A stretch of 61,310 bases of DNA from an uncultured Acidobacteriota bacterium. Its GTDB lineage: Bacteria > Acidobacteriota > Vicinamibacteria > Vicinamibacterales > UBA2999. Position numbers and translations under genes: made by a program. Under the pieces are notes generated by a model. The model was not told the DNA's origin, did not search any database, and saw only the letters and a list, made by a program, of their open reading frames with translations. Location of the stretch: positions 1 to 61,310 of the forward strand of contig CADEDM010000007.1 in NCBI GenBank assembly GCA_902826065.1. Direction: 5' to 3'. Shown here in pieces: positions 1 through 61,310 of the stretch. Position 1 is the first letter of the stretch. Each line of letters begins with the position of its first letter.

Positions 1-2298
1 TTCGTGCACATCGACGGCGGGCTCCACGCCACCGAGGTCGCCGGCCCGCAGCACACGCCGCAGCTCGCCTACGACATCCTCAGCCGCGCCGACGAGCCCG
101 ACATGCAGCTCGCGCTCGACAACGTCGTGCTGATGCTGTGGCCGACGATCAATCCCGACGGCCAGACGATGGTGACCGAGTGGTATCGCGCCAACGTCGG
201 CGGGCCCTACGAGGTCGCGCCGCTGCCGAAGCTCTATCAGGAATACGTCGGCCACGACAACAACCGCGACGGCTACATGCTCAACATGATCGAGTCGCGC
301 GTGATGGAGCATGCGTGGCGCACGTGGGAGCCGCAGATCATCCACGTGCACCACCAGACGGCGCCGTTCCCGACGCGCATCTGGCTGCCACCGTTCGCCG
401 AGCCGATCGCCTCGCGCGTCCCCTACCTGCTGTCGCGCCAGGTGAACATGATCGGCATGGCGATGGCGAAGGGCCTGGAGGAGCGCGGCCAGGTGGGCGC
501 CACGCACATGGGCACCGGCTTCGACGCGTGGTACCCGGGCTACATCGACTACAAGCCGATGCTCCAGAACATCGCGTCGTTCTGGACCGAGACGGCGCTC
601 TACCAGTACGCGACGCCGCGCTTCTACACGCCCAACGACTTCCCGCCCGACATGCGCGATCTCCGGCCGCAGAGTCTCTACAGCAGCCCGTGGCCGGGCG
701 GCTGGTGGCGGCTGCGCGATGCCGTCGAGTACATGGAGACGGCGTCGCTCTCGGTGATCGACTGGGCCGCGCGCTACAAGGAGTCGCTGCTGCTGAACCG
801 CTATCGCGCGGGCCGGCAGCAGATCGCGCAGTTCAGGAACGGCCCGCCGTATGCGTTCGTCGTGCCGCAACAGCAGCGCGATCCGGTCGCGGCGGTGGAG
901 TTGCTGCGGCGGCTCGCGTTCCAGGGCGTGCGCGTGTCGCAGCTCTCGTCCGCGGCCACCATCGACGGCGTGAGCTACGCCGCCGGCACGTGGGTCGTGC
1001 CGATGGACCAGGAGTTCGCCGAGACCGTGCGGCAAGTGCTCGAGGTGCAGAAATACCCCGAGCTGCGCGAGTCGCCCGATGGGCCGCTCGAGCAGCCCTA
1101 CGACGCCGCCGGCTGGACGCTGCCGTACCAGATGGGCGTCGAGGTCGCCGCGTCGACGACGCCGCTCTCGGCGGACGCGAAGGCGGCGCTGAAGGCGCTC
1201 GGCACCCCCCAGGCGCTGGACGCCCCGCCCGCGCCCTACGTCACCGGCAGCGCCGACAAGGCCCCGTTCGACAGCCTGCCGGGCCTGGGATTCGAAGCGA
1301 GTCCGGTCGCCGCAGCCATCGTGCCGCCCGCCGGCAAGGCCACCGGCGCCGGCGCCGTGCTGCTCGTCGATCCGGCGCAGAACAACGCGTTCAAGGCGAT
1401 CAACCGCGCCTGGGGCCTCAACGGCACCGTGCGCTTCGTCGCCGGCACGGCCGCGAGGCCGGCGCGCTATGCCATCAGCGGCCTGAACGACGCGGCCATG
1501 AACGACCTGGTGACGTCGCTGGCCTTGCAGGCCGAACGGGCGGCCACGGCTGCCGGCGCCGAGGTGAAGAAACCGCGCATCGGCCTCTACCGGCCGTGGA
1601 TGCCGAGCATGGACGAAGGCTGGACGCGCTGGGTGCTCGAACGCTATGGCTTCGCGTTCGTGAACCTCACGCCGGCCGACTTCCACGCCGCCACGCCGCT
1701 GGCCGATCGCCTCGACGTCGTCGTCATCGCCGACGAAGGCCGCGGCCTGATGGACGGCTTCGCCGAGGGCGTGGTGCCGCCGCAGTACGTGGGTGGGCTC
1801 GGCGCCGACGGCGTCCGCGCACTCGATGCGTTCGTGCGCGGCGGCGGCACGCTGGTCGCCTTCAACCGCGGCGCGCTGTTCGCCATCGAACAGCTGCACT
1901 TGCCCGTGAAGAACGTGGTCGCGGGGGTGAAACGGCAGGAGTTCTTCACCGGCGGGTCGATCGTGCGGGTCGAGGTCGACACCACGCAGCCGCTGATGGC
2001 CGGCATGCCCGAGCGCGCGCCGGTGTTCGTGGACGCCAGCCCGGTGTTCGAGCCGGCCGAAAGCTTCAAGGGCGACGTGCTCGCGCGCTATCAGGCCGCG
2101 GGCTCACCGCTGCTCTCGGGCTATCTCGTGGGCGAGAAGTTCATGAACGGCAAGGCAGCCGCGCTGGCGGCGCCGCTCGACAAGGGCAAGGTCGTGCTGA
2201 TCGGGTTCCGGCCGCAGTGGCGTGGACAGCCGTTCGGCACGTTCCGGGTGATCTTCAACGCCGTGCTCAACCCCGCCGCGGCGCCGGCGCCGCGATGA
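1..2298 (+). CDS. M14-family zinc carboxypeptidase-like protein, 5' truncated
   Basis: The reading frame is open from the first base of the window, so the N-terminus (probably including a signal peptide) lies outside; 765 residues are visible. The M14 zinc site is recognisable: GLHATE supplies the H-x-x-E pair (visible residues 9 and 12), and HVHHQT near residue 115-120 supplies candidate third ligands. The C-terminal third has a Rossmann-like stretch (DVVVIADEGRG, then RALDAFVRGGGTLVAFNRGA) resembling the glutamine-amidotransferase-like domain often fused to large secreted M14 peptidases of Acidobacteria. Expected role is periplasmic or extracellular peptide hydrolysis; the substrate is unknown. 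The stop codon overlaps the next gene's start (ATGA), so the two are probably co-translated. Confidence 0.85.
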   Translation, partial: FVHIDGGLHATEVAGPQHTPQLAYDILSRADEPDMQLALDNVVLMLWPTINPDGQTMVTEWYRANVGGPYEVAPLPKLYQEYVGHDNNRDGYMLNMIESRVMEHAWRTWEPQIIHVHHQTAPFPTRIWLPPFAEPIASRVPYLLSRQVNMIGMAMAKGLEERGQVGATHMGTGFDAWYPGYIDYKPMLQNIASFWTETALYQYATPRFYTPNDFPPDMRDLRPQSLYSSPWPGGWWRLRDAVEYMETASLSVIDWAARYKESLLLNRYRAGRQQIAQFRNGPPYAFVVPQQQRDPVAAVELLRRLAFQGVRVSQLSSAATIDGVSYAAGTWVVPMDQEFAETVRQVLEVQKYPELRESPDGPLEQPYDAAGWTLPYQMGVEVAASTTPLSADAKAALKALGTPQALDAPPAPYVTGSADKAPFDSLPGLGFEASPVAAAIVPPAGKATGAGAVLLVDPAQNNAFKAINRAWGLNGTVRFVAGTAARPARYAISGLNDAAMNDLVTSLALQAERAATAAGAEVKKPRIGLYRPWMPSMDEGWTRWVLERYGFAFVNLTPADFHAATPLADRLDVVVIADEGRGLMDGFAEGVVPPQYVGGLGADGVRALDAFVRGGGTLVAFNRGALFAIEQLHLPVKNVVAGVKRQEFFTGGSIVRVEVDTTQPLMAGMPERAPVFVDASPVFEPAESFKGDVLARYQAAGSPLLSGYLVGEKFMNGKAAALAAPLDKGKVVLIGFRPQWRGQPFGTFRVIFNAVLNPAAAPAPR

Positions 2299-2777
2299 GC
2301 GGGACGCCGTTCCACATCGAAGTCGACGACGTCACCCGGCCCGAGGTGCTGGCGCTGCTCGAAGAGCACCTGCGGAACATGTACGAGCTGACACCGCCCG
2401 ACCAGGTGTTTGCCTTCGACGCCGCGAAGCTGCGCGCGCCCGGCGTGACGTTCTGGTCGGCGTGGCGGGACGGACGTCTGATGGGCTGCGCCGCCCTGAA
2501 GCAGCTTTCGCCGACCACCGGCGAGGTGAAGTCGATGCGTACGCCGGCGGCGGCGCGCCGCACCGGCGCCGGGCGGGCACTACTGGCGCACCTCCAGGAC
2601 GAAGCCCGCGCGCGCGGCTACAGGCGGCTCTTCCTCGAGACCGGGCGGCATCCGGCGTTCGCGCCGGCCCACGCGCTCTACCGGTCGATGGGCTTCACCG
2701 ACTGCGCGGCGTTCGGCGACTACGTCGATGTCGGCCAGAGCGTCTACATGACCCACGAGGTCCGGCCAGGACCCTGA
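2295..2777 (+). CDS. GNAT-family N-acetyltransferase
   Basis: A 160-residue single-domain protein with the GNAT acetyl-CoA pyrophosphate loop RRTGAGRALLAHL near residues 89-101 and the late GNAT motif FAPAHALYRSMGF. It would transfer an acetyl group from acetyl-CoA to an amine; the substrate cannot be read from sequence. The ATG at 2295 shares ATGA with the stop of the M14 peptidase gene, which argues for this start and for translational coupling. The overall pattern (short protein, ARRTGAG loop, late LYRSMGF) resembles the PsiE/YsnE-type acetyltransferases. Cytoplasmic, no signal peptide. Confidence 0.88.
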   Translation: MSGTPFHIEVDDVTRPEVLALLEEHLRNMYELTPPDQVFAFDAAKLRAPGVTFWSAWRDGRLMGCAALKQLSPTTGEVKSMRTPAAARRTGAGRALLAHLQDEARARGYRRLFLETGRHPAFAPAHALYRSMGFTDCAAFGDYVDVGQSVYMTHEVRPGP

Positions 2778-2837
2778 TCGGGGGACGCGCCGGGCTGTCG
2801 ACCGGACGCCGCCGAACTGATCGCCGGGCCAGTGCGT

Positions 2838-2843
2838 CATACA
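2838..2843 (+). promoter_or_regulatory. Candidate -10 element, leaderless start
   Basis: CATACA lies nine bases before ATG 2853. With usual -10 to +1 spacing the transcript would start at or next to the ATG. This is a weak hexamer by itself and is supported mainly by four similarly placed elements elsewhere in the window. Confidence 0.3.
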
Positions 2844-2852
2844 CGGCAACCC

Positions 2853-3662
2853 ATGCTGCGCCGCCTCACGATCGCCCTCCTGGCTGTCGCCGTCGTTCTC
2901 GGCGCCTATGTGTATCCGCGACTGGGGGACGAGGTGCCAGAGCCCGCGACGTCCATCGAGCCGGCCCGCCACGCCCGCGTCGCCGTGTTCGGGGCCACGG
3001 GACTCGTGGGCGAGGGCGTCCTGGCCGCGACGCTGCGCGACCCGGGCGTGCAGATCGTCCACGTCGTCGCACGGCGGCGGACGCCCGAGCTCGACGCCGC
3101 CGTGGCCACCGGCCGCGCCCGGCTCTGGCTGCACACCGACTATCTCGACTACGCCGCGCTGGCGCCGATGCTCGCCGACGTCGACGCCGTCTACTGGGCG
3201 CTGGGCACGAGCACCTGGAACGTGACCAACGAGGAATACTCGGCCATCCACGTCGACTACCCGGCGCGGTTCGTCACGGCGTGGCTCGCCGCGCGCGGCG
3301 CGCAGACGCCCCTCTCGTTCCATCTCGTGAGCGGCGGCGGGACCTCCGCCAGCGCGTGGTTCCACTGGGCGCGCGAGAAGGCGCGGGCCGAGCAGACGCT
3401 GTTCCAGCTCGCGCAGGGCACCGGCCTGCGCGTCGTGTCGCATCGGCCCGGCGGCGTGTTGCGCGAGGGCGCGCGGGCGCGTTGGTACAGCGCGCCGCTC
3501 TGGGTGCTGAAACCGATCAAGCGCGCCATCGAGCCGACGGGCATCGGCCGGGCGATGCTCGAAGTGACGGCGCGCGGCCCGCAGGTGCCGTCGAGCACGA
3601 TTCTCGAGAATCGCGACCTGCTGCGCTACGCCAACGGCTACCGCGTCCGCACAGGTCGTTGA
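2853..3662 (+). CDS. NAD(P)-binding Rossmann-fold protein with N-terminal membrane anchor
   Basis: A 269-residue protein. Residues 1-20 form a hydrophobic segment (LRRLTIALLAVAVVLGAYVY) that could be a signal anchor. The Rossmann dinucleotide motif FGATGLVGEGV follows near residue 43-53, as in NmrA/atypical short-chain dehydrogenases and nucleoside-diphosphate-sugar epimerase relatives. The catalytic YxxxK of classical SDRs is not clear, so activity is uncertain. ATG 2853 is preferred over an in-frame GTG at 2832 because a -10-like CATACA lies at 2838-2843, nine bases before it, as in other apparently leaderless genes here. A membrane-anchored Rossmann protein is unusual; the segment could instead be a poorly defined N-terminus. 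Confidence 0.75.
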   Translation: MLRRLTIALLAVAVVLGAYVYPRLGDEVPEPATSIEPARHARVAVFGATGLVGEGVLAATLRDPGVQIVHVVARRRTPELDAAVATGRARLWLHTDYLDYAALAPMLADVDAVYWALGTSTWNVTNEEYSAIHVDYPARFVTAWLAARGAQTPLSFHLVSGGGTSASAWFHWAREKARAEQTLFQLAQGTGLRVVSHRPGGVLREGARARWYSAPLWVLKPIKRAIEPTGIGRAMLEVTARGPQVPSSTILENRDLLRYANGYRVRTGR

Positions 3663-3736
3663 GCCCGTGTCCGTGCCGATTGGGCGACACGCCCCGACGC
3701 ATTCGTGCCTGACGGATCTGTGAGCCGCGGGCGGCT

Positions 3737-4819
3737 TCAGCCGATCAGCCCGCGCAGGAATGCCTGAGGCCGCGACTCTACCCGCCGCTTGCCCTTCCGC
3801 TTGGCGTCGTAGAGGGCCTCGTCGGCGCGCTTCACGATCGACGCCGCCGTGTCGCCGTTGGTCCAGGCCGTGACGCCCCCGCTGAAGGCGAACGACAACC
3901 GGCCGGGATGGCCGTCGACTTCGTACTCGTACGACGACGGCACGCTCTCGAGCATCGCCGTCACGCGCTGCCGGCCACGCTGCGCCGAGGGCGCCTTCAG
4001 CAGCAGCGCGAACTCCTCGCCGCCGTAGCGCGCCGCGACTTCGCCCGGCCCGAGGCCGGCCTGCAGCACCTGCGCCGCGGCGACGATGACGCGATCGCCC
4101 ACCGGATGGCCGTAGGTGTCGTTGATGCGCTTGAAGTCGTCGAGATCCACCATGGCCAGCACGAACGGGCCGGCGTCGTGGGCCGCGCGATCGACCCAGG
4201 CGTGCAGCTCGACGTCGAAGGCGCCGCGGTTGGGCAGCGTCGTGAGGGCGTCGGTGGCGGCTTCGGCCTGCGCCTGCACCAGCGACTGCTCGAGCGCTTG
4301 CACACGGACGGTCAGCGACTCGTGGCGCCGCGCCTGGTGCGCGCGATGTTCCGCGACGGTCTCGCGCAGGGCCTGCACCTCACGGGTGAGCGACCGCCTC
4401 AGCTCGCGCAGATCCTCGATCTCCACCATGCGGTCGAGCGCGGTGGTGGAGCGCATCAGCTCGTGCTCGAAGTGCAGTGCGTCGCCCTTCACCGCCTCGA
4501 CGACGTCGCGCAGCACCCGCACCACGTCGAGCAACTCCGCCTCGCGATCGCCGCCGTAGGCGCGGACGCGGCCGAGGAACTCGGCGACGCCCTCGGCGAC
4601 CTCGTCGACGATCGGCGCGAGGCGCGCCGGATGGTCCTCGTCATCGAGCGCCTCCCGCCACGTCTCCACCTGCGCACGGAACTGGTGCGGCTGCAGCGAG
4701 GCATCGCCGGGGGCGTGGTCGGCCACCAGCGCCAGGAGACGATCGGTGAGCGTGAAGAGCGCCTCGGCGCGAGCCCGCGGCGACCCCGACAACGAGAGAA
4801 CGGTGTGCGTCGATGTCAT
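3737..4819 (-). CDS. Diguanylate cyclase (GGDEF), soluble, with N-terminal helical region
   Basis: A 360-residue protein with no membrane segment. Residues 1-190 look helical and probably coiled-coil (LRELRRSLTREVQALRETV, then further Glu/Gln/Leu-rich helix). The GGDEF domain follows (ATDALTTLPNRGAFD start, YGGEEF active site), so it is expected to make cyclic di-GMP from two GTP. The product-inhibition I-site RxxD that usually sits five residues before GGDEF is absent; the sequence there is PGEVAARYGGEEF, so feedback inhibition at this site is unlikely. The sensory input is unknown; the helical region may receive signals by dimerisation. It is monocistronic by position, convergent with the gene ending at 3662 and divergent from the gene at 4995. 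Confidence 0.92.
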   Translation of the reverse strand: MTSTHTVLSLSGSPRARAEALFTLTDRLLALVADHAPGDASLQPHQFRAQVETWREALDDEDHPARLAPIVDEVAEGVAEFLGRVRAYGGDREAELLDVVRVLRDVVEAVKGDALHFEHELMRSTTALDRMVEIEDLRELRRSLTREVQALRETVAEHRAHQARRHESLTVRVQALEQSLVQAQAEAATDALTTLPNRGAFDVELHAWVDRAAHDAGPFVLAMVDLDDFKRINDTYGHPVGDRVIVAAAQVLQAGLGPGEVAARYGGEEFALLLKAPSAQRGRQRVTAMLESVPSSYEYEVDGHPGRLSFAFSGGVTAWTNGDTAASIVKRADEALYDAKRKGKRRVESRPQAFLRGLIG

Positions 4820-4982
4820 GGCAGGGACGGTGCCCTGTGTCGGGAATCGGCCGGCCGCCGGAGCACTTGAGTGCGGAGGCCCGGCGACGGCTGCCGCGAC
4901 CTGACCAAGGTGTCATCCCCGGGACAGCACCGCGCAAGCCGGCCCGCCGTCCTACCAGACAGAGCCGCCGGTGCGGCTCACG

Positions 4983-4988
4983 AAGGAG
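4983..4988 (+). promoter_or_regulatory. Ribosome binding site setting the start of the 4995 gene
   Basis: AAGGAG lies six bases before ATG 4995. It supports that ATG over the upstream in-frame start at 4971. Confidence 0.8.
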
Positions 4989-4994
4989 AGCATC

Positions 4995-5348
4995 ATGAAT
5001 CAGCGAATCACCCGTCTGGCGTTCGCGGCGGCCGTGTCCCTGGCCGGCGCCGGCACCGCCCGCGCCACCACGCTCGCCGACATCAGCGTGCCGTTCCCGT
5101 TCACGGTCGACGGCGTGTCGTTGCCGGCCGGCCGCTACCAGGTCGAGCGCCTCGCCGAGGACCCATCGGCACTGACCATCCGCGACGTGCAGCAGCGCGT
5201 CGGCACCATCGTGCTGGCCGTCCCGACGCAGGGCACCGACCCGTCGGGCGATGACCCGGCGATGACGTTCGTCAAGGGCGACCACGGCTACATGCTGAAG
5301 CGGCTGTGGACCGATCGCCATGACGGCTGGACCCTGCGCACGAAGTGA
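4995..5348 (+). CDS. Small secreted protein of unknown function
   Basis: A 117-residue protein that starts with a clear Sec signal peptide (MNQRITRLAFAAAVSLAGAG, cleavage probably after ARA near residue 24). The mature part is about 90 residues, predicted mostly beta: DISVPFPFTVDGVSLPAGRY, then short strands and a C-terminal LRTK. The phrase PFPFTVDGVSLPAGRYQV resembles small acidobacterial exported proteins in which a strand pair precedes a G-x-Y turn; I know no assigned function. The start is set by a good AAGGAG site. It ends 57 bases before the signal peptidase I gene on the same strand, but that gene seems to have its own promoter. Confidence 0.82.
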   Translation: MNQRITRLAFAAAVSLAGAGTARATTLADISVPFPFTVDGVSLPAGRYQVERLAEDPSALTIRDVQQRVGTIVLAVPTQGTDPSGDDPAMTFVKGDHGYMLKRLWTDRHDGWTLRTK

Positions 5349-5391
5349 TCGCGGCGACGGACGACGGCAGCGGGACGGACGGCGCCGCGGC

Positions 5392-5397
5392 TACACT
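5392..5397 (+). promoter_or_regulatory. Candidate -10 element, leaderless signal peptidase gene
   Basis: TACACT ends eight bases before ATG 5406 and there is no Shine-Dalgarno sequence in between. The placement predicts a transcript that starts at or within two bases of the ATG. Confidence 0.5.
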
Positions 5398-5405
5398 GGC
5401 CGCGC

Positions 5406-5912
5406 ATGGCCACGGGCGTCGCCCGCCTCGTCGTCGGCCGCGATCCGAAGCGCACGCTGCTGCGCGCCGGAGTGCTGATCGCCGCCGGTTACCTGCTGAT
5501 CGGCTACGGCATCCTGCCCGTACGCGGGCAAGGGCCGAGCATGGCGCCCACCGTGAAGGACGGGCAGCTCATGATCGTGAACAAGCTCGCCTACAAGCTC
5601 CGCCGCCCGCGGCGTGGCGAGCTGACGGCCGTGACCTGGGTCGAGGATCGCGAGGTGCTGATCAAGCGCGTCCTGGCCGGCCCGGGCGACACGATCGCCA
5701 TCGTCAACGGCGTCGTCGTCGTGAACGGCGTCGAGCTCGCCGAGCCCTACGTGCGGCAACGCGCCCGCTGGAACATGGCGCCGTCGACGATGACGGGCGA
5801 CCAGTACTTCGTCGTCGGCGACAACCGCGGCATGCCGATGGCGCAGCACACGATGGGCACCGTGGATCGCACGCGCCTGATCGGCCCGGTGGCCTGGATC
5901 GTCGGCGACTGA
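5406..5912 (+). CDS. lepB: Signal peptidase I
   Basis: A 168-residue type I signal peptidase of the short, single-membrane-anchor kind. A hydrophobic anchor covers about residues 18-38 (LLRAGVLIAAGYLLIGYGIL). The catalytic serine is in GPSMAPT (Ser45) and the general-base lysine in LIKRVLAGPGD (Lys87); the conserved VVGDNR box D/E is near the C-terminus. It would cleave Sec and Tat signal peptides at the outer face of the inner membrane. The canonical S26 box order B-D-E is intact, so it is probably active. It is shorter than Escherichia coli LepB because it lacks the second transmembrane segment and the large inserted domain. Whether it is the housekeeping copy or an accessory one cannot be told from this window. 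Confidence 0.9.
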   Translation: MATGVARLVVGRDPKRTLLRAGVLIAAGYLLIGYGILPVRGQGPSMAPTVKDGQLMIVNKLAYKLRRPRRGELTAVTWVEDREVLIKRVLAGPGDTIAIVNGVVVVNGVELAEPYVRQRARWNMAPSTMTGDQYFVVGDNRGMPMAQHTMGTVDRTRLIGPVAWIVGD

Positions 5913-6031
5913 GCCGCTGCGCGACGGCTCGCGGTACCTCTTCGACCGCGATCTGACCGCGGGCAGCGGCGATTCCGGGTCGCGCAGGCCCGGGCCCGTC
6001 TGCGATACTGCGGCCGAGCCCGCCGGTCACC

Positions 6032-8239
6032 GTGTCACTGCTGCCGCCCATCGTCCGCCGTCTCGTGTTGCCGCTGCTCGCCGTGTGGCTGGTGGCCGCG
6101 GCCGCCGTCGCCTGGGGTCCGCTGCTGACGTCGACCGGTCTCGTCGCCACCTACTATCCCGGGCACGACTGGACGGCGCCCGCGGTCCGGACGGCGATCG
6201 AGCACGTAGGCCGCGGCGACTGGGTGGAGGAACGCGCGCCGGAGTTCGACCGCCAGCCGTTCAGCGTGAGCTGGCGCGGCTGGCTCGCCGTCGGCAACGC
6301 CAGCACGTTCGACCTCGCCATCGAGTCGGATGGCCACGCCTGGCTCTACATCGGCGACACCGAGGTGATCGGCGGCAACCAGGCCGTGGTGAACGGCGCC
6401 AGGCGCGGACAGGTCGCGCTCGAGGCCGGGCTGCACCCGGTGCAGATCGACTTCAGGAGCGGCCCGAGCGTCGGGCTGAAGGTGCAGTGGGCGCGCGCCG
6501 GCAACCCGCTCCACGATCTCGGCCAGGAGATCCTGTTCCCGTCACGCCCGGCCTACTACCTGAGCTCGACGTGGCGGATCGGCGCCCTGCTCGCGACCCT
6601 CGCCTCGCTCGGCCTGATTGGCCTGGCCGCGGCCGCCGGCGCGCAGGCCGTGGCTCGCCACCTCGACTCGTCCAACGCCACGGCCAGCGAGCGCCGCTGG
6701 CTGGCGGCCGTGCTCGCGCTCGCCTCGGCGCTGCTGGTCTGGCAGATCGGGTTCGGCCTGCCGGCGCACTGGGAAGTCGACGAGTTGATGGCCGGCGACG
6801 TCGTACCCGGGGCGCAGCGGTGGTTCTCGGGCGGCTGGTTCCATCTCTACCCGACGCTGTATCTCGCCTGGCTGAGCGTGTTCTCGTGGCCCTTCATGGC
6901 CGCCGCGACCGTCGGCGCCGTGGATCTCTGGAGCAACTCCACCGAGATGCTGCAGGTGGTGGTCTACCGTGTCGCCACCGCCGCCTGCGGGCTGTCGATC
7001 GTGTACTTCGCATATCGCTGCGCCTACGAGGCGTTCGACAACCGGCGGGCGGCGCTGTGGGCGGCCTTCCTGTGCGCGGTGATGCCGCTCATGGTCTATT
7101 TCGGGAAGTTCGCCAAGCCCGATCTGCCCTACGTGGCGGCCTTCGTGGCGTCGCTGCTGTACTACCTGCGCGCGCTGCGCGATCCGTCAGTGGCCAACTA
7201 CCAGGCGTTCGCGCTGGGCGGCGCGATTGCCATCTGCCTGAAAGACCAGGCCTACGGGCTCTACGTGCTGCCGGCGCTGCATCTGGTGTGGCTGCGCGCA
7301 GTGGCCACCGACCGGCGGCGGAACGGGGCGATCGGCCTCGTCACCGATCCCGCGCTGGTACGCGCCGCCGCGATCACGATCCTGACCGCGATCGTCAGCA
7401 ACAACCTGATCTTCAACCTCGGCGGCTTCCTCGCGCACGTCGACATGATGGCGCGGGGCAGCGGTGCATTCCGCACCTTCGATGGCTCGCTGGCCGGACA
7501 CGCGGCACTGCTCTCCGAAGGGCTGGCGCAGATCCCGTGGATGCTCGGCTGGCCGGCCACGGTGATGGTGGCGATCGGCCTGCCAATCGCGTGGCGGAGA
7601 CGCCGCGAGGCCACGCTCGCCCTGCTGCTGCCGATCGTGTCGTACTACGTCACGTTCATCACCCTCATCGGCTACCAGTACGACCGGTTCTATCTCGGGC
7701 CAGCCGTGTTGCTGACGATGCTGGCGGGCCTGGCGCTGGCGCGGTTGGCCGAGCGCCGCACCCTCTGGGCCTCCGCGGTCGTGGGCATCGTGGCCCTCTA
7801 CTCGCTGGCGCAGGGCGTGTCGGTGAACCAGATGATGGCGCGCGACTCGCGCTTCGCCGCCGAGGCCTGGCTGCTCGAGCACGTCCGCCCGGGTCAAGTC
7901 GTGGGCATGGCCGGGCCCCGCGCCTACCTGCCGCGCACCTATCCGCTGCCCACCATCGACGTGCACCTCGACTGGTCGGAGATCGCGACGGCGCCGCCCG
8001 AGTACCTGGTGGTGAACCTGGAGCACGCGCGGCGGCCGCGCGATCGTGCGTTCTTCGCGCCGCTGCTCGACGGCACCGAGAGCCACTACGAGCCGGTGGC
8101 CCGGTTCAAATCGCCGCCGGGGCTGGCGCTGCTCGCCTACTTCGACGTCTTTCGCAACGGCCAGGAAGACCCCACGACCAACCTCGACAAGATCAACCCG
8201 GAGATCGGGGTGTTCGTGCGGCGCGACCTCGGGAACTGA
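6032..8239 (+). CDS. PA14-like domain plus GT-C membrane glycosyltransferase-like protein
   Basis: A 735-residue integral membrane protein. After an N-terminal transmembrane helix (about 5-30) comes an exported region of about 140 residues resembling a PA14 carbohydrate-binding fold (GLVATYYPGHDW, then ESDGHAWLYIGD and GLHPVQIDFRSG). About ten further membrane helices follow, with HWEVDELMAGD before the first loop, comparable to the acidic motif in the first exoplasmic loop of GT-C/PMT-type (GT39/GT83) enzymes, which use lipid-linked sugars. A role in glycosylating surface polymers or proteins is inferred from fold only. The GTG start at 6032 follows a GATACT hexamer at 6004-6009. It is followed at 90 bases by a secreted protein gene, a possible but unproven substrate relationship. 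Confidence 0.72.
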   Translation: MSLLPPIVRRLVLPLLAVWLVAAAAVAWGPLLTSTGLVATYYPGHDWTAPAVRTAIEHVGRGDWVEERAPEFDRQPFSVSWRGWLAVGNASTFDLAIESDGHAWLYIGDTEVIGGNQAVVNGARRGQVALEAGLHPVQIDFRSGPSVGLKVQWARAGNPLHDLGQEILFPSRPAYYLSSTWRIGALLATLASLGLIGLAAAAGAQAVARHLDSSNATASERRWLAAVLALASALLVWQIGFGLPAHWEVDELMAGDVVPGAQRWFSGGWFHLYPTLYLAWLSVFSWPFMAAATVGAVDLWSNSTEMLQVVVYRVATAACGLSIVYFAYRCAYEAFDNRRAALWAAFLCAVMPLMVYFGKFAKPDLPYVAAFVASLLYYLRALRDPSVANYQAFALGGAIAICLKDQAYGLYVLPALHLVWLRAVATDRRRNGAIGLVTDPALVRAAAITILTAIVSNNLIFNLGGFLAHVDMMARGSGAFRTFDGSLAGHAALLSEGLAQIPWMLGWPATVMVAIGLPIAWRRRREATLALLLPIVSYYVTFITLIGYQYDRFYLGPAVLLTMLAGLALARLAERRTLWASAVVGIVALYSLAQGVSVNQMMARDSRFAAEAWLLEHVRPGQVVGMAGPRAYLPRTYPLPTIDVHLDWSEIATAPPEYLVVNLEHARRPRDRAFFAPLLDGTESHYEPVARFKSPPGLALLAYFDVFRNGQEDPTTNLDKINPEIGVFVRRDLGN

Positions 8240-8318
8240 CGCCTGCCGACGCCCCATGAGGGGGTTCGTGCGCGCACTCCGCGATGTCCTTCGAGCGGGG
8301 GAGTGGCCTCCACCGCGC

Positions 8319-8324
8319 AGGAGG
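8319..8324 (+). promoter_or_regulatory. Strong ribosome binding site for the FG-GAP protein
   Basis: AGGAGG seven bases before ATG 8332. It decides the start against the upstream in-frame ATG at 8284. Confidence 0.85.
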
Positions 8325-8331
8325 CATCACG

Positions 8332-11004
8332 ATGTTCCCCCCACGGTTCCGGCTTTCTCCCACCCCGTGCTCTCCATCCCCTCGGCGTCTCGTCGGGCGC
8401 CTGGCGGCGCTTGCCGTCGTGGCCTTCGCCGTGTCCACCAGTGCACAGGGGCCCGCGCCCGCGACACAGCCGGCGCTGCGCTACGCCTACCCGCTGCAGG
8501 CCCCGTGGGTGCCGTCGGGCGGGCAGCCGATCGTCGTCGATCTCGACCGCAACGGCGAGCCCGAGATCATCGCGCTGGCCGGCAGCGGATTCGGCAGCCG
8601 CCGGCTCATGGCCATCCATGGCGGCAGCGCCACCGTGGCGTTCAATCTCGACGCGTTCCAGCCGGGACTCGCGGTGCCGATCGTCCTCGGCGATGCGTTC
8701 TCGGAGCTGGCGGCCGGCGACCTCGACGGCGACGGCTACGCCGAGATCGTGGCGGTCGATGCGCACGACGGCACCGCGCCCGACCCGTTCCGCCGATCGG
8801 TGCTGGCGCTACGCCCCAATGGCACGCCGCTGTGGATGAGCGACGACGTCGTGTCCGATCCGCTGATCGACTCCACGTCGGGCTTCACGCGCCCGGTCAT
8901 CGCCGATCTCGACGCCGATGGCGCACCCGAGATCGTCGTCGGCTACGCGGCGAAGGGCCCGCAGACGCCGCAGAACGTCGCGAGCGAGGACTACGTGACC
9001 GTGTTCGACAACCTCGGCCACATCCGCTGGACCGCGCGAGGCGGCGGCACGTCGCAAGGCGCCAGCCCGACGTCGAACGCGCCGGTCGTGGCCGACATCG
9101 ATCTCGACGGCACGCTCGAGGTCCTGTTCTCCGACGACGTCTTCAATGCCAACGGGACGTTGCGACGCAGCATCAACAACGTGAACCTGCGCGTGGCCGA
9201 CGTCTCGGTCGCGAACTTCGACGACGATCCGTACCCGGAGATCCTCTACCTCGACGCCTTCGGACGGCTGTGGCTGACGCAGCACGACGGCACCGCGGCC
9301 TGGGGGCCGGTTGCGCCACCGGGCCCGCAATCAGGGCTGGGGCTGCCGGCCATTGGCGACGTCACCGGCGACGGCGTGCCGGAGATCGTGGTCGTGCGCT
9401 GGCAGTCGATCGAGGTGCTCACCGGCGCCGGCACGCCGCTGTTCTCCGTGCCGATGGCGGCGCTGACATACGGCGGCAACGTCACCCTCTTCGATCTGAA
9501 CGCCGACGGCCGCGCCGAGATCATCTTCCACAGCGCCATCGGGCCGTTCGATACCGCGTCGCAGAAGGGCGCGATCATCATCGTCGACGGCCAGAGCCGC
9601 ACGCAGCACGCGATCTTCGCGCCGCGCAATGGCGGCGACGATCAGCGCGGTCCGATCGTCGCCGACATCGACGGCGACGGCTCCGCCGAGATCGTCGTCC
9701 GCGGCTACAACGAGAACAACCTGTTCCGCGTCTACAGGGCGAACACCGGCACGTGGGCGCAGACGCGGCCGATCTGGAACCAGTTCGGCTTCCACGTCAC
9801 GCACACGCGCAGCAACGGCACCGTGCCGCCGCGGCCGCCGATCAACTGGCTGACGCCGGGCCTGAACTCGTTCCGCGCCAACGGCTTCCCCGAGACCGCG
9901 CAGGGCGTGGCGCCGGTACCCACGGCCGACGGCTACACGACCGCCGCCGGTTCGCCGATCACGGTGCCGGCGCCGGGCGTGCTCGGCAACGACGCCGGCA
10001 ACGGCCAGACGCTGCGCGCCGCGCTCGTCGGTCAGCCGGCGCACGGCACGGTGACGCTTTCGGCCAGCGGCAGCTTCCAGTACACCCCGGCGGGCGGCTA
10101 CTCGGGGCCCGACGCGTGGACCTATCGCCCGGTGACGTCCAACGGCGCCGGCGCCCTCGCCACCGTGAGCATGACCGTGACCGCGTCGAACACGGCGCTG
10201 CCGCCGACCAACCTGCAGGTCGTCAGCGTGGTCGGCAGCACCGTCACGCTGGCGTGGTCGCCGCCGTCGGCGGGCTTGACGCCCACCGGCTACCTGCTCG
10301 AAGGCGGATTCGGCCCGGGCCAGGTGATTGGCAGCGTGCCGTTGGGGCTTGCGCCGGGACTGACGGCGCCGCTGCCGTCGGGTGTGTTGTACCTGCGCGT
10401 GCGGACCCTGGCCGGCGCCTCCACGAGCGCGACGTCGAACGAAGTCGTCGCCTACGTCAACGTGCCGGTCGCGCCGGCAGCGCCGACGAACCTCCTCGGG
10501 CTCGTCGTGGGCAACGCGCTCACGCTGACCTGGCAGAACACGCTGTCGGCCGGTGCGCCCACGGGCCTCGTGCTCGACGTGTCGGGCGCCATAAGCGGCT
10601 CGATCCCGCTCGGCCTGTCGGAGAGCTTCTCGTTCCCGGTCGTGCCGGCCGGCAGCTATACGTTCGCAGTGCGCGCCGCCAATGCTGCAGGCACGAGCGC
10701 GGCGTCGAACGCCGTCACATTGACGTTCCCGACGGCCTGCTCCGGCGCGCCGCAGGCGCCGACGGGGTTCACCGCGACCAAGGCCGGCAACGTGATCTCG
10801 ATCGCCTGGAATCCGCCGGCGGCGGGACCGGCCCCCACGGGCTACGTCCTGAACGTGACGGGCGCGTTCACCGGCAGTCTGCCGCTGACGGTGCGGGCGC
10901 TCAGCGCGCCGGTGCCGCCGGGCGGCTACACGCTCAGCGTGGCGGGGGCGAATCCGTGCGGTGTGGGCACGGCGACGGCGTCGACCACCGTCACGATTCC
11001 CTGA
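8332..11004 (+). CDS. Secreted FG-GAP/VCBS-repeat protein with cadherin-like and fibronectin-like domains
   Basis: An 890-residue exported protein. A signal peptide with a long n-region ends at about residue 40 (LAALAVVAFAVSTSAQG). Residues about 60-500 carry at least six FG-GAP/VCBS-type repeats with calcium-loop signatures such as DLDGDGYAEI, DLDADGAPEI, DVTGDGVPEI and DIDGDGSAEI, predicting a beta-propeller. A cadherin-like module with GVLGNDAGNGQTLRA covers about 520-615, followed by three fibronectin type III-like modules (for example PPTNLQVVSVVGSTVTLAWSP). No anchor, sorting signal or catalytic motif is visible. The layout fits an extracellular adhesin or carbohydrate-binding surface protein. 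The stop is followed by a perfect palindrome at 11032-11063 and then the convergent kinase gene. Confidence 0.85.
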   Translation: MFPPRFRLSPTPCSPSPRRLVGRLAALAVVAFAVSTSAQGPAPATQPALRYAYPLQAPWVPSGGQPIVVDLDRNGEPEIIALAGSGFGSRRLMAIHGGSATVAFNLDAFQPGLAVPIVLGDAFSELAAGDLDGDGYAEIVAVDAHDGTAPDPFRRSVLALRPNGTPLWMSDDVVSDPLIDSTSGFTRPVIADLDADGAPEIVVGYAAKGPQTPQNVASEDYVTVFDNLGHIRWTARGGGTSQGASPTSNAPVVADIDLDGTLEVLFSDDVFNANGTLRRSINNVNLRVADVSVANFDDDPYPEILYLDAFGRLWLTQHDGTAAWGPVAPPGPQSGLGLPAIGDVTGDGVPEIVVVRWQSIEVLTGAGTPLFSVPMAALTYGGNVTLFDLNADGRAEIIFHSAIGPFDTASQKGAIIIVDGQSRTQHAIFAPRNGGDDQRGPIVADIDGDGSAEIVVRGYNENNLFRVYRANTGTWAQTRPIWNQFGFHVTHTRSNGTVPPRPPINWLTPGLNSFRANGFPETAQGVAPVPTADGYTTAAGSPITVPAPGVLGNDAGNGQTLRAALVGQPAHGTVTLSASGSFQYTPAGGYSGPDAWTYRPVTSNGAGALATVSMTVTASNTALPPTNLQVVSVVGSTVTLAWSPPSAGLTPTGYLLEGGFGPGQVIGSVPLGLAPGLTAPLPSGVLYLRVRTLAGASTSATSNEVVAYVNVPVAPAAPTNLLGLVVGNALTLTWQNTLSAGAPTGLVLDVSGAISGSIPLGLSESFSFPVVPAGSYTFAVRAANAAGTSAASNAVTLTFPTACSGAPQAPTGFTATKAGNVISIAWNPPAAGPAPTGYVLNVTGAFTGSLPLTVRALSAPVPPGGYTLSVAGANPCGVGTATASTTVTIP

Positions 11005-11031
11005 GGGGTCTGACGTGTCTGCAATGACCGT

Positions 11032-11063
11032 GGGGACAGGCACCGCATAGGGTGCCTGTCCCC
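11032..11063. repeat. Perfect 13-bp palindrome between convergent genes, REP-like
   Basis: The arms GGGGACAGGCACC and GGTGCCTGTCCCC are perfect complements around the six-base loop GCATAG. The element ends exactly against the stop codon of the minus-strand kinase gene (TAA at 11066-11064) and lies 27 bases after the plus-strand stop. It could stop or protect transcripts from both sides. Neither side has a T-tract, so it is not a classical intrinsic terminator. The arm sequence is like the GGGGACAG/CTGTCCCC palindromes that recur as REP elements in many environmental genomes (recalled, not checked). Confidence 0.8.
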
Positions 11064-13433
11064 TTACGGGGTGCCAGTCCCCAGACGCGCCAGCCGCTCG
11101 CGCGCCTCGACGGTGCGTGCATTCGACGGTCCATACAGCGCTTCGAACATGGCCGCGCTCTCCTCGAGCAGCGTGCGTCCGGCGGCGCGTTGTCCCTGCC
11201 GGGTCATTGTCTCGCCCAGCCAGCCCGCCGTTTCGGCGATCCGCCAGTTCGGCGCGCTGAAGACGCGACGGCGTACCGCGAGCGCCTGGCCGAGGGCGTC
11301 GCGCGCCTCGCCCAGCCGGCCCGCATGCAGCAAGACCACGCCCAGGAAGTTCATGCCCACGGCACGCTCGTAGTGATCGGCCGCCAGCGACGCCTGGTTG
11401 GCGATGCCGCGACGGATCGCCGTTTCGGCGCCCGCGGTGTCGCCCTGCAGCGCCTTCGCGTACGCCACCGACGCCAGCGCGTGGATGGTCGAGTAGTGGT
11501 TGACGCCCAGCGCGCCTTCGAACTGCGCCAGGCTCTCGGTGGCGGCGGCCAGTGAGCGGTCGAGATCGCCTTGGTAGCGGTAGACGTTCGAGAGGTTCAC
11601 GAGCGCCCAGGCCAGTGGCACCGACGCTTCCTTGAACGACGCGCGCGACACGGCCGCGGCGCGCTCGAGCCAGCGCGTGGCTTCGGCGTAGTCGCCGCGT
11701 TCCAGGAACACGAGGGAAAAGTTCGACGCCAGCAGCGCCAGGCTCGGATGGCTGGCGCCGAGCGTCCGCTCGACCAGCGCGACCCCGTGGCTATACGTCG
11801 CTTCCGCCTCGGCGACCCTCCCCAGCCGCACCTGCGCATTCCCGAGCTGCGACGTCAGCGCCGCCATCTCCACCGGCGAGGCATCGGGCCACTTCGCGGC
11901 GACGTCGAGGGCGCGGCGCTCGGCCTTCGCGAACTCGCCCTGCGAGAACTCCACCGCCGACTGCACGACCTCCACGCCGAGACGGCGCCGATCGTCGGCG
12001 GGATAGAGCTGGTCGTAGAGCACGAGCGCGCGCTCGGCATGAGCCTGCGACTTGGCGATCTCACCCATCTGGAAGTAGGTCATCGCCAGCACCGAGCGCA
12101 CCGTGGCTTCCGCCTCCGGCTGGCTGCCGAACTCGCCGCCGATCCGATCGCCGATGCGATCGGCGAGCTCGACGACGCGCAGGGACACGCCCTTGTTCTG
12201 CAGCGTCCAGTCGGGACCGCTGGGTGTCGCGCCCAGGAAGCCGGTGAGGAACGTGGTGACCTGCTCGGCGCGCGCCCGCTGGTCGTCGGCGAGTCGGGCC
12301 TGATACAGCGAGAAGCCGGTGGCCGCGATCAGCGCGCCCGCCGCCACCGCGCCCACGCCGACGGCCATGCGATGGCGACCGGCGAAGCGCCGCGCCTGAT
12401 AGGCCCACGTCTCGGGCTGTGCCGTGACCGGCCAGCCGCTCTGGAAGCGGCGGACGTCCTCCGCCATCTGCTCCACGGTGGCGTAGCGCCGCTCGGGCTC
12501 CTTGCGCAACGAGACGCGCAGGATCGCCGCGAGGTCCGCGGGCACACCGTCGGTGATGGCGGGCTCGTCGTCGAGGACCGCGCGCGCCTGATCGTGCGCG
12601 GCGAGCCCTGCCGCGCCAAACGGTGGTCCGCCGCACACGAGCTCGTGCAGCAGCACGCCGAGCCCGAAGATGTCGGTGGACGTGCTCACGGCCTGGCCAC
12701 GAATCTGCTCGGGGCTGGCGTAGAGCGGCGTGAAGTGCTGTGTCTTCGTCGAGGCGCCCTGGCCGTCGTCGAGCAGCTTGGCGATGCCGAAGTCGACCAG
12801 CTTGGCGACGCCGTCGCGTGTCACGAGCACGTTCGACGGCTTCAGATCGCGATGCACGACGAGATTGCGGTGCGCATAGGCGACCGCACCAGCGACGTCG
12901 AGCCACAAGGTCAGTCCCTGCTCGCGGGTCGGCCGCGCCTCGCGCCGCCAGACATCGAGCGGCTGGCCGTCGATCCACTCCATCACCAGATACGGCTGGC
13001 CGAAGTCGCTGAGGCCGGCGTCGAGCAGGCGCGCCACGTGGGGATGCTCGAGCCGCGCCAGGATGCGGCGTTCCTGCTCGAAGCGATCGCCGGAGATCTC
13101 GGCGGCGAGCCCCTGGTTCACGAGCTTGATCGCCACCTGCTTGTCGAAGCGGCGGTCGGCGCGATGACCGAGGTAGACGGTGGCCATGCCGCCGGCGGCG
13201 AGCACGCGATCGATGGCGTAGGGGCCGAGGCGCATGCCGGCCGGCAGTGCACGCACCGACGGCGCATCGAGCAGCGGATTGCCGGCGTCGTGCGCCTCGA
13301 GCAGCGCCAGCACCTCGGCCGCGAGCGCGGCGTCGCCGGCGCACGCCGCCGTGACCCGCGCGGCCCGATCGGCGGCCGGCACGTCGAGCGCGTCGTGGAA
13401 GATCGACTCGAGGCGCGACCAGCGGTGGTCCAT
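11064..13433 (-). CDS. Transmembrane Ser/Thr protein kinase with TPR sensor domain
   Basis: A 789-residue protein. The kinase domain (about 69-330) has the glycine loop AAGGMATVYLG, the lysine in VAIKLV (Lys103), catalytic loop HRDLKPSNVL (194-203) and DFG (214-216), all intact, so it is predicted active. One membrane helix follows (about 350-375), then a C-terminal region with tandem TPR-like helices (for example AEATYSHGVALVERTLG). The TPR part would be on the far side of the membrane, or serve as a scaffold if topology is reversed. The first 60 residues match the acidic helical leader common to kinases paired with TIGR02999 sigma factors. The sigma factor gene ends six bases before the start, so the two form an operon; phosphorylation control of or by that sigma factor is the likely theme. 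Confidence 0.93.
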   Translation of the reverse strand: MDHRWSRLESIFHDALDVPAADRAARVTAACAGDAALAAEVLALLEAHDAGNPLLDAPSVRALPAGMRLGPYAIDRVLAAGGMATVYLGHRADRRFDKQVAIKLVNQGLAAEISGDRFEQERRILARLEHPHVARLLDAGLSDFGQPYLVMEWIDGQPLDVWRREARPTREQGLTLWLDVAGAVAYAHRNLVVHRDLKPSNVLVTRDGVAKLVDFGIAKLLDDGQGASTKTQHFTPLYASPEQIRGQAVSTSTDIFGLGVLLHELVCGGPPFGAAGLAAHDQARAVLDDEPAITDGVPADLAAILRVSLRKEPERRYATVEQMAEDVRRFQSGWPVTAQPETWAYQARRFAGRHRMAVGVGAVAAGALIAATGFSLYQARLADDQRARAEQVTTFLTGFLGATPSGPDWTLQNKGVSLRVVELADRIGDRIGGEFGSQPEAEATVRSVLAMTYFQMGEIAKSQAHAERALVLYDQLYPADDRRRLGVEVVQSAVEFSQGEFAKAERRALDVAAKWPDASPVEMAALTSQLGNAQVRLGRVAEAEATYSHGVALVERTLGASHPSLALLASNFSLVFLERGDYAEATRWLERAAAVSRASFKEASVPLAWALVNLSNVYRYQGDLDRSLAAATESLAQFEGALGVNHYSTIHALASVAYAKALQGDTAGAETAIRRGIANQASLAADHYERAVGMNFLGVVLLHAGRLGEARDALGQALAVRRRVFSAPNWRIAETAGWLGETMTRQGQRAAGRTLLEESAAMFEALYGPSNARTVEARERLARLGTGTP
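11068..11082. repeat. Degenerate partial copy of the palindrome arm inside the kinase gene end
   Basis: GGGGTGCCAGTCCCC reads like the right arm of the 11032-11063 element with one change (CTGT to CAGT). It encodes the last residues of the kinase (GTGTP), so the repeat appears to overlap the coding end of that gene. Confidence 0.5.
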
Positions 13434-13438
13434 CGCGG

Positions 13439-14026
13439 TCAGTCCGCCGGCGCGGGCGCTGGGCCGCCGCGGAGATAGCGGATCAGCCAGGCGCGCGCCA
13501 TGGTCCAGTCGCGCTCCACCGTGGCGTCCGACAGATGCAGCGCCGCCGCGATCTCGGGCATGGTCATGCCCGCGAAGAACTTCATCTGCACGACGTCCGC
13601 CTTGCGCGGGTCCATCGCGGCGAGAGCATCGAGGGCGGCATCGAGGTCCAGGATGTCCTCGGCCAGGGCGTCGACGAGGGCGACATCGTCCTCAATCGCG
13701 ATCTTCAGGACCGATCCCCCTCGTTTGTCGGCCAGCTTGGCGCGCGCGTGGTCCACGAGCACGCGCCGCATGATGGTCGCCGCGGCGCCGAAGAAGTGGG
13801 CGCGGTTCTGCCACTGCACGCGCCGCTGGTCGATGAGGTGCAGGTAGGTTTCGTGGACGAGGGCCGTCGCCGATAGCGTGTGCCCCGGCGACTCGCGGCT
13901 CAGGAGGGCGCGGGCCAGACGCCGGAGGTCGTCGTAGATGACCGGCGTCAGTGCCTCGAGTGCCGTGCGATCGCCCGCGCTCCAGCGCAGCAGGAGGTCG
14001 GTGACATCGGGGGGCGGCGCCGACAC
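13439..14026 (-). CDS. ECF-family RNA polymerase sigma factor (TIGR02999 type)
   Basis: A 195-residue group 4 sigma factor. Region 2 contains DDLRRLARALLSRESPGHTL and the family hallmark ALVHETYLHLIDQ; region 4 ends with EIAAALHLSDATVERDW, the helix-turn-helix for the -35 element. The combination matches the TIGR02999 group, which in Acidobacteria and Planctomycetes sits beside Ser/Thr kinases rather than anti-sigma factors. Here it is directly upstream of a kinase-TPR gene, five bases apart, and no anti-sigma gene is visible. The start is a GTG at 14026 with TATACT at 14038-14033, six bases upstream, implying a leaderless mRNA. Target promoters are unknown. Confidence 0.93.
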   Translation of the reverse strand: MSAPPPDVTDLLLRWSAGDRTALEALTPVIYDDLRRLARALLSRESPGHTLSATALVHETYLHLIDQRRVQWQNRAHFFGAAATIMRRVLVDHARAKLADKRGGSVLKIAIEDDVALVDALAEDILDLDAALDALAAMDPRKADVVQMKFFAGMTMPEIAAALHLSDATVERDWTMARAWLIRYLRGGPAPAPAD

Positions 14027-14032
14027 CGTCGC

Positions 14033-14038
14033 AGTATA
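14033..14038 (-). promoter_or_regulatory. -10 element (TATACT) of the ECF sigma/kinase operon, leaderless
   Basis: TATACT on the minus strand lies six bases before GTG 14026. It is the best -10 match among the leaderless candidates and predicts transcription from the start codon itself. Confidence 0.6.
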
Positions 14039-14072
14039 CGCAGGGCGGCCGCGGCGCAGGCGAGGCCGCCGG

Positions 14073-14597
14073 TCACTCGACCGGCCGCGCCATCACGTGG
14101 TCGGTCTGCCGGTCTGGGCCCACCCAGAAATCCGTGGTACCGACCTGCGCGAAGCCCTGCTTGCGGTAGAACGCGAGCGCGCGCGGGTTGCGTTCCCACA
14201 CGCTGAGCCAGGCGGTGCGGCCGTCCATCTCGCGCACGACCGCGAGGCACGACGCCATCAGCGCCGCGGCCACGCCGCGCCCGTGCCACGCCCGCTCGAC
14301 GTAGAAGCGGTGGACCTCGATCGGCGCGGGTCCCTCGACGCACGCCGGGGCCGCGTGACGGCGCACCTGCGCGAAGCCGGCGGCGCTGCCGTCGATCTCG
14401 GCGAAGAGCGTCACGTAGCCGGCGTCGTCGAGTTCGGCGGTCTGCTGCGCGACGCCGAACGTCGTCGCGAGATGGACGGCCATGTCCTCGGGCCGGTTGT
14501 CGGCGGCGAACGTCTCGCTGAAGGTGCGGGCGCCGATGTCGGCCAGCCGCGCGGCGTCGGCGCGGGTGCCGCGACGAATGATCACGTCGGCGCTCAC
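14073..14597 (-). CDS. GNAT-family N-acetyltransferase
   Basis: A 174-residue cytoplasmic GNAT protein. It starts IIRRGTRADAARLADIGART, typical of RimI-like acetyltransferases; the acetyl-CoA loop is WHGRGVAAALMA and the end motif is NPRALAFYRKQGFAQVG. It likely acetylates a small amine or a protein N-terminus, but the substrate is not deducible. It lies 46 bases upstream of the sigma factor start on the same strand; because the sigma gene has its own -10 element it need not be in the same operon. The GTG start lacks a clear ribosome site. Confidence 0.87.
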   Translation of the reverse strand: MSADVIIRRGTRADAARLADIGARTFSETFAADNRPEDMAVHLATTFGVAQQTAELDDAGYVTLFAEIDGSAAGFAQVRRHAAPACVEGPAPIEVHRFYVERAWHGRGVAAALMASCLAVVREMDGRTAWLSVWERNPRALAFYRKQGFAQVGTTDFWVGPDRQTDHVMARPVE

Positions 14598-14746
14598 GAG
14601 GTCCGACCGCGCGCGACGTCTCCGACCGTCGCCGTCGATGGGACCGCCTGGCGAGTCATCCGGCGAGGATAGTCCACCCGGCCGTTCGTCCCGGCGGCGA
14701 AGGCACGGGGCGCGCCCGCCGCCGCTCGGGTGTCGTCACGTTGAGG

Positions 14747-14752
14747 AATAAT
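14747..14752 (+). promoter_or_regulatory. Candidate -10 element (AATAAT), leaderless MFS gene
   Basis: AATAAT matches TATAAT at five of six bases and ends nine bases before ATG 14762, with no ribosome site between. It stands out in a GC-rich intergenic stretch. Confidence 0.5.
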
Positions 14753-14761
14753 CGGCTGCCC

Positions 14762-16003
14762 ATGGCCGCGACCGCGACGATGTCCGAGGCCGATCCCCGC
14801 TACCCGGGGTGGCGTGTCGCCGGAGCCGCAGCCCTCGGCATCTTCTGCTGGGCCATTCCGCCGTATTCGTTCGCGGTCTTCCTGCGGCCGCTGACCGAGG
14901 AGTTCGGCTGGTCGCGTCAGTCGGTGTCGGCGGTGTTCGGCATCGCGGCGATGACGGCCGCGGTCTGCTCCATTGCCGCCGGCGTGCTCATCGATCGCGT
15001 AGGGCCGCGCCGTGTCGTGGTGCCGTGCCTGCTCGTCGGCGCGCTCGCGTTCCTGGGTCGCGCCTTCATCGAGCCGCCGTTCTGGCACGTCGTCGTGTTG
15101 TTCGCGCTGAGCGGCGTCGCCGGCAGCGGGGCGTCGCCGCTCGGCTATCTGCGGATGGTCTCAGGATGGTTCGATCGGCGCCGCGGCCAGGCGCTGGGCA
15201 TCGCCATCGCCGGATCGGCGTTGGGCAGCATGATGCATCCGCCGGTCGCGCAGGCCCTCATCGATCTCGCCGGCTGGCGCCGCGCCCACCTGCTGCTCGG
15301 CGCGTTCATGCTGTTCGTCGGCGTGCCGGTGGTGGCCGCGTTCGCACGTCCGCGCGCGATGCCGGGCGTGACGGCGCCCGTGGCGCCGGTGGCCGGCGCC
15401 ACCGTGACAGAGGGGCTCGGTTCGCGACTCTTCTGGGTGCTGGCGGCCGTCCTGCTCGTGGACTCGCTGGCCAATAGCAGCGTCACCATTCACTTGCCGG
15501 CGATGCTCGGTGACCGCGGCCTGGCGTCGGCCCAGGGTGCGCTGGCGCTCTCGGCGATGGGCGCCGCCGCCGTCGCCGGACGCCTGGTGACGGGCTGGGC
15601 CATCGACCGGATCTTCGCCCCCTACATCTCGGTGGCGCTGCTGGTGGCGTCGGCGCTCGGGCTCTACGTGCTGACCACGGCCGACACGCTGGCCCTGGGC
15701 GTCTCCGGCGCCGTGCTGGTCGGGTTCGGAATGGGCGGCGAAGGCGACATCACGCCATATCTCCTGTCGCGGTACTTCGGACTGCGGTCGTTCTCGACGC
15801 TCTACGGCGCGATGTTCGCCGTGAACGCGGTGGCCTGGGCGATCGGCCCGACGCTGATGGGCCGTACCCACGACGCGACCGGGTCGTACGTCTCGCAGCT
15901 GGTCGTCCTGATGGCCGGCCTGGCGATCGGGGTCGTCCTGATGCTCACCCTGCCGCGCTACGCCCCCGCCACCGCCTCCGCCCCCGCGCCGGCCGGCGCC
16001 TGA
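14762..16003 (+). CDS. MFS transporter, probably carboxylate/OFA-like
   Basis: A 413-residue protein with about twelve membrane helices. The loop after helix 2 carries the MFS signature (GVLIDRVGPRRVV), and helix 1 has WAIPPYSFAVFLRPLTEEFG as in oxalate/formate and monocarboxylate-porter-like MFS families. A central cytoplasmic loop lies near residue 205-220. The family assignment suggests uptake or exchange of a small organic acid, but no substrate-specific residue can be cited. ATG 14762 is chosen over TTG 14741 because of the AATAAT hexamer at 14747-14752; ATG 14780 is another possibility. No functional partner sits next to it apart from the sigma54 regulators downstream, which seem separately transcribed. 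Confidence 0.85.
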   Translation: MAATATMSEADPRYPGWRVAGAAALGIFCWAIPPYSFAVFLRPLTEEFGWSRQSVSAVFGIAAMTAAVCSIAAGVLIDRVGPRRVVVPCLLVGALAFLGRAFIEPPFWHVVVLFALSGVAGSGASPLGYLRMVSGWFDRRRGQALGIAIAGSALGSMMHPPVAQALIDLAGWRRAHLLLGAFMLFVGVPVVAAFARPRAMPGVTAPVAPVAGATVTEGLGSRLFWVLAAVLLVDSLANSSVTIHLPAMLGDRGLASAQGALALSAMGAAAVAGRLVTGWAIDRIFAPYISVALLVASALGLYVLTTADTLALGVSGAVLVGFGMGGEGDITPYLLSRYFGLRSFSTLYGAMFAVNAVAWAIGPTLMGRTHDATGSYVSQLVVLMAGLAIGVVLMLTLPRYAPATASAPAPAGA

Positions 16004-16027
16004 TGGCGGCGGGGCTGATTCGCGCAC

Positions 16028-16033
16028 TACACT
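16028..16033 (+). promoter_or_regulatory. Candidate -10 element (TACACT), leaderless sigma54-regulator gene
   Basis: TACACT ends nine bases before ATG 16043. The same hexamer with nearly the same spacing precedes the signal peptidase gene at 5406. It would make a leaderless transcript covering both tandem regulators. Confidence 0.5.
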
Positions 16034-16042
16034 TCCTGTCCG

Positions 16043-19000
16043 ATGCTGGACCTGCCGTCCCGCACCGCGCTCACCGCGCTCAGTGACCGTGCCGCCGCGG
16101 CCCTGCCCTGCCGCGCCGTCGGCTTCGTACGGGCGCTCGAGGACGCGCGGGCGTGGGTGCTGCAAGTCGCGCCGAATGGCGTCTCGACGCACGTCGTGCC
16201 GCAGGCCAGTCTGCCGCGCGCCCTGCGTCCCGACGCCAGCGGCGTCGAGGTCGAGGTGCTGCAGCGGCACGACGGGAATGCCATCGAGTGGCAGCTCGCG
16301 AGCCTCGATATCCGACAGGTGGTCGCGACGTCGCTGCCGGATGCGCAGCCCACCCGGTTCTGGATCGGCACGGGCGACGCGACGCCGCCGACGAGCGGTG
16401 AGATCGCCGCGGTGGCCGACGTCGCCGCTGCCGCGGCCGGCATGCTCGATGTGCCGCTGTCGGCCGACGCCGCGGCCGAGCGCTATCGCCGGCTCGACCT
16501 CGCCGCGGAGCTGCTTCCCACCCTCCTCCACGTACTCGACGTCCGGGAGGTGTTCAATCGCATCTCGGCCGCGGCCAACCGCGCCCTGCCGCACGACCTG
16601 CTGGTGCTGCGGATGTTCAGCGAGGACCTGAGGTTGAACACGATCTTCGCCGGATCGGGTGAGGCGCCGGTCGCCGGGCCGCCGGTGAGCCACGTCTACC
16701 CGCCGGCCGTGATCCGCGCGTGGGAGTACTCGATCATCGACGACATGGCCCGGCACACCGCCGAGGCCGACGGCCCGCTCGCCGCCACGGGGGCCCGCTC
16801 CACGCTGCGTCTGCCGATCAGGTTCGGCGGCCGTGTCATCGCCGGGCTGGCGTTCCTGGCCTACGAGCCCGGCCGGTACGAGAGCACCGACCTGGCTGTC
16901 GGACGGCGACTGGCGGATCACGTCGCGTCGGCGCTGTCGCACCATCACCTCGCGGAAGAGAGCCGGCGGACGGCGGCGTTGCGCGCCCGCGCCGACAGCC
17001 TCGACATGCTCGACGGCCTGCTCGACACGCTCACCGGCGTGCTCGACGTCCGCGATGTGTTCGCGCGCGTGTCGGAGGTGACGCGCGACGTGCTGCCGCA
17101 CGACGGCATCTCGATCCTCGAAGTGCGTGGGGCCACGGCGCGCATGCACGCCAGCCACGGCCTGGGCGACCCCGACCTCCCGTTCGACGTGCCGTTGCCT
17201 GTGCCGACGCTGTCGCTCGAACGCCACGAGGTGCGGATCATTCCCGACTACCTCGAACGGCCCGAGTACGCGACCGGCCCCGGGGTGCGCGCCGGCATGC
17301 GCTCGAGCCTGTTCGTGACGATTCGCCTCGACGGCAAGACCTGGGGCGGGGTGAACTTCTATTCGCGCCAGCCGGGGCGCTTCTCGCCCGACGACGCGCA
17401 CGTCGCCCGCCGCATCGCCGACCACATCGCGCTGGCGCTGTCGCACAGCCGCCTGGCCGAGCAGGTCCGCATCACCGAGGAACTGCGAGCCCGGGCCACC
17501 AACCTCGAGTTGCTCGACGCGTCGCTGACCTTGCTGATGAGCGCCGGCGAGATCGCCGACGTCTTCACCGGCATCTCCGCCGTCGCCGCCACCGTCCTGC
17601 CGCACGACGCGGTGTTGCTGATGGTGCGGCTGCCCGACGGCGTGCAGGCGCGGTTGTATGCCAGCAGCAACAGCACCTTCCCGCTGCCGACGATCTCGAA
17701 GGTGCCCGACGAGCTGCTCCAGAATCCTGACTGGGAGTTCCACATCTTCGACGACCTCCAGACGATGGCGGGCCGCTACGACCGGCTGGTGGACCTGGGC
17801 TTCCGCTCGTTCCTGCGAGTCCCCATCCGCCTCGATGGCAAGTTCGCCGGCGCGCTCATCTTCCTGAAGAAGACGACGGCCGCGTTCACGGCCGCCGACG
17901 TGCCGCTGGCCCGCCGGGTCGCCGACCGCCTGGCGGTGACGCTGGCCCGCGACCGCGAGGTCAACGCCGAACGGCGGGCCGACGAAGCGACCGAACGGGC
18001 GTCGCGCCTCGAGGCGCGCGTCCGCGCCCTCACCGACGAACTCGACGCCCGCACCGGCTACCGGCGCGTCGTCGGCGAGTCGAAGCCGTGGCGGCAGGTG
18101 CTGACCCAGGCGGCGCAGGTTGCCGCCACCGAGACGACGGCGTTGCTCCTCGGCGAGTCGGGCACCGGCAAGGAAGTCGTGTCGCGATTCATCCATCGCG
18201 CCTCGCCGCGCAGCGGCGGCCCGTTCGTCGCGCTGAACTGCGCGGCGCTGCCCGAACAGCTGCTCGAAGCCGAGCTCTTCGGCTACGAGCGTGGCGCCTT
18301 CACCGGCGCCGTGCAGAGCAAGCCGGGCCAGCTCGAACAAGCCGGCGGCGGCACGCTCTTCCTCGACGAGGTGGGCGAGATGAGCCTGCCGGCGCAGGCC
18401 AAGTTCCTGCGCGTGCTGCAGGAGCGCGAGTTCCAGCGGCTCGGTGGCACCCGCGTGCTGCGCAGCGACGCCCGCATCGTCGCCGCCACCAACCGCGACC
18501 TGCCGCGGGCCATCGCCAACGGCCAGTTCCGCGAAGACCTCTATTACCGCCTCAACGTCTTCGCCATCCGTCTGCCGGCGCTGCGCGATCGGCCCGACGA
18601 CATCCTGCCGCTGGCCGAGGCCTTCCTGACGGAGGTCGGCCGCGGGCTCGGACGTCCGCCCGGCGGCATCTCGAAGGACGCGCGGGAGATGCTCGTCGCC
18701 TACCACTGGCCGGGCAACGTCCGCGAGCTGCGCAACATCCTCGAGCGGGCCGCCATCCTGTGCGAGGGCGGCCTCATCACCGCCGAGTATCTCGGGCTGA
18801 ACCTGACCGCGTCGCCGCGCTTCGCGCCCGTGCCGGCGCCGGTGGCGGTCGCGGCCGGATCCGGACCTGCGGCCCCGGCGGCCGCGTCGCCGGCCGCAGC
18901 CGCGCCGATGGCCACGCCGCCCTCGTCGGCCGAGGACCTCGCCTCGATCGAGAAGACGATGATCGAGACGGCGCTGCAGAACGCCCGCTTCAACAAGTCG

Positions 19001-19072
19001 AAGGCCGCGAAGGCGCTCGGCATGACGCGCCATCAGCTCTACATCCGGATGCGCAAACACGGGCTCGAGTAG
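16043..19072 (+). CDS. GAF-domain sigma54-dependent transcriptional activator (paralogue 1)
   Basis: A 1009-residue bacterial enhancer-binding protein. Three GAF-like sensory modules occupy about 155-310, 325-480 and 495-650, each followed by a short linker helix with the shared phrase R-A-R-A-x-S/N-L-x-L/M-L-D. The AAA+ domain (about 680-915) has Walker A GESGTGKE (704-711), the sigma54-contacting loop GAFTGA (751-756), Walker B FLDEVGEM and the arginine-finger region [13 protein letters not shown] Fis-type helix-turn-helix ends the protein ([20 protein letters not shown]). It should bind an enhancer and open sigma54 promoters by ATP hydrolysis after a small-ligand, redox or gas signal reaches the GAF domains. 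There is no receiver domain. Its stop overlaps the start of a paralogue. Confidence 0.94.
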
Positions 19073-21594
19073 TGACGCCGCTACCTTCCCGCGAGACGCT
19101 GACCGCGATCGCCGCCCAGGTCGACGCCGTGACCCCGGCGGCGACGTTCGGGCTCGCCATGGACGTGCGCGACGGCCGCCTGCGCGTGCTGCACGTGTCG
19201 CCGCACGGCCTCGGGGCGCACGTGATGTCCGCTCCGGACGTCCCCGCCGTGCTGCGTCCCTCGTCCGCTGCCGGCGTGGTCGACGCCGTGATCGGTCCGG
19301 CCACCGAGGACCAGCCGATCGAGTGGACGTGGCAGTCTGCCGGCGTGCGACGCGTCGTCGCGGTCGATCTGCAAAGCGCGCCGATCCCGACGCGCCTGTG
19401 GATCGGGCTCGCCGATCCCGACGCGCTGTCGGCAGAGATCAGGCGCGGTGTGGACGACGTGGCGGCACGCGTCGCCGCGATCGTCGCGACCACGCCGGGG
19501 TCGCTCGACGTGACGGCGCTGACGCGCCTCGAGGCCGCCGCCGGCCTGCTGCCGGCGCTGCTCGGCGTGCTCGACGTGCGCGAGGTCTTCACGCGGCTGT
19601 CGGCGACGAGCGCGACGTCGCTGCCGCACGACCTGCTGACACTCGGTCTGTTCGACGACACCCTCACGGCGATGACGGTGCACACGGTCACGGCCGAGAG
19701 CACCACCATCGACCACGTGGCCATCGAGCGGTATCCGCTCGCCGCCAGCCGCGCCTTCGACTTCGACATCCTCGACGATCGCACGACGCATCCAGTCGAG
19801 CGCTCGCGGACACCGACCGACCTCGGCATGCGCTCGTCGCTGCGGCTGCCCCTGCGCGTCGACGACCAGGTGATCGGCGGTCTCGGCTTCAACCGCCGTG
19901 TCGCCGGCGCCTACACGACCGAGGACGTGGCCGTTGGCCGCCGTCTCGCCGACATCGTCGCCGTGGCGCTCTCGCACCAGCGCATGGCGGAACGCCTCGC
20001 GGCCGAGGCCCGCCTGCACGGCGAGTTGAAAGCGCGGGCTGCCAGCCTCGACCTGCTCGACAACTCGCTGGCCGCGCTCACCGACTCCGGCGGACTCGCG
20101 GGCGTCTTCGGCCGCTTCTCGGCCCTCGCCCAGGCGGTGCTGCCGCACGACGCCGCAGCACTCATGGTGCGGCTGCCCGACGGCCAGCGGGCGCGGCGCT
20201 ATGCCAGTGTCGGCTTCGACCCGCCGCCGCCGGAGATCATCCCGGTGCCGAAGGAACTGCTGGACGACCCCGACTGGGAGTACGGCCTCGTCGACGACGT
20301 CAGGACCCGCACCGACCCGCCCTACGACCGGCTGGCGGCCACCGGCTTCCGGTCGATGTTCCGCGTCTCCATCCGTCACGACGAACGCTTCGCGGGCGCG
20401 CTCCTCTTCTATTCGAAGACCGTGGCGGCGTTCTCCGCGGCCGACTTCCCGATGGGCCGGCGCATCGCCGATCGCATGGCCGTGACCCTGGCCCGCGATC
20501 GTGAGCTCGAGGCGTCGCGGCTGGCCGACGAGGCGCGGGAACGAGCCCAGCGGCTCGAGGATCGCGTGCGCGCACTCACCGACGAGCTCGACGCCCGCAC
20601 CGGCTACCGCCGCGTCGTCGGCGAGTCGCCGCGCTGGCGCGACGTGCTGCTGCAGGCGACCCGCGTCGCCGCCACCGACACCACGGTGCTGCTGCTGGGC
20701 GAATCGGGCACCGGCAAGGAAGTGGTCGCGCGGTTCGTGCACCGCGCCTCGCCGCGCAGTCACGGTCCGTTCGTGGCGCTGAACTGTGCCGCCCTGCCGG
20801 AGCAGCTTCTCGAGGCCGAGCTCTTCGGCTACGAACGAGGCGCCTTCACTGGCGCGATGCAGGCCAAGCCCGGCCAGCTCGAACAGGCGGCCGGCGGCAC
20901 GCTGCTTCTCGACGAGGTGGGCGAGATGAGCCCGTCGGCGCAGGCCAAGTTCCTGCGGGTGCTACAGGAACGAGAGTTCAAACGGCTCGGCGGCACGCGC
21001 ACCATCACGTCCGACGCCCGCGTCGTCGCCGCCACCAACCGCGATCTGAAGAAGGCCGTCTCTCTCGGGCAGTTCCGCGAGGACCTGTACTACCGTCTCG
21101 ACGTCTTCGCCATCCGTCTGCCGGCGCTGCGCGAACGCCGCGACGACATCCTGCCGCTGTGCGACGCGTTCCTCGCCGAGATCGGCCGCGGCCTCGGCCG
21201 GCCACCGGCCGGCGTGTCGCGCGACGCGCGGCAGGTGCTGATCGACTACGCGTGGCCCGGCAACGTCCGCGAGCTCCGCAACATCGTCGAGCGCGCGGCC
21301 ATCCTGTGCGACGGTGGTCTCATCACCACCGAGCACCTGACGTCGATTGCCGCGGTGCCGGCCGCGCCGCTGAGCGCGCCCGTCGAGACCGCGCTGCAGG
21401 CCCAGCCCGCGGCGTCGTTCGCCGCCTCGTCACCGCCGCCGGCGCCGGCGGGCGATCTCTCCACGATGGAACGCACGATGATCGAGCAGGCGCTGGCGGC
21501 GGCGCGCTTCAACAAGTCGAAGGCGGCCCGTGCCCTGGGCCTGACCCGGCACCAGCTCTATCAGCGCATGCGCAAGTACGGCTTCGAGGCCTGA
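19072..21594 (+). CDS. GAF-domain sigma54-dependent transcriptional activator (paralogue 2)
   Basis: An 840-residue paralogue of the preceding gene with one GAF module fewer: two GAF-like modules at about 140-310 and 330-490, then AAA+ with Walker A GESGTGKE (543-550), GAFTGA (590-595) and [12 protein letters not shown], and a C-terminal Fis helix-turn-helix ([20 protein letters not shown]). The start is the GTG at 19072 that shares its first base with the TAG of paralogue 1 (TAGTG). The recognition helices of the two proteins are nearly the same, so they may bind the same enhancers while sensing different ligands, or form mixed hexamers. Both keep the sigma54-contact loop. The pair clearly arose by tandem duplication. 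Confidence 0.93.
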
Positions 21595-21611
21595 GACGCA
21601 GGGCCGCGTCA

Positions 21612-23231
21612 CTACCCGTGGGCGGGTGCGATGGCTGCCGCCAGCATCGGCATCGCGGGCTCCGCCGCGTCGTGCACGCGGGCATCCGCGAACCAGCGGC
21701 GCACGGCGGCGACGTCGACGCCGGTCCCCGCCAGGCCGACGTGCCCGTCGGGCCGCAGCAGGTAGAAGGACGGCGCCGGCACGCCCGCGGCGGCCAGCGT
21801 CGCGGCGTCGTCGCCGTCACCAGGGATGGTGTGCACCTGCAGCAGGTCGCCGAGCCCGAGTTCGCCGGCCGAGGGCGCTGGCTGGCCCACCACGATCAGG
21901 CTGAAGCGCGTGTCGTCGAGTGCCTCGAACAGATCGCGTCTCGGTCCGCCTGGCGTGAGCGCCACCTGCAGCCACGGGAACCGCGCGCCCGGCTGGGGCG
22001 CCGTCGCCGGAAGGCCGTCGAGCGCCCGCGACAATGGACTCGCGGCATAGCGGATCCCGATCTGCGACAGCGTCAGGAACGCGGTGCGGCGCACGCGGGC
22101 GTGGCGCATGGCGAAGGCGGCCGCGCGCGCGGCGATGCGCGTGCGCACGATGCCGGCCAGCCACGAGTTCGAGACGACGAAGCGGAAGGCACGGTCGGTG
22201 GTCTCGAGCAGACGGTGCGCCACCGGCATGCGCTCGGCCTCGTAGGTGTCGAGCAGGGCGTCGTCGGCGCGGCCGCCCACCACCAGCGCCAGCTTCCATG
22301 CCAGGTTGTAAGCGTCCTGCAGGCCGGTGTTCATCCCCTGGCCGCCCATCGGGCTGTGGACGTGCGCGGCGTCGCCGAGCAGGAAGCAGCGGCGGTCGCG
22401 GAAGCGCTCGGTGCAGCGGTGGTGGATGCGGTAGGTCGAGAACCAGTCGCACGACGCGAACGTGAGCTGCTCACCGCCTTCGCGGCGCAGCGACGGAATC
22501 ACCGCGTCGAACGTCACCCCCGGCTGGCCGCGCAGCGCCTCGGGCAGGATGCCGATGACGCGCCAGCGGTTGACGCCGGCCATCGGGAACAGCAGCGTGA
22601 AGCCGTCGCGCCACAAGAAGACGTTGAGCTCGTCGGGCACCATCGCGCCGGTGGCCACGGTATCGGCCACGAAGAAGGTGTGCTCGTAGGGCTCGCCGGG
22701 GAAGCCGATGCCGTTCAACTCGCGCACGGAGCTTCTGCTGCCGTCGCAACCGGCCACGTAGGCGGCGGTCACCGTCTCCGTCGCACCATCCGCCGTGCGG
22801 ATCGTGGCGGTCACGCCGGTGGCGTGCTGCTCGAACGCGACCAGCTCGGTGTTCCAGCGCACATCGAGGCCCCAGTCACGCAGGCGCGCGCCGAGGAGAC
22901 GCTCGGTGTCGTCCTGGCCGAGCATCAGCACGTATGGGTACGGGCTCAGCCCCTGTCCCATCTCCTGCAAGGGGATGCGCGTGACCCGGCGACCGCCGAT
23001 CCACATGTTGGCGCCGGTACCGCGCCGGCCCAGACTCACCGCGCGCTCGGCGACGCCGAGCTGCGCGAAGATCTCGAGCGTGCGCGCGTGCACCGCCATC
23101 GCCCGCGTCTGCTCGGCCGGGCCCTGATGGCGATCGATGATCACAGCGCGTACGCCGCGGCGCCCCAGTTGGTTGGCCAGCATCAGGCCCGTAGGCCCCG
23201 CGCCGACGATGAGTACGTCCGTCGTCATCAT
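21612..23231 (-). CDS. FAD-dependent aromatic monooxygenase (PheA/TfdB family)
   Basis: A 539-residue class A flavin monooxygenase. The FAD Rossmann motif GAGPTGLMLANQL is at residues 10-22, the CDGSRSSVRE (DG) motif binds FAD/NADPH, and LLGDAAHVHSPMGGQGMN is the FAD ribityl-binding GD motif. The C-terminal part, ending after YLLRPDGHVGLAG, resembles the thioredoxin-like domain of phenol hydroxylase relatives. It is expected to hydroxylate an aromatic ring with NAD(P)H and oxygen; the substrate is unknown. Two adjacent ATGs (23231 and 23228) follow GGAGAGG; the second has the better spacing. It lies 35 bases after the HtrA-type gene on the same strand and could be the last gene of that operon. 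Confidence 0.9.
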   Translation of the reverse strand: MMTTDVLIVGAGPTGLMLANQLGRRGVRAVIIDRHQGPAEQTRAMAVHARTLEIFAQLGVAERAVSLGRRGTGANMWIGGRRVTRIPLQEMGQGLSPYPYVLMLGQDDTERLLGARLRDWGLDVRWNTELVAFEQHATGVTATIRTADGATETVTAAYVAGCDGSRSSVRELNGIGFPGEPYEHTFFVADTVATGAMVPDELNVFLWRDGFTLLFPMAGVNRWRVIGILPEALRGQPGVTFDAVIPSLRREGGEQLTFASCDWFSTYRIHHRCTERFRDRRCFLLGDAAHVHSPMGGQGMNTGLQDAYNLAWKLALVVGGRADDALLDTYEAERMPVAHRLLETTDRAFRFVVSNSWLAGIVRTRIAARAAAFAMRHARVRRTAFLTLSQIGIRYAASPLSRALDGLPATAPQPGARFPWLQVALTPGGPRRDLFEALDDTRFSLIVVGQPAPSAGELGLGDLLQVHTIPGDGDDAATLAAAGVPAPSFYLLRPDGHVGLAGTGVDVAAVRRWFADARVHDAAEPAMPMLAAAIAPAHG

Positions 23232-23266
23232 CCTCTCCGTGACGCGCTCGGGCGTCGATCGTGCCG

Positions 23267-24688
23267 TTACTCCGCCAGAAACGCCAGATACATCAACTCG
23301 CCCTTGCGCTCGACCTGCAGCACCAGCGGCTCACCCGCGTGCAGCCCGTCGAGGGTCGTGCGCAGTCCGCCCAGTTCCGTGACCGGCGTGCGGTTCACGG
23401 CATAGATCACGTCGCCCGCCTCGAGGCCGCCGTCCTTCGCTTCCAGGGCGCCCGCCAGCGTCGACAACACCACCACGCCCTGCGGCCCACGCACGCCCGC
23501 CGGCAGCAGCCGCGCCACGCGCGGATCGAGGGGCACGGCCAGGATGCCGAGGCGCGGAACCAGGTTGCGGCGGGGGTCCACCGCGGTCTCGCCGGTCATC
23601 ATCTCGAGGCGCTCCGTCATCGCCACCGGGAACGACGTCGCCGTGCCGTTGCGCAGCACGTCGAGCGTCACGACGTCGCCGACCACGTGCCGGTAGAGGC
23701 CGACCTGCAACTGCCGGCCGTTTTCCATCGGCTTGCCGTCGAGGGCCAGCACGACGTCGCCCACGGCGAGTCCGGCGCGTGCCGCCGGACTGCGTGGCAG
23801 CACGTCGGCGAGCACTACGCCGCTGTGGCGGCCCAGGCCGAGTCCGGCCGCGAGCTCCGCCGTGATCGTCTGGGCGCGGACGCCGATGTCGCCGCGCTTG
23901 ACGCGGCCATGGGCGCGGATCTGCTCGTAGACCGTGCGCGCGATGTTGCTCGGCGCCGCGAAACCGATGCCTTCGTAGCCGCCGCCGCGCGACAGCATCA
24001 GCGTGTTGATGCCGACGATGCGGCCCTGCAGGTCGACGAGCGGGCCGCCGCTGCTGCCCTCGTTGATTGGCGCATCGGTCTGGACGTAGATCATGGGCGA
24101 GTCGGTCTCGAGCTGGCGCGCCACGGCGCTCACCACGCCCAGCGACACGGTGTTCTGCAGGCCCAGCGGGTTCCCGAAGGCGAGCACCAGTTGACCGCGC
24201 CGCAAGGCGTCGGAGTCGCCGAAGGCGAGCGCCGGCAGGGGGCCGGCGTCGACCTTGATCACCGCCAGGTCGGTCTCGAGATCGATGCCGACGACCTCGC
24301 CGGTGACGCTGCGCGTGCCGCTGCCGAGGATTGACCTGCCGCCGGGCGGCGCCGGAATCTCGACCCGCAGCCGCTGGGCGCCACGGACGACATGGGCGTT
24401 GGTCAGGATGTAGCCGGCGCCGTCGACCACCACGCCCGACCCCGACCCGCGCTGCGTCGAGACGAGGTCGCGCGCGCGCGGCGACTGGCTGTCGCTGGCG
24501 ACGTAGGCGGTGGTGAAGATCTCGACCACCGCCGCGCCGCCGGTCCTGGCCGTGGTCTCGATCGCCGTGCCCACGTCGGCGCTGACAACGGCCTGGCGGA
24601 CCGCCGGCTGTGCGGCGGCCGGGGCCGCGAGCAGCATGCTGCCCAGCGCCACGGCCGTCGCCCGCCGCATCCAGCTACCGGCGATCAT
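23267..24688 (-). CDS. HtrA/DegP-like periplasmic serine protease with two PDZ domains
   Basis: A 473-residue exported protease. The signal peptide ends near residue 27 (ALGSMLLAAPAAAQ). The catalytic triad is intact: His99 in LTNAHVV, Asp140 in TDLAVIKVD and Ser213 in NEGSSGGPL. Two PDZ domains follow, beginning near LGLGRHSGVVLADVLP and GPQGVVVLSTLAG. Family members degrade or chaperone misfolded envelope proteins. The ATG at 24688 is inside the 3' end of the preceding gene (overlap 24675-24688) and has GGGAG upstream; a second possible start is 24670. Its place after an outer-membrane barrel and a secreted kinase-like protein suggests quality control or processing of those products. Confidence 0.92.
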   Translation of the reverse strand: MIAGSWMRRATAVALGSMLLAAPAAAQPAVRQAVVSADVGTAIETTARTGGAAVVEIFTTAYVASDSQSPRARDLVSTQRGSGSGVVVDGAGYILTNAHVVRGAQRLRVEIPAPPGGRSILGSGTRSVTGEVVGIDLETDLAVIKVDAGPLPALAFGDSDALRRGQLVLAFGNPLGLQNTVSLGVVSAVARQLETDSPMIYVQTDAPINEGSSGGPLVDLQGRIVGINTLMLSRGGGYEGIGFAAPSNIARTVYEQIRAHGRVKRGDIGVRAQTITAELAAGLGLGRHSGVVLADVLPRSPAARAGLAVGDVVLALDGKPMENGRQLQVGLYRHVVGDVVTLDVLRNGTATSFPVAMTERLEMMTGETAVDPRRNLVPRLGILAVPLDPRVARLLPAGVRGPQGVVVLSTLAGALEAKDGGLEAGDVIYAVNRTPVTELGGLRTTLDGLHAGEPLVLQVERKGELMYLAFLAE

Positions 24689-26393
24689 CGGTCGCTCCCG
24701 TCGGGCGTTCCACGCCGACCACGTCGATGCCGCCGGCGCGCTGGCGCAGCGTGACCTGCACCGGCCGGGCCCAGTGCGTGAAATCGGGATGGCTGCTGGC
24801 GATCCACGCCACTGCGTAGCGCGCGCCGCTGGCGTCGCGCGGTCCCCAGGCCGAGGCCGGCACCAGCGCCACGTCACCCGCAGCCGCGGTCTCCTCGCCG
24901 ATCGGCGTCTGCCGCCCGGTCTGGTTGTCGAGCGCCGTCCAGCGGACGCGCGAGGTGGCGCGTGACGACGCCACGCCCGCCTTCACCGCGGCGTTCTCGA
25001 AGGTCAGGGCGGTGCCGCCGCCGGTCTCGACGATGGCGAAGGCGTCGAGCGGCGTCGTCCGCGTGAGCCAGTAGGCCACGACCTTGTCGCGCCGGGCGAT
25101 GAGGACGTCGGCGAGGTAACGCGAGGCCTCGAGATCCGACAGCCGGCCGATCTCGACGATCGACCTCAGCATCTGGTCGCTGAATCGCGCGGCGATGCGT
25201 GCCGCCCAGAACGCGTCGGCGGCGTCCATCTGGTCGAACGCCGGCTGCGGGTACTCCGTCTTCCACTTCCACGGTTCGAAGTACGCCGCCTCGACGTTGC
25301 CGAGCGACGCGTTGGCCGGGTAGCGGGCCCGCGTCCAGTCGCGCGTCCACAGCCCGAACGAGAACAGGCCCTTGGCGATCTTGTCGCCTTCGATCAGGTA
25401 CTCGTAGCCGCCGCGCGGCTGCTGCGCCGAGGTGCTGCCGCTGCCCAGGTTCGAGCCGAAGTCCTGCAGGTAGTGACGCAGGTAGCGGCGGCCGTTGTCG
25501 GTGACGTAGCTGTCGAGGCTGTTGATCGAGCGGGCGTCGTCGTGATGCAGCCACGCCGCGAACACGCGCATGCCGCGCAGTTCACGCCGCCGCTCGTGGG
25601 GATAGAGATCGTTCGGGTCGTCGGAGCGGGTGCCGCTGTAGCGGAACTGTCCCACCACCCGGCCGGGGACGTAGCGGCTCGCCAGCGCGCGGATCGTGCC
25701 CGAAGGCGTGCGCGGCGTGTCGGCGAGCCACGCGTCGAGGTCGGCGGCCTTCATCGCCCGCTTGCCGCCCGACGCGGTGCGCATGCGCGCGCCGGGAGCG
25801 ATGGACAACTGCGCCCGATCGAACGTGACCAGGTAGTCCTCGGGCACTTGGTAGCCGATGGCGTGGAAGATCTTCGTGGAGATGAGCTCCACCGACGACG
25901 GCAGCTCCGGCGCCCCCGCCGGATCGAGCTTGATGAGATACGTGTCGCCACGCCCGTCCTGGATCGTGAACTTGGGCGTGAGGCCGGCGTCGGGCCGCCC
26001 GGTGACCAGCCACGGGCCGTCGACCGGGCCGTCGACCGTGTCGGGTCCACGCAGCACTTCCTCGATCGTCATGTCGTGACGCCCGAGGCGATTGGTGAAC
26101 CAGCTCGAGTCGGGCACTTCGCCCAGCGTGTTGACGTTCAGCGCCGGGCCGAACGAGCTGGCCGAGCCGCCGAAGGTCTCGTTGACGAACTCGTAGCTCT
26201 TCGAGAGCTCGAACGGCGCCACCGGCGGGATGTCGCGCCGGTCGTCGTCGATCCAGATCGGATCGTCGGTGTAGAAGCGGGGCTCGCCTTCGCCGTGCCA
26301 GCGCTCGACGCGCTGCGCATCGACGATGACGCCGGCGGCCAGGGTGACCGCGAACACTGCGGCGAGGGATGCGACGACGGCCTTAGAAGACAT
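24675..26393 (-). CDS. Secreted protein with protein-kinase-like motifs, function unknown
   Basis: A 572-residue protein with a signal peptide (about 1-26, ending GVIVDAQ). I do not recognise it as a named family. It contains, in kinase order, a beta3-like lysine in TYLIKLD (Lys155), a helix glutamate in SSVELISTKIF (Glu169), a catalytic-loop-like HDDARSIN (Asp286-x4-Asn291) and DFG in LQDFGSNLG (311-313). The D-x4-N spacing is that of protein kinases. There is no canonical glycine loop; DGRGDTYL just before the lysine could stand in. This suggests an atypical exported kinase, comparable in idea to HipA, CotH or FAM20-like folds. The homology is inference. It overlaps the barrel gene upstream (ATGTCTTCTAA) and the protease gene downstream, so all three are coupled. 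Confidence 0.7.
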   Translation of the reverse strand: MSSKAVVASLAAVFAVTLAAGVIVDAQRVERWHGEGEPRFYTDDPIWIDDDRRDIPPVAPFELSKSYEFVNETFGGSASSFGPALNVNTLGEVPDSSWFTNRLGRHDMTIEEVLRGPDTVDGPVDGPWLVTGRPDAGLTPKFTIQDGRGDTYLIKLDPAGAPELPSSVELISTKIFHAIGYQVPEDYLVTFDRAQLSIAPGARMRTASGGKRAMKAADLDAWLADTPRTPSGTIRALASRYVPGRVVGQFRYSGTRSDDPNDLYPHERRRELRGMRVFAAWLHHDDARSINSLDSYVTDNGRRYLRHYLQDFGSNLGSGSTSAQQPRGGYEYLIEGDKIAKGLFSFGLWTRDWTRARYPANASLGNVEAAYFEPWKWKTEYPQPAFDQMDAADAFWAARIAARFSDQMLRSIVEIGRLSDLEASRYLADVLIARRDKVVAYWLTRTTPLDAFAIVETGGGTALTFENAAVKAGVASSRATSRVRWTALDNQTGRQTPIGEETAAAGDVALVPASAWGPRDASGARYAVAWIASSHPDFTHWARPVQVTLRQRAGGIDVVGVERPTGATDDRR

Positions 26394-27615
26394 GTTCGAA
26401 CCTCAGGAGGGGAATGAAGCCTTCCTTGCTGAAGGCGAAGTCGAGCCGGGCGACGAACGCGTCGTTGCTGTGCAGGCGCAACCCCACGCCGTAGGACACG
26501 GCGACGTCGCGCAGGTTGAGCGAGCGCCGCTCGGGAGCCACCGTGCCGGCGTCGACGAACACCGCGCCGTCGAGCGCCCACCACGCCTCCCAGCGGTATT
26601 CGGCGGAGACGCCGACGGCGTTGCGATCCTGGTACCGGAACTCGCGGAAGCCGCGCAGCATCGAGGCGCCGCCCAGCGTGGGCTGGTAGAAGAACGGCAC
26701 GTCGTCGCCGTCGTGGGCGCTCGTGAACGTGGCCATCGCGCGGAGCGCCAGCGTGCGGTAGCGGTCGGGGATCGGCACGTACTGCTGCACGTCGACGTCG
26801 GCGCGATGGAACCCGGCGCTGTCGAGGTCGCGGTAGTCGGCGATGCTCACGGCGTAGCGGCCGCCGGCGTGCGGGTGCCGCGGGTTGTCGCGGCGGTCGT
26901 AGTCGATGCCGATGGCCGTGCGCAGGTAGTCGACCGAGGCGCCGTAGCCGGGCGTGGCGGAGGGACTGAAGCCGGCTTCCGTCGTCGGCATCCGCGTGTC
27001 GGTGCCCGCGCCGGTGCGCGGGCTCACCCACGCGGCGCCGGCCTGTACGGCCAGGCCCGCCAGCGGCCGCCAGGTGACGTCGGTGCCGAACTCGGCGTTC
27101 GAGAGCAGGTAGTTCGCGCGGGCGCCCTGGGCGCTGTCCATGCCCAGCCCGAAGAAGTCCTGCTGCGGGAACTCGTACATCTGCCCGCGCACGGCGACGT
27201 CCACCGGGGCGCCGCCGAGCCGGCGGATGTCCATCACCACCGCTCCGCGCTTGTAGCCGCGCGACGTGGTCGCCGCCGTCAGCTCGATGCCCGGCCCCCG
27301 GGTGCCGCCGGCCGAGTAGCCGATGCCCACACCGCCGCCGGCGCCGGCGGGGAAGCTGCCGCCCACGCCGTGGAAGCCGTGCCAGCCGCCCATCAGGCGT
27401 GCCATCACCTGCTGGTTGTCGTACCAGGTGAGCGCGCGCTCGATCGTCGTGCGCTCGGGCGGCGCGGCCGTGGCGGCCTTGGCGTCGCGTTCGGCGTCGA
27501 GCCGCTCGCTGCGCGTGGCCGGTGCGGAATCCTGCTGCGCCGCCGCCGTCGTCGGCAGGCCCGGCATGAGCAGCGCGCCGAAGAGCGCCAGTCGGGAGAA
27601 GAGTGAGCGTCGCAT
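26383..27615 (-). CDS. Outer-membrane beta-barrel protein (BamA/TamA-like surface antigen)
   Basis: A 410-residue exported protein. A signal peptide ends near residue 24 (MPGLPTTAAAQQ). The remainder alternates beta strands rich in aromatic residues and ends with RFEHVF, an outer-membrane beta-signal with a C-terminal Phe. The motif GGASMLRGFREFRYQDRN is like the conserved L6 loop (RGF) region of BamA/TamA/ShlB barrels. No POTRA domain is present, so it is a barrel-only D15-like protein, not BamA. A strong GGAGGA site (27621-27626) precedes ATG 27615. It lies between the membrane kinase gene and the secreted kinase-like gene, overlapping the latter by 11 bases. Confidence 0.85.
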   Translation of the reverse strand: MRRSLFSRLALFGALLMPGLPTTAAAQQDSAPATRSERLDAERDAKAATAAPPERTTIERALTWYDNQQVMARLMGGWHGFHGVGGSFPAGAGGGVGIGYSAGGTRGPGIELTAATTSRGYKRGAVVMDIRRLGGAPVDVAVRGQMYEFPQQDFFGLGMDSAQGARANYLLSNAEFGTDVTWRPLAGLAVQAGAAWVSPRTGAGTDTRMPTTEAGFSPSATPGYGASVDYLRTAIGIDYDRRDNPRHPHAGGRYAVSIADYRDLDSAGFHRADVDVQQYVPIPDRYRTLALRAMATFTSAHDGDDVPFFYQPTLGGASMLRGFREFRYQDRNAVGVSAEYRWEAWWALDGAVFVDAGTVAPERRSLNLRDVAVSYGVGLRLHSNDAFVARLDFAFSKEGFIPLLRFEHVF

Positions 27616-27620
27616 TCGAG

Positions 27621-27626
27621 TCCTCC
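27621..27626 (-). promoter_or_regulatory. Strong ribosome binding site for the beta-barrel gene
   Basis: GGAGGA on the minus strand lies five bases before ATG 27615 and decides that start within a much longer open frame. Confidence 0.85.
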
Positions 27627-27653
27627 AGGTCGAGTCGTCGGAAACCACGGTCG

Positions 27654-29249
27654 TCAGGCGGAGTGCGAGGCGACCAGCGTCGTGGCGGCGGACGCCGCCA
27701 CCGCGACGGCCTCCTGTGTGCCCGGCGCATGTGATGTCCACCAGCGCCGCGCATCGGCCTGGTCCCACGAGTCGCGGGTCAGGCACACCGCCGCCATGTC
27801 GAAGAGCGCCTCGGCGCTGTCGGGCCGATCGCGCGGGTCCTTCTGCAGGCACGCCATCACCAGGTCGTCGACGGCGCGCGGCACGTGGTGCTTCGCCTTG
27901 CGCGACGGCGGCACCGGCGTGTCCTGCACGTGGCGCATCAACTGGCGCATGCCGGTCTCGTCCCCGAACACCGGCTGGCCGGTGAGCAGGAAGTAGGCGA
28001 CGCAGCCGACGGCGTAGACGTCGGCGCGGCGATCGACGTCGTTGCCGACGATGGCCTCGGGTGCCATGTAGGCCGGCGTGCCGAGGATGCCGGCGTCGCG
28101 GGTCAGCATCGTCGCGCCGTGCTCGGGGTTCTCCTGGCGCACCAGGCCGAAGTCGAGCACCTTCACGAAGTCGTACTCGAGGCCCATCCGGCAGACGTAG
28201 ACGTTGGCCGGCTTGATGTCGCGGTGGATGAGGCCGGCCGCGTGCGCCTCGCCGAGCGAGCGGCAGATCTGCCGCACGAAGTGCAGCGCGCGAGCCGGAG
28301 GCAGCGGACCGAACTCGCGCACCAGCGACTCGAGGTCGCGGCCGTCGAGCAGCTCCATCACGTAGTAGAAGGTGCCGCCCTCGGTGAGGCCGAAGTCGAA
28401 GAGGCGGATGGTGTGCGGCGAACTGAGCGCCGCGGTCGCCTGTGCCTCGCGTTCGAAGCGCGCCAGCGTGGCCACGGCGCCGCCGCCGTCGCTGAGCATC
28501 TCCGGGCGAATCAGCTTGATGGCCGAGCCGCTGGCCAGCAGGCGGTGCTTGGCGCGCCACACCTCGCCCATGCCGCCTTCGCCAAGGCGCTCGACCAGCT
28601 CGTAGCTGCCAAGCGCGCGGGCCTCGCGGATCTTGCTGCCGAGGCGATAGAGCACCTGCGCCGGAATCACGGCCATGAAGGCGCAGACGAAGTTCGGGTA
28701 GAACATCAACAGCGTGGTGACCGGCGCCGGCACCGGCAGCCCGCGCAGGTGGGCGAGCCACACCGCCAGCGGGTCCATCGCCGCGGCGATGAGACCCGAG
28801 ATCAGCATCTTGCGCGGCCGCACCGGCGCGAGCATGCCGACGAACAGGATCAGCACCGTGATGCCCGAGAGCGGACGCTGGGTCGTGGGCTGCGCCACCC
28901 AGCTGTTCATCAGGGCCAGCCCGATGGCGTGCGGCACGATCAGCGCGGTGCCGATCTCCACCTTCACCGAGTGACGCACCGGGGCGTAGCGGACGAACAG
29001 CACCGACGCCACCGACAACACGAACGCGCTGGCCTCGATCAGCCCGTGGTAGGGGCCGCGGTTGCCGTGCGGCGCCAGCCACGCGTCCATCACGAAGTTG
29101 AGCGCCCAGATGCCCGCGCCCACCAGGTAGAGGAGCTGCACGCGGATCGACTGCTCGTGCTGCAGGTCGGCGGGCAGTGTGGCGCCGCCGATCGTCGAGC
29201 GTGATGCGCTCGATCCCTGATGCGGAGCGACGACGACGTTTGGTTTCAC
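27654..29249 (-). CDS. Membrane Ser/Thr protein kinase with N-terminal multi-helix domain
   Basis: A 531-residue protein in which the order is reversed compared with most bacterial kinases: about five to six membrane helices come first (about 37-200) and the kinase is C-terminal (about 215-495). Kinase motifs are intact: GEGGMGEVWRAK (223-234), Lys245 in AIKLI, IHRDIKPANV (341-350) and DFG (366-368). The membrane part has no obvious ligand motif. The GTG start at 29249 has GGAGG eight bases upstream; the open frame extends further without a better signal. It heads a minus-strand set with the beta-barrel, secreted kinase-like and HtrA genes, suggesting that it senses or controls the envelope. 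Confidence 0.9.
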   Translation of the reverse strand: MKPNVVVAPHQGSSASRSTIGGATLPADLQHEQSIRVQLLYLVGAGIWALNFVMDAWLAPHGNRGPYHGLIEASAFVLSVASVLFVRYAPVRHSVKVEIGTALIVPHAIGLALMNSWVAQPTTQRPLSGITVLILFVGMLAPVRPRKMLISGLIAAAMDPLAVWLAHLRGLPVPAPVTTLLMFYPNFVCAFMAVIPAQVLYRLGSKIREARALGSYELVERLGEGGMGEVWRAKHRLLASGSAIKLIRPEMLSDGGGAVATLARFEREAQATAALSSPHTIRLFDFGLTEGGTFYYVMELLDGRDLESLVREFGPLPPARALHFVRQICRSLGEAHAAGLIHRDIKPANVYVCRMGLEYDFVKVLDFGLVRQENPEHGATMLTRDAGILGTPAYMAPEAIVGNDVDRRADVYAVGCVAYFLLTGQPVFGDETGMRQLMRHVQDTPVPPSRKAKHHVPRAVDDLVMACLQKDPRDRPDSAEALFDMAAVCLTRDSWDQADARRWWTSHAPGTQEAVAVAASAATTLVASHSA

Positions 29250-29306
29250 CAGCCTGACCTCCACCTGTGTCCGTTCCGGCGTGAACGGTCTCGGCGCCGC
29301 CCTACT

Positions 29307-29321
29307 GCGAGGCGCGTGCCG
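29307..29321 (-). promoter_or_regulatory. Candidate sigma54 promoter of the kinase-barrel-HtrA operon
   Basis: On the minus strand the sequence CGGCACGCGCCTCGC has the exact GG-N10-GC spacing and 13 of 15 matches to TGGCACG-N4-TTGC (first T is C, and TTGC is TCGC). The predicted start would be near 29295, 46 bases before GTG 29249, with the ribosome site inside the leader. Chance matches of this quality are possible in GC-rich DNA. Confidence 0.35.
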
Positions 29322-29603
29322 TACGGCGCGACAGCCGCGCGGTCGACGAGGTCTCACCGCGGTTCTGCGCCGAAATCCGCGGGAAATCCGCGCCTGGCGG
29401 CTGGTGACGCCGGCGTCATCCGCTGTGCCGCGACAGCTGGCGAGGTGTACAGGCAGCACCGGCAAGGTGTGCGGATCGGCGCAGGGTGCGCGGCGGGACA
29501 CAGGGTGCGGCAGGCCCCGCCCGCGTCGCACGTCCACACCATCCGCGGGTGATTCCGGCCTGATTTCCTCGAAATTCCGCCGATCTCGAGCGAATTGCCG
29601 CGG

Positions 29604-29620
29604 CTGGTCCGGAACTTGCC
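29604..29620 (+). promoter_or_regulatory. Sigma54 (-24/-12) promoter of the NHLP-efflux operon
   Basis: CTGGTCCGGAACTTGCC matches TGGCACG-N4-TTGC at 13 of 15 positions with intact GG and TTGC and the exact ten-base spacing. The expected transcription start is about 29631, and the ribosome site GAAGGGA (29634-29640) follows it immediately. The 17-base string TGGTCCGGAACTTGCCC recurs upstream of the gene at 51624. Confidence 0.75.
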
Positions 29621-29648
29621 CTGTGAGGCCCGCGAAGGGACAACGACT

Positions 29649-29891
29649 GTGGCGCAACGCGTAATCGAGATGCTCATCGGGCGGCTCATCACCGACGAAC
29701 GATTCCGGGCCGAGTTCCTCGGCAATCCGGAACAGACCCTGCTCGACCTCGCCGACCACGGCCTCGAACTCAGCCGGACCGAGATCGCGGCCCTGGTGAA
29801 CACCGACCCCGCGGTGTGGACGCGCGCGGCCGACGCCCTGGACCCCCGACTGCAGAAGGTCAGCCTGACTGGCGAAGCGAGGATGTCATGA
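29649..29891 (+). CDS. Os1348-family NHLP-clan small protein
   Basis: An 80-residue protein with the pattern of the Os1348 family of the nitrile-hydratase-leader-like (NHLP) clan: an N-terminal helix (QRVIEMLIGRLITDERFR), LGNPEQTLLDL, LELSRTEIAALV and the terminal DPRLQKVSLTGE. NHLP sequences serve as leader regions of ribosomal peptides or evolved from the nitrile hydratase alpha subunit; the Os1348 group lacks an obvious cleavage site and core peptide, and no Cys- or Ser/Thr-rich core is visible here. No modifying enzyme (YcaO, radical SAM, LanM) is encoded nearby. The GTG start follows GAAGGGA and a sigma54 promoter. Its stop overlaps the TolC-like gene start (ATGA), so it is made together with the efflux system. 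The role is unknown. Confidence 0.8.
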   Translation: MAQRVIEMLIGRLITDERFRAEFLGNPEQTLLDLADHGLELSRTEIAALVNTDPAVWTRAADALDPRLQKVSLTGEARMS

Positions 29892-31249
29892 CGAGTCGAG
29901 TTGCAATCTGCGGCCTGCTGCTGGCCGCCCTGGCGCCCGCCGCGGTCGGGGCGCAGTCGATGACGGGCGACGCGCCCGGGGGGCGCCTGACCCTGGCCGA
30001 GGCCGTGCGCCTGGCCACCGGGCAGAACACCCAGGTGCAGACGGCCGTTCTGGAGGTGCAGAAGGCCGACGCCGAGGTCGCGACGGCGCGGAGCCGCCGG
30101 CTGCCGACGTTCCAGACCGAGGTGAGCGCGTCGCAGCTGCTCACCGGCGTCGACTTTGCGTTCCCGCAGGGCGCGTTCGGCACCTTCCCCGGCACCGGGC
30201 CGATTCCGTCGACGGACACCACGGTGAGCGTGCCGCGCCAGCCCACCGCTTACGTCTCGTCGCAGGTCGCGCAGCCGCTCACGCAGCTCGTGCAGATCGG
30301 CCTCGGCGTGAAGAGCGCCCAGGCCGGCCGCGCCATCGGCGAGGAGCGCGTGCGCGCCGCCAGGCTCGCGACGGTCAACGCGGTGAAGCGGCTCTACTTC
30401 GCCATCCTGCAGACCGAGAGCGCGATGGCCGCCAACGACGAGGCGATCACGCTCTACCGCGAGCTCGATCGGACGCTGCTCGTGCGCGTGGCCCAGAAGG
30501 TCGCGCTCAAGGGCGACTCGCTCGACGTGCAACTGCGCCTCGCCCAGGCCGAGCTGACGCGCACCACCTACGAGAACACGGCGGCCTCGCAGAAGGAACA
30601 GCTCAACCAGCTGCTCGGCCGCGACGTGCAGACGGCGTTCACGGTGGAGCCCGTGACCGAGCTGGCCGCGCTCGAGTTCGACGCGGCGTCGTCGCGTGCG
30701 GCCGCTCTGGCCAGCCGCCCCGATGTGCGGGAGGCGCGTCTCACGCTCGAGCGGGCCGAGTTCGACCGTCGCATCGCCAAGGCCGATCGCCTGCCCGAGG
30801 TGAGCCTGGCGCTCTCTTACACCTCGAACTTCAACATCGATCTCCTGCCGGCCAACATGGCCAGCCTCGGCGTGCAGGTGAAGTGGGAACCCTTCGACTG
30901 GGGCCGCCGCTCGCGCGAGCTGGCCGTCAAGGCCCACACCGTGCAGCAGGCAAAGCTCGGCGTCCGCGACGCCGAGGACAAGACGGTGATCGAGGTCAAC
31001 AGCCGTCTGCGCACGCTGGCGGAGAAGCGCGCGCTGCTGAACGTGGCGCAGCTGTCGCAGGGCGCGGCCAAGGAAAAGCTGCGCGTCGCCAGCAACCAGT
31101 ACCAGGTGCAGGCAGCGCTGCTGCCCGACGTGCTCAAGCTGCGCGCCGACGTGGCCAACACGGACGACGACTACCAGCAGGCCCTGATGGCCTTCTGGAC
31201 GGCCAAAGCGGATTTCGAACAGGCGGTTGGAGAGGACGTGATCCCATGA
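29888..31249 (+). CDS. TolC-family outer-membrane efflux protein
   Basis: A 453-residue outer-membrane factor. The signal peptide ends at about residue 21 (LAALAPAAVGAQS). The mature protein shows the duplicated TolC pattern of long helices and two barrel strand pairs: RLTLAEAVRLATGQNTQVQ at the first repeat and an alanine-rich helix with RPDVREARLTLERAEFDRR in the second. It would be the outer-membrane tunnel for the adaptor and RND pump encoded directly downstream. It overlaps the small NHLP-clan gene by four bases (ATGA) and the HlyD-type gene by ATGA, so all three are translationally coupled. Confidence 0.93.
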   Translation: MTSRVAICGLLLAALAPAAVGAQSMTGDAPGGRLTLAEAVRLATGQNTQVQTAVLEVQKADAEVATARSRRLPTFQTEVSASQLLTGVDFAFPQGAFGTFPGTGPIPSTDTTVSVPRQPTAYVSSQVAQPLTQLVQIGLGVKSAQAGRAIGEERVRAARLATVNAVKRLYFAILQTESAMAANDEAITLYRELDRTLLVRVAQKVALKGDSLDVQLRLAQAELTRTTYENTAASQKEQLNQLLGRDVQTAFTVEPVTELAALEFDAASSRAAALASRPDVREARLTLERAEFDRRIAKADRLPEVSLALSYTSNFNIDLLPANMASLGVQVKWEPFDWGRRSRELAVKAHTVQQAKLGVRDAEDKTVIEVNSRLRTLAEKRALLNVAQLSQGAAKEKLRVASNQYQVQAALLPDVLKLRADVANTDDDYQQALMAFWTAKADFEQAVGEDVIP

Positions 31250-32379
31250 ACGCGAAGACGACGGTGTGTGGTGTGCTGCTGGTGGCCGGCCTGGCCGCCG
31301 GGTGCTCGAAGGTCGAAGGCGAAGAGGCGAAGGCGCCGCAGCCGGTGCGCGCCGCCGCCGTGGCCGAGGCCCCGGCGCCCGCGGGCGTCCGCTACTCGGC
31401 GACGATCGAGCCCTACGAGCAGGTGACGCTGGCCTTCAAGACCAGCGGCTATGTCGACCAGGTGCTGGTGCGGCGCGGCGCGGATGGCCGGATGCGCACC
31501 GCGCAGCCCGGCGACACGGTGACGCGCGGCACGGTGCTGGCGCGCATCCGCGAGACCGATGCCCGCGAGAAGGTCGCGCAGGGCCGGTCGCGGCTGGCCG
31601 AGAGCGATGCGTCGCTCACGAAGGCGCGTCTCGATCTCGACCGGGCGCAGGCGCTCTACCGCGCCGAGAGCCTCATCAAGCCGGAACTCGATGCCGCGCA
31701 GGCGGCGTTCGATGGCGCCGAAGCGCGCGTGCGCTCGGCCAGGGCCGACCTCGAGCTGGCGGAGAGCGCCCTGCGCGATTGCCTGCTCATCGCTCCGTCG
31801 AGCGGCGTGGTGCTCGATCGCACCGTCGAAGTCGGCAGCCTGGCGTCGCCCGGCGCTGCCAGCTTCGTCATCGGCGACGTGCAGTCGGTGAAGGCGCGCT
31901 TCGGCATCCCCGACAGCGCCATCCAGTCGGTGCGCCTCGGCGACCCCATCGACGTCACCGTCGAGGCCATCGGCGCGCAGACCCTGACCGGCCGGCTCAC
32001 GGCCATCGCGCCGGTCGCCGACGCGCAGAGCCGCGTGTTCGACGTCGAAGTCACGATTCCCAACGGCGCCGGCTCGCTGCGCCCCGGGATGATCGGCACC
32101 GTCGCCATCGGTGGCGACGCCGTCGCGGCGAAGGCGCCGCGGCCCCTGACCGTGCCGCTCACCGCCATCGTGCGGTCGCGCGACAACGGCGCCCAGTTCG
32201 CGGTGTTCGTGGTCGAGCGCCACAACGGCACCGAGACCGCGCGCGCCCGCAGGGTCCAGCTCGGCGAGGTCATCGGCAACGGCATCGCCGTGCGCGACGG
32301 CCTGACCGACGGCGAGACCGTGGTCGTCAGCGGCGCGACGCTGCTGGTCGACGGCGCGGAAATCAAAGTGATCGAGTAG
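31246..32379 (+). CDS. RND efflux periplasmic adaptor (HlyD/AcrA family lipoprotein)
   Basis: A 377-residue membrane-fusion protein. The N-terminus is a lipoprotein signal with lipobox LAAGC, so Cys20 should be lipidated. It has the lipoyl/barrel-sandwich halves (SGYVDQVLVRRG and APSSGVVLDRTVEVGSLA) around an alpha-hairpin (about 100-165, AREKVAQGRSRLAESDASL), and a beta-barrel/MP region at the C-terminus (ATLLVDGAEIKVIE). It links the RND pump to the TolC-like channel. The start ATG is embedded in the stop of the channel gene. It is separated from the pump gene by 33 bases that contain a heptamer repeat. Confidence 0.93.
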   Translation: MNAKTTVCGVLLVAGLAAGCSKVEGEEAKAPQPVRAAAVAEAPAPAGVRYSATIEPYEQVTLAFKTSGYVDQVLVRRGADGRMRTAQPGDTVTRGTVLARIRETDAREKVAQGRSRLAESDASLTKARLDLDRAQALYRAESLIKPELDAAQAAFDGAEARVRSARADLELAESALRDCLLIAPSSGVVLDRTVEVGSLASPGAASFVIGDVQSVKARFGIPDSAIQSVRLGDPIDVTVEAIGAQTLTGRLTAIAPVADAQSRVFDVEVTIPNGAGSLRPGMIGTVAIGGDAVAAKAPRPLTVPLTAIVRSRDNGAQFAVFVVERHNGTETARARRVQLGEVIGNGIAVRDGLTDGETVVVSGATLLVDGAEIKVIE

Positions 32380-32406
32380 GGACCAGGGACCGGGGATCAG
32401 GGACAC
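32379..32406. repeat. Four tandem imperfect heptamers
   Basis: GGGACCA, GGGACCG, GGGATCA and GGGACAC follow each other without spacers, beginning at the last base of the adaptor stop codon and ending six bases before the RND ATG. The last copies supply an AGGGA that may serve as ribosome site. It looks like a slipped-strand microsatellite; variation in copy number would change the spacing to the pump gene. Confidence 0.75.
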
Positions 32407-32412
32407 ACGACC

Positions 32413-35400
32413 ATGTCGCACCACGCCAACGAACAGCAGGCCATCGAGCGGACGCACAACACCGCTCGTTTCTTCACCGAGACGCGCCACGTCGCATGGG
32501 TGCTGCTCGTCGGCACCGTGCTCTGGGGCATCTACGGCTACCTCGGGATGCCGCAGCGCAAGGACCCGGACATCCCGGTGCGCCAGGCGCTCGCGCTGGC
32601 CCCGTGGCCGGGCGCCAGCGCCGAGAAGATCGAACAGCTCGTGACGCGGCGGATGGAAGAGAAGATCGCCGAGAACGTCCGCGTCGAGAAGGTCGAGTCG
32701 AACACCCGCACCGGTGTCACCGCGGTCTACATCACCCTCATCGAGGGCACGAAGGACACCGGCAAGGAGCTCGACGACATCAAGCTCAAGCTCGACACGC
32801 TGACCGACCTGCCGGACGGCGCCGGGCCGATCGAGTTCGTGAAGGACTTCGGCGACACCACGGCGCTGATGCTCACCGTGGCCAGCCCGCGGGCCGAGGC
32901 CGCAGAAGTCGCGGCGCGGGCCCAGTCGCTGCGCGCGGCCATCGAGTCGGCGCGGGCGGCCTCCGGCACGTCGACCGGCGCCCGCGTGACGCTGGCCCAG
33001 GGCCTGCCGTCGTCGGTGCCGGCCGAGATGCTCAAGCGCCCGCTGCGGATGCTCACCGAGGTCGGCGAGGCGGAGGGCGTGTTCCGCGACGCCACCGTGC
33101 TCATCGGCGCCGGCTACATCGCCATCGACGTCGCGACCGACAAGGACGACGCCGCCCTGGGGGCCTTCGCCGACCGCTTCGTCCGCGAGCGCGTTCGCGC
33201 CGCCGAATTCCACCCCGACGCGTGGCCGGTGGCCATCGTGCGCGACCCGGCCGACACCGCGGCCCGGCTCGAGGCGGTGGCGGGCGACAAGTACAGCTTC
33301 CGCGAGCTCGACGAGTACACCGACCTCATCACCCGCACGCTCAAGACCCTGCCGATCGTGTCGAAGGTGACGCGCGCCGGTCTGCTCGAAGAGCGTGTCT
33401 ACCTCGAGTACTCGCAGGAGCGGCTCGCCGCCTACGGCATCAAGGTGGGCTCGCTCGAGCGCACGCTGGGCGCGCGCAACATCACCATGCCCGGCGGCGT
33501 CATCGAGTCGGGCGACAAGAACCTCACCGTCGATCCGTCGGGCGAATTCAAGAACGAACAGGAGATCGGCGACGTCCTCATCGGCACCGCCGGCTCCGGG
33601 TCGCTCTACCTGCGCGACGTCGCCACCGTCGCCCGCGGCTACGAGACCGCCCGCTACCTGAACTTCTACGGCAGCCGCACCGACGACGGCTCGTGGCGCC
33701 GGTCGCGCGCCGTGACGCTGGCAGTGCAGATGCGCGCCGGCATGAAGATCGGCGACTTCGGCCAGGCAGTCGACCGCGAGCTCGAGGGCCTGCGCGCGCA
33801 GCTGCCCACCGACCTCGTGATGGCGCGCACGTCCGATCAGCCGCGCCAGGTCGAGGAGAACATCGGTTTGTTCATGGGCAGCCTCTACGAGGCAGTCGCC
33901 CTGGTGGTGCTGGTGTCGCTCATCGGCTTCTGGGAATGGCGCTCGGCGCTGCTGATGGCGCTGTCGATTCCGATCACGCTGGCCATGACCTTCGGCCTGA
34001 TGTTCATGTTCGGCATCGACCTGCAGCAGGTGTCGATCGCGTCACTCATCATCGCCCTCGGCCTGCTGGTGGACGACCCCGTCGTCGCTGGCGACGCCAT
34101 CAAACGCGACCTCGCCGCCGGCCACTCGCGGATGGTGGCGGCGTGGTGGGGACCGACCAAGCTCGCCAAGGCGATTCTCTTCGCCACCATCACCAACATC
34201 GTCGCCTACGTGCCCTTCGTCGCGCTGCCCGGCGACCCCGGCCAGTTCGTCTACAGCCTGCCGGTCGTGATCGGTGCCTCGCTCGTGGCGTCGCGCATCG
34301 TGTCGATGACCTTCATCCCGCTGCTCGGCTACTACCTGCTGCGGCCCAAGGCCGAGCCGTCGCTCGAAGAGCGCCGCACGGCCGGCTTCGCCGCGTGGTA
34401 CTACCGCGTCGGCACCGCCGCCATCAATCACCGGTGGGCCTTCCTGGCAGCCTCGTTCGCGGTGCTGGTGCTGTGTGGCGGGTTCGTCCGCCAGCTCAAG
34501 ACGCAGTTCTTCCCGGCCGACCTGCAGTACTTGTCCTACGTCGACGTGTGGCTGCCCGAAGACGCGCCGCTCTCGGCCACCAACCGCATGGCCATGCAGG
34601 TGGAAGCCGCGGTGCGCCACGTGACCGACGAGTACGGCAAGGCCCACGCCGAAGCGGGCGCTCCGAAGAAGGTGCTGAAGTCGCTCACCACGTTCCTCGG
34701 CGGCGGCGGTCCGCGCTTCTGGTACTCGGTCGCGCCCGAACAGCGGCAGCCGAACTACGCCCAGGTCGTGATCGAGGTGTTCGACAAGCACGACACCACG
34801 CATCTGGTGGGGGAGATCCAGTCCGAACTCGATCGCACCATCCCAGGCGCGCGCCTCGACGTCCGCCAGCTCGAGACGGGCGCCCCGGTGGGCATTCCGC
34901 TGTCGGTGCGCGTGTCGGGTGAGGACATCAAGACGCTGCGCCGTCTTGCGGACGACGTCGCCGGCGTCCTCCGCGCCACCCCGTCGGCAGCGCGCGTGCG
35001 CGACAACTGGGGCCCCGAGAGCTTCGCCGTGCGCCTGCGCACCGACTCCGACAAGGCCAACCTCTCGGGCCTGACCAACCAGGACGTGGCCGCCGCGTCG
35101 GCGTCGGCCATCTCGGGCGCGAAGGTCGGCGTGCTGCGTGATGGCGACGAGCAGATTCCGGTGGTGGCGCGGATGCGCAACGCCGACCGCTCGCAGCTCT
35201 CGGACATGAAGAGCCTCTACGTCTACGCCGGCCAGGGCACGCAGAAGGTGCCGCTGCAGTCGATCTCCTCGATCGTCTACGAGATGCAGACCGAGAAGCT
35301 GCAGCGCCGCAACCAGTTCCGCACCGTGACCATCTCGGCGTTCGCCGGGCCCGGCGCCTATACCTCGGAGGTGCTGACGGCGGCGCTGCCGAAACTGCGC

Positions 35401-36024
35401 GAGTTCGAGAGCCGCCTGCCGGTGGGCTACCGGATGGAGATCGGCGGCGAGTACGAGGAGCAGGTCAAGGGCTTCAAGAACCTGACGATGGTGCTCGTCA
35501 TCTGCATCGCGCTCATCTACCTGGCGCTGGTGTTCCAGTTCGCGCACGCCATCAAGCCGGTCATCGTCTTCGCGGCGATTCCGTTCGGCGTGATGGGCGC
35601 GCTGGCGGCCCTGCGGGTCATGAACACGCCGTTCGGCTTCATGGCCTTCCTCGGCATCATCAGCCTGATCGGCGTCATCGTCAGCCACATCATCGTGCTG
35701 TTCGACTTCATCGAAGAGCGGCACGAGGCCGGTGAGCCGCTGGTGCAGGCGCTGCTCGACGCCGGCATCATCCGCCTGCGCCCGGTGCTCATCACCGTGG
35801 CGGCGACGGTCACCGCGCTGTTCCCGCTGGCCGCGCACGGCGGCCCGCTCTGGGAGGCGCTCTGCTACGCGCAGATCGGCGGCCTCACCATCGCCACCTT
35901 CGTGACGCTGCTGCTCGTGCCGGTCATCTACTCGGTGTTCGTGCTCGACCTCAAGCTCGTGAAGTGGGAGGCGCACGCCGCCGCCGTGCTGCCCGAGGCC
36001 GCCGTCGAGCCGTCACATTCCTAG
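32413..36024 (+). CDS. RND-family efflux pump permease (AcrB/HAE-like)
   Basis: A 1203-residue resistance-nodulation-division transporter, about 150 residues longer than usual. The extra sequence seems to be in the first periplasmic loop (about residues 150-285, including DGAGPIEFVKDFGDTTALML and a Glu/Arg-rich stretch). The proton-relay aspartates in helix 4 are present in LLVDDPVVAGDAI (Asp554-Asp555), and the second half has the usual helices around SLIGVIVSHIIVLFDFIEE. It would export substrates from the periplasm or membrane with the preceding adaptor and channel. Substrates cannot be inferred; the small NHLP-clan protein is a candidate only by proximity. Confidence 0.93.
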   Translation: MSHHANEQQAIERTHNTARFFTETRHVAWVLLVGTVLWGIYGYLGMPQRKDPDIPVRQALALAPWPGASAEKIEQLVTRRMEEKIAENVRVEKVESNTRTGVTAVYITLIEGTKDTGKELDDIKLKLDTLTDLPDGAGPIEFVKDFGDTTALMLTVASPRAEAAEVAARAQSLRAAIESARAASGTSTGARVTLAQGLPSSVPAEMLKRPLRMLTEVGEAEGVFRDATVLIGAGYIAIDVATDKDDAALGAFADRFVRERVRAAEFHPDAWPVAIVRDPADTAARLEAVAGDKYSFRELDEYTDLITRTLKTLPIVSKVTRAGLLEERVYLEYSQERLAAYGIKVGSLERTLGARNITMPGGVIESGDKNLTVDPSGEFKNEQEIGDVLIGTAGSGSLYLRDVATVARGYETARYLNFYGSRTDDGSWRRSRAVTLAVQMRAGMKIGDFGQAVDRELEGLRAQLPTDLVMARTSDQPRQVEENIGLFMGSLYEAVALVVLVSLIGFWEWRSALLMALSIPITLAMTFGLMFMFGIDLQQVSIASLIIALGLLVDDPVVAGDAIKRDLAAGHSRMVAAWWGPTKLAKAILFATITNIVAYVPFVALPGDPGQFVYSLPVVIGASLVASRIVSMTFIPLLGYYLLRPKAEPSLEERRTAGFAAWYYRVGTAAINHRWAFLAASFAVLVLCGGFVRQLKTQFFPADLQYLSYVDVWLPEDAPLSATNRMAMQVEAAVRHVTDEYGKAHAEAGAPKKVLKSLTTFLGGGGPRFWYSVAPEQRQPNYAQVVIEVFDKHDTTHLVGEIQSELDRTIPGARLDVRQLETGAPVGIPLSVRVSGEDIKTLRRLADDVAGVLRATPSAARVRDNWGPESFAVRLRTDSDKANLSGLTNQDVAAASASAISGAKVGVLRDGDEQIPVVARMRNADRSQLSDMKSLYVYAGQGTQKVPLQSISSIVYEMQTEKLQRRNQFRTVTISAFAGPGAYTSEVLTAALPKLREFESRLPVGYRMEIGGEYEEQVKGFKNLTMVLVICIALIYLALVFQFAHAIKPVIVFAAIPFGVMGALAALRVMNTPFGFMAFLGIISLIGVIVSHIIVLFDFIEERHEAGEPLVQALLDAGIIRLRPVLITVAATVTALFPLAAHGGPLWEALCYAQIGGLTIATFVTLLLVPVIYSVFVLDLKLVKWEAHAAAVLPEAAVEPSHS

Positions 36025-36062
36025 TCCACCACCGACTTACGTCATCGACCCGGACCACGATC

Positions 36063-38762
36063 ATGTCGACCACCGCCGAACACCGCCGGCTCGCCGAGAC
36101 CGCCTCGGGCACGGCCGACTGGCAGCGCTGGGGCCCGTACGTGAGCGATCGCGCGTGGGGCACCGTGCGCGAGGACTACAGCGCCGACGGCAACGCCTGG
36201 GACTACTTCCCGCACGACCACGCGCGCAGCCGGGCCTATCGCTGGAACGAGGACGGCCTGGCCGGCTTCTGCGATCGCGACCAGGCGCTGTGCCTGGGCG
36301 TCGTGCTGTGGAATCAGCAGGACCCGATCCTCAAGGAGCGCCTGTTCGGGCTCTCGAATCGCGAGGGCAACCACGGCGAGGACGTGAAGGAACACTACGT
36401 CTACGTCGACAACGTCCCCTCGCACGCCTATGCGCGGATGCTCTACAAGTACCCGCAGGTGGCGTTCCCCTACGCCACGCTGGTCGACGAGAACGCGAAG
36501 CGCGGCGGCGATGCGCCGGAGTTCGAACTCGCCGACGCGGCAGGCCCGGCCTTCCGCGACGGCCGCTACTTCGATGTGGCCATCGAGTACGCGAAGGCCG
36601 GCCCGGAAGACCTGCTGTGCCGCATCGAAGTGGTCAACCGCGGCCCGGAGCCGGCACCCATCCACGTGCTGCCGCACTTGTGGTACCGCAACAACTGGTC
36701 GTGGGACCAGCAGCGTCCACGGCACGTCATCTGCGCCGCGGGACCCGGTGCGGCCACGACGACGCACGCGATCGTCGGCGCCCGGCACTGGTACGTGCAG
36801 GGCGAGGACGGCCGCACGCCGCCGATCTGGTTCACCGAGAACGACACCAATACCGAGCGGCTGTTCGGCGCGCCGAATCCCTCGCCCTACGTGAAGGACT
36901 CGATCAACGACGCGGTCGTCTACGGCCAGTGGGATCGGGTGAACCGGCAGCAGGGCAGCAAGGCCGCGGCGCACTGCACCACCGTCGTCGCGCCTGGCGG
37001 TGTGTTCGTGACCTACGTGCGCCTGGCCCCGTCGTCGATGGCGCGGCCGTTCGCGCGCGTCGAGGCGCTGTTCGCGAAACGCCGCCGCGAAGCCGACGAG
37101 TTCTACGACGCGGTGCACGCGCCGCACCTCACCGCCGATGAACGGCTGGTGCAGCGGCAGGCGTTCGCCGGGCTGTTGTGGTCGAAACAGTTCTACCACT
37201 ACGACGTGCATCACTGGCTGGCCGGTGATCCGTCGCAGCCGGCGCCGCCGGCCGGGCGCTGGAAGGGCCGCAACGCCGACTGGGCGCTGCACTTCCACAC
37301 CCACGACGTCGTGCTGATGCCCGACAAGTGGGAATATCCGTGGTTCGCGTCGTGGGACCTGGCGTTCCAGGCGGTGGTGATGGCAGAGATCGATCCGGCC
37401 TTCGCCAAGGGCCAGATGCGGCTGTTGACGCTGCCGCGCACGCAGCATCCGTACGGCGCGGTGCCGGCGTTCGAGTGGGACTTCAATGCCGTGAACCCGC
37501 CGGTGATCGCCTGGGCGGTGTGGCAGATCTACCAGCTCGAACGGCTGAAGCACGGCCACGGCGACCTCGCCTTCCTCGAGGAGATGTTCGAGCCGCTGCT
37601 GCTGATGCTCGGGTGGTGGCTGCACCGCAAGGACAGGGAGGGCAAGGGCATCTTCGGCGGCGGCTCCCTCGGCCTCGACAACATCGGCGTCTTCGACCGC
37701 GACCAGCCGCTGCCCACCGGCGGTGCGCTCGAGCAGGGCGACGCCACCGGCTGGATGGCGGTGTTCCAGCAGAACATGTCGGCCATCGCGTTCGAGCTGG
37801 CGCTGCACGAGCCGCGCTACGAGCCGATGGTGCACCGCTTCGGCCAGGACCTGGTGATGGTGTCGAAGGTGCTGCGGCAGGGCGGCAGCAACGGCGCCGG
37901 GCTGTGGGACGAAGCCGGCGGGTTCTTCTTCGACGTCATCCGCGATGGCGCCGATCGGCTGCCGCTGCGGATCTACTCGATGGTCGGCCTGGTGCCGCTG
38001 TTCGCCGCCACGGTCGTCGAGCCGGCGACGCTGGCGCGACTGCCGCAGCTGATGCAGCAGACCAACGTCGTGCTGAACAGCCGCGATTACCTGAAGGCGC
38101 TGCTGCCGTCGTTCGTCGAGCCCGGCAAGGACGGGACGCGCATGCTCTCGGTGGTGGACCGCCACCAGCTGCGGATCATCCTGGAGCGCGTGCTCGACGA
38201 GACGCAGTTCCTGTCGCCGTTTGGCGTGCGGTCGCTGTCGCGCCTGCATGCCGACGAGCCGTATCGCTTCGCCGCGGGTGGCCGCGAGTACGAGGTGTCG
38301 TACCAGCCGGGGCCGTCCACCGACCGCATGTTCGGCGGCAACTCCAACTGGCGCGGGCCGATCTGGTTTCCCATGAACTTCCTGCTGATCCAGGCCATCG
38401 CCACCTGTGCGCGCTACTACGGCGACGATTTCAGGCTCGAGTGCCCGACGGGGTCGGGGCGGTGGCTCACGCTGGCCGAGGTGGCCGACGAACTCGCCGA
38501 CCGGCTGACGCGCCTGTTCGTGCGCGACGACGCCGGCCGCCGGCCGGCACTGGGCAACGAACCGTTGTTCCACGACGATCCGCACTGGCGCGACCAGGTC
38601 GTCTTCCACGAGTTCTTCCACGGCGACACCGGCGCCGGGCTGGGCGCCAGCCACCAGACCGGCTGGACCGCGCTCGTGGCGCTGCTGCTGCAGTACCGCG
38701 GACGGCTGTCGTTCGACCAGCGCGTCGCCAGCCCCGCGCCGGTCGAGCAGGAGGTGGCGTGA
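36063..38762 (+). CDS. GH63/MGH1-like glucosidase
   Basis: An 899-residue cytoplasmic protein (no signal peptide) that resembles bacterial GH63/MGH1-like alpha-glucosidases annotated as glucosidase. Conserved-looking segments are [54 protein letters not shown] and the C-terminal [13 protein letters not shown]. Family members release glucose from small alpha-glucosides such as mannosyl- or glucosylglycerate or oligosaccharides. It lies 38 bases after the RND gene without a visible terminator, and its TGA overlaps the ATG of the glucose-6-phosphate dehydrogenase gene (TGATG). The context (glucokinase-type gene and oxidative pentose-phosphate genes downstream) suggests that it liberates glucose for that pathway. 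Confidence 0.8.
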
Positions 38763-40156
38763 TGACGCCGATACCCGCGGATGCCCTGGTGTTCTTTGGC
38801 GCCACCGGCGATCTCGCCTACAAGAAGATCTTTCCGGCGCTCCACGGCATGGCCAGGCACGGACATCTCGCGATGCCCGTCGTCGCCGTGGCCAAGTCGG
38901 GCTGGACGCTCGACCAGCTCCGCGCCCGTGCCGCCGAGAGCATCGAGCGTCACGGCCATCGTGACCGCGCCGCGCTCGACACGCTGCTGCGCGCCCTGCG
39001 CTACGTCGACGGCGACTACGGCGATCCGGCGACGTTTGCCGGGCTGGGCGCCGAGCTGGGCGCGGCGGCGCGTCCGGTGCACTACCTCGCCATCCCGCCG
39101 AAGGTGTTCGGCCTGGTGTTCGAGCAGATCGGCGCGTCGGGCTCGGCGCGCGACGGCCGCGTGGTGATCGAGAAGCCGTTCGGGCACACCTTGCGCACGG
39201 CGCAGGCGCTGAACGCCACCGTCCACACCGTGTTCGACGAAGAACGCGTGTTCAGGATCGATCACTACCTGGGCAAGAACGCCGTCCAGAACCTGCTGTT
39301 CTTCCGCTTCGGCAACGCCTGGGTGGAGCCGATCTGGAATCGCCAGTACGTGGAGAGCGTGCAGATCACGATGGCCGAGAGTTTCGGCGTCGATGGCCGC
39401 GGCCAGTTCTACGACCAGACCGGCGCGATCCGCGACGTGGTGCAGAACCACCTGCTGCAGCTTCTCACCAACGTGGCGATGGAGCCGCCGCCGGGCGCCG
39501 TGCCGGAACTGGTGCGCGACGAGAAGGCGAAGGTGCTGAAGGGCATCGCGCCGCTCAGGCCGGAAGACGTCGTGCGCGGACAGTTCCGCGGCTATCGCGA
39601 CGAGCCGGGTGTGCGTCCCGGATCGACGGTGGAGACCTTCGTGGCGCTGCGCCTGTGGATCAACTCGTGGCGCTGGAAGGGCGTGCCGTTCTACATCCGC
39701 GCCGGCAAGCGGATGGGCACGACGGCCACGGAAGTCGTCGTGACGCTGCGCCAGGCGCCGGCGCTCTTCGGCGACATCGCGCCGCCGGCGAATCGGTTCC
39801 GCTTCCAGGTGACGCCTGGCCAGACCATCGCCATCAGCTCGTTCGTCAAGGTCGCCGGCTCGTCACTGCTCGGCGAGTCGGTGGAGCTCACGGTGAGCGA
39901 CCACAGCGATCCGACCGAGATGACGGCCTACGAGGAACTGCTCCACGACGCGATTCGCGGCGTGTCGGCGCGCTTCGCTCGACAGGACTACGTGGAAGAG
40001 GCGTGGCGGATCGTCGACCCCGTGCTCGACGACGCGACGCCGGTGTTCAGCTATGCCCCCGGCACGTGGGGCCCGGCCGAGGCCGCGGCGATCGCGCCGC
40101 CCGACGGCTGGCAGACGCCGCTCGTGCCCGACCTGCAACCGGCGCTGGCCTCCTGA
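38762..40156 (+). CDS. zwf: Glucose-6-phosphate 1-dehydrogenase
   Basis: A 464-residue enzyme. The dinucleotide motif [15 protein letters not shown] is at residues 13-27 and the substrate/active-site signature RIDHYLGK at 165-172. The sequence keeps the family's IRAGKRM and [12 protein letters not shown] blocks. It oxidises glucose 6-phosphate to 6-phosphogluconolactone with NADP+ (or NAD+), the entry of the pentose-phosphate pathway; 6-phosphogluconolactonase and 6-phosphogluconate dehydrogenase genes are further along the same operon. The start overlaps the stop of the glucosidase gene by one base. It is about 25 residues shorter than E. coli Zwf. Confidence 0.96.
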
Positions 40157-40181
40157 CCCGCGCCACCGAAAGGACCCGATC

Positions 40182-40637
40182 ATGGACCGCCCGAACGAGA
40201 ACACCACGTCACTGCGCCGCCTGCTCTACTTCCCGGTCGCCGGCGCCGCCGTCGTCACCGCCGGCTTCTATGTGCACAGCTGGCGGCTGTTCCTCTCTGC
40301 CGAGGAGATGGTGGCCCGCATCATGACGCCGCGGATGGACCTGGCGATGTTCATCCCGATGCTGTTCACCGCCATCTGCATGGTGATCTTCCGGCGTCAG
40401 GCCCGCAGCGACTCGCGCTGGCGCAACGTCGCCTACTGGATCATCTGCGGCTACTTCTGGCTGAGCGTGCCCATCCACCTGCGCGCGCAGATCACGCAGT
40501 CGACCGACTTCGTGTTCGCGTTCCCGCAGTGGTACAGCGTGGTGATGCTGCCGTGGATGGCGCTGCAGCTCTACTACTTCCTCACCATCGACCGCAACGC
40601 CCGGGCCGTCCGGCTGGCCACGGCCGCGCGCGGCTGA
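40182..40637 (+). CDS. Small integral membrane protein, unknown
   Basis: A 151-residue protein with four predicted membrane helices: about 15-33 (LLYFPVAGAAVVTAGFYVH), 50-67 (LAMFIPMLFTAICMVIF), 80-100 (VAYWIICGYFWLSVPIHL) and 115-135 (WYSVVMLPWMALQLYYFL). I do not recognise the family. It has a GAAAGGA ribosome site and sits 25 bases after zwf. Together with the next gene it interrupts a block of pentose-phosphate genes, so it may be a membrane partner or sensor for that operon. Confidence 0.75.
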   Translation: MDRPNENTTSLRRLLYFPVAGAAVVTAGFYVHSWRLFLSAEEMVARIMTPRMDLAMFIPMLFTAICMVIFRRQARSDSRWRNVAYWIICGYFWLSVPIHLRAQITQSTDFVFAFPQWYSVVMLPWMALQLYYFLTIDRNARAVRLATAARG

Positions 40638-40670
40638 CGCCGCGCGTCACTCAGGGACAAGGAGACCGTC

Positions 40671-41093
40671 ATGTCCGCCCGCTTCCGCCACGTGATCCTG
40701 CGCGCCAACGCCGCCTACATCGCCCTGGCCGGCTCCGCCGGGTTCGTGACCGATCTCGCCGGTGCCTTCTACGGCGTCGGCCCCCAGGGCCAGGTGCTGG
40801 CCCGCGCGCCCATGGCCGCCATCGGCTTCGTCGAGGCGCACGGCCTGGCCGTCATCCTGGCCACGCTGCTGTGGCGCGCGGCGCCGGAGCGAGGGTGGCA
40901 TCTCGCCGCCGCGGCGATGGTGACGCTGCTGGGCGTGTCGAACCTCGTGTTCTGGCAGTTGTTCGTCGAGACCGACATGCTGGTGATGGGCTACGTCACC
41001 ACCGGTCTCCATCTGACGTTCGCGGCGCTCCAGGCCGCAGCGGCCGCGACGGCACGCCCGAGCGTGCAGTTCGCCGATGCCGCAGCTCGATGA
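40671..41093 (+). CDS. Small integral membrane protein, unknown
   Basis: A 140-residue protein with four hydrophobic segments, similar in size and layout to the preceding gene but without close sequence identity (examples: AYIALAGSAGFVTDLAGAFY and MVTLLGVSNLVFWQLFVE). The pattern GFxTDLxGxFYGVGPQG is reminiscent of DUF4345/DoxX-like four-helix proteins, but I cannot assign it. It has an AAGGAG-like site upstream (CAAGGAGACCGTC before ATG 40671). Its stop lies eight bases before the transketolase start chosen here. Confidence 0.72.
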   Translation: MSARFRHVILRANAAYIALAGSAGFVTDLAGAFYGVGPQGQVLARAPMAAIGFVEAHGLAVILATLLWRAAPERGWHLAAAAMVTLLGVSNLVFWQLFVETDMLVMGYVTTGLHLTFAALQAAAAATARPSVQFADAAAR

Positions 41094-41100
41094 GGCGATC

Positions 41101-43206
41101 ATGGCGAACCACACGACCACGCCGGGCGCCGCCGACCTCGACGGCCTCTCGGTGAATACCATCCGCACGTTGGCGATCGACGCCGTGCAGGCGGCAAAGT
41201 CCGGACATCCCGGCACCGCCATGGCCATGGCGCCGGTGGTCTACGCGCTGTGGCAGCGGGCGCTGCGTTTCGATCCCGTGGACCCGACGTGGCCCAACCG
41301 CGACCGTTTCGTGCTGTCGGCGGGGCACGCGTCGATGCTGCTCTACAGCGTGCTGCATCTCACCGGCACGCGTGCCGTCGACGCCGACTACGAGATCCTC
41401 GGCCGGCCGGCGGTGACGCTCGACGACATCCGCACGTTCCGGCAGCGGGGGAGCCGCTGCGCCGGCCATCCCGAGTACCGCTGGACGTCCGGCGTCGAGA
41501 CCACGACCGGGCCCCTGGGCCAGGGCGTCGCGACCAGTGTCGGCATGGCCATCGCCAGCCGCTGGCTGGGCGAGCGCTACAACCGGCCCGGACACGCCCT
41601 CTTCGACTACGACGTCTACGCGCTGTGCGGCGACGGCTGCCTGATGGAAGGCGTGTCGAGCGAGGCGGCGTCGCTGGCGGGCCACCTGCAGCTCGCCAAC
41701 CTGTGCTGGATCTATGACAGCAACCGCATCACCATCGAAGGGTCGACCGACCTCGCGTTCACCGAGGACGTCGCCGCGCGCTTCGTGGCCTATGGCTGGC
41801 GCGTGCTGCGCGTGCCGGATGCGAACGACCTCGAGGCCATCGGCCGCGCGCTCGACACCTTCAAGGTCACCGCCGATCGGCCCACATTGATCATCGTCGA
41901 CAGTCACATCGGCTACGGCGCGCCGCACCGGCAGGACACCAGCGCCGCGCACGGCGAGCCGCTGGGCGACGACGAGGTACGGCTGACCAAGCGCGCCTAC
42001 GACTGGCCCGAGGACGCGCGGTTCCTGGTGCCCGACGGCGTGCGCGAGCACTTCGCCATGGGGGTCGGCCGCCGCGGCGCCAACGCGCATCGCGCGTGGC
42101 GCGAGGCGCTCGCGGACTACACGGCCGTGTATCCCGCGCAGGCGGCCGAGATCGACCAGATGCAGCGCCGCGATCTGCCGGACGACTGGGCCGCGGACCT
42201 GCCGGTGTTCCCGGCCGACGCGAAAGGCGTGGCCGGTCGCGATGCCTCGGCGGCGGTGCTGAACGCGATCGGCGCGCGCGTGCCGTGGGTGGTCGGCGGC
42301 TCCGCCGACCTGGCCCCGTCGACCAAGGCCCGGCTGACCGGGGCCGACGCCGGTGAGTTCCAGGCCGCGACGCCCGGCGGCCGCAACCTGCACTTCGGCG
42401 TGCGCGAACACGCCATGGGCTCGATCCTGAACGGGCTCGCGTTGTCGAAGCTGCGGCCGTTCGGCGCCGGGTTCCTGATCTTCAGCGACTACGCCCGCGG
42501 CGCCATCCGCCTGAGCGCGTTGATGGAGCTGCCGGTGGTGCACGTCTTCACCCACGACTCGATCGGCGTCGGCGAAGACGGCCCCACGCACCAGCCGATC
42601 GAACAGCTCGCGTCGCTCCGGGCGATCCCGCACCTGCTGGTGCTGCGTCCGGCCGACGCGAACGAGACGGTGGAGGCGTGGCGTGTGGCGATGACGCGGT
42701 CGCACCAGCCGGTGGCGCTGGTGCTGTCGCGCCAGGCGCTGCCCACGATCGACCGCACGCGCTACGCGCCGGCCTCCGGCGTGGCGTGCGGCGCCTACGT
42801 GCTGGCCGACGCCCCCGGCGGACGTCCCGACGTGCTGCTCATGGCCAGCGGCAGCGAGGTCTCGCTGTGCCTCTCGGCCGTGGCGCTCCTGGCGGAGGAG
42901 GGCATTCGCGCGCGCGTCGTCAGCATGCCATCGTGGGAGCTGTTCGAGCAGCAGGGCGCCGCCTATCGCGACATGGTGCTGCCGCCGGGCGTCACCGCGC
43001 GCGTGGCGGTGGAGCAGGCGTCGACGCTGGGCTGGATGCGCTACACCGGGCAGCACGGCGCCGTGCTCGGCATGACGACTTTCGGCCTGTCGGCGCCGCT
43101 GGCGGCGCTGCAGGAAGAGTTCGGGTTCACGACGGCGCGGGTCGTCGAGCTGGCGCGGGCCCAGGTGGCGCGCACGGCCGGCGCCCTCGTGGGAGCAGGA
43201 CGATGA
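41101..43206 (+). CDS. tkt: Transketolase
   Basis: A 701-residue thiamine diphosphate enzyme. The N-terminal signature [20 protein letters not shown] and substrate His ([11 protein letters not shown]) are present, the ThDP/Mg motif is [19 protein letters not shown], and the pyrimidine domain has [13 protein letters not shown] and [15 protein letters not shown]. It moves two-carbon units between ketose and aldose phosphates in the non-oxidative pentose-phosphate pathway. An in-frame ATG at 41077 would overlap the preceding gene; ATG 41101 is preferred because GAGG lies five bases before it. The stop overlaps rpiB (ATGA). Confidence 0.96.
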
Positions 43207-43658
43207 CGATGCACATCGCGCTGGGCGCCGATCACGCAGGCCTGGCACTGAAGACGGCGATTCGTGGCGTGCTCGAGGCGCACGACATCGCCGTCACCGA
43301 TCTCGGCACGCACACGAGCGACCCCGTGGACTATCCCGACATCGCCGCCGCGGTGGCGCGCGCGGTCGTGGCTGGCGATGTCGACCGCGGCGTCATCGTC
43401 TGCGGCAGCGGCGTCGGCGCGTCGGTGGCGGCCAACAAGATCCTCGGCATCCGCGCCGGGCTCTGCCACGACACCTACTCGGCCCACCAGGGAGTCGAGC
43501 ACGACGACATGAACGTGCTCGTGCTGGGCGGCCGCGTCATCGGCGAGGCGCTGGCCGGCGAACTGGTGCTGGCCTTCGTGAGCGCGCGCTTCAGCGGCGA
43601 CGAACGGCACGTCCGCCGCCTCGCCAAGGTCCGGACGCTCGACGAGACACGACGATGA
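43203..43658 (+). CDS. rpiB: Ribose-5-phosphate isomerase B
   Basis: A 151-residue RpiB/LacAB-family isomerase. It has the N-terminal [10 protein letters not shown] segment, the catalytic Cys loop [16 protein letters not shown] and the [12 protein letters not shown] block. It interconverts ribulose 5-phosphate and ribose 5-phosphate. A start six bases later (ATG 43209) is possible. It is coupled at both ends by ATGA overlaps, with tkt and with the transaldolase/isomerase fusion gene. Confidence 0.95.
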
Positions 43659-46489
43659 TCACCACGGCGACGGCGCTCAATCCGCTGCGCACGCTGGCGC
43701 AGCACGGCCAGTCGGTCTGGCTCGACTACATCCACCGCGACCTGCTGACCGGCGGCGCGCTGCGCCGGCTGATCGCCGACGACGGCGTGCGCGGCGTCAC
43801 GACCAACCCGGCGATCTTCGCGCAGGCGATCACCGACGGAAGCGCCTACGCCGATCTCATCAACGGCGCCGCGCCTGGCGACGACGCGACCGCCGTATAC
43901 GAACGGATCGCCATTCGCGACGTCCGCGATGCCGCCGATGCCCTGGCCGACGTCTACCGCGAGTCCGATCGCGTCGACGGCTACGTCAGTCTGGAGGTGT
44001 CGCCGTCGCTCGCAGACGATGCCGACGGCACCGTGGCCGAAGCCCGCCGTCTCTGGGCCGCCGTCGCGCGGCGCAACGTGATGATCAAGGTGCCGGCCAC
44101 CGCGGCCGGCATCGACGCGGTGCGCGTGCTCGCGGCCGACGGGATCAACGTCAACGTCACGCTGATCTTCGCCGTCGGCACCTACGCCGCCGTGGCCGAC
44201 GCCTGGCTGAGCGGGCTCGCGGCCCGCCTGTCGCGCGGCCTCACCATCGGCGGCGTCGCCAGCGTGGCCAGCGTGTTCGTGAGCCGCATCGACACGGCCG
44301 TGGACGCCGCGCTGGCCGGCCATCCGATGGCGGCGGAGTTCTCGGGCCGCGTCGCCATCGCGAATGCGCGGCTCGCGTACCGGCACTACCAGGCGGTGAT
44401 CGAGAGCCCGCGCTGGCAGGCGCTCAGGGCCAGGGGCGCGCAGCCGCAGCGGCTGCTGTGGGCGAGTACCGGCACGAAACGGGCCGACCTCAGTGATGTC
44501 GTCTACGTCGAGGGCCTGGTGGGCGCTGACACGGTGACGACGCTGCCGCCGGCCACGCTGGCGGCGTTCCGCGACCACGGCGTCGTGCGCGATCACCTCG
44601 ACGGCGACGCCGGGGCCGCCGCGGTCACGCTGCGCCGGCTGGCGGCCACCGGCGTCGCGCTCGATGCCATCACCACGCGTCTCCTGCGCGATGGCCTGGC
44701 CCAGTTCCGTGACGCTTTCGACCGACTGCTGACCGCGACGGCCGAACGGCTGACCGTGAGAACCGTGCCCGACATCGGCGCGCAGACCATCGAGCTGCCA
44801 CCGGCACTGCAGTCGGCGGTGGATCGCGCGCTCGACACCTGGCAGGCGAGGCGCAACACCGCGCGGCTGTGGCAGCGTGACGCCACGCTGTGGACGGGCG
44901 CCGACGAACACGCGTGGCTGGGCTGGCTCGACGCACCGTGGCGGGAGCGGACGCGCGCGGCCGGCTACTCGCGGTTGGCCGCGGAGGTCGCCGCCGAGGG
45001 CGTCACGCACGTGCTGCTCATCGGGATGGGCGGATCGAGCCTGTGCGTGGAGGTGCTGCGCGATCTCGCCGGCGTCGTGCCAGGACGGCCGGAGCTGGTG
45101 ATCCTCGACTCGATCGACCCGGCGCAGATCGCCGCCGTCGAACGGCGGCTCGACCTCACCCGCACGCTGGTGGTCGTGGCCAGCAAGTCGGGCGGCACGC
45201 TGGAACCGAAGCTGCTGCTCGAGTACTTCTACGCGCGCGTGCGCGGCGCACTCGGCGGGTTCGCCCCGGGCCGCCGCTTCGTGGCCATCACGGATCCCGG
45301 ATCGGCCCTGGAGTCGTGGGCGAAGTCCGCCGGCGTCCGCGCGGTCGTGTCAGGCGAGCCATCGATCGGCGGACGCTACTCGGCACTGTCGCCCTTCGGC
45401 TTGGCACCGGCGGCGCTGATCGGCCTCGACCTCGAGCGGCTGCTCGACGCCACGACGGCGATGGCGGCGGCATGCGGTCCCGAGGAGCCAGCCCGTCGCA
45501 ATCCCGGCGTGGAGCTCGGCGTCGTGCTGGGCACGCTGGCGCACCACGGCCGCGACAAGGTGACGATCGTCACCTCGCCCGAGTGGGTCGGCTTCGGTGC
45601 CTGGCTCGAGCAGTTGCTCGCCGAGTCGACCGGCAAGCGCGGCACCGGGCTCGTGCCAATCGGCGGCGAACCGCTTGGGTCGCCGGCCGACTACGGCGAC
45701 GACCGCGTGTTCATCCACCTCGCCGGCGATGCCGACGGCGATCGGCGCGCCCTGCTCACCGCCCTGGCCGCCGCCGGCCACCCGGTCGTGCACATCGACG
45801 CCGGCGACGTGGAACGCGTGGGCCAGGAGTTCTTCCGCTGGGAGATCGCCACCGCGGTCGCCGGTGCGGTGCTGGGCGTCAATCCGTTCGACCAGCCCGA
45901 TGTGGAGGCGAGCAAGATCGCGACCCGCAAGCGCACGGCGCTGGTGGAACGCGGCGCCGAGGTGCCGGCCGAGGCGCCGCGCATCGTCGACGGCGACATC
46001 GCGATCTACGCCGACGACTGGAACGCGGCGGCGGTAGAGGCCCTCGCCGGCCACGACGTGTCGCTGCACGGCTATCTCGGTGCACACCTGCGCCGGAGCC
46101 TTCCGGGCGACTACGTGGCGCTGCTCGCCTACGTGGCGATGACCGGCGAGCACGTCGCCGTGCTGCAGCAGATGCGGCGCGTGGTGCGCGACGCCACGCA
46201 CGCCGCGACCTCGGTGGGCTTCGGTCCGCGCTACCTGCATTCGACGGGACAGCTCTACAAGGGCGGGCCCAACTCGGGCCTGTTCCTGGTCATCACGTCG
46301 GATCCGCGGCCGGACCTCGACGTGCCCGGCCGTCCCCTCAGCTTCGGCGCCGTGCAGGCGGCGCAGGCGCTGGGCGACGCCGAGGTGCTCTCGACGCGGG
46401 CGCGGCGGGCCCTGCGCCTCCACATCACGGGCGACGTCACGACGGGCCTGGCGCGCATCGCGTCGGCGCTCGCCCCTGCGCTCGACTGA
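43655..46489 (+). CDS. Bifunctional transaldolase / glucose-6-phosphate isomerase
   Basis: A 944-residue fusion. The N-terminal part (about 1-370) is transaldolase of the long TalB-like actinobacterial/Nostoc form, with [13 protein letters not shown] and the Schiff-base lysine in [12 protein letters not shown] (Lys145). The C-terminal part (about 400-944) is phosphoglucose isomerase with two sugar-isomerase halves: [28 protein letters not shown] and [12 protein letters not shown]. One polypeptide thus covers both the three-carbon transfer and the glucose/fructose 6-phosphate step. Such tal-pgi fusions are known in Acidobacteria, Cyanobacteria and others. The start overlaps rpiB (ATGA). Confidence 0.95.
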
Positions 46490-46518
46490 GACCCCTGCGA
46501 CGATCGAGGAGAACGACG

Positions 46519-47538
46519 ATGCAACTCGGGATGATCGGACTGGGCCGCATGGGCGGCAACATGGCGCGGCGGCTGCTGGCGCACGGCCACGAATGCGTGG
46601 TCTACGACACGCAGCCGGCCAACGTGACGGCGCTGGCCGCCGAGGGCGCCATCGGCGTCACCTCCCTCGACGCGTTCGTCGCGCGGCTGGCGTCACCGCG
46701 GGCGATCTGGGTGATGGTGCCGGCGGCGGCGGTCGATCGCGTGATCGGCGAGCTGGTGCCGCGGCTCTCGCCGGGTGACATCCTGATCGACGGCGGCAAC
46801 TCGCACTACGTCGACGACATCCGCCGCGCCCGCGCGCTCGATGGCACCGGCCTGCACTACGTCGACGTCGGCACGAGCGGCGGCGTGTGGGGCAAGGAGC
46901 GCGGCTACTGCCTGATGATCGGCGGTCCCGAAGCCGCAGTGCGCCGGCTCGATCCGATCTTCGCGGCGCTGGCGCCGGGGCGCGCCGCCGCGCCGCCGAC
47001 ACCCGGCGCCGACCGTGCGACCGGCACCGAGGAGCACGGCTACCTGCATTGCGGACCGGCCGGCGCCGGGCACTTCGTCAAGATGATCCACAACGGCATC
47101 GAGTACGGCCTGATGGCCGCGTATGCCGAGGGTCTCAACATCCTGAAGCACGCCGGCGCCGGTCGCGAGGGCCGGACGACCGACGCCGAGACGTCACCGC
47201 TCGCGCATCCCGAGCACTTCCAGTTCGACTTCGATCTCGCGGCCATCAGCGAGTTGTGGCGGCGCGGCAGCGTGGTGGCGTCGTGGCTGCTGGACCTGAC
47301 CGCGGCGGCGCTGGCGCAGCAGCCGACTCTCGACGACTTCTCCGGCCGCGTCTCCGATTCCGGCGAGGGCCGCTGGACCGTGCAGGCCGCGATCGAGTCG
47401 TCGACGCCGGCGCCGGTGCTCAGCGCGGCGCTGTTCCAGCGCTTCAGCTCGCGTGGCGAGGCGGATTTCGGCGACCGCGTGCTCTCGGCGATGCGGCTGC
47501 AGTTCGGCGGGCATCGCGAGCTGGCGCACCGGTCATGA
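46519..47538 (+). CDS. gnd: 6-phosphogluconate dehydrogenase, decarboxylating (short form)
   Basis: A 339-residue enzyme that starts with the Rossmann motif MIGLGRMGGNMARRL and has VDVGTSGGVWGKERGYCLMI and the substrate/catalytic block FVKMIHNGIEYGLMAAYAEG. This short form (about 300-340 residues) is typical of NAD-preferring GndA/YqeC-type enzymes, as opposed to the 470-residue NADP form; cofactor use is inferred. It oxidises 6-phosphogluconate to ribulose 5-phosphate and CO2. A GAGGAG-like site (46507-46511) precedes the ATG. The stop overlaps the next gene (ATGA). Confidence 0.95.
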   Translation: MQLGMIGLGRMGGNMARRLLAHGHECVVYDTQPANVTALAAEGAIGVTSLDAFVARLASPRAIWVMVPAAAVDRVIGELVPRLSPGDILIDGGNSHYVDDIRRARALDGTGLHYVDVGTSGGVWGKERGYCLMIGGPEAAVRRLDPIFAALAPGRAAAPPTPGADRATGTEEHGYLHCGPAGAGHFVKMIHNGIEYGLMAAYAEGLNILKHAGAGREGRTTDAETSPLAHPEHFQFDFDLAAISELWRRGSVVASWLLDLTAAALAQQPTLDDFSGRVSDSGEGRWTVQAAIESSTPAPVLSAALFQRFSSRGEADFGDRVLSAMRLQFGGHRELAHRS

Positions 47539-48197
47539 GCCGCGTCCTCGTCATCGACATCGGCGGCTCGTCGGTGAAGCTGACGGCCGAGGGCCAGGCC
47601 GCGCCGGTGAAAGTGCCGTCGGGCTCGTCGCTCACGCCCGACGCGATGGTGGCGGCCGTGCGCGACGCCATCGCCGACTGGGACGTGGATCGCCTGGCGA
47701 TCGGCTTTCCGGGCCCGGTGAAGGACGGCCTGCCCGCACGCGAGCCGCACAACCTCGGCCGCGGCTGGGTGGGCTTCGACTTCGCCCGCGCCTTCGGGAA
47801 GCCGGCCAAGGTGATCAACGATGCGGCTATGCAGGCACTGGGCAGCTATCGTGGCGGCCGCATGTTGTTCCTCGGGCTTGGCACCGGCCTCGGCACCGCG
47901 CTCGTCGTCGACGGCGTCGTCGCGCCGATGGAGCTGGCCCACCTGCCGTATCGCAAGGGACGCACGTTCGAGGACTATGTGGGCAAGGCCGGGTTCGAGC
48001 GGAACGGCCTGCGTAAGTGGCGGCGCCACGTGGCCGACGTCATCGAACGGCTGAGTGCGGCCATGGTCGCCGACGAGGTCGTGGTCGGTGGCGGCAACGC
48101 GCGAAAGCTGCGCCTGCGCCGGTTGCCCGAGGGCGTCCGCCTCGGCGACAACAGCCTTGCCTTCCAAGGTGGCCTGCGGCTGTGGAAACGGCGATGA
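47535..48197 (+). CDS. ROK-family sugar kinase, polyphosphate-glucokinase-like
   Basis: A 220-residue ROK-type kinase that is shorter than most. The phosphate-1 motif is VIDIGGSSVKLT (about 6-17), the catalytic Asp is in VINDAAMQALGSY, and LGLGTGLGTALVVDG is the phosphate-2 loop. The small size and the NDAAMQA segment are like polyphosphate glucokinases (PPGK), which phosphorylate glucose with polyphosphate or ATP; the donor cannot be settled by eye. It would feed glucose released by the upstream glucosidase into zwf. Coupled at both ends by ATGA overlaps. Confidence 0.88.
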   Translation: MSRVLVIDIGGSSVKLTAEGQAAPVKVPSGSSLTPDAMVAAVRDAIADWDVDRLAIGFPGPVKDGLPAREPHNLGRGWVGFDFARAFGKPAKVINDAAMQALGSYRGGRMLFLGLGTGLGTALVVDGVVAPMELAHLPYRKGRTFEDYVGKAGFERNGLRKWRRHVADVIERLSAAMVADEVVVGGGNARKLRLRRLPEGVRLGDNSLAFQGGLRLWKRR

Positions 48198-48943
48198 CGG
48201 GTGAGGTGCGCATCGTCGCCGACGAGGCGGCGCTGCACGCGGCGGCCGCGGCCGAGATCGCCACGGCCCTCGCGTCCGCAGCACGCGCCCGCGGTCACGC
48301 CAGCCTCGTGCTGTCAGGAGGATCGACGCCGCGCGGCGTCTACGCGGCGCTGGCCAACGGCGATGGCCTGCCGACGCCGGTGCCGTGGCGGCAGGTGCAC
48401 GTGTTCTGGGGCGACGAGCGACACGTGCCGCCCGACCATCCCGACAGCAACTACCGCATGGCGCACGAAGCGCTGCTCCGGCACGTCGACGTGCGCGGCG
48501 ATCACGTGCATCGCATCGCCGCGGAGCTCGCGGACCCGACGGCCGTCGCTGCGGACTACGCGCGTGAGATTCGCGCGGTTGGCGAGGCCGATGCCTTCCC
48601 GCGATTCGATGTCGTCCTGCTGGGACTGGGCGCAGACGGCCACGTCGCCTCGCTCTTCCCCGGCTCCACGGCCCTGGCCGCGCGCACCACCCTCGTCGAG
48701 GCGACGTTCGTCGCTGCGCAGAACGCGTATCGCATCACGATGACGCTGCCGTTGTTGAACGCCGCGCATGCCGTCATCGGCATCGTCGCCGGCGCCGGCA
48801 AGGCCGCCGCCGTGCGCGACGTCCTGCAGCCGCGGTCCGAGACGCCGGTGCTGCCGGGACGTCTCGTGCAGCCGGTTCACGGCCGGCTGCTGTGGCTGCT
48901 CGACCGCGCCGCCGCCAGTGAACTCGGAGAGCCTGTGTCCTAG
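48194..48943 (+). CDS. pgl: 6-phosphogluconolactonase
   Basis: A 249-residue DevB/SOL-type lactonase. Family marks are LVLSGGSTPRGVYAAL, HVFWGDERHVPPDHPDSNY and LLGLGADGHVASLFPG. It hydrolyses the lactone made by Zwf. It is the last gene of the pentose-phosphate operon and its stop codon (TAG, 48941-48943) shares three bases with the stop of cydB from the other side. Confidence 0.95.
   Translation: MTGEVRIVADEAALHAAAAAEIATALASAARARGHASLVLSGGSTPRGVYAALANGDGLPTPVPWRQVHVFWGDERHVPPDHPDSNYRMAHEALLRHVDVRGDHVHRIAAELADPTAVAADYAREIRAVGEADAFPRFDVVLLGLGADGHVASLFPGSTALAARTTLVEATFVAAQNAYRITMTLPLLNAAHAVIGIVAGAGKAAAVRDVLQPRSETPVLPGRLVQPVHGRLLWLLDRAAASELGEPVS
48940..48943. other. Interlocked stop codons of convergent genes (CTAG)
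   Basis: The palindrome CTAG holds the TAG of pgl on the plus strand and the TAG of cydB on the minus strand. There is therefore no intergenic space and no terminator between the two operons; each transcript must run into the other's gene. Confidence 0.95.
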
Positions 48944-49968
48944 GTCGGCTTCACCCGGCCACGGAACGACCGCGCCACCAGCAGCGCCGAGCCGACGGCG
49001 GGCACCAGCGACAGTGGCCACCACGCCAGCGCCGCGCGCAGTCCCGCCTCGTTGGTGGCGGCGCGGTGCACGGTGAGGGACCACGCCGCGTCGCGGGTCG
49101 AGGTCAGCAGCGCCGGGAACTGGGCGGCGGCCAGAGTGGCGAGCGCCCCTGCGACGACCAGCGTCGAGCCGACCATCGCGCGCCCGTCGCGCCCGTGGCG
49201 GGCGCCGGTCACGATCATCCAGCCGCCGCCGGCGACGACGAGGATGGCGCCCCACGCGGCAGGACTCCGGGCGACGGCGGACAGTATCTCCGGTCGGACC
49301 GCGGCGAGCGCGGCCGCGGCAACGAGGCTCGCCTGCAATGCCGTCGTCCACAAGACCCCAGCCACGCGGCTGCTGCGCTCGCGCAGCGGGCCGCTCGTAC
49401 GCATCCGCAGGTAGGTGGCGCCATGCGCGGCGAGCACCGTCATCGCCGCGAACGCGACCAGCGCGGTGTACCAGTCGAGCACGCCGACGTCGCCGGCGGC
49501 CGTGAAGTCGGTGAACAGCGGCACGCGAAAGGTGCCGGTGGCGTCGAGTGGCACGCCGCGCAAGATGTTGCCGGCCACGAGGCCGAGCACGAGCGTGGTC
49601 CACGTACTCGAGGCCGTGAACACGACGTCCCAGAACCCGCGCCACAGGCGATCGTCGAGATGCCCGCCGACTTCGAGCGCCAGGCCGCGCAGCAGCAGGC
49701 CCCACAACAGGAACCACGCCGGCAGGTAGAAGCCGCTGAAACCCGCCGCCAGCGCCCGCGGAAACGCCAGCAGCATCACGCCGCCAGCGGCCACGAGCCA
49801 CACCTCGTGCCAGCTCCACAGCGGGCCGAGCGCGGCCACGACCTGGCGGCGCTCGGCGTCCGAGCGCGCGACCACGTGATGCAGCATGCCGGCACCCAGG
49901 TTCCAGCCATCGAGTACGGCCAGCGCCGCCAGCATCGCGACCAGGATCACGAACCAGGTTTCAGCCAT
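48940..49968 (-). CDS. cydB: Cytochrome d ubiquinol oxidase subunit II
   Basis: A 342-residue membrane protein with about eight to nine helices (start ETWFVILVAMLAALAVLDGW). GWNLGAGMLHHVV is the typical first-helix motif of CydB. It pairs with CydA to form the bd-type quinol oxidase that reduces oxygen with high affinity. It overlaps cydA by eight bases. No CydX-like small gene is visible downstream, as the stop abuts pgl. Confidence 0.93.
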   Translation of the reverse strand: MAETWFVILVAMLAALAVLDGWNLGAGMLHHVVARSDAERRQVVAALGPLWSWHEVWLVAAGGVMLLAFPRALAAGFSGFYLPAWFLLWGLLLRGLALEVGGHLDDRLWRGFWDVVFTASSTWTTLVLGLVAGNILRGVPLDATGTFRVPLFTDFTAAGDVGVLDWYTALVAFAAMTVLAAHGATYLRMRTSGPLRERSSRVAGVLWTTALQASLVAAAALAAVRPEILSAVARSPAAWGAILVVAGGGWMIVTGARHGRDGRAMVGSTLVVAGALATLAAAQFPALLTSTRDAAWSLTVHRAATNEAGLRAALAWWPLSLVPAVGSALLVARSFRGRVKPT

Positions 49969-51331
49969 GCGCGCCTCCTGCGGCCACCGCGTCGTAGGGC
50001 GAGGCCGGCGGGTGCGCCGCCGGCCCGTGCAGTACCTCGCGCAGGACGAGGGCGAGATAGAGCAGGCCGAGCACGAAGTAGAGCCCGGACAGCCCGATGA
50101 GCGTGAAGATCACATCGCCGGTCGACACCACCGTGCTGACTCCGGCGCTGGTGCGGAACAGGCCGTAGATGAGCCACGGCTGCCGGCCGAGTTCCGCGGT
50201 CATCCAGCCCGCGGTGTTGGCGATGTAGGGCAGCGGGAAAGCGAGCGCGAGCGCCCACAGCAGCGGCGTCGACGCCATCAGGCGCCCGCGCAGGTGCAGC
50301 ACGACCGAGAGGCCCATCAGCCCGATGAAGATCGTGCCCAGGCCGGCCATCACGTGGAAGGCGTAGTAGAGCAGCTCGATGTTGGTGGGCCACTGCTCTT
50401 CGGGAAACGCGTCGAGCCCGCGCACCTCGCTGTGGAACGTGCCGTAGGCGAGGAAGCTGAGCATGCCCGGCAGGCGGATCGGGTTGTCGAGACGTCGTTC
50501 GGCGACGTTCGGCTGACCGATCAGCGTGAGTTCCGCCGCGGGACCGGTCTCGAAGCGTCCTTCCATGGCCGCCAGCGCCGGCTCCTGGTACTTCGCCACG
50601 AGCTTGGCCTGGAGGTCGCCGGTGGGGAAGGCGGCGAGCAGCGAGGCGACGAGTCCCACCGCGGTGCCGTGCGTCAGGTACAGCCGCGCCTGATCGAGCG
50701 TCTGCTGGCGCAGGGCGTAGAACGCGCCCACCGCGGTCACCACGAACGCGCCGGTCACGAGCGCCGCGGCCTGGTTGTGGGCGAACTGCACGAACGCCCA
50801 CTCGTTGAACAGGTACCGCGAGAGACTCGCGATGACGAGTGTGCCGTCGTCGGCCACGGCGTGCCCGACCGGATGCTGCATGAACGCGTTGGTGACGAGG
50901 ATGAAGTAGGCCGAGAGCCAGCTGCCGACGGCCACTCCCAGCGCGGCGATGAAGTGCAGCCGCGGTCCCAGGCGCGACTCGCCAAACACCAGTGCGCCGA
51001 TGAAGGCGCTCTCGAGGAAGAACGCGAACATGCCCTCCATGGCCAGCGTCTGCCCGATCACGGCGCCCGAATAGCTGGAGAACGCGGCCCAGTTGGTGCC
51101 GAACTGGAACTCCATCGGCAGGCCGGTGACGACGCCGACGGCGAAGGTGAGGCCGAAGATGCGCGCCCAGAAGCGCACCGCGGCGTCGTGACGGGGGTCG
51201 CCGGTGACGAGCGCGCGCCACTTCCAGACCACCAGGAACCACGCCAGCCCCATCGTGAGCTGGGGGAACAGGTAGTGGTAGGTGATGGTGAACGCGAACT
51301 GCAGCCGATGCCAGAAGGCCGGGTCGGTCAT
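49961..51331 (-). CDS. cydA: Cytochrome d ubiquinol oxidase subunit I
   Basis: A 456-residue haem-binding subunit. The N-terminus FWHRLQFAFTITYHYLFPQL contains the conserved helix-1 histidine, and GRQPW (in ELGRQPWLIYGL) is the signature near the haem d site. It is about 65 residues shorter than E. coli CydA, matching the short-Q-loop type. Start ATG 51331 matches the family N-terminus (MTDPAFWHR); an in-frame GTG at 51391 would add 20 atypical residues. No ribosome site is seen before the ATG. A sigma54-like sequence lies at 51351-51365. Confidence 0.94.
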   Translation of the reverse strand: MTDPAFWHRLQFAFTITYHYLFPQLTMGLAWFLVVWKWRALVTGDPRHDAAVRFWARIFGLTFAVGVVTGLPMEFQFGTNWAAFSSYSGAVIGQTLAMEGMFAFFLESAFIGALVFGESRLGPRLHFIAALGVAVGSWLSAYFILVTNAFMQHPVGHAVADDGTLVIASLSRYLFNEWAFVQFAHNQAAALVTGAFVVTAVGAFYALRQQTLDQARLYLTHGTAVGLVASLLAAFPTGDLQAKLVAKYQEPALAAMEGRFETGPAAELTLIGQPNVAERRLDNPIRLPGMLSFLAYGTFHSEVRGLDAFPEEQWPTNIELLYYAFHVMAGLGTIFIGLMGLSVVLHLRGRLMASTPLLWALALAFPLPYIANTAGWMTAELGRQPWLIYGLFRTSAGVSTVVSTGDVIFTLIGLSGLYFVLGLLYLALVLREVLHGPAAHPPASPYDAVAAGGAHG

Positions 51332-51350
51332 GGTGTGCGGCGCGGCGGCT

Positions 51351-51365
51351 GCGATCTTCGTGCCG
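51351..51365 (-). promoter_or_regulatory. Candidate sigma54 promoter of cydAB
   Basis: On the minus strand CGGCACGAAGATCGC has exact GG-N10-GC spacing and 13 of 15 matches to TGGCACG-N4-TTGC. The predicted start (about 51339) is only eight bases before ATG 51331, which fits the lack of a ribosome site but leaves almost no leader. The same two mismatches occur in the candidate before the kinase operon. Confidence 0.35.
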
Positions 51366-51556
51366 CGTGCTGCCCCGAGGTTGTACCGCACTCGGGCCGG
51401 CTATGTGCGGCGGCCGTGCTCACTTCCACGCAGGGTGTCCCGATCGGCGCAGCATGTGGCCGCGTCCACGGCGGCGTGCCTGGTCCGAGACCTCACAACG
51501 GCTGGGAAAACGGCGGAATCTCTGCGAGGGCGGCGCGCCGCTGGCCGGCTTCATGG

Positions 51557-51573
51557 TGGTCCGGAACTTGCCC
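51557..51573 (+). promoter_or_regulatory. Sigma54 (-24/-12) promoter of the PEP-utilising enzyme gene
   Basis: TGGTCCGGAACTTGCCC is identical to 29605-29621. It has GG and TTGC at exact ten-base spacing; the predicted start is about 51583. The ribosome site AAGGA (51613-51617) and ATG 51624 follow. Confidence 0.75.
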
Positions 51574-51623
51574 AGGGACGGGTAGCTCGGGACATGGCGT
51601 CCCGGCCCGGACAAGGACTGACG

Positions 51624-54104
51624 ATGACTTTCGCGACCCTCGCCACCACCGCCCGCCGCCTCGCCGACCTCACCGCTGCCGACGAGCTCCGGGCCGGCGC
51701 CAAGGCGGCCAACTGCGGACGTCTGCGGCGTGCCGGGTTCCCGGCGCCCGACGGCCTGGTGTGGCTGGCCGGCAGTGACGCGGCGGCCCTGGCCGGACTG
51801 TCTGCCGACCCGTGGTTCGACGAGCAGCCGACGGGCACCCTCTACGCCGTGCGCTCGTCGGGCATCGGCGAGGACGGCGCCGGACAGTCGTTCGCGGGCG
51901 TGCACCGCACCGAGCTCGACGTGCCCCGCGACCAGGTCGCCGCGGCCGTGGCGTCGTGCCTGGCATCGGGCCACGACGCGCAGGCGACCGGGTACCGTCG
52001 CGCCAAGGGTCTCTCGGTCGACGACATCGCGATGGGCGTGCTCATCCAGCCGATGGTGCGGGCGCGTGTCTCGGGCGTCGCCTTCACCGTGAACCCGGTT
52101 ACCGGCGCCGCCGACGAGATGGTGATCAACGCCAGCTTCGGCCTGGGCGAGGCGCTGGTGAGCGGCCAGGTCGATCCCGACGAACTCGTCGTGCGCAAGG
52201 CCGACGGTGCGCTGCGCTGGCAGCGACTCGGCGACAAGGGCGCCGCCGCCGGCGCGGCGACGGCGGCGTTGACCGACGCGCAGCGCTCGGACCTCGCCGC
52301 GCTGCTCGTGCGCATCGAGCGCGAGTTCGGCGCGCCGCAGGACGTGGAGTGGTGCCACGACGGCGAGCGGTTCTGCGTCGTGCAGTCGCGCCCGGTGACG
52401 ACGACCGCGGCGGCGACCGACGAGATCGAGTGGACGCGCGCCAACCTCGCCGAGGTGCTGCCCGACATCACGTCACCACAGGCGCTGCACTCGTTCGAAA
52501 CGGCGTTGAACGATGCCCAGCGCCGCTACCTGGGCAGGATGCTGGCATCCGAAGAACGGCTCGGACCGGTTGCCAGGACGTTCCACGGACGGCTCTGCTT
52601 CAACCTCTCGCAGTTCCGGCATCTGTCGGCGCTGGGCGGCCAGCCGGCGGCCGCGATGCTTCGCTCGATGGGCCACGCCGACGCCATCCGACCCGAGGAC
52701 GAGGTTGCGCCCAAGCCGAACATCCCGCTGGCCGCCGTGCCAGACATCGCGCGGATCGTGTGGCAGCACCTCAACCCGGAAGCCGTGATCCGCGCCCATC
52801 ACCGCCGCCACGCCGAGGTGATGGACCGGATGCGCGCCGACGATCTCGAGGCGCTCGACGACGTCGAACTGTGGCGCCCGATCGCGTGGTGGGAAGGCGT
52901 CTCGGTCGAGTACCTGCAGACCGTGCTGGTGCTCGGCAACGTGCTGTTCCACGAGCGCAAGGTGCAGACGGCGTGCGCGGCCGTCGGCCACTCCGCGGAG
53001 GCGTTGCTGTTCACGCATCTGGCGGCCGGCGAACGCTCGCTCAGCGGTCAGCAGGCGTTCGATCTCGTGGGTCTCGCTGACATCGCGCGGCAGGATCCGG
53101 CCGCGACGGCGGCCATGCTCGACGGTCCTCTCGACGCCGTGAACATTCGCCGGCGCCTTCGCGGCACGCCATTCCTCGAGGCGTTCGAGCGCTTCCTGAG
53201 CACCTACGGTCACCGTGGGCACTACGAATACGACTGGTCGCTGCCGCGCTACGCGGAGGATCCGTCGACCATCCTCAACGCCGTGCGCGCACATCTGCAG
53301 GCGCCGCCGCAGCCGGCTGCGGATCCCGCCGCGGTGGACGCGGCCGCCGCGGACGCGTGGCGTGAGTTCGACGCGACGCTGTCGTCGTGGCAGCGTTGGA
53401 CCACCGGCCGATCGGTGCGCAAGGCGCTCACGCGCGTGAAGCAGTACTACGTGTGGCGTGAGCGCGTGCGCTCGGACATCGCGCACGTGGTCATGGCCGA
53501 GCGGGCGCGACATCTCGAGCTGGCCGGCCGATTCGTGGAGCGCGGCTGGATCGCCCGCGCCGACGAGTATTTCCTGCTGCACCTCAGCGAGGTCGCCGAG
53601 ATGGTGGCCGGCACGCGCGCGTCGTCGACGCTGAAGGGCATCATCGCCAGTCGGGCGGCGGAGATGGCCCGCTGGCGCCAGGTGCACGTGCCGCACCTGC
53701 TGCGCGCGTCCGACCTGCCGCGCCTGCTGCGGCTCACCAACGTCACGGGCGGCGTGGACGGCGACACGATCTCCGGCTTTCCGGTGAGCCCCGGCCGTGT
53801 CGAGGCGGAGGTCGTCGTCGTGCGCGACCCCAGCGACTTCGGACGGATGAAGCGCGGCGCCATCCTGGTGGCGCCGGCCACCGATCCTTCGTGGACGCCG
53901 CTGTTCACCCTGGCGTCGGGCGTCATCGTCGAAGTCGGCGGTGTGCTGTCACACGCCTCGACCATCGCCCGCGAGTACGGCCTGCCGGCGCTCGCCAACG
54001 TGCGGAACGCGACGAAGGTGCTGCGCACGGGCGAGCGCGTGTGCCTCGACGCCGACGGCGGCACGGTCACGCGGGTGGAGGGCACCGCGGCCAGCACGCG
54101 CTAG
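51624..54104 (+). CDS. PEP-utilising phosphotransferase (PEP synthase / rifamycin phosphotransferase-like)
   Basis: An 826-residue protein with a PPDK-type ATP-grasp N-terminal part (about 20-315: GAKAANCGRLRRAGFPAPDG, YAVRSSGIGEDGAGQSFAG, ASFGLGEALVSGQVDPDE, QDVEWCHDGERFCVVQSRPV), a long central region without recognised motifs (about 320-700), and a C-terminal swivelling phosphohistidine domain with GGVLSHASTIAREYGLPAL (His777). It lacks the C-terminal PEP/pyruvate TIM barrel of true PEP synthase. ATP-grasp, middle domain and His domain is the order seen in rifamycin phosphotransferase (RPH), which makes AMP and phosphate while phosphorylating a small molecule. The substrate is unknown; the middle part would determine it. 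ATG 51594 is an alternative start with no ribosome site. Confidence 0.85.
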   Translation: MTFATLATTARRLADLTAADELRAGAKAANCGRLRRAGFPAPDGLVWLAGSDAAALAGLSADPWFDEQPTGTLYAVRSSGIGEDGAGQSFAGVHRTELDVPRDQVAAAVASCLASGHDAQATGYRRAKGLSVDDIAMGVLIQPMVRARVSGVAFTVNPVTGAADEMVINASFGLGEALVSGQVDPDELVVRKADGALRWQRLGDKGAAAGAATAALTDAQRSDLAALLVRIEREFGAPQDVEWCHDGERFCVVQSRPVTTTAAATDEIEWTRANLAEVLPDITSPQALHSFETALNDAQRRYLGRMLASEERLGPVARTFHGRLCFNLSQFRHLSALGGQPAAAMLRSMGHADAIRPEDEVAPKPNIPLAAVPDIARIVWQHLNPEAVIRAHHRRHAEVMDRMRADDLEALDDVELWRPIAWWEGVSVEYLQTVLVLGNVLFHERKVQTACAAVGHSAEALLFTHLAAGERSLSGQQAFDLVGLADIARQDPAATAAMLDGPLDAVNIRRRLRGTPFLEAFERFLSTYGHRGHYEYDWSLPRYAEDPSTILNAVRAHLQAPPQPAADPAAVDAAAADAWREFDATLSSWQRWTTGRSVRKALTRVKQYYVWRERVRSDIAHVVMAERARHLELAGRFVERGWIARADEYFLLHLSEVAEMVAGTRASSTLKGIIASRAAEMARWRQVHVPHLLRASDLPRLLRLTNVTGGVDGDTISGFPVSPGRVEAEVVVVRDPSDFGRMKRGAILVAPATDPSWTPLFTLASGVIVEVGGVLSHASTIAREYGLPALANVRNATKVLRTGERVCLDADGGTVTRVEGTAASTR

Positions 54105-54122
54105 GACCCGGAGCGGCAGCGG

Positions 54123-54737
54123 CTACGGACCGACCGGCTTGCGGTTCGCGGCCGCCCGCCCGACGACGCCGGCAATCCGCTGCGCTCGCGTCTCGGGCCG
54201 CCTGGCCTGGGTGACCCAGGCGAGCATGCCCTTCTTGAGGGTCTTGGCCCAGGCGTCGAAGCCGGCGGTCGCGCCCTTGGTCGCGCGGAGCGCCTTCGCG
54301 AGATCTGGAGGCACGTCCATGCGATCGATGGCGTCCATGGCGTTCCACGACCCGTTGGCCTTGGCCCGCTCGACGACGGCGTGTCCGGCCGGCTGCACGA
54401 GTCCGGCGGCCAGCACGCGTTCCAGGCGGATCTTGTTCGGCTGCGACCACACCGACCTGGGCTTGCGCGGCGACAGCCACAGCATGGCGCGGTCGGCATC
54501 GACGGTCTTCGCGAGCCCGTCGATCCAGCCGAAGCACAGCGCTTCCTCGACCATGTCGTCGTAGGCGTAGCGCTGCTGACCGGTGTGCTTCTTGTAGTAG
54601 ACCCACCACACGCCGTTCGGTCGCGTGTGGTTCTTCGCGAGCCAGCGCCGCCACGCCGCTCGCGTCGGCGGACAGATGGCGTTCTCGGGCAGGCCATCAG
54701 CCGTGCGGGCCGTTCGAACGCCGGTGCGCTTCGCCAC
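54123..54737 (-). CDS. YdeI/OmpD-associated family protein
   Basis: A 204-residue cytoplasmic protein. The N-terminal half has the YdeI-type pattern (WRRWLAKNHTRPNGVWWVYY, YDDMVEEALCFGWIDGLAKT, RKPRSVWSQPNK), the C-terminal half the OmpD-associated part (LAKALRATKGATAGFDAWAK, RRPETRAQRIAGVV). Members are linked with envelope stress or peptide resistance in some species, but biochemistry is not established. It follows the VOC gene by six bases and appears to be the last gene of the S9 peptidase-VOC-YdeI operon. Confidence 0.88.
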   Translation of the reverse strand: MAKRTGVRTARTADGLPENAICPPTRAAWRRWLAKNHTRPNGVWWVYYKKHTGQQRYAYDDMVEEALCFGWIDGLAKTVDADRAMLWLSPRKPRSVWSQPNKIRLERVLAAGLVQPAGHAVVERAKANGSWNAMDAIDRMDVPPDLAKALRATKGATAGFDAWAKTLKKGMLAWVTQARRPETRAQRIAGVVGRAAANRKPVGP

Positions 54738-54743
54738 GCGTGC

Positions 54744-55127
54744 TCAGTCCCGGCTGAAGTCGTAGAACACGCGCAGCTGATTGCCGTCGGGGTCCGTGGC
54801 GGTGAACTCGCGCAGCTTCCAGGGCTTGTCCTCGACGCCGTGGAGGATCGTCGCGCCCGCAGCGTTCCAGCGCTCGAACAGCGCGTCCACCTCCGGCCGG
54901 CTGCTCACGTTCAACCAGGTGATCACCGGGCCGTTCGGCCCTCGTCCGGCTCTGAACGCGGTATTCGACAGGAACATCCGGCAGTCGCCCTGCGAGATGC
55001 CGCCGATGCCTTCGGCGTCATCGCCCCAGTCGAGGGTGAAGCCAAGGACGTCGACGTAGTAGCTGGCGGCGGTGACCACGCTGGTCACCGGGATCTCTGG
55101 CACCGCCTGCGGAAACCGGGTCGACAC
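54744..55127 (-). CDS. VOC-family (glyoxalase/bleomycin-resistance-like) protein
   Basis: A 127-residue protein with the vicinal-oxygen-chelate fold pattern: ASYYVDVLGFTLDWG in the first half, and KLREFTATDPDGNQLRVFYD in the second, where the Glu/Asp residues of the metal site normally lie. It could be a metal-dependent lyase or a binding protein; the substrate is unknown. The GTG start at 55127 shares one base with the TAG of the S9 peptidase gene (TAGTG), the same arrangement as the two sigma54 regulators. The longer reading frame upstream is an Ala-rich out-of-frame reading of the peptidase's Gln-rich tail, so it is rejected. Confidence 0.87.
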   Translation of the reverse strand: MSTRFPQAVPEIPVTSVVTAASYYVDVLGFTLDWGDDAEGIGGISQGDCRMFLSNTAFRAGRGPNGPVITWLNVSSRPEVDALFERWNAAGATILHGVEDKPWKLREFTATDPDGNQLRVFYDFSRD

Positions 55128-57562
55128 TACTGCTGCTGCCGCTGCGGCTGCTGCGTCGTGGACGCGCCCGGCTTGGTCCACTCGTTGGCCCAGTCGAGCA
55201 TCTCCGCCACCGTGTGCAGCACCGACTCGCGCGCGGCGTAGCCGTGCGCCTCGTGCGGCAGCGTGACGTAGCGCACCGTGGCGCCGTGCCCCTTGAGCGC
55301 GACGTAGAAGCGCTCTGACTGGATCGGGAACGTGCCGCTGTTGTCGTCGGCCTCGCCGTGGATCAGCAGCACCGGTTCCTTGATCAGGTTGGCGTGGTTG
55401 AACGGCGACATGCGGCTGTAGATCTGCGGCACTTCCCAGAACGTGCGTTGCTCGTTCTGGAAGCCGAACGGCGTGAGCGTGCGGTTGTAGGCGCCGCTGC
55501 GGGCGATGCCGGCGCGGAAGAGATCCGAGTGCGCCAACAGGTTCGCGGTCATGAAGCCGCCGTAGCTGTGGCCGCCGGCGACGATGCGGTTCGGATCGGC
55601 CACGCCCATCGCGACCACCTTGTCCACCGCAGCCTTGGCGCTGGCGACGAGCTGCTCGATGTAGGTGTCGTTGGCCGTTTCGCCGGCGCCCACGATCGGC
55701 ATCGACGGATCGTCGAGAATCGCGTAGCCCTGCGTGAGCAGCAGCAGGTGCGTCGGGCCGTTCACCGCGGTGAACTTCTGCGGAGCGCCGGTGACCTGGC
55801 CGGCCGCGTTCGGATCGACGAACTCACGCGGGTAAGCCCAGAAGATCACCGGCAGGCGGCCCTTGTCGGGCGTCCATCCGGCCGGCGTATAGAGGGTGGC
55901 CGAGAGCTGCACGCCGTCGGCGCGCGCGTAGGTGATGAGCTCCTTCTTCGCGGCCGAGATCTGCGGTGCCGGATCCACCGACGTCGCGAGCGTCACGCGG
56001 CGGCCGTCGGCCACCGAGCGCACCAGCGTGGTCGGCGGCGCCGACTTGGTCTCGAACCGCGTCAAGACGCGCGATCCGTCGTCGGATACGAGACCCACGA
56101 TCGGCTCGTAGCCTTCGGCCATCTGGTACTTGCGCTCGGCCTTCAGCGTGGTGAGGTTCAGTGCGTCCATGAACGGCTTCTCACCCTGCGGCGAGGCGCC
56201 GTTGCCGGCGAGGAAGATCGTGTCGCCGCTCTGCGCGATCAGTTCCAGGCCCGACGCCGTCTCGTGACGCACCGGCGCGCCGGGATTGCCGTACGAATCC
56301 TCGGCGCTGCGATCCCACAGCTTGCGCGGCGTGGCCCCGGCGCGATCGATGACCCAGGTGCGCGTCCAGCGCCTGGTGCGATCGTTCTCGGTGAGCAGCG
56401 CCACGCCCTTGTCGGTCCACGACAGGCCGCTGAAGCGGTACTCGGTCTTCGCGAGTTCCGACGGCGTGGCGGTGAACGGCGCCGCGCTGGTCACCACGCG
56501 ATCCCGCGCCGGCGCAGTGGTCTTCGGATTGCCACCATCGAGCGCCTCGGCCCATGCCAGTGTGGCCGGCACGCCCGGCTGCCAGCGGACCGACCGCGGC
56601 CCCGGCAGCACGCCGCCGTTCGGCACCGTGTCGGCCACCGGCAGGGTGGCCACGGTCTTCGTGACGGCGCCCGTGCGATCCCACACCGCCACGGTCTTCG
56701 CGAAGTCGTAGTAGGGCACCAGGCGCGAGAACGGCGCGGTGAGCGTGGTGACCAGCACGTACTGGCCGTCGGGCGACGGCTGCGCCTGCGCGAAGAGCGC
56801 CGGCCGTCCCAGCGTCGTGCGCGCGTCGTTCGCGGCATTGACGAACGTCAGTTGGCTGGTGCCGTGGTAGGTGAAGAGGGCCTCGTCGTACGCCGACGTC
56901 AGCAGGTCCTGATACGTGCGCACCGGCGCGACCTCACCGCGGTGCTCCTGCACGTTGGGGCCCGTGGGCACGGTGGGGGCCGCCGGTGCGGCGGCGCGCC
57001 CCTGCGGAATCGCCGTGCACAGGATCTGGCTGCCGGTGCCCACCCACGAGCAGCCGGCGCCGAAGATGCCGTTCACCGCCATGCCGCTCACGGCGTGCGC
57101 CTTCCCGGTGGCGCTCTCGCCGATCCACAGGTCGATGCCGGCATCGCGCGTGTTGGTGAACGCGAAGCGCGCGCCGTCGACCGAGAAGCCAATCCAGGTG
57201 ATCTGCGGCGACGACGGCAGCGTGACGGCCCGTGCGCTGCCGTCCGCGGTGGTCTTCAGCGCCAGGCTCTTCGCCGTGCGCGCGCGGTGCCGGCCGTTGG
57301 TCTTCGGGTCGATGCGCAGGCCCGCGACCCGCAGCATCGGCCGCGCCAGCTCCGCGATGGTCGGCATCGGCGCCCGTTCGAGCACCGCGACCACGTCGCG
57401 CGCCGGACTCAGGACCACGTCCGGTGGCGGCGGCGCGTCGAGGATGTCGACGATGGCCTTCGGCGGCAGCTTGTAGGTGGCGTCGGCCGCCCCTTGCGCC
57501 CGCGCCCACGACGGCATCAGCAGCACGACGATCGCGACGGCGGCGAAGACAGGACGGCGCAT
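55127..57562 (-). CDS. Secreted S9-family (prolyl oligopeptidase-type) peptidase
   Basis: An 811-residue exported serine peptidase. A signal peptide ends near residue 22 (AIVVLLMPSWARAQG). Residues about 60-560 are predicted beta-propeller, and the alpha/beta-hydrolase domain follows with GGHSYGGFM (Ser666), HGEADDNSG (Asp739) and PHEAHGY (His773), an intact triad in the expected order. It would cleave short peptides, probably glutamyl- or prolyl-specific, in the periplasm. The C-terminus is Gln-rich (TTQQPQRQQQ). RBS AAGGAG precedes ATG 57562; a TACAAT -10 element is at 57613-57608. First gene of an operon with VOC and YdeI genes. Confidence 0.93.
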   Translation of the reverse strand: MRRPVFAAVAIVVLLMPSWARAQGAADATYKLPPKAIVDILDAPPPPDVVLSPARDVVAVLERAPMPTIAELARPMLRVAGLRIDPKTNGRHRARTAKSLALKTTADGSARAVTLPSSPQITWIGFSVDGARFAFTNTRDAGIDLWIGESATGKAHAVSGMAVNGIFGAGCSWVGTGSQILCTAIPQGRAAAPAAPTVPTGPNVQEHRGEVAPVRTYQDLLTSAYDEALFTYHGTSQLTFVNAANDARTTLGRPALFAQAQPSPDGQYVLVTTLTAPFSRLVPYYDFAKTVAVWDRTGAVTKTVATLPVADTVPNGGVLPGPRSVRWQPGVPATLAWAEALDGGNPKTTAPARDRVVTSAAPFTATPSELAKTEYRFSGLSWTDKGVALLTENDRTRRWTRTWVIDRAGATPRKLWDRSAEDSYGNPGAPVRHETASGLELIAQSGDTIFLAGNGASPQGEKPFMDALNLTTLKAERKYQMAEGYEPIVGLVSDDGSRVLTRFETKSAPPTTLVRSVADGRRVTLATSVDPAPQISAAKKELITYARADGVQLSATLYTPAGWTPDKGRLPVIFWAYPREFVDPNAAGQVTGAPQKFTAVNGPTHLLLLTQGYAILDDPSMPIVGAGETANDTYIEQLVASAKAAVDKVVAMGVADPNRIVAGGHSYGGFMTANLLAHSDLFRAGIARSGAYNRTLTPFGFQNEQRTFWEVPQIYSRMSPFNHANLIKEPVLLIHGEADDNSGTFPIQSERFYVALKGHGATVRYVTLPHEAHGYAARESVLHTVAEMLDWANEWTKPGASTTQQPQRQQQ

Positions 57563-57580
57563 CGGAGGCTCCTTCCGGAA

Positions 57581-57598
57581 GAGCCGCGGACGCGGCTC
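57581..57598. other. Seven-base-pair hairpin upstream of the S9 peptidase gene
   Basis: GAGCCGC and GCGGCTC pair around GGAC. On the minus strand it lies after the predicted S9 transcription start and before its ribosome site, with no T-tract. It may be a leader hairpin or serve the upstream diguanylate cyclase gene's end. Confidence 0.35.
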
Positions 57599-57607
57599 AG
57601 GGGGCTG

Positions 57608-57613
57608 ATTGTA
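57608..57613 (-). promoter_or_regulatory. Candidate -10 element (TACAAT) of the S9 peptidase operon
   Basis: TACAAT on the minus strand matches TATAAT at five of six bases. It predicts a start near 57600 and a leader of about 38 bases that contains the hairpin and the ribosome site. No good -35 element is seen. Confidence 0.45.
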
Positions 57614-57661
57614 GTCCCGCCTCCGTGTCGCAGGACGCCCGGAACGGCCGGGCCGGCCGGG

Positions 57662-58939
57662 CTAGGGCGTGACCGTGGCGTCGCGCCAGACGACGCGGTT
57701 GCGGCCAGCGCGCTTGCCCTCGTACAGGCGCAGATCCGCCAGGCGCAACAGGTCTTCGGGCGTGCGCGCGTCGGCGTCCTCGAGGAACGTCGCGATGCCC
57801 ACCGTGGCGGTGATGGCCACCGTCCCGGTCGACAGGGCCACCTGGGCGCGGTCGCGGAGGCGGCGGCGGAACCGCTCGGCGAAGGCGGCGGCGCTGGCGG
57901 CATCCGCGCTCGACAGGATGACCACGAACTCGTCGCCGCCGTAGCGGCACACGGTGTCGGCCGCGCGGGCGTGTTCGGCGAGCAGCTCTGCGACCAGCTT
58001 CAGCACCCGGTCGCCCACCATGTGGCTGTGGGTGTCGTTGATTTCCTTGAAGTGGTCGGTGTCGACGAGCAGCACGCTCAGCGGGTGCTGGTAGCGCTCG
58101 GCCTGGGCCACGGCGCGCGGCAGGGCCTCGTCGAAGTAGCCGCGATTGAAGAGCCCGGTCAGCGCGTCGCGGGTCATCCGCGTGCGCGCCTGCTCGTAGA
58201 GCTGACGGTAGGTGAGCTTCTGCAGGACGTCAGTGACGTCGCCGGCGCCGACGGTGGCGCTGACGGGATCGATGTACTTCAGGTAGAGCGTGAGCATCGC
58301 CGCGTAGAACAGCGCCGCGGCCGACTTGCCCACGAGGCCCGCCGCCATCAGCATCGGGAGCTCGACGCGGCCCCACTGCACGAACAGCGTGAACAGGAAG
58401 TTGTCGACGGCGACGATGGCCAGCAGCGCCGCCGCCGACCGCACGAACAGGCTCCGGGTGTAGCCGCTGACGAATTCGTACACGAGGATGATGCCGACGA
58501 CGTCGAGCGGCAGCAGCATCGTGCCGATGAACGCCACCCACGCGTTGCCGCGCAGGGCGGCGGTCGTGACCTCGGCCGAAAGCTCGCTGCCGGAGATGAG
58601 CGTGTGCTGGCTCACGACCATCGAGACCAGCGACAGGCCGGCATTGGCGAGCACCAGGCCGTAGACGAGCTTGCGCGCCTCGCGCGTCTCTTCCTTGACG
58701 TAGACCAGCAGCACGGCCAGCAGGGTGGCCGTGAACATCACCATCGACGCGGGATACACCGCCCAGCCCGGCGCGACGTCGACGCGCAGGCTCAGCGACG
58801 CCTCGAGGTACTGGAAGCCGCCGATGACGATGTAGAGCGGCGACAGCCCGAGCACCGTGCGGCTTCTGAACAGCGCCAGCACGAGCGTCGCCATCATCAA
58901 CGCTTCGGCGGAGAGCCAGAGGAACTGATCCGGATTCAT
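57662..58939 (-). CDS. Membrane diguanylate cyclase (GGDEF) with VUT-like N-terminus
   Basis: A 425-residue protein. About seven membrane helices (1-235) resemble in spacing the VUT/queuosine-precursor-transporter-like domain (SRTVLGLSPLYIVIGGFQYL is close to that family's N-terminus); this similarity is tentative. A short linker leads to a GGDEF domain with DALTGLFNRGYFDEAL and YGGDEF. The allosteric I-site RxxD is present (RAAD five residues before GGDEF), so it should be product-inhibited, unlike the other cyclase in this window. It probably senses a membrane or periplasmic signal and makes cyclic di-GMP. Monocistronic by position. Confidence 0.9.
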   Translation of the reverse strand: MNPDQFLWLSAEALMMATLVLALFRSRTVLGLSPLYIVIGGFQYLEASLSLRVDVAPGWAVYPASMVMFTATLLAVLLVYVKEETREARKLVYGLVLANAGLSLVSMVVSQHTLISGSELSAEVTTAALRGNAWVAFIGTMLLPLDVVGIILVYEFVSGYTRSLFVRSAAALLAIVAVDNFLFTLFVQWGRVELPMLMAAGLVGKSAAALFYAAMLTLYLKYIDPVSATVGAGDVTDVLQKLTYRQLYEQARTRMTRDALTGLFNRGYFDEALPRAVAQAERYQHPLSVLLVDTDHFKEINDTHSHMVGDRVLKLVAELLAEHARAADTVCRYGGDEFVVILSSADAASAAAFAERFRRRLRDRAQVALSTGTVAITATVGIATFLEDADARTPEDLLRLADLRLYEGKRAGRNRVVWRDATVTP

Positions 58940-59009
58940 ACGATCTAACGCGCAATCGGAGGGAAAACGAGGCTACCACGGCCGCGCCGGCCCCGCGCTT
59001 ACAGGATCG

Positions 59010-61310
59010 TCAGCGCGATTCTCCGTCGCCGGGCCTCAGTGTCAGCGTGTGCACGGCAGTGCCGGGCAGCATCGGCAGCGGGGTGCCGCTCACCCATGCA
59101 TGTTGCTGGTCGCCGTAGTGCGCCGAGAGCGGATGGCCGCTCTGGCCGCCGGGCATGTGCAGGATGGCGGTGGCGTCGTGCCCGGGCGACGACACGAAAC
59201 GCTCGCTCGCCCCCGACCGTGGCGATGCCACACGCGGCACGTAGACGTCGCCCGCCAGGGGCACGTGCGGCATGTTCAGCCACTGGCTCAGGAACGGCAC
59301 CGCCGCGGAAAGGGGATGGGTGATGTCGGACGCGTTCTGCTCACCCCACGTGCGCCCAGCGAGCGGCCCCGACGCGGTGAGCGCGGCGATCGCCTGGTCG
59401 GCGGCGTCGACGAGCAGGGCGTCCCAGGTCGCATAGCGCCGATCCAGCAGGTGCGGGGGCCGTTCGTGGACCAGCCGCCAGACCGGCCCGTCGAGCCGCC
59501 GGATGGTCGTGTAGTCGAACGCGAACGCGTCGTTCTGCACCTGCGTGGTCAACGCCTCCATCGCGATGCGGGCCACGGTCAGCCGGAACGTTCGCACGAG
59601 GCGATAGGCCACCGAGTCGGTCGACGCGCGTCCCGGCCACATGGTCGCGACGATCCGCCGCGCCTCGTCGCGCGCCGGTGCGCCGGTATCGCCGGCCGGC
59701 ACGGCCTGCAGGAACACGTCGCGCCAGCGGTCGAGAAAGATCGACCGGTCGTCGAGCTGCACGTCGAAGAGCTCGCGCTCGTCGGCCCGATCGAGCGTCG
59801 TCAGGCGGTCGTGGATCATCCAGGCGCGGATGCCGTCGGTGTAGCCGCCATCGCCGATCGCGGCCAGCATCGCGCCGTCGACGGTGCGCGCGTTGGCCGT
59901 CCACAGCCGGCCCTCGGGTGGATCGACCACGCGCGGATGCTCGTCGTAGCCGAGATACCCGTCCCAGCGATGGGTGCCGTCGGCCCACGACGTCGGCACG
60001 TCGCCCGAGAAGCCGACGCGCCGCGGAATCGCGCCGTAGATCGTCCAGGCGATGCGTCCGCTGCGGTCGCCCACCACGAGGTTCTGCGCCGCGAGCGACG
60101 CCCCCACCGCCAGCCGCAGCGCCTCGTCGACGTCGCGAGCCTCCGCGATGCGCACCGGGTCCGTGGCCAGCACCGCCGGGTCGTGCGCGACCCATTTGCT
60201 GGCCAGCAGCCGACCGCGATGATCGCGCGCCATCACCGGCCCCCAGATGGTCCAGCGCACCTCGTGTGCCACTGGCGCCCCGCCCTTCACCGCGATCGAC
60301 TCGGTGAAGACGTCGAAGGCGCGCGCGCCCGCGGGCGTCTGGTACTTCGTCGGATCGCCGGGCACCGGCTCGATGATCACCAGGTCCGACCAGTCGCCGG
60401 CGGAGTTCGTGAAGCCCCACGAGATGTCGCCGTTGGTGCCCACGGCGATCTGCGGGCCACCGGGCAGCGTGACGCCGGAGATCGTGCGCGTCGCGCCCGG
60501 GCGGCGATCGTCGGGAACGACGCAGGTGGCGCGGTACCAGATGTTCGGCACCGCCAGCCGCAGGTGCATGTCGTTGGCGACGATGGCGCTGCCGGTCGTG
60601 GAGCGCGCACCCGACACCGCCCAGTTGTTGCTGCCCAGCGTGGCTTCCTCGTCCCGGGGCAGGCGGGCCCAGAACGGGAGGGAGGTCGCAGCGCCCAGGG
60701 CGGCGGGATTCGAGGGTACAAGCGCAGCGGCCGGGAACTCGCCGTCCGTTGCCCGCGTCGCGACTTTCGCGGGAACGCTCGTGACGACATCGACCCCGGG
60801 GTAGACGTGACCGCTGCGCAGGTCGAACACCTCCGGCGCGGGAACCGGCGGCACGGGATGTGGCACGCCGACGATCGGGCTCTCCCAGTCGCTGGCCCGT
60901 CCGGCCAGGAACTCGAACATCGGCGCCGGCAGGCGGCCGGCGAACGCGCCCAGCGTGCGCTCGTACTCCCACTGGTTGCCCTGCAGGAACACCTGCATGG
61001 CAATCAGCGTGAGCATCGAGTCCTCGGCGCGCCACGGCTCGGGCGTGGTGCGCAGCGCGAAGTACTCGAACGGACGGGCGCCCAGAGCGGCAAGGCCGGC
61101 ATTGACGCCGTCGGCATACGCTTCGAGCTCCGCGCGATAGTCGGCGGGCGCGCGTGCGAGCGCACGCCGCGCGAGATCGCGGAACCGGTGCACGCGCTGC
61201 GCGCGGTCCACCGGCACGGCCACTCCGCCGACGAGCGCGGCCAGTTCACCGGCAGGCTGCCGCCGCTGCAGGTCCATCTGGAAGAACCGCTCCTGCCCGT
61301 GCAGGAAGCC
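59010..61310 (-). CDS. Penicillin acylase family protein, 5' truncated
   Basis: The frame stays open to the last base, and the codons before the first ATG (61277) read GFLHGQERFFQMDLQRRQ, a conserved acylase segment, so the real start is beyond the window. 766 residues are visible. The Ntn-hydrolase nucleophile serine that becomes the beta-subunit N-terminus is in LGSNNWAVSG (codon at 60632-60630). The family is exported, self-cleaves into alpha and beta chains, and hydrolyses amides such as penicillin G, N-acyl-homoserine lactones or acyl peptides; which one cannot be told. Interference with quorum signals is a possible but unproven role. It ends 70 bases before the diguanylate cyclase start, on the same strand. 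Confidence 0.92.
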   Translation of the reverse strand, partial: GFLHGQERFFQMDLQRRQPAGELAALVGGVAVPVDRAQRVHRFRDLARRALARAPADYRAELEAYADGVNAGLAALGARPFEYFALRTTPEPWRAEDSMLTLIAMQVFLQGNQWEYERTLGAFAGRLPAPMFEFLAGRASDWESPIVGVPHPVPPVPAPEVFDLRSGHVYPGVDVVTSVPAKVATRATDGEFPAAALVPSNPAALGAATSLPFWARLPRDEEATLGSNNWAVSGARSTTGSAIVANDMHLRLAVPNIWYRATCVVPDDRRPGATRTISGVTLPGGPQIAVGTNGDISWGFTNSAGDWSDLVIIEPVPGDPTKYQTPAGARAFDVFTESIAVKGGAPVAHEVRWTIWGPVMARDHRGRLLASKWVAHDPAVLATDPVRIAEARDVDEALRLAVGASLAAQNLVVGDRSGRIAWTIYGAIPRRVGFSGDVPTSWADGTHRWDGYLGYDEHPRVVDPPEGRLWTANARTVDGAMLAAIGDGGYTDGIRAWMIHDRLTTLDRADERELFDVQLDDRSIFLDRWRDVFLQAVPAGDTGAPARDEARRIVATMWPGRASTDSVAYRLVRTFRLTVARIAMEALTTQVQNDAFAFDYTTIRRLDGPVWRLVHERPPHLLDRRYATWDALLVDAADQAIAALTASGPLAGRTWGEQNASDITHPLSAAVPFLSQWLNMPHVPLAGDVYVPRVASPRSGASERFVSSPGHDATAILHMPGGQSGHPLSAHYGDQQHAWVSGTPLPMLPGTAVHTLTLRPGDGESR

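Follow-up and report, generated by a model that had tools for sequence, protein, structure and literature searches.

In the window (the whole stretch of DNA that we analysed, 61,310 nucleotides), an 80-residue protein of the NHLP clan is encoded just ahead of a tripartite efflux system and behind a sigma54-type promoter. In related loci of the same phylum, genes from this family (the Os1348 family) usually lie near such exporters and near sigma54 activators from a single GAF-domain clade. This module (the gene structure, the family, the fold match, the sigma54 sites, the activator clade, the linkage, and the overlap between genes) is well supported. We propose that the NHLP protein is a folded, cytosolic member of an efflux regulon run by GAF activators and sigma54, and that it is a feedback or coupling regulator of the response; we give this reading a probability of about 40%. 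We infer the inducer, the binding partner, the sign of regulation, and the cytosolic location. Start codons, gene calls, and promoters are predicted throughout.

The NHLP protein and its operon

The protein matches NF038399 ("Os1348 family NHLP clan protein" in NCBIfam) with 64.4 bits, and the curated cut-off is 40. The HMM search thus upheld the original prediction of NHLP-clan membership. The AlphaFold (AF2) model has a pLDDT of 87, with disorder in the last 8 residues. Foldseek's top match to this model in the PDB is 6LK7, the crystal structure of Os1348 (TM 0.59-0.69, probability 1.00), and VIA-align also ranks 6LK7 best (Z 6.9 over 65 residues). (The E-values from fold searches are weak, as expected because the protein is short.) A sequence profile of the NHLP family also places 6LK7 first, weakly. 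Beyond 6LK7, we saw nothing else convincing in the lists of fold matches, and absence from those lists is no evidence. Among relatives, the pairwise dN/dS for NHLP is 0.05-0.30, so the protein itself appears to be under purifying selection. The NHLP protein has no signal peptide, and therefore it is probably cytosolic; no membrane segment was found in any of the NHLP proteins.

Downstream, an outer membrane channel, a periplasmic adaptor, and an RND permease lie in a single operon (as identified with Pfam and NCBIfam), as a tripartite RND efflux system should (Table 1). The coordinates agree with the two gene overlaps (the first of them by ATGA), followed by an RND gene, that were originally described. 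The feature was originally drawn to end at position 32,379. This is correct as the end of the HlyD gene, but it is too short for the system, to which the RND gene, the activators (16043-21594), and the gene at 51624-54104 also belong.

Table 1. Features of the window that belong to, or may belong to, the NHLP regulon.
Feature	Position	Strand	Remarks
GAF - AAA+ (PF00158) - Fis sigma54 activator 1	16043..19072	+	Pfam; inside the NHLP-linked activator clade
GAF - AAA+ - Fis sigma54 activator 2	19072..21594	+	Pfam; in tandem with activator 1; same clade, near the L033/L034 activators
FAD-dependent monooxygenase	21612..23231	-	PF01494; adjoins the activators
Candidate upstream activating (enhancer) element, TGTGCGGATCGGCGCAGG	29468..29485	+	137 nt upstream of the sigma54 site
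Predicted sigma54 -24/-12 promoter, TGGTCCGGAACTTGCC	29605..29620	+	GG-N10-GC spacing; 28 nt upstream of the NHLP gene
Os1348-family NHLP-clan protein	29649..29891	+	80 aa; GTG start; TGA stop at 29889-29891
TolC-like outer membrane channel (OEP)	29888..31249	+	PF02321, 134 bits; ATGA shared with the NHLP stop
HlyD/RND-type periplasmic adaptor	31246..32379	+	TIGR01730, 207 bits; ATGA shared with the TolC stop
RND permease	32413..36024	+	1203 aa; PF00873, 489 bits
Second copy of the upstream element, TGTCCCGATCGGCGCA	51436..51451	+	
Exact second copy of the predicted sigma54 promoter	51557..51572	+	121 nt downstream of the element's start; 51 nt ahead of the start codon
PPDK_N / PEP-utilizers protein	51624..54104	+	826 aa; Pfam; dikinase / rifamycin-phosphotransferase superfamily

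We considered whether the protein is a RiPP precursor and rejected this as the main reading: we found no core peptide, the models for RiPP leaders and the model for the Frankia peptide score below their cut-offs, and the genome has no YcaO or LanC-like enzyme. Specifically, the scores are 14.4 bits for TIGR03793 (cut-off 50.9), 25.9 bits for TIGR04509 (cut-off 34), and 27.8 bits for PF14407 (cut-off 48). No variable core peptide is apparent among 33 homologues. Instead, the conserved domain extends almost to the C-terminal end, and several homologues stop just 4-6 residues past it. There is no double-glycine cleavage site in the NHLP protein. In this genome, which is about 97% complete, we found zero YcaO and zero LanC-like proteins. 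(The genome-wide search for maturases covered these two classes.) Of 12 genomes that have the module, 3 encode LanC-like proteins, unlinked to it. Among the scanned genes near NHLP, there is no RiPP-modifying enzyme, as originally stated.

Conservation of the neighborhood, the promoters, and the activators

NHLP matches above the cut-off were present in 16 of the 149 genomes surveyed from the same order, and in 25 of the 396 surveyed from the phylum. (The surveys cover this one phylum, and most of the genomes are MAGs.) We examined the surroundings of 43 NHLP matches, including the window, and counted 36 loci, from about 14 families. (L051, L054, and L105-L108 were dropped as other or doubtful, and L109, on a 4-kb contig, was left out of the count.) The original prediction had asked whether Os1348-family genes keep TolC/HlyD/RND genes as neighbors, and they do: a TolC/HlyD exporter is adjoining or near the NHLP gene in 31 of the 36 loci. 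A sigma54 activator is nearby in 30 of 36 (counting the window's activators, which are 8 kb away, and the activator of L102, which is partly covered). When the same models were run on 20 random 16-kb stretches from the same genomes, none had an activator, HlyD, RND, or TolC gene, and the only hits were to ABC ATPases and MacB-like permeases. Together with the surveys of the order and the phylum, this control rules out a chance neighborhood.

The arrangement of the genes varies. The window's order of NHLP-TolC-HlyD-RND recurs in five loci (L092, L093, L094, L095, and L104), and NHLP-HlyD-RND is found in another five (L090, L091, L097, L100, and L101). Other loci have NHLP-TolC-HlyD-ABC-ABC-ABC2 permease (L036, L043, and L047) or NHLP-MacB-type permease-ATPase-HlyD-TolC (L033). 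The exporter is divergent in L035, L038, and L040, and NHLP is at the end of the exporter operon in L039, L042, L045, and L052. NHLP is beside an activator without an adjoining exporter in L037, L044, and L053, and in L048 it lies ahead of a gene for a soluble enzyme, again without an adjoining exporter. Overall, the type of exporter is swapped (RND, MacB-type, or ABC-2) while NHLP and the activator are constant.

We tested 21 loci, including the window, for a same-strand downstream gene. In 15 of the 21, the next gene is predicted to overlap the end of NHLP by exactly 4 nt (ATGA, GTGA, or TTGA, so the start is non-ATG in some loci). Depending on the locus, the overlapping gene encodes TolC, HlyD, or a MacB-type permease. 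In the other six loci, the following gene begins later or is not directly downstream of NHLP. Where NHLP comes first and its stop overlaps the next start, NHLP and the exporter are probably made together.

The predicted sigma54 promoter was part of the original description, and its placement is conserved across loci. About 29 of the 36 NHLP genes have a -24/-12 site that scores at least 11.4 (on a hand-weighted scale) at 11-57 nt before the start codon; sites with this score occur anywhere in 3.7% of random 120-nt stretches. We also tested 13 exporter operons in which NHLP is not first, and in 8 of them a separate sigma54-like site lies upstream of HlyD (L035, L038, L039, L040, L042, L045, L052, and L102). 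With a -24/-12 element at a consistent place and an activator with PF00158 and Fis domains, the NHLP operons look, from their sequences, to be sigma54-dependent.

Upstream of these promoters, we noticed a dyad, TGTGCG-N6-CGCACA. Within 280 nt before the sigma54 site, 10 of 21 loci from the order have it (with at least 10/12 matching), as compared to 0.55 in shuffled sequences, but this statistic is partly circular because we had first spotted the dyad while inspecting some of the same sequences by eye. If the five promoters that we inspected are left out, 7 of the 10 matches remain. The distribution of spacings peaks at 6. The window contains two dyad sites, one of which is the candidate element in Table 1.

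The NHLP-linked activators have a GAF-AAA+(PF00158)-Fis architecture. All 31 of them, including both from the window, fall into one clade (SH-aLRT of 100), and just 1 of the 25 unlinked activators is inside it (L157). (This tree, computed like our other trees in a quick mode, compares the 31 linked activators to 25 other activators from the same genomes.) A profile for the clade separates the two groups, with scores of at least 735 bits inside and at most 453 bits outside. Clade activators are present in 32 genomes of the order, including all 16 with an NHLP match above the cut-off. G104 and G111, which have weak or contig-edge NHLP matches, are not among these genomes. The original picture was right about the operon, but it missed the activators, which are a constant partner and come from a single GAF sigma54 clade.

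Among the window's relatives in its own family, those that have a clade activator mostly lack both NHLP and an exporter near the activator. These NHLP-less activators fall together in a single subclade, separate from the activators of the window; the latter are grouped with the activators of L033 and L034, which belong to a different family. NHLP and the clade activator are both absent from the four congeners, and only two other genomes in the family encode a distant homologue of the TolC protein. Because the congeners lack the module and the activators group with those of another family, the window's lineage likely gained the module horizontally. Alternatively, the contig may be mis-binned. 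(When we looked for an empty site in the congeners, the flanking gene was too distant to be a safe orthologue.) As for spread by plasmids, tblastn against a plasmid collection gave no match. A scan of genome contigs with one narrow pattern found six loci, all from MAGs of the phylum. We did not find a description of the NHLP/sigma54/exporter module in the open-access literature.

The genome seems to have further members of the regulon. In 5.6 Mb, there are three copies of the exact 16-mer TGGTCCGGAACTTGCC: one precedes the NHLP gene, one precedes the gene at 51624-54104, and one is on contig C170. This contig also encodes a second NHLP protein and a third activator from the clade. Similarly, TGTSCSGATCGGCGCA occurs exactly three times in the genome with no mismatch (29468, 51436, and C170:4381), although only its rarity is informative, because two free positions were chosen from these three copies. 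All three are 118-137 nt before a sigma54-like site. (The site on C170, at 4499, is a near copy that precedes a DUF4136 gene by about 90 nt.) The gene at 51624 is a probable member of the regulon. Its product is 52% identical, over its full length, to that of the gene downstream of NHLP in L048. The FAD monooxygenase gene at 21612 is a possible member; a homologue with 41% identity lies beside the NHLP/activator locus on C170 and has a strong sigma54 site upstream. More specific functions are not supported for either enzyme, and both are assigned at the superfamily level only: the 51624 product scores 283 bits against the rifamycin phosphotransferase model (NF041857, cut-off 999), and the 21612 product scores 255 bits against the rifampin monooxygenase model (NF033145, cut-off 800). 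Both superfamilies include antibiotic-inactivating members. The regulon may respond to toxic compounds.

A possible circuit and its alternatives

We envisage the following circuit. The tandem GAF-domain activators (16043-21594) would sense a signal in the cytosol, which is plausibly a toxic compound. The activator would bind the upstream element and switch on sigma54 transcription of the NHLP-TolC-HlyD-RND operon, and it would drive at least one enzyme gene (51624) in the same way. The NHLP product would stay in the cytosol as a small, folded, helical, and probably dimeric protein. It would most likely act as a regulator, for example through negative feedback on the activator, by analogy to PspA and PspF.

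The original prediction offered three roles for NHLP: an exported signal, a pump subunit, or a regulator. The last fits best. We favor a role in the circuit, rather than as a part or a product of the exporter, for two reasons. First, NHLP and the activator are constant, while the exporter's family and the position of NHLP vary. Second, NHLP can stand alone by an activator or before a soluble enzyme. A caveat is that Os1348 is reported to have an antibiotic-related phenotype in Pseudomonas (PMC7726476), which argues against a regulator.

We think it unlikely that NHLP is instead an accessory of the exporter, which docks on it or escorts its substrate in the cytosol. In 15 loci, NHLP has a 4-nt overlap with the first gene of the exporter, which supports this idea, and such a strict overlap could be a sign of an exporter-related role. 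Also, NHLP follows the exporter and not just the activator, because both NHLP and the exporter are missing around the clade activators of the window's family. On the other hand, the overlapping partner is not always the same component, and the permeases are from unrelated families. That RND, MacB-type, and ABC-2 exporters all carry NHLP weakens the idea of a pump subunit, especially an RND-specific one. Furthermore, the NHLP proteins lack membrane segments, and several are alone by an activator.

An exported peptide or protein, such as a signal or a bacteriocin, that is secreted by the adjoining TolC-dependent exporter also seems unlikely. The NHLP clan is known for RiPP precursors (PMC2887384). 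In Pseudomonas sp. Os17, loss of the nearby RND gene raises the cellular level of Os1348, and loss of Os1348 lowers antibiotic activity (PMC7726476). Co-translation with the exporter in 15 loci would also fit with secretion. But the protein lacks a signal peptide, a double-glycine site, and a variable core, and the genome encodes neither a YcaO nor a LanC-like enzyme. RND pumps normally take small periplasmic substrates, which also argues against export of NHLP. Finally, the exporter is interchangeable, and some copies of NHLP have no adjoining exporter (L037, L044, L048, and L053).

Less plausible still, NHLP might bind drugs or other ligands, either as a buffer that protects the cell or to present the inducer to the activator. 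Its conserved helical fold would suit this, as would co-regulation with efflux and with enzymes from superfamilies that include antibiotic-modifying members, but these enzymes are assigned at the superfamily level only. It is very unlikely that the NHLP frame is mainly a translational gate for the exporter's mRNA, with a protein that matters little: the near-constant 4-nt overlap and the non-ATG starts in some loci are consistent with a gate, but the dN/dS values indicate a conserved protein, and other copies are transcribed separately or lie at the end of the operon (L039, L042, L045, and L052).

More broadly, we tentatively suggest that this whole Os1348/NHLP subfamily comprises not RiPP precursors but cytosolic regulators of one clade of GAF activators, co-translated with the exporter under control, and that it represents a sigma54 feedback circuit of a new type. 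Annotation and genome mining treat Os1348-family genes as RiPP precursors, and the conserved context of the large set described here is a different one. If our proposal is correct, then genome-mining pipelines mislabel these genes, and a major soil phylum has a layer of small proteins in its control of efflux, as part of a sigma54 feedback circuit for chemical defense that has spread across the phylum. It would also recast the puzzle of Os1348 in Pseudomonas, where the protein is encoded beside an RND pump, its secretion has not been reported, and it accumulates when the pump is lost.

Comparison with known systems

The closest known system is Os1348 itself, from Pseudomonas sp. Os17 (6LK7; PMC7726476), which matches the same family model, has the same helical fold and a similar length, and is adjacent to RND genes. 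In Os17, Os1348 is followed by GNAT, HEXXH-peptidase, and SagB-like genes; the RND operon (emhABC) has the opposite orientation and also occurs in strains without Os1348; and expression is under Gac/Rsm control with -35/-10 elements (PMC7726476). In contrast, GNAT, HEXXH-peptidase, and SagB-like genes are absent here, the exporter is co-translated with NHLP, and the promoter is of the sigma54 type.

The NHLP/NHLM RiPP systems (PMC2887384) share the NHLP-clan sequence and a nearby HlyD-like adaptor. They differ in that our protein falls below the TIGR03793 cut-off and has no core, no maturase was found, and the exporter is an RND or other tripartite type. The helical domains of borosin precursors (SonA, 9CH7; OphMA, 5N0O) have weak similarity to the fold of the NHLP model (46-51 residues, Z 4.7-5.2), but we saw no alpha-N-methyltransferase partner and no core peptide.

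Regulated tripartite efflux operons of the RND, MacAB, or ABC-2 types also have TolC, an HlyD-like protein, and a permease in one operon. The NHLP loci appear to be controlled by a GAF sigma54 activator rather than by a local one-component repressor, and they have a coupled NHLP gene in front. For the proposed feedback, the best analogy is PspA, which is produced from a PspF-dependent operon and inhibits PspF, a sigma54 activator (PMC3128695, PMC3068692). In both cases, a sigma54 activator would drive an operon whose small protein could act back on it. However, PspA is an unrelated coiled-coil protein, and PspF has no sensory domain, whereas the window's activators have GAF domains.

Neighbors of the NHLP operon in the window

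A membrane serine/threonine kinase gene is divergent from the NHLP operon and shares its upstream region; a sigma54-like site on the minus strand goes with the kinase. Downstream lies a run of pentose phosphate genes, which includes a fusion of transaldolase and glucose-6-phosphate isomerase.

Features of the window and of other NHLP-related loci
Feature	Location	Position
Tandem activators	window	16043-21594
Tandem activators	L103	8008-12305
Membrane serine/threonine kinase	window	27654-29264
Sigma54-like site (minus strand)	window	29321
Pentose phosphate gene run	window	36063-46489
Transaldolase-isomerase fusion	window	43655-46489
PPDK_N/PEP-utilizers gene with its promoter region	window	51436-54104
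NHLP, then PPDK-type enzyme	L048	1911-4847
Second NHLP locus (L053)	G000 contig C170	2524-11286

Activators and other NHLP loci

Activators of the NHLP-linked clade occur in tandem at two unrelated loci, one in the window and the other in L103. (In L103, the AAA+ cores of the two are nearly identical.) Relatives from the window's own family (L222-L229 and L232-L235) retain one activator of this clade, without NHLP or the exporter.

The window's genome (G000) has a second NHLP locus, with a hybrid histidine kinase, a FAD monooxygenase that has a sigma54 site, and a DUF4136 gene that follows a nearly identical copy of the sigma54 site as well as the shared upstream element. This locus also contains a GAF activator and NHLP, which are separated by a scaffold gap. 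In four other loci (L037, L041, L044, and L049), NHLP adjoins a five-gene cluster encoding a PMT-type glycosyltransferase, a YdjC deacetylase, a GT2, an unknown protein, and an outer membrane beta-barrel. This cluster looks like a system for lipid A or envelope modification.

PPDK-type enzymes

In L048, NHLP with a sigma54 site is followed by a PPDK-type enzyme; neither an activator nor an exporter was found within the stretch read. The window's PPDK_N/PEP-utilizers gene has a sigma54 promoter identical to that of the NHLP operon, and its product may be PEP-synthase-like, rifamycin-phosphotransferase-like, or PigC-like.
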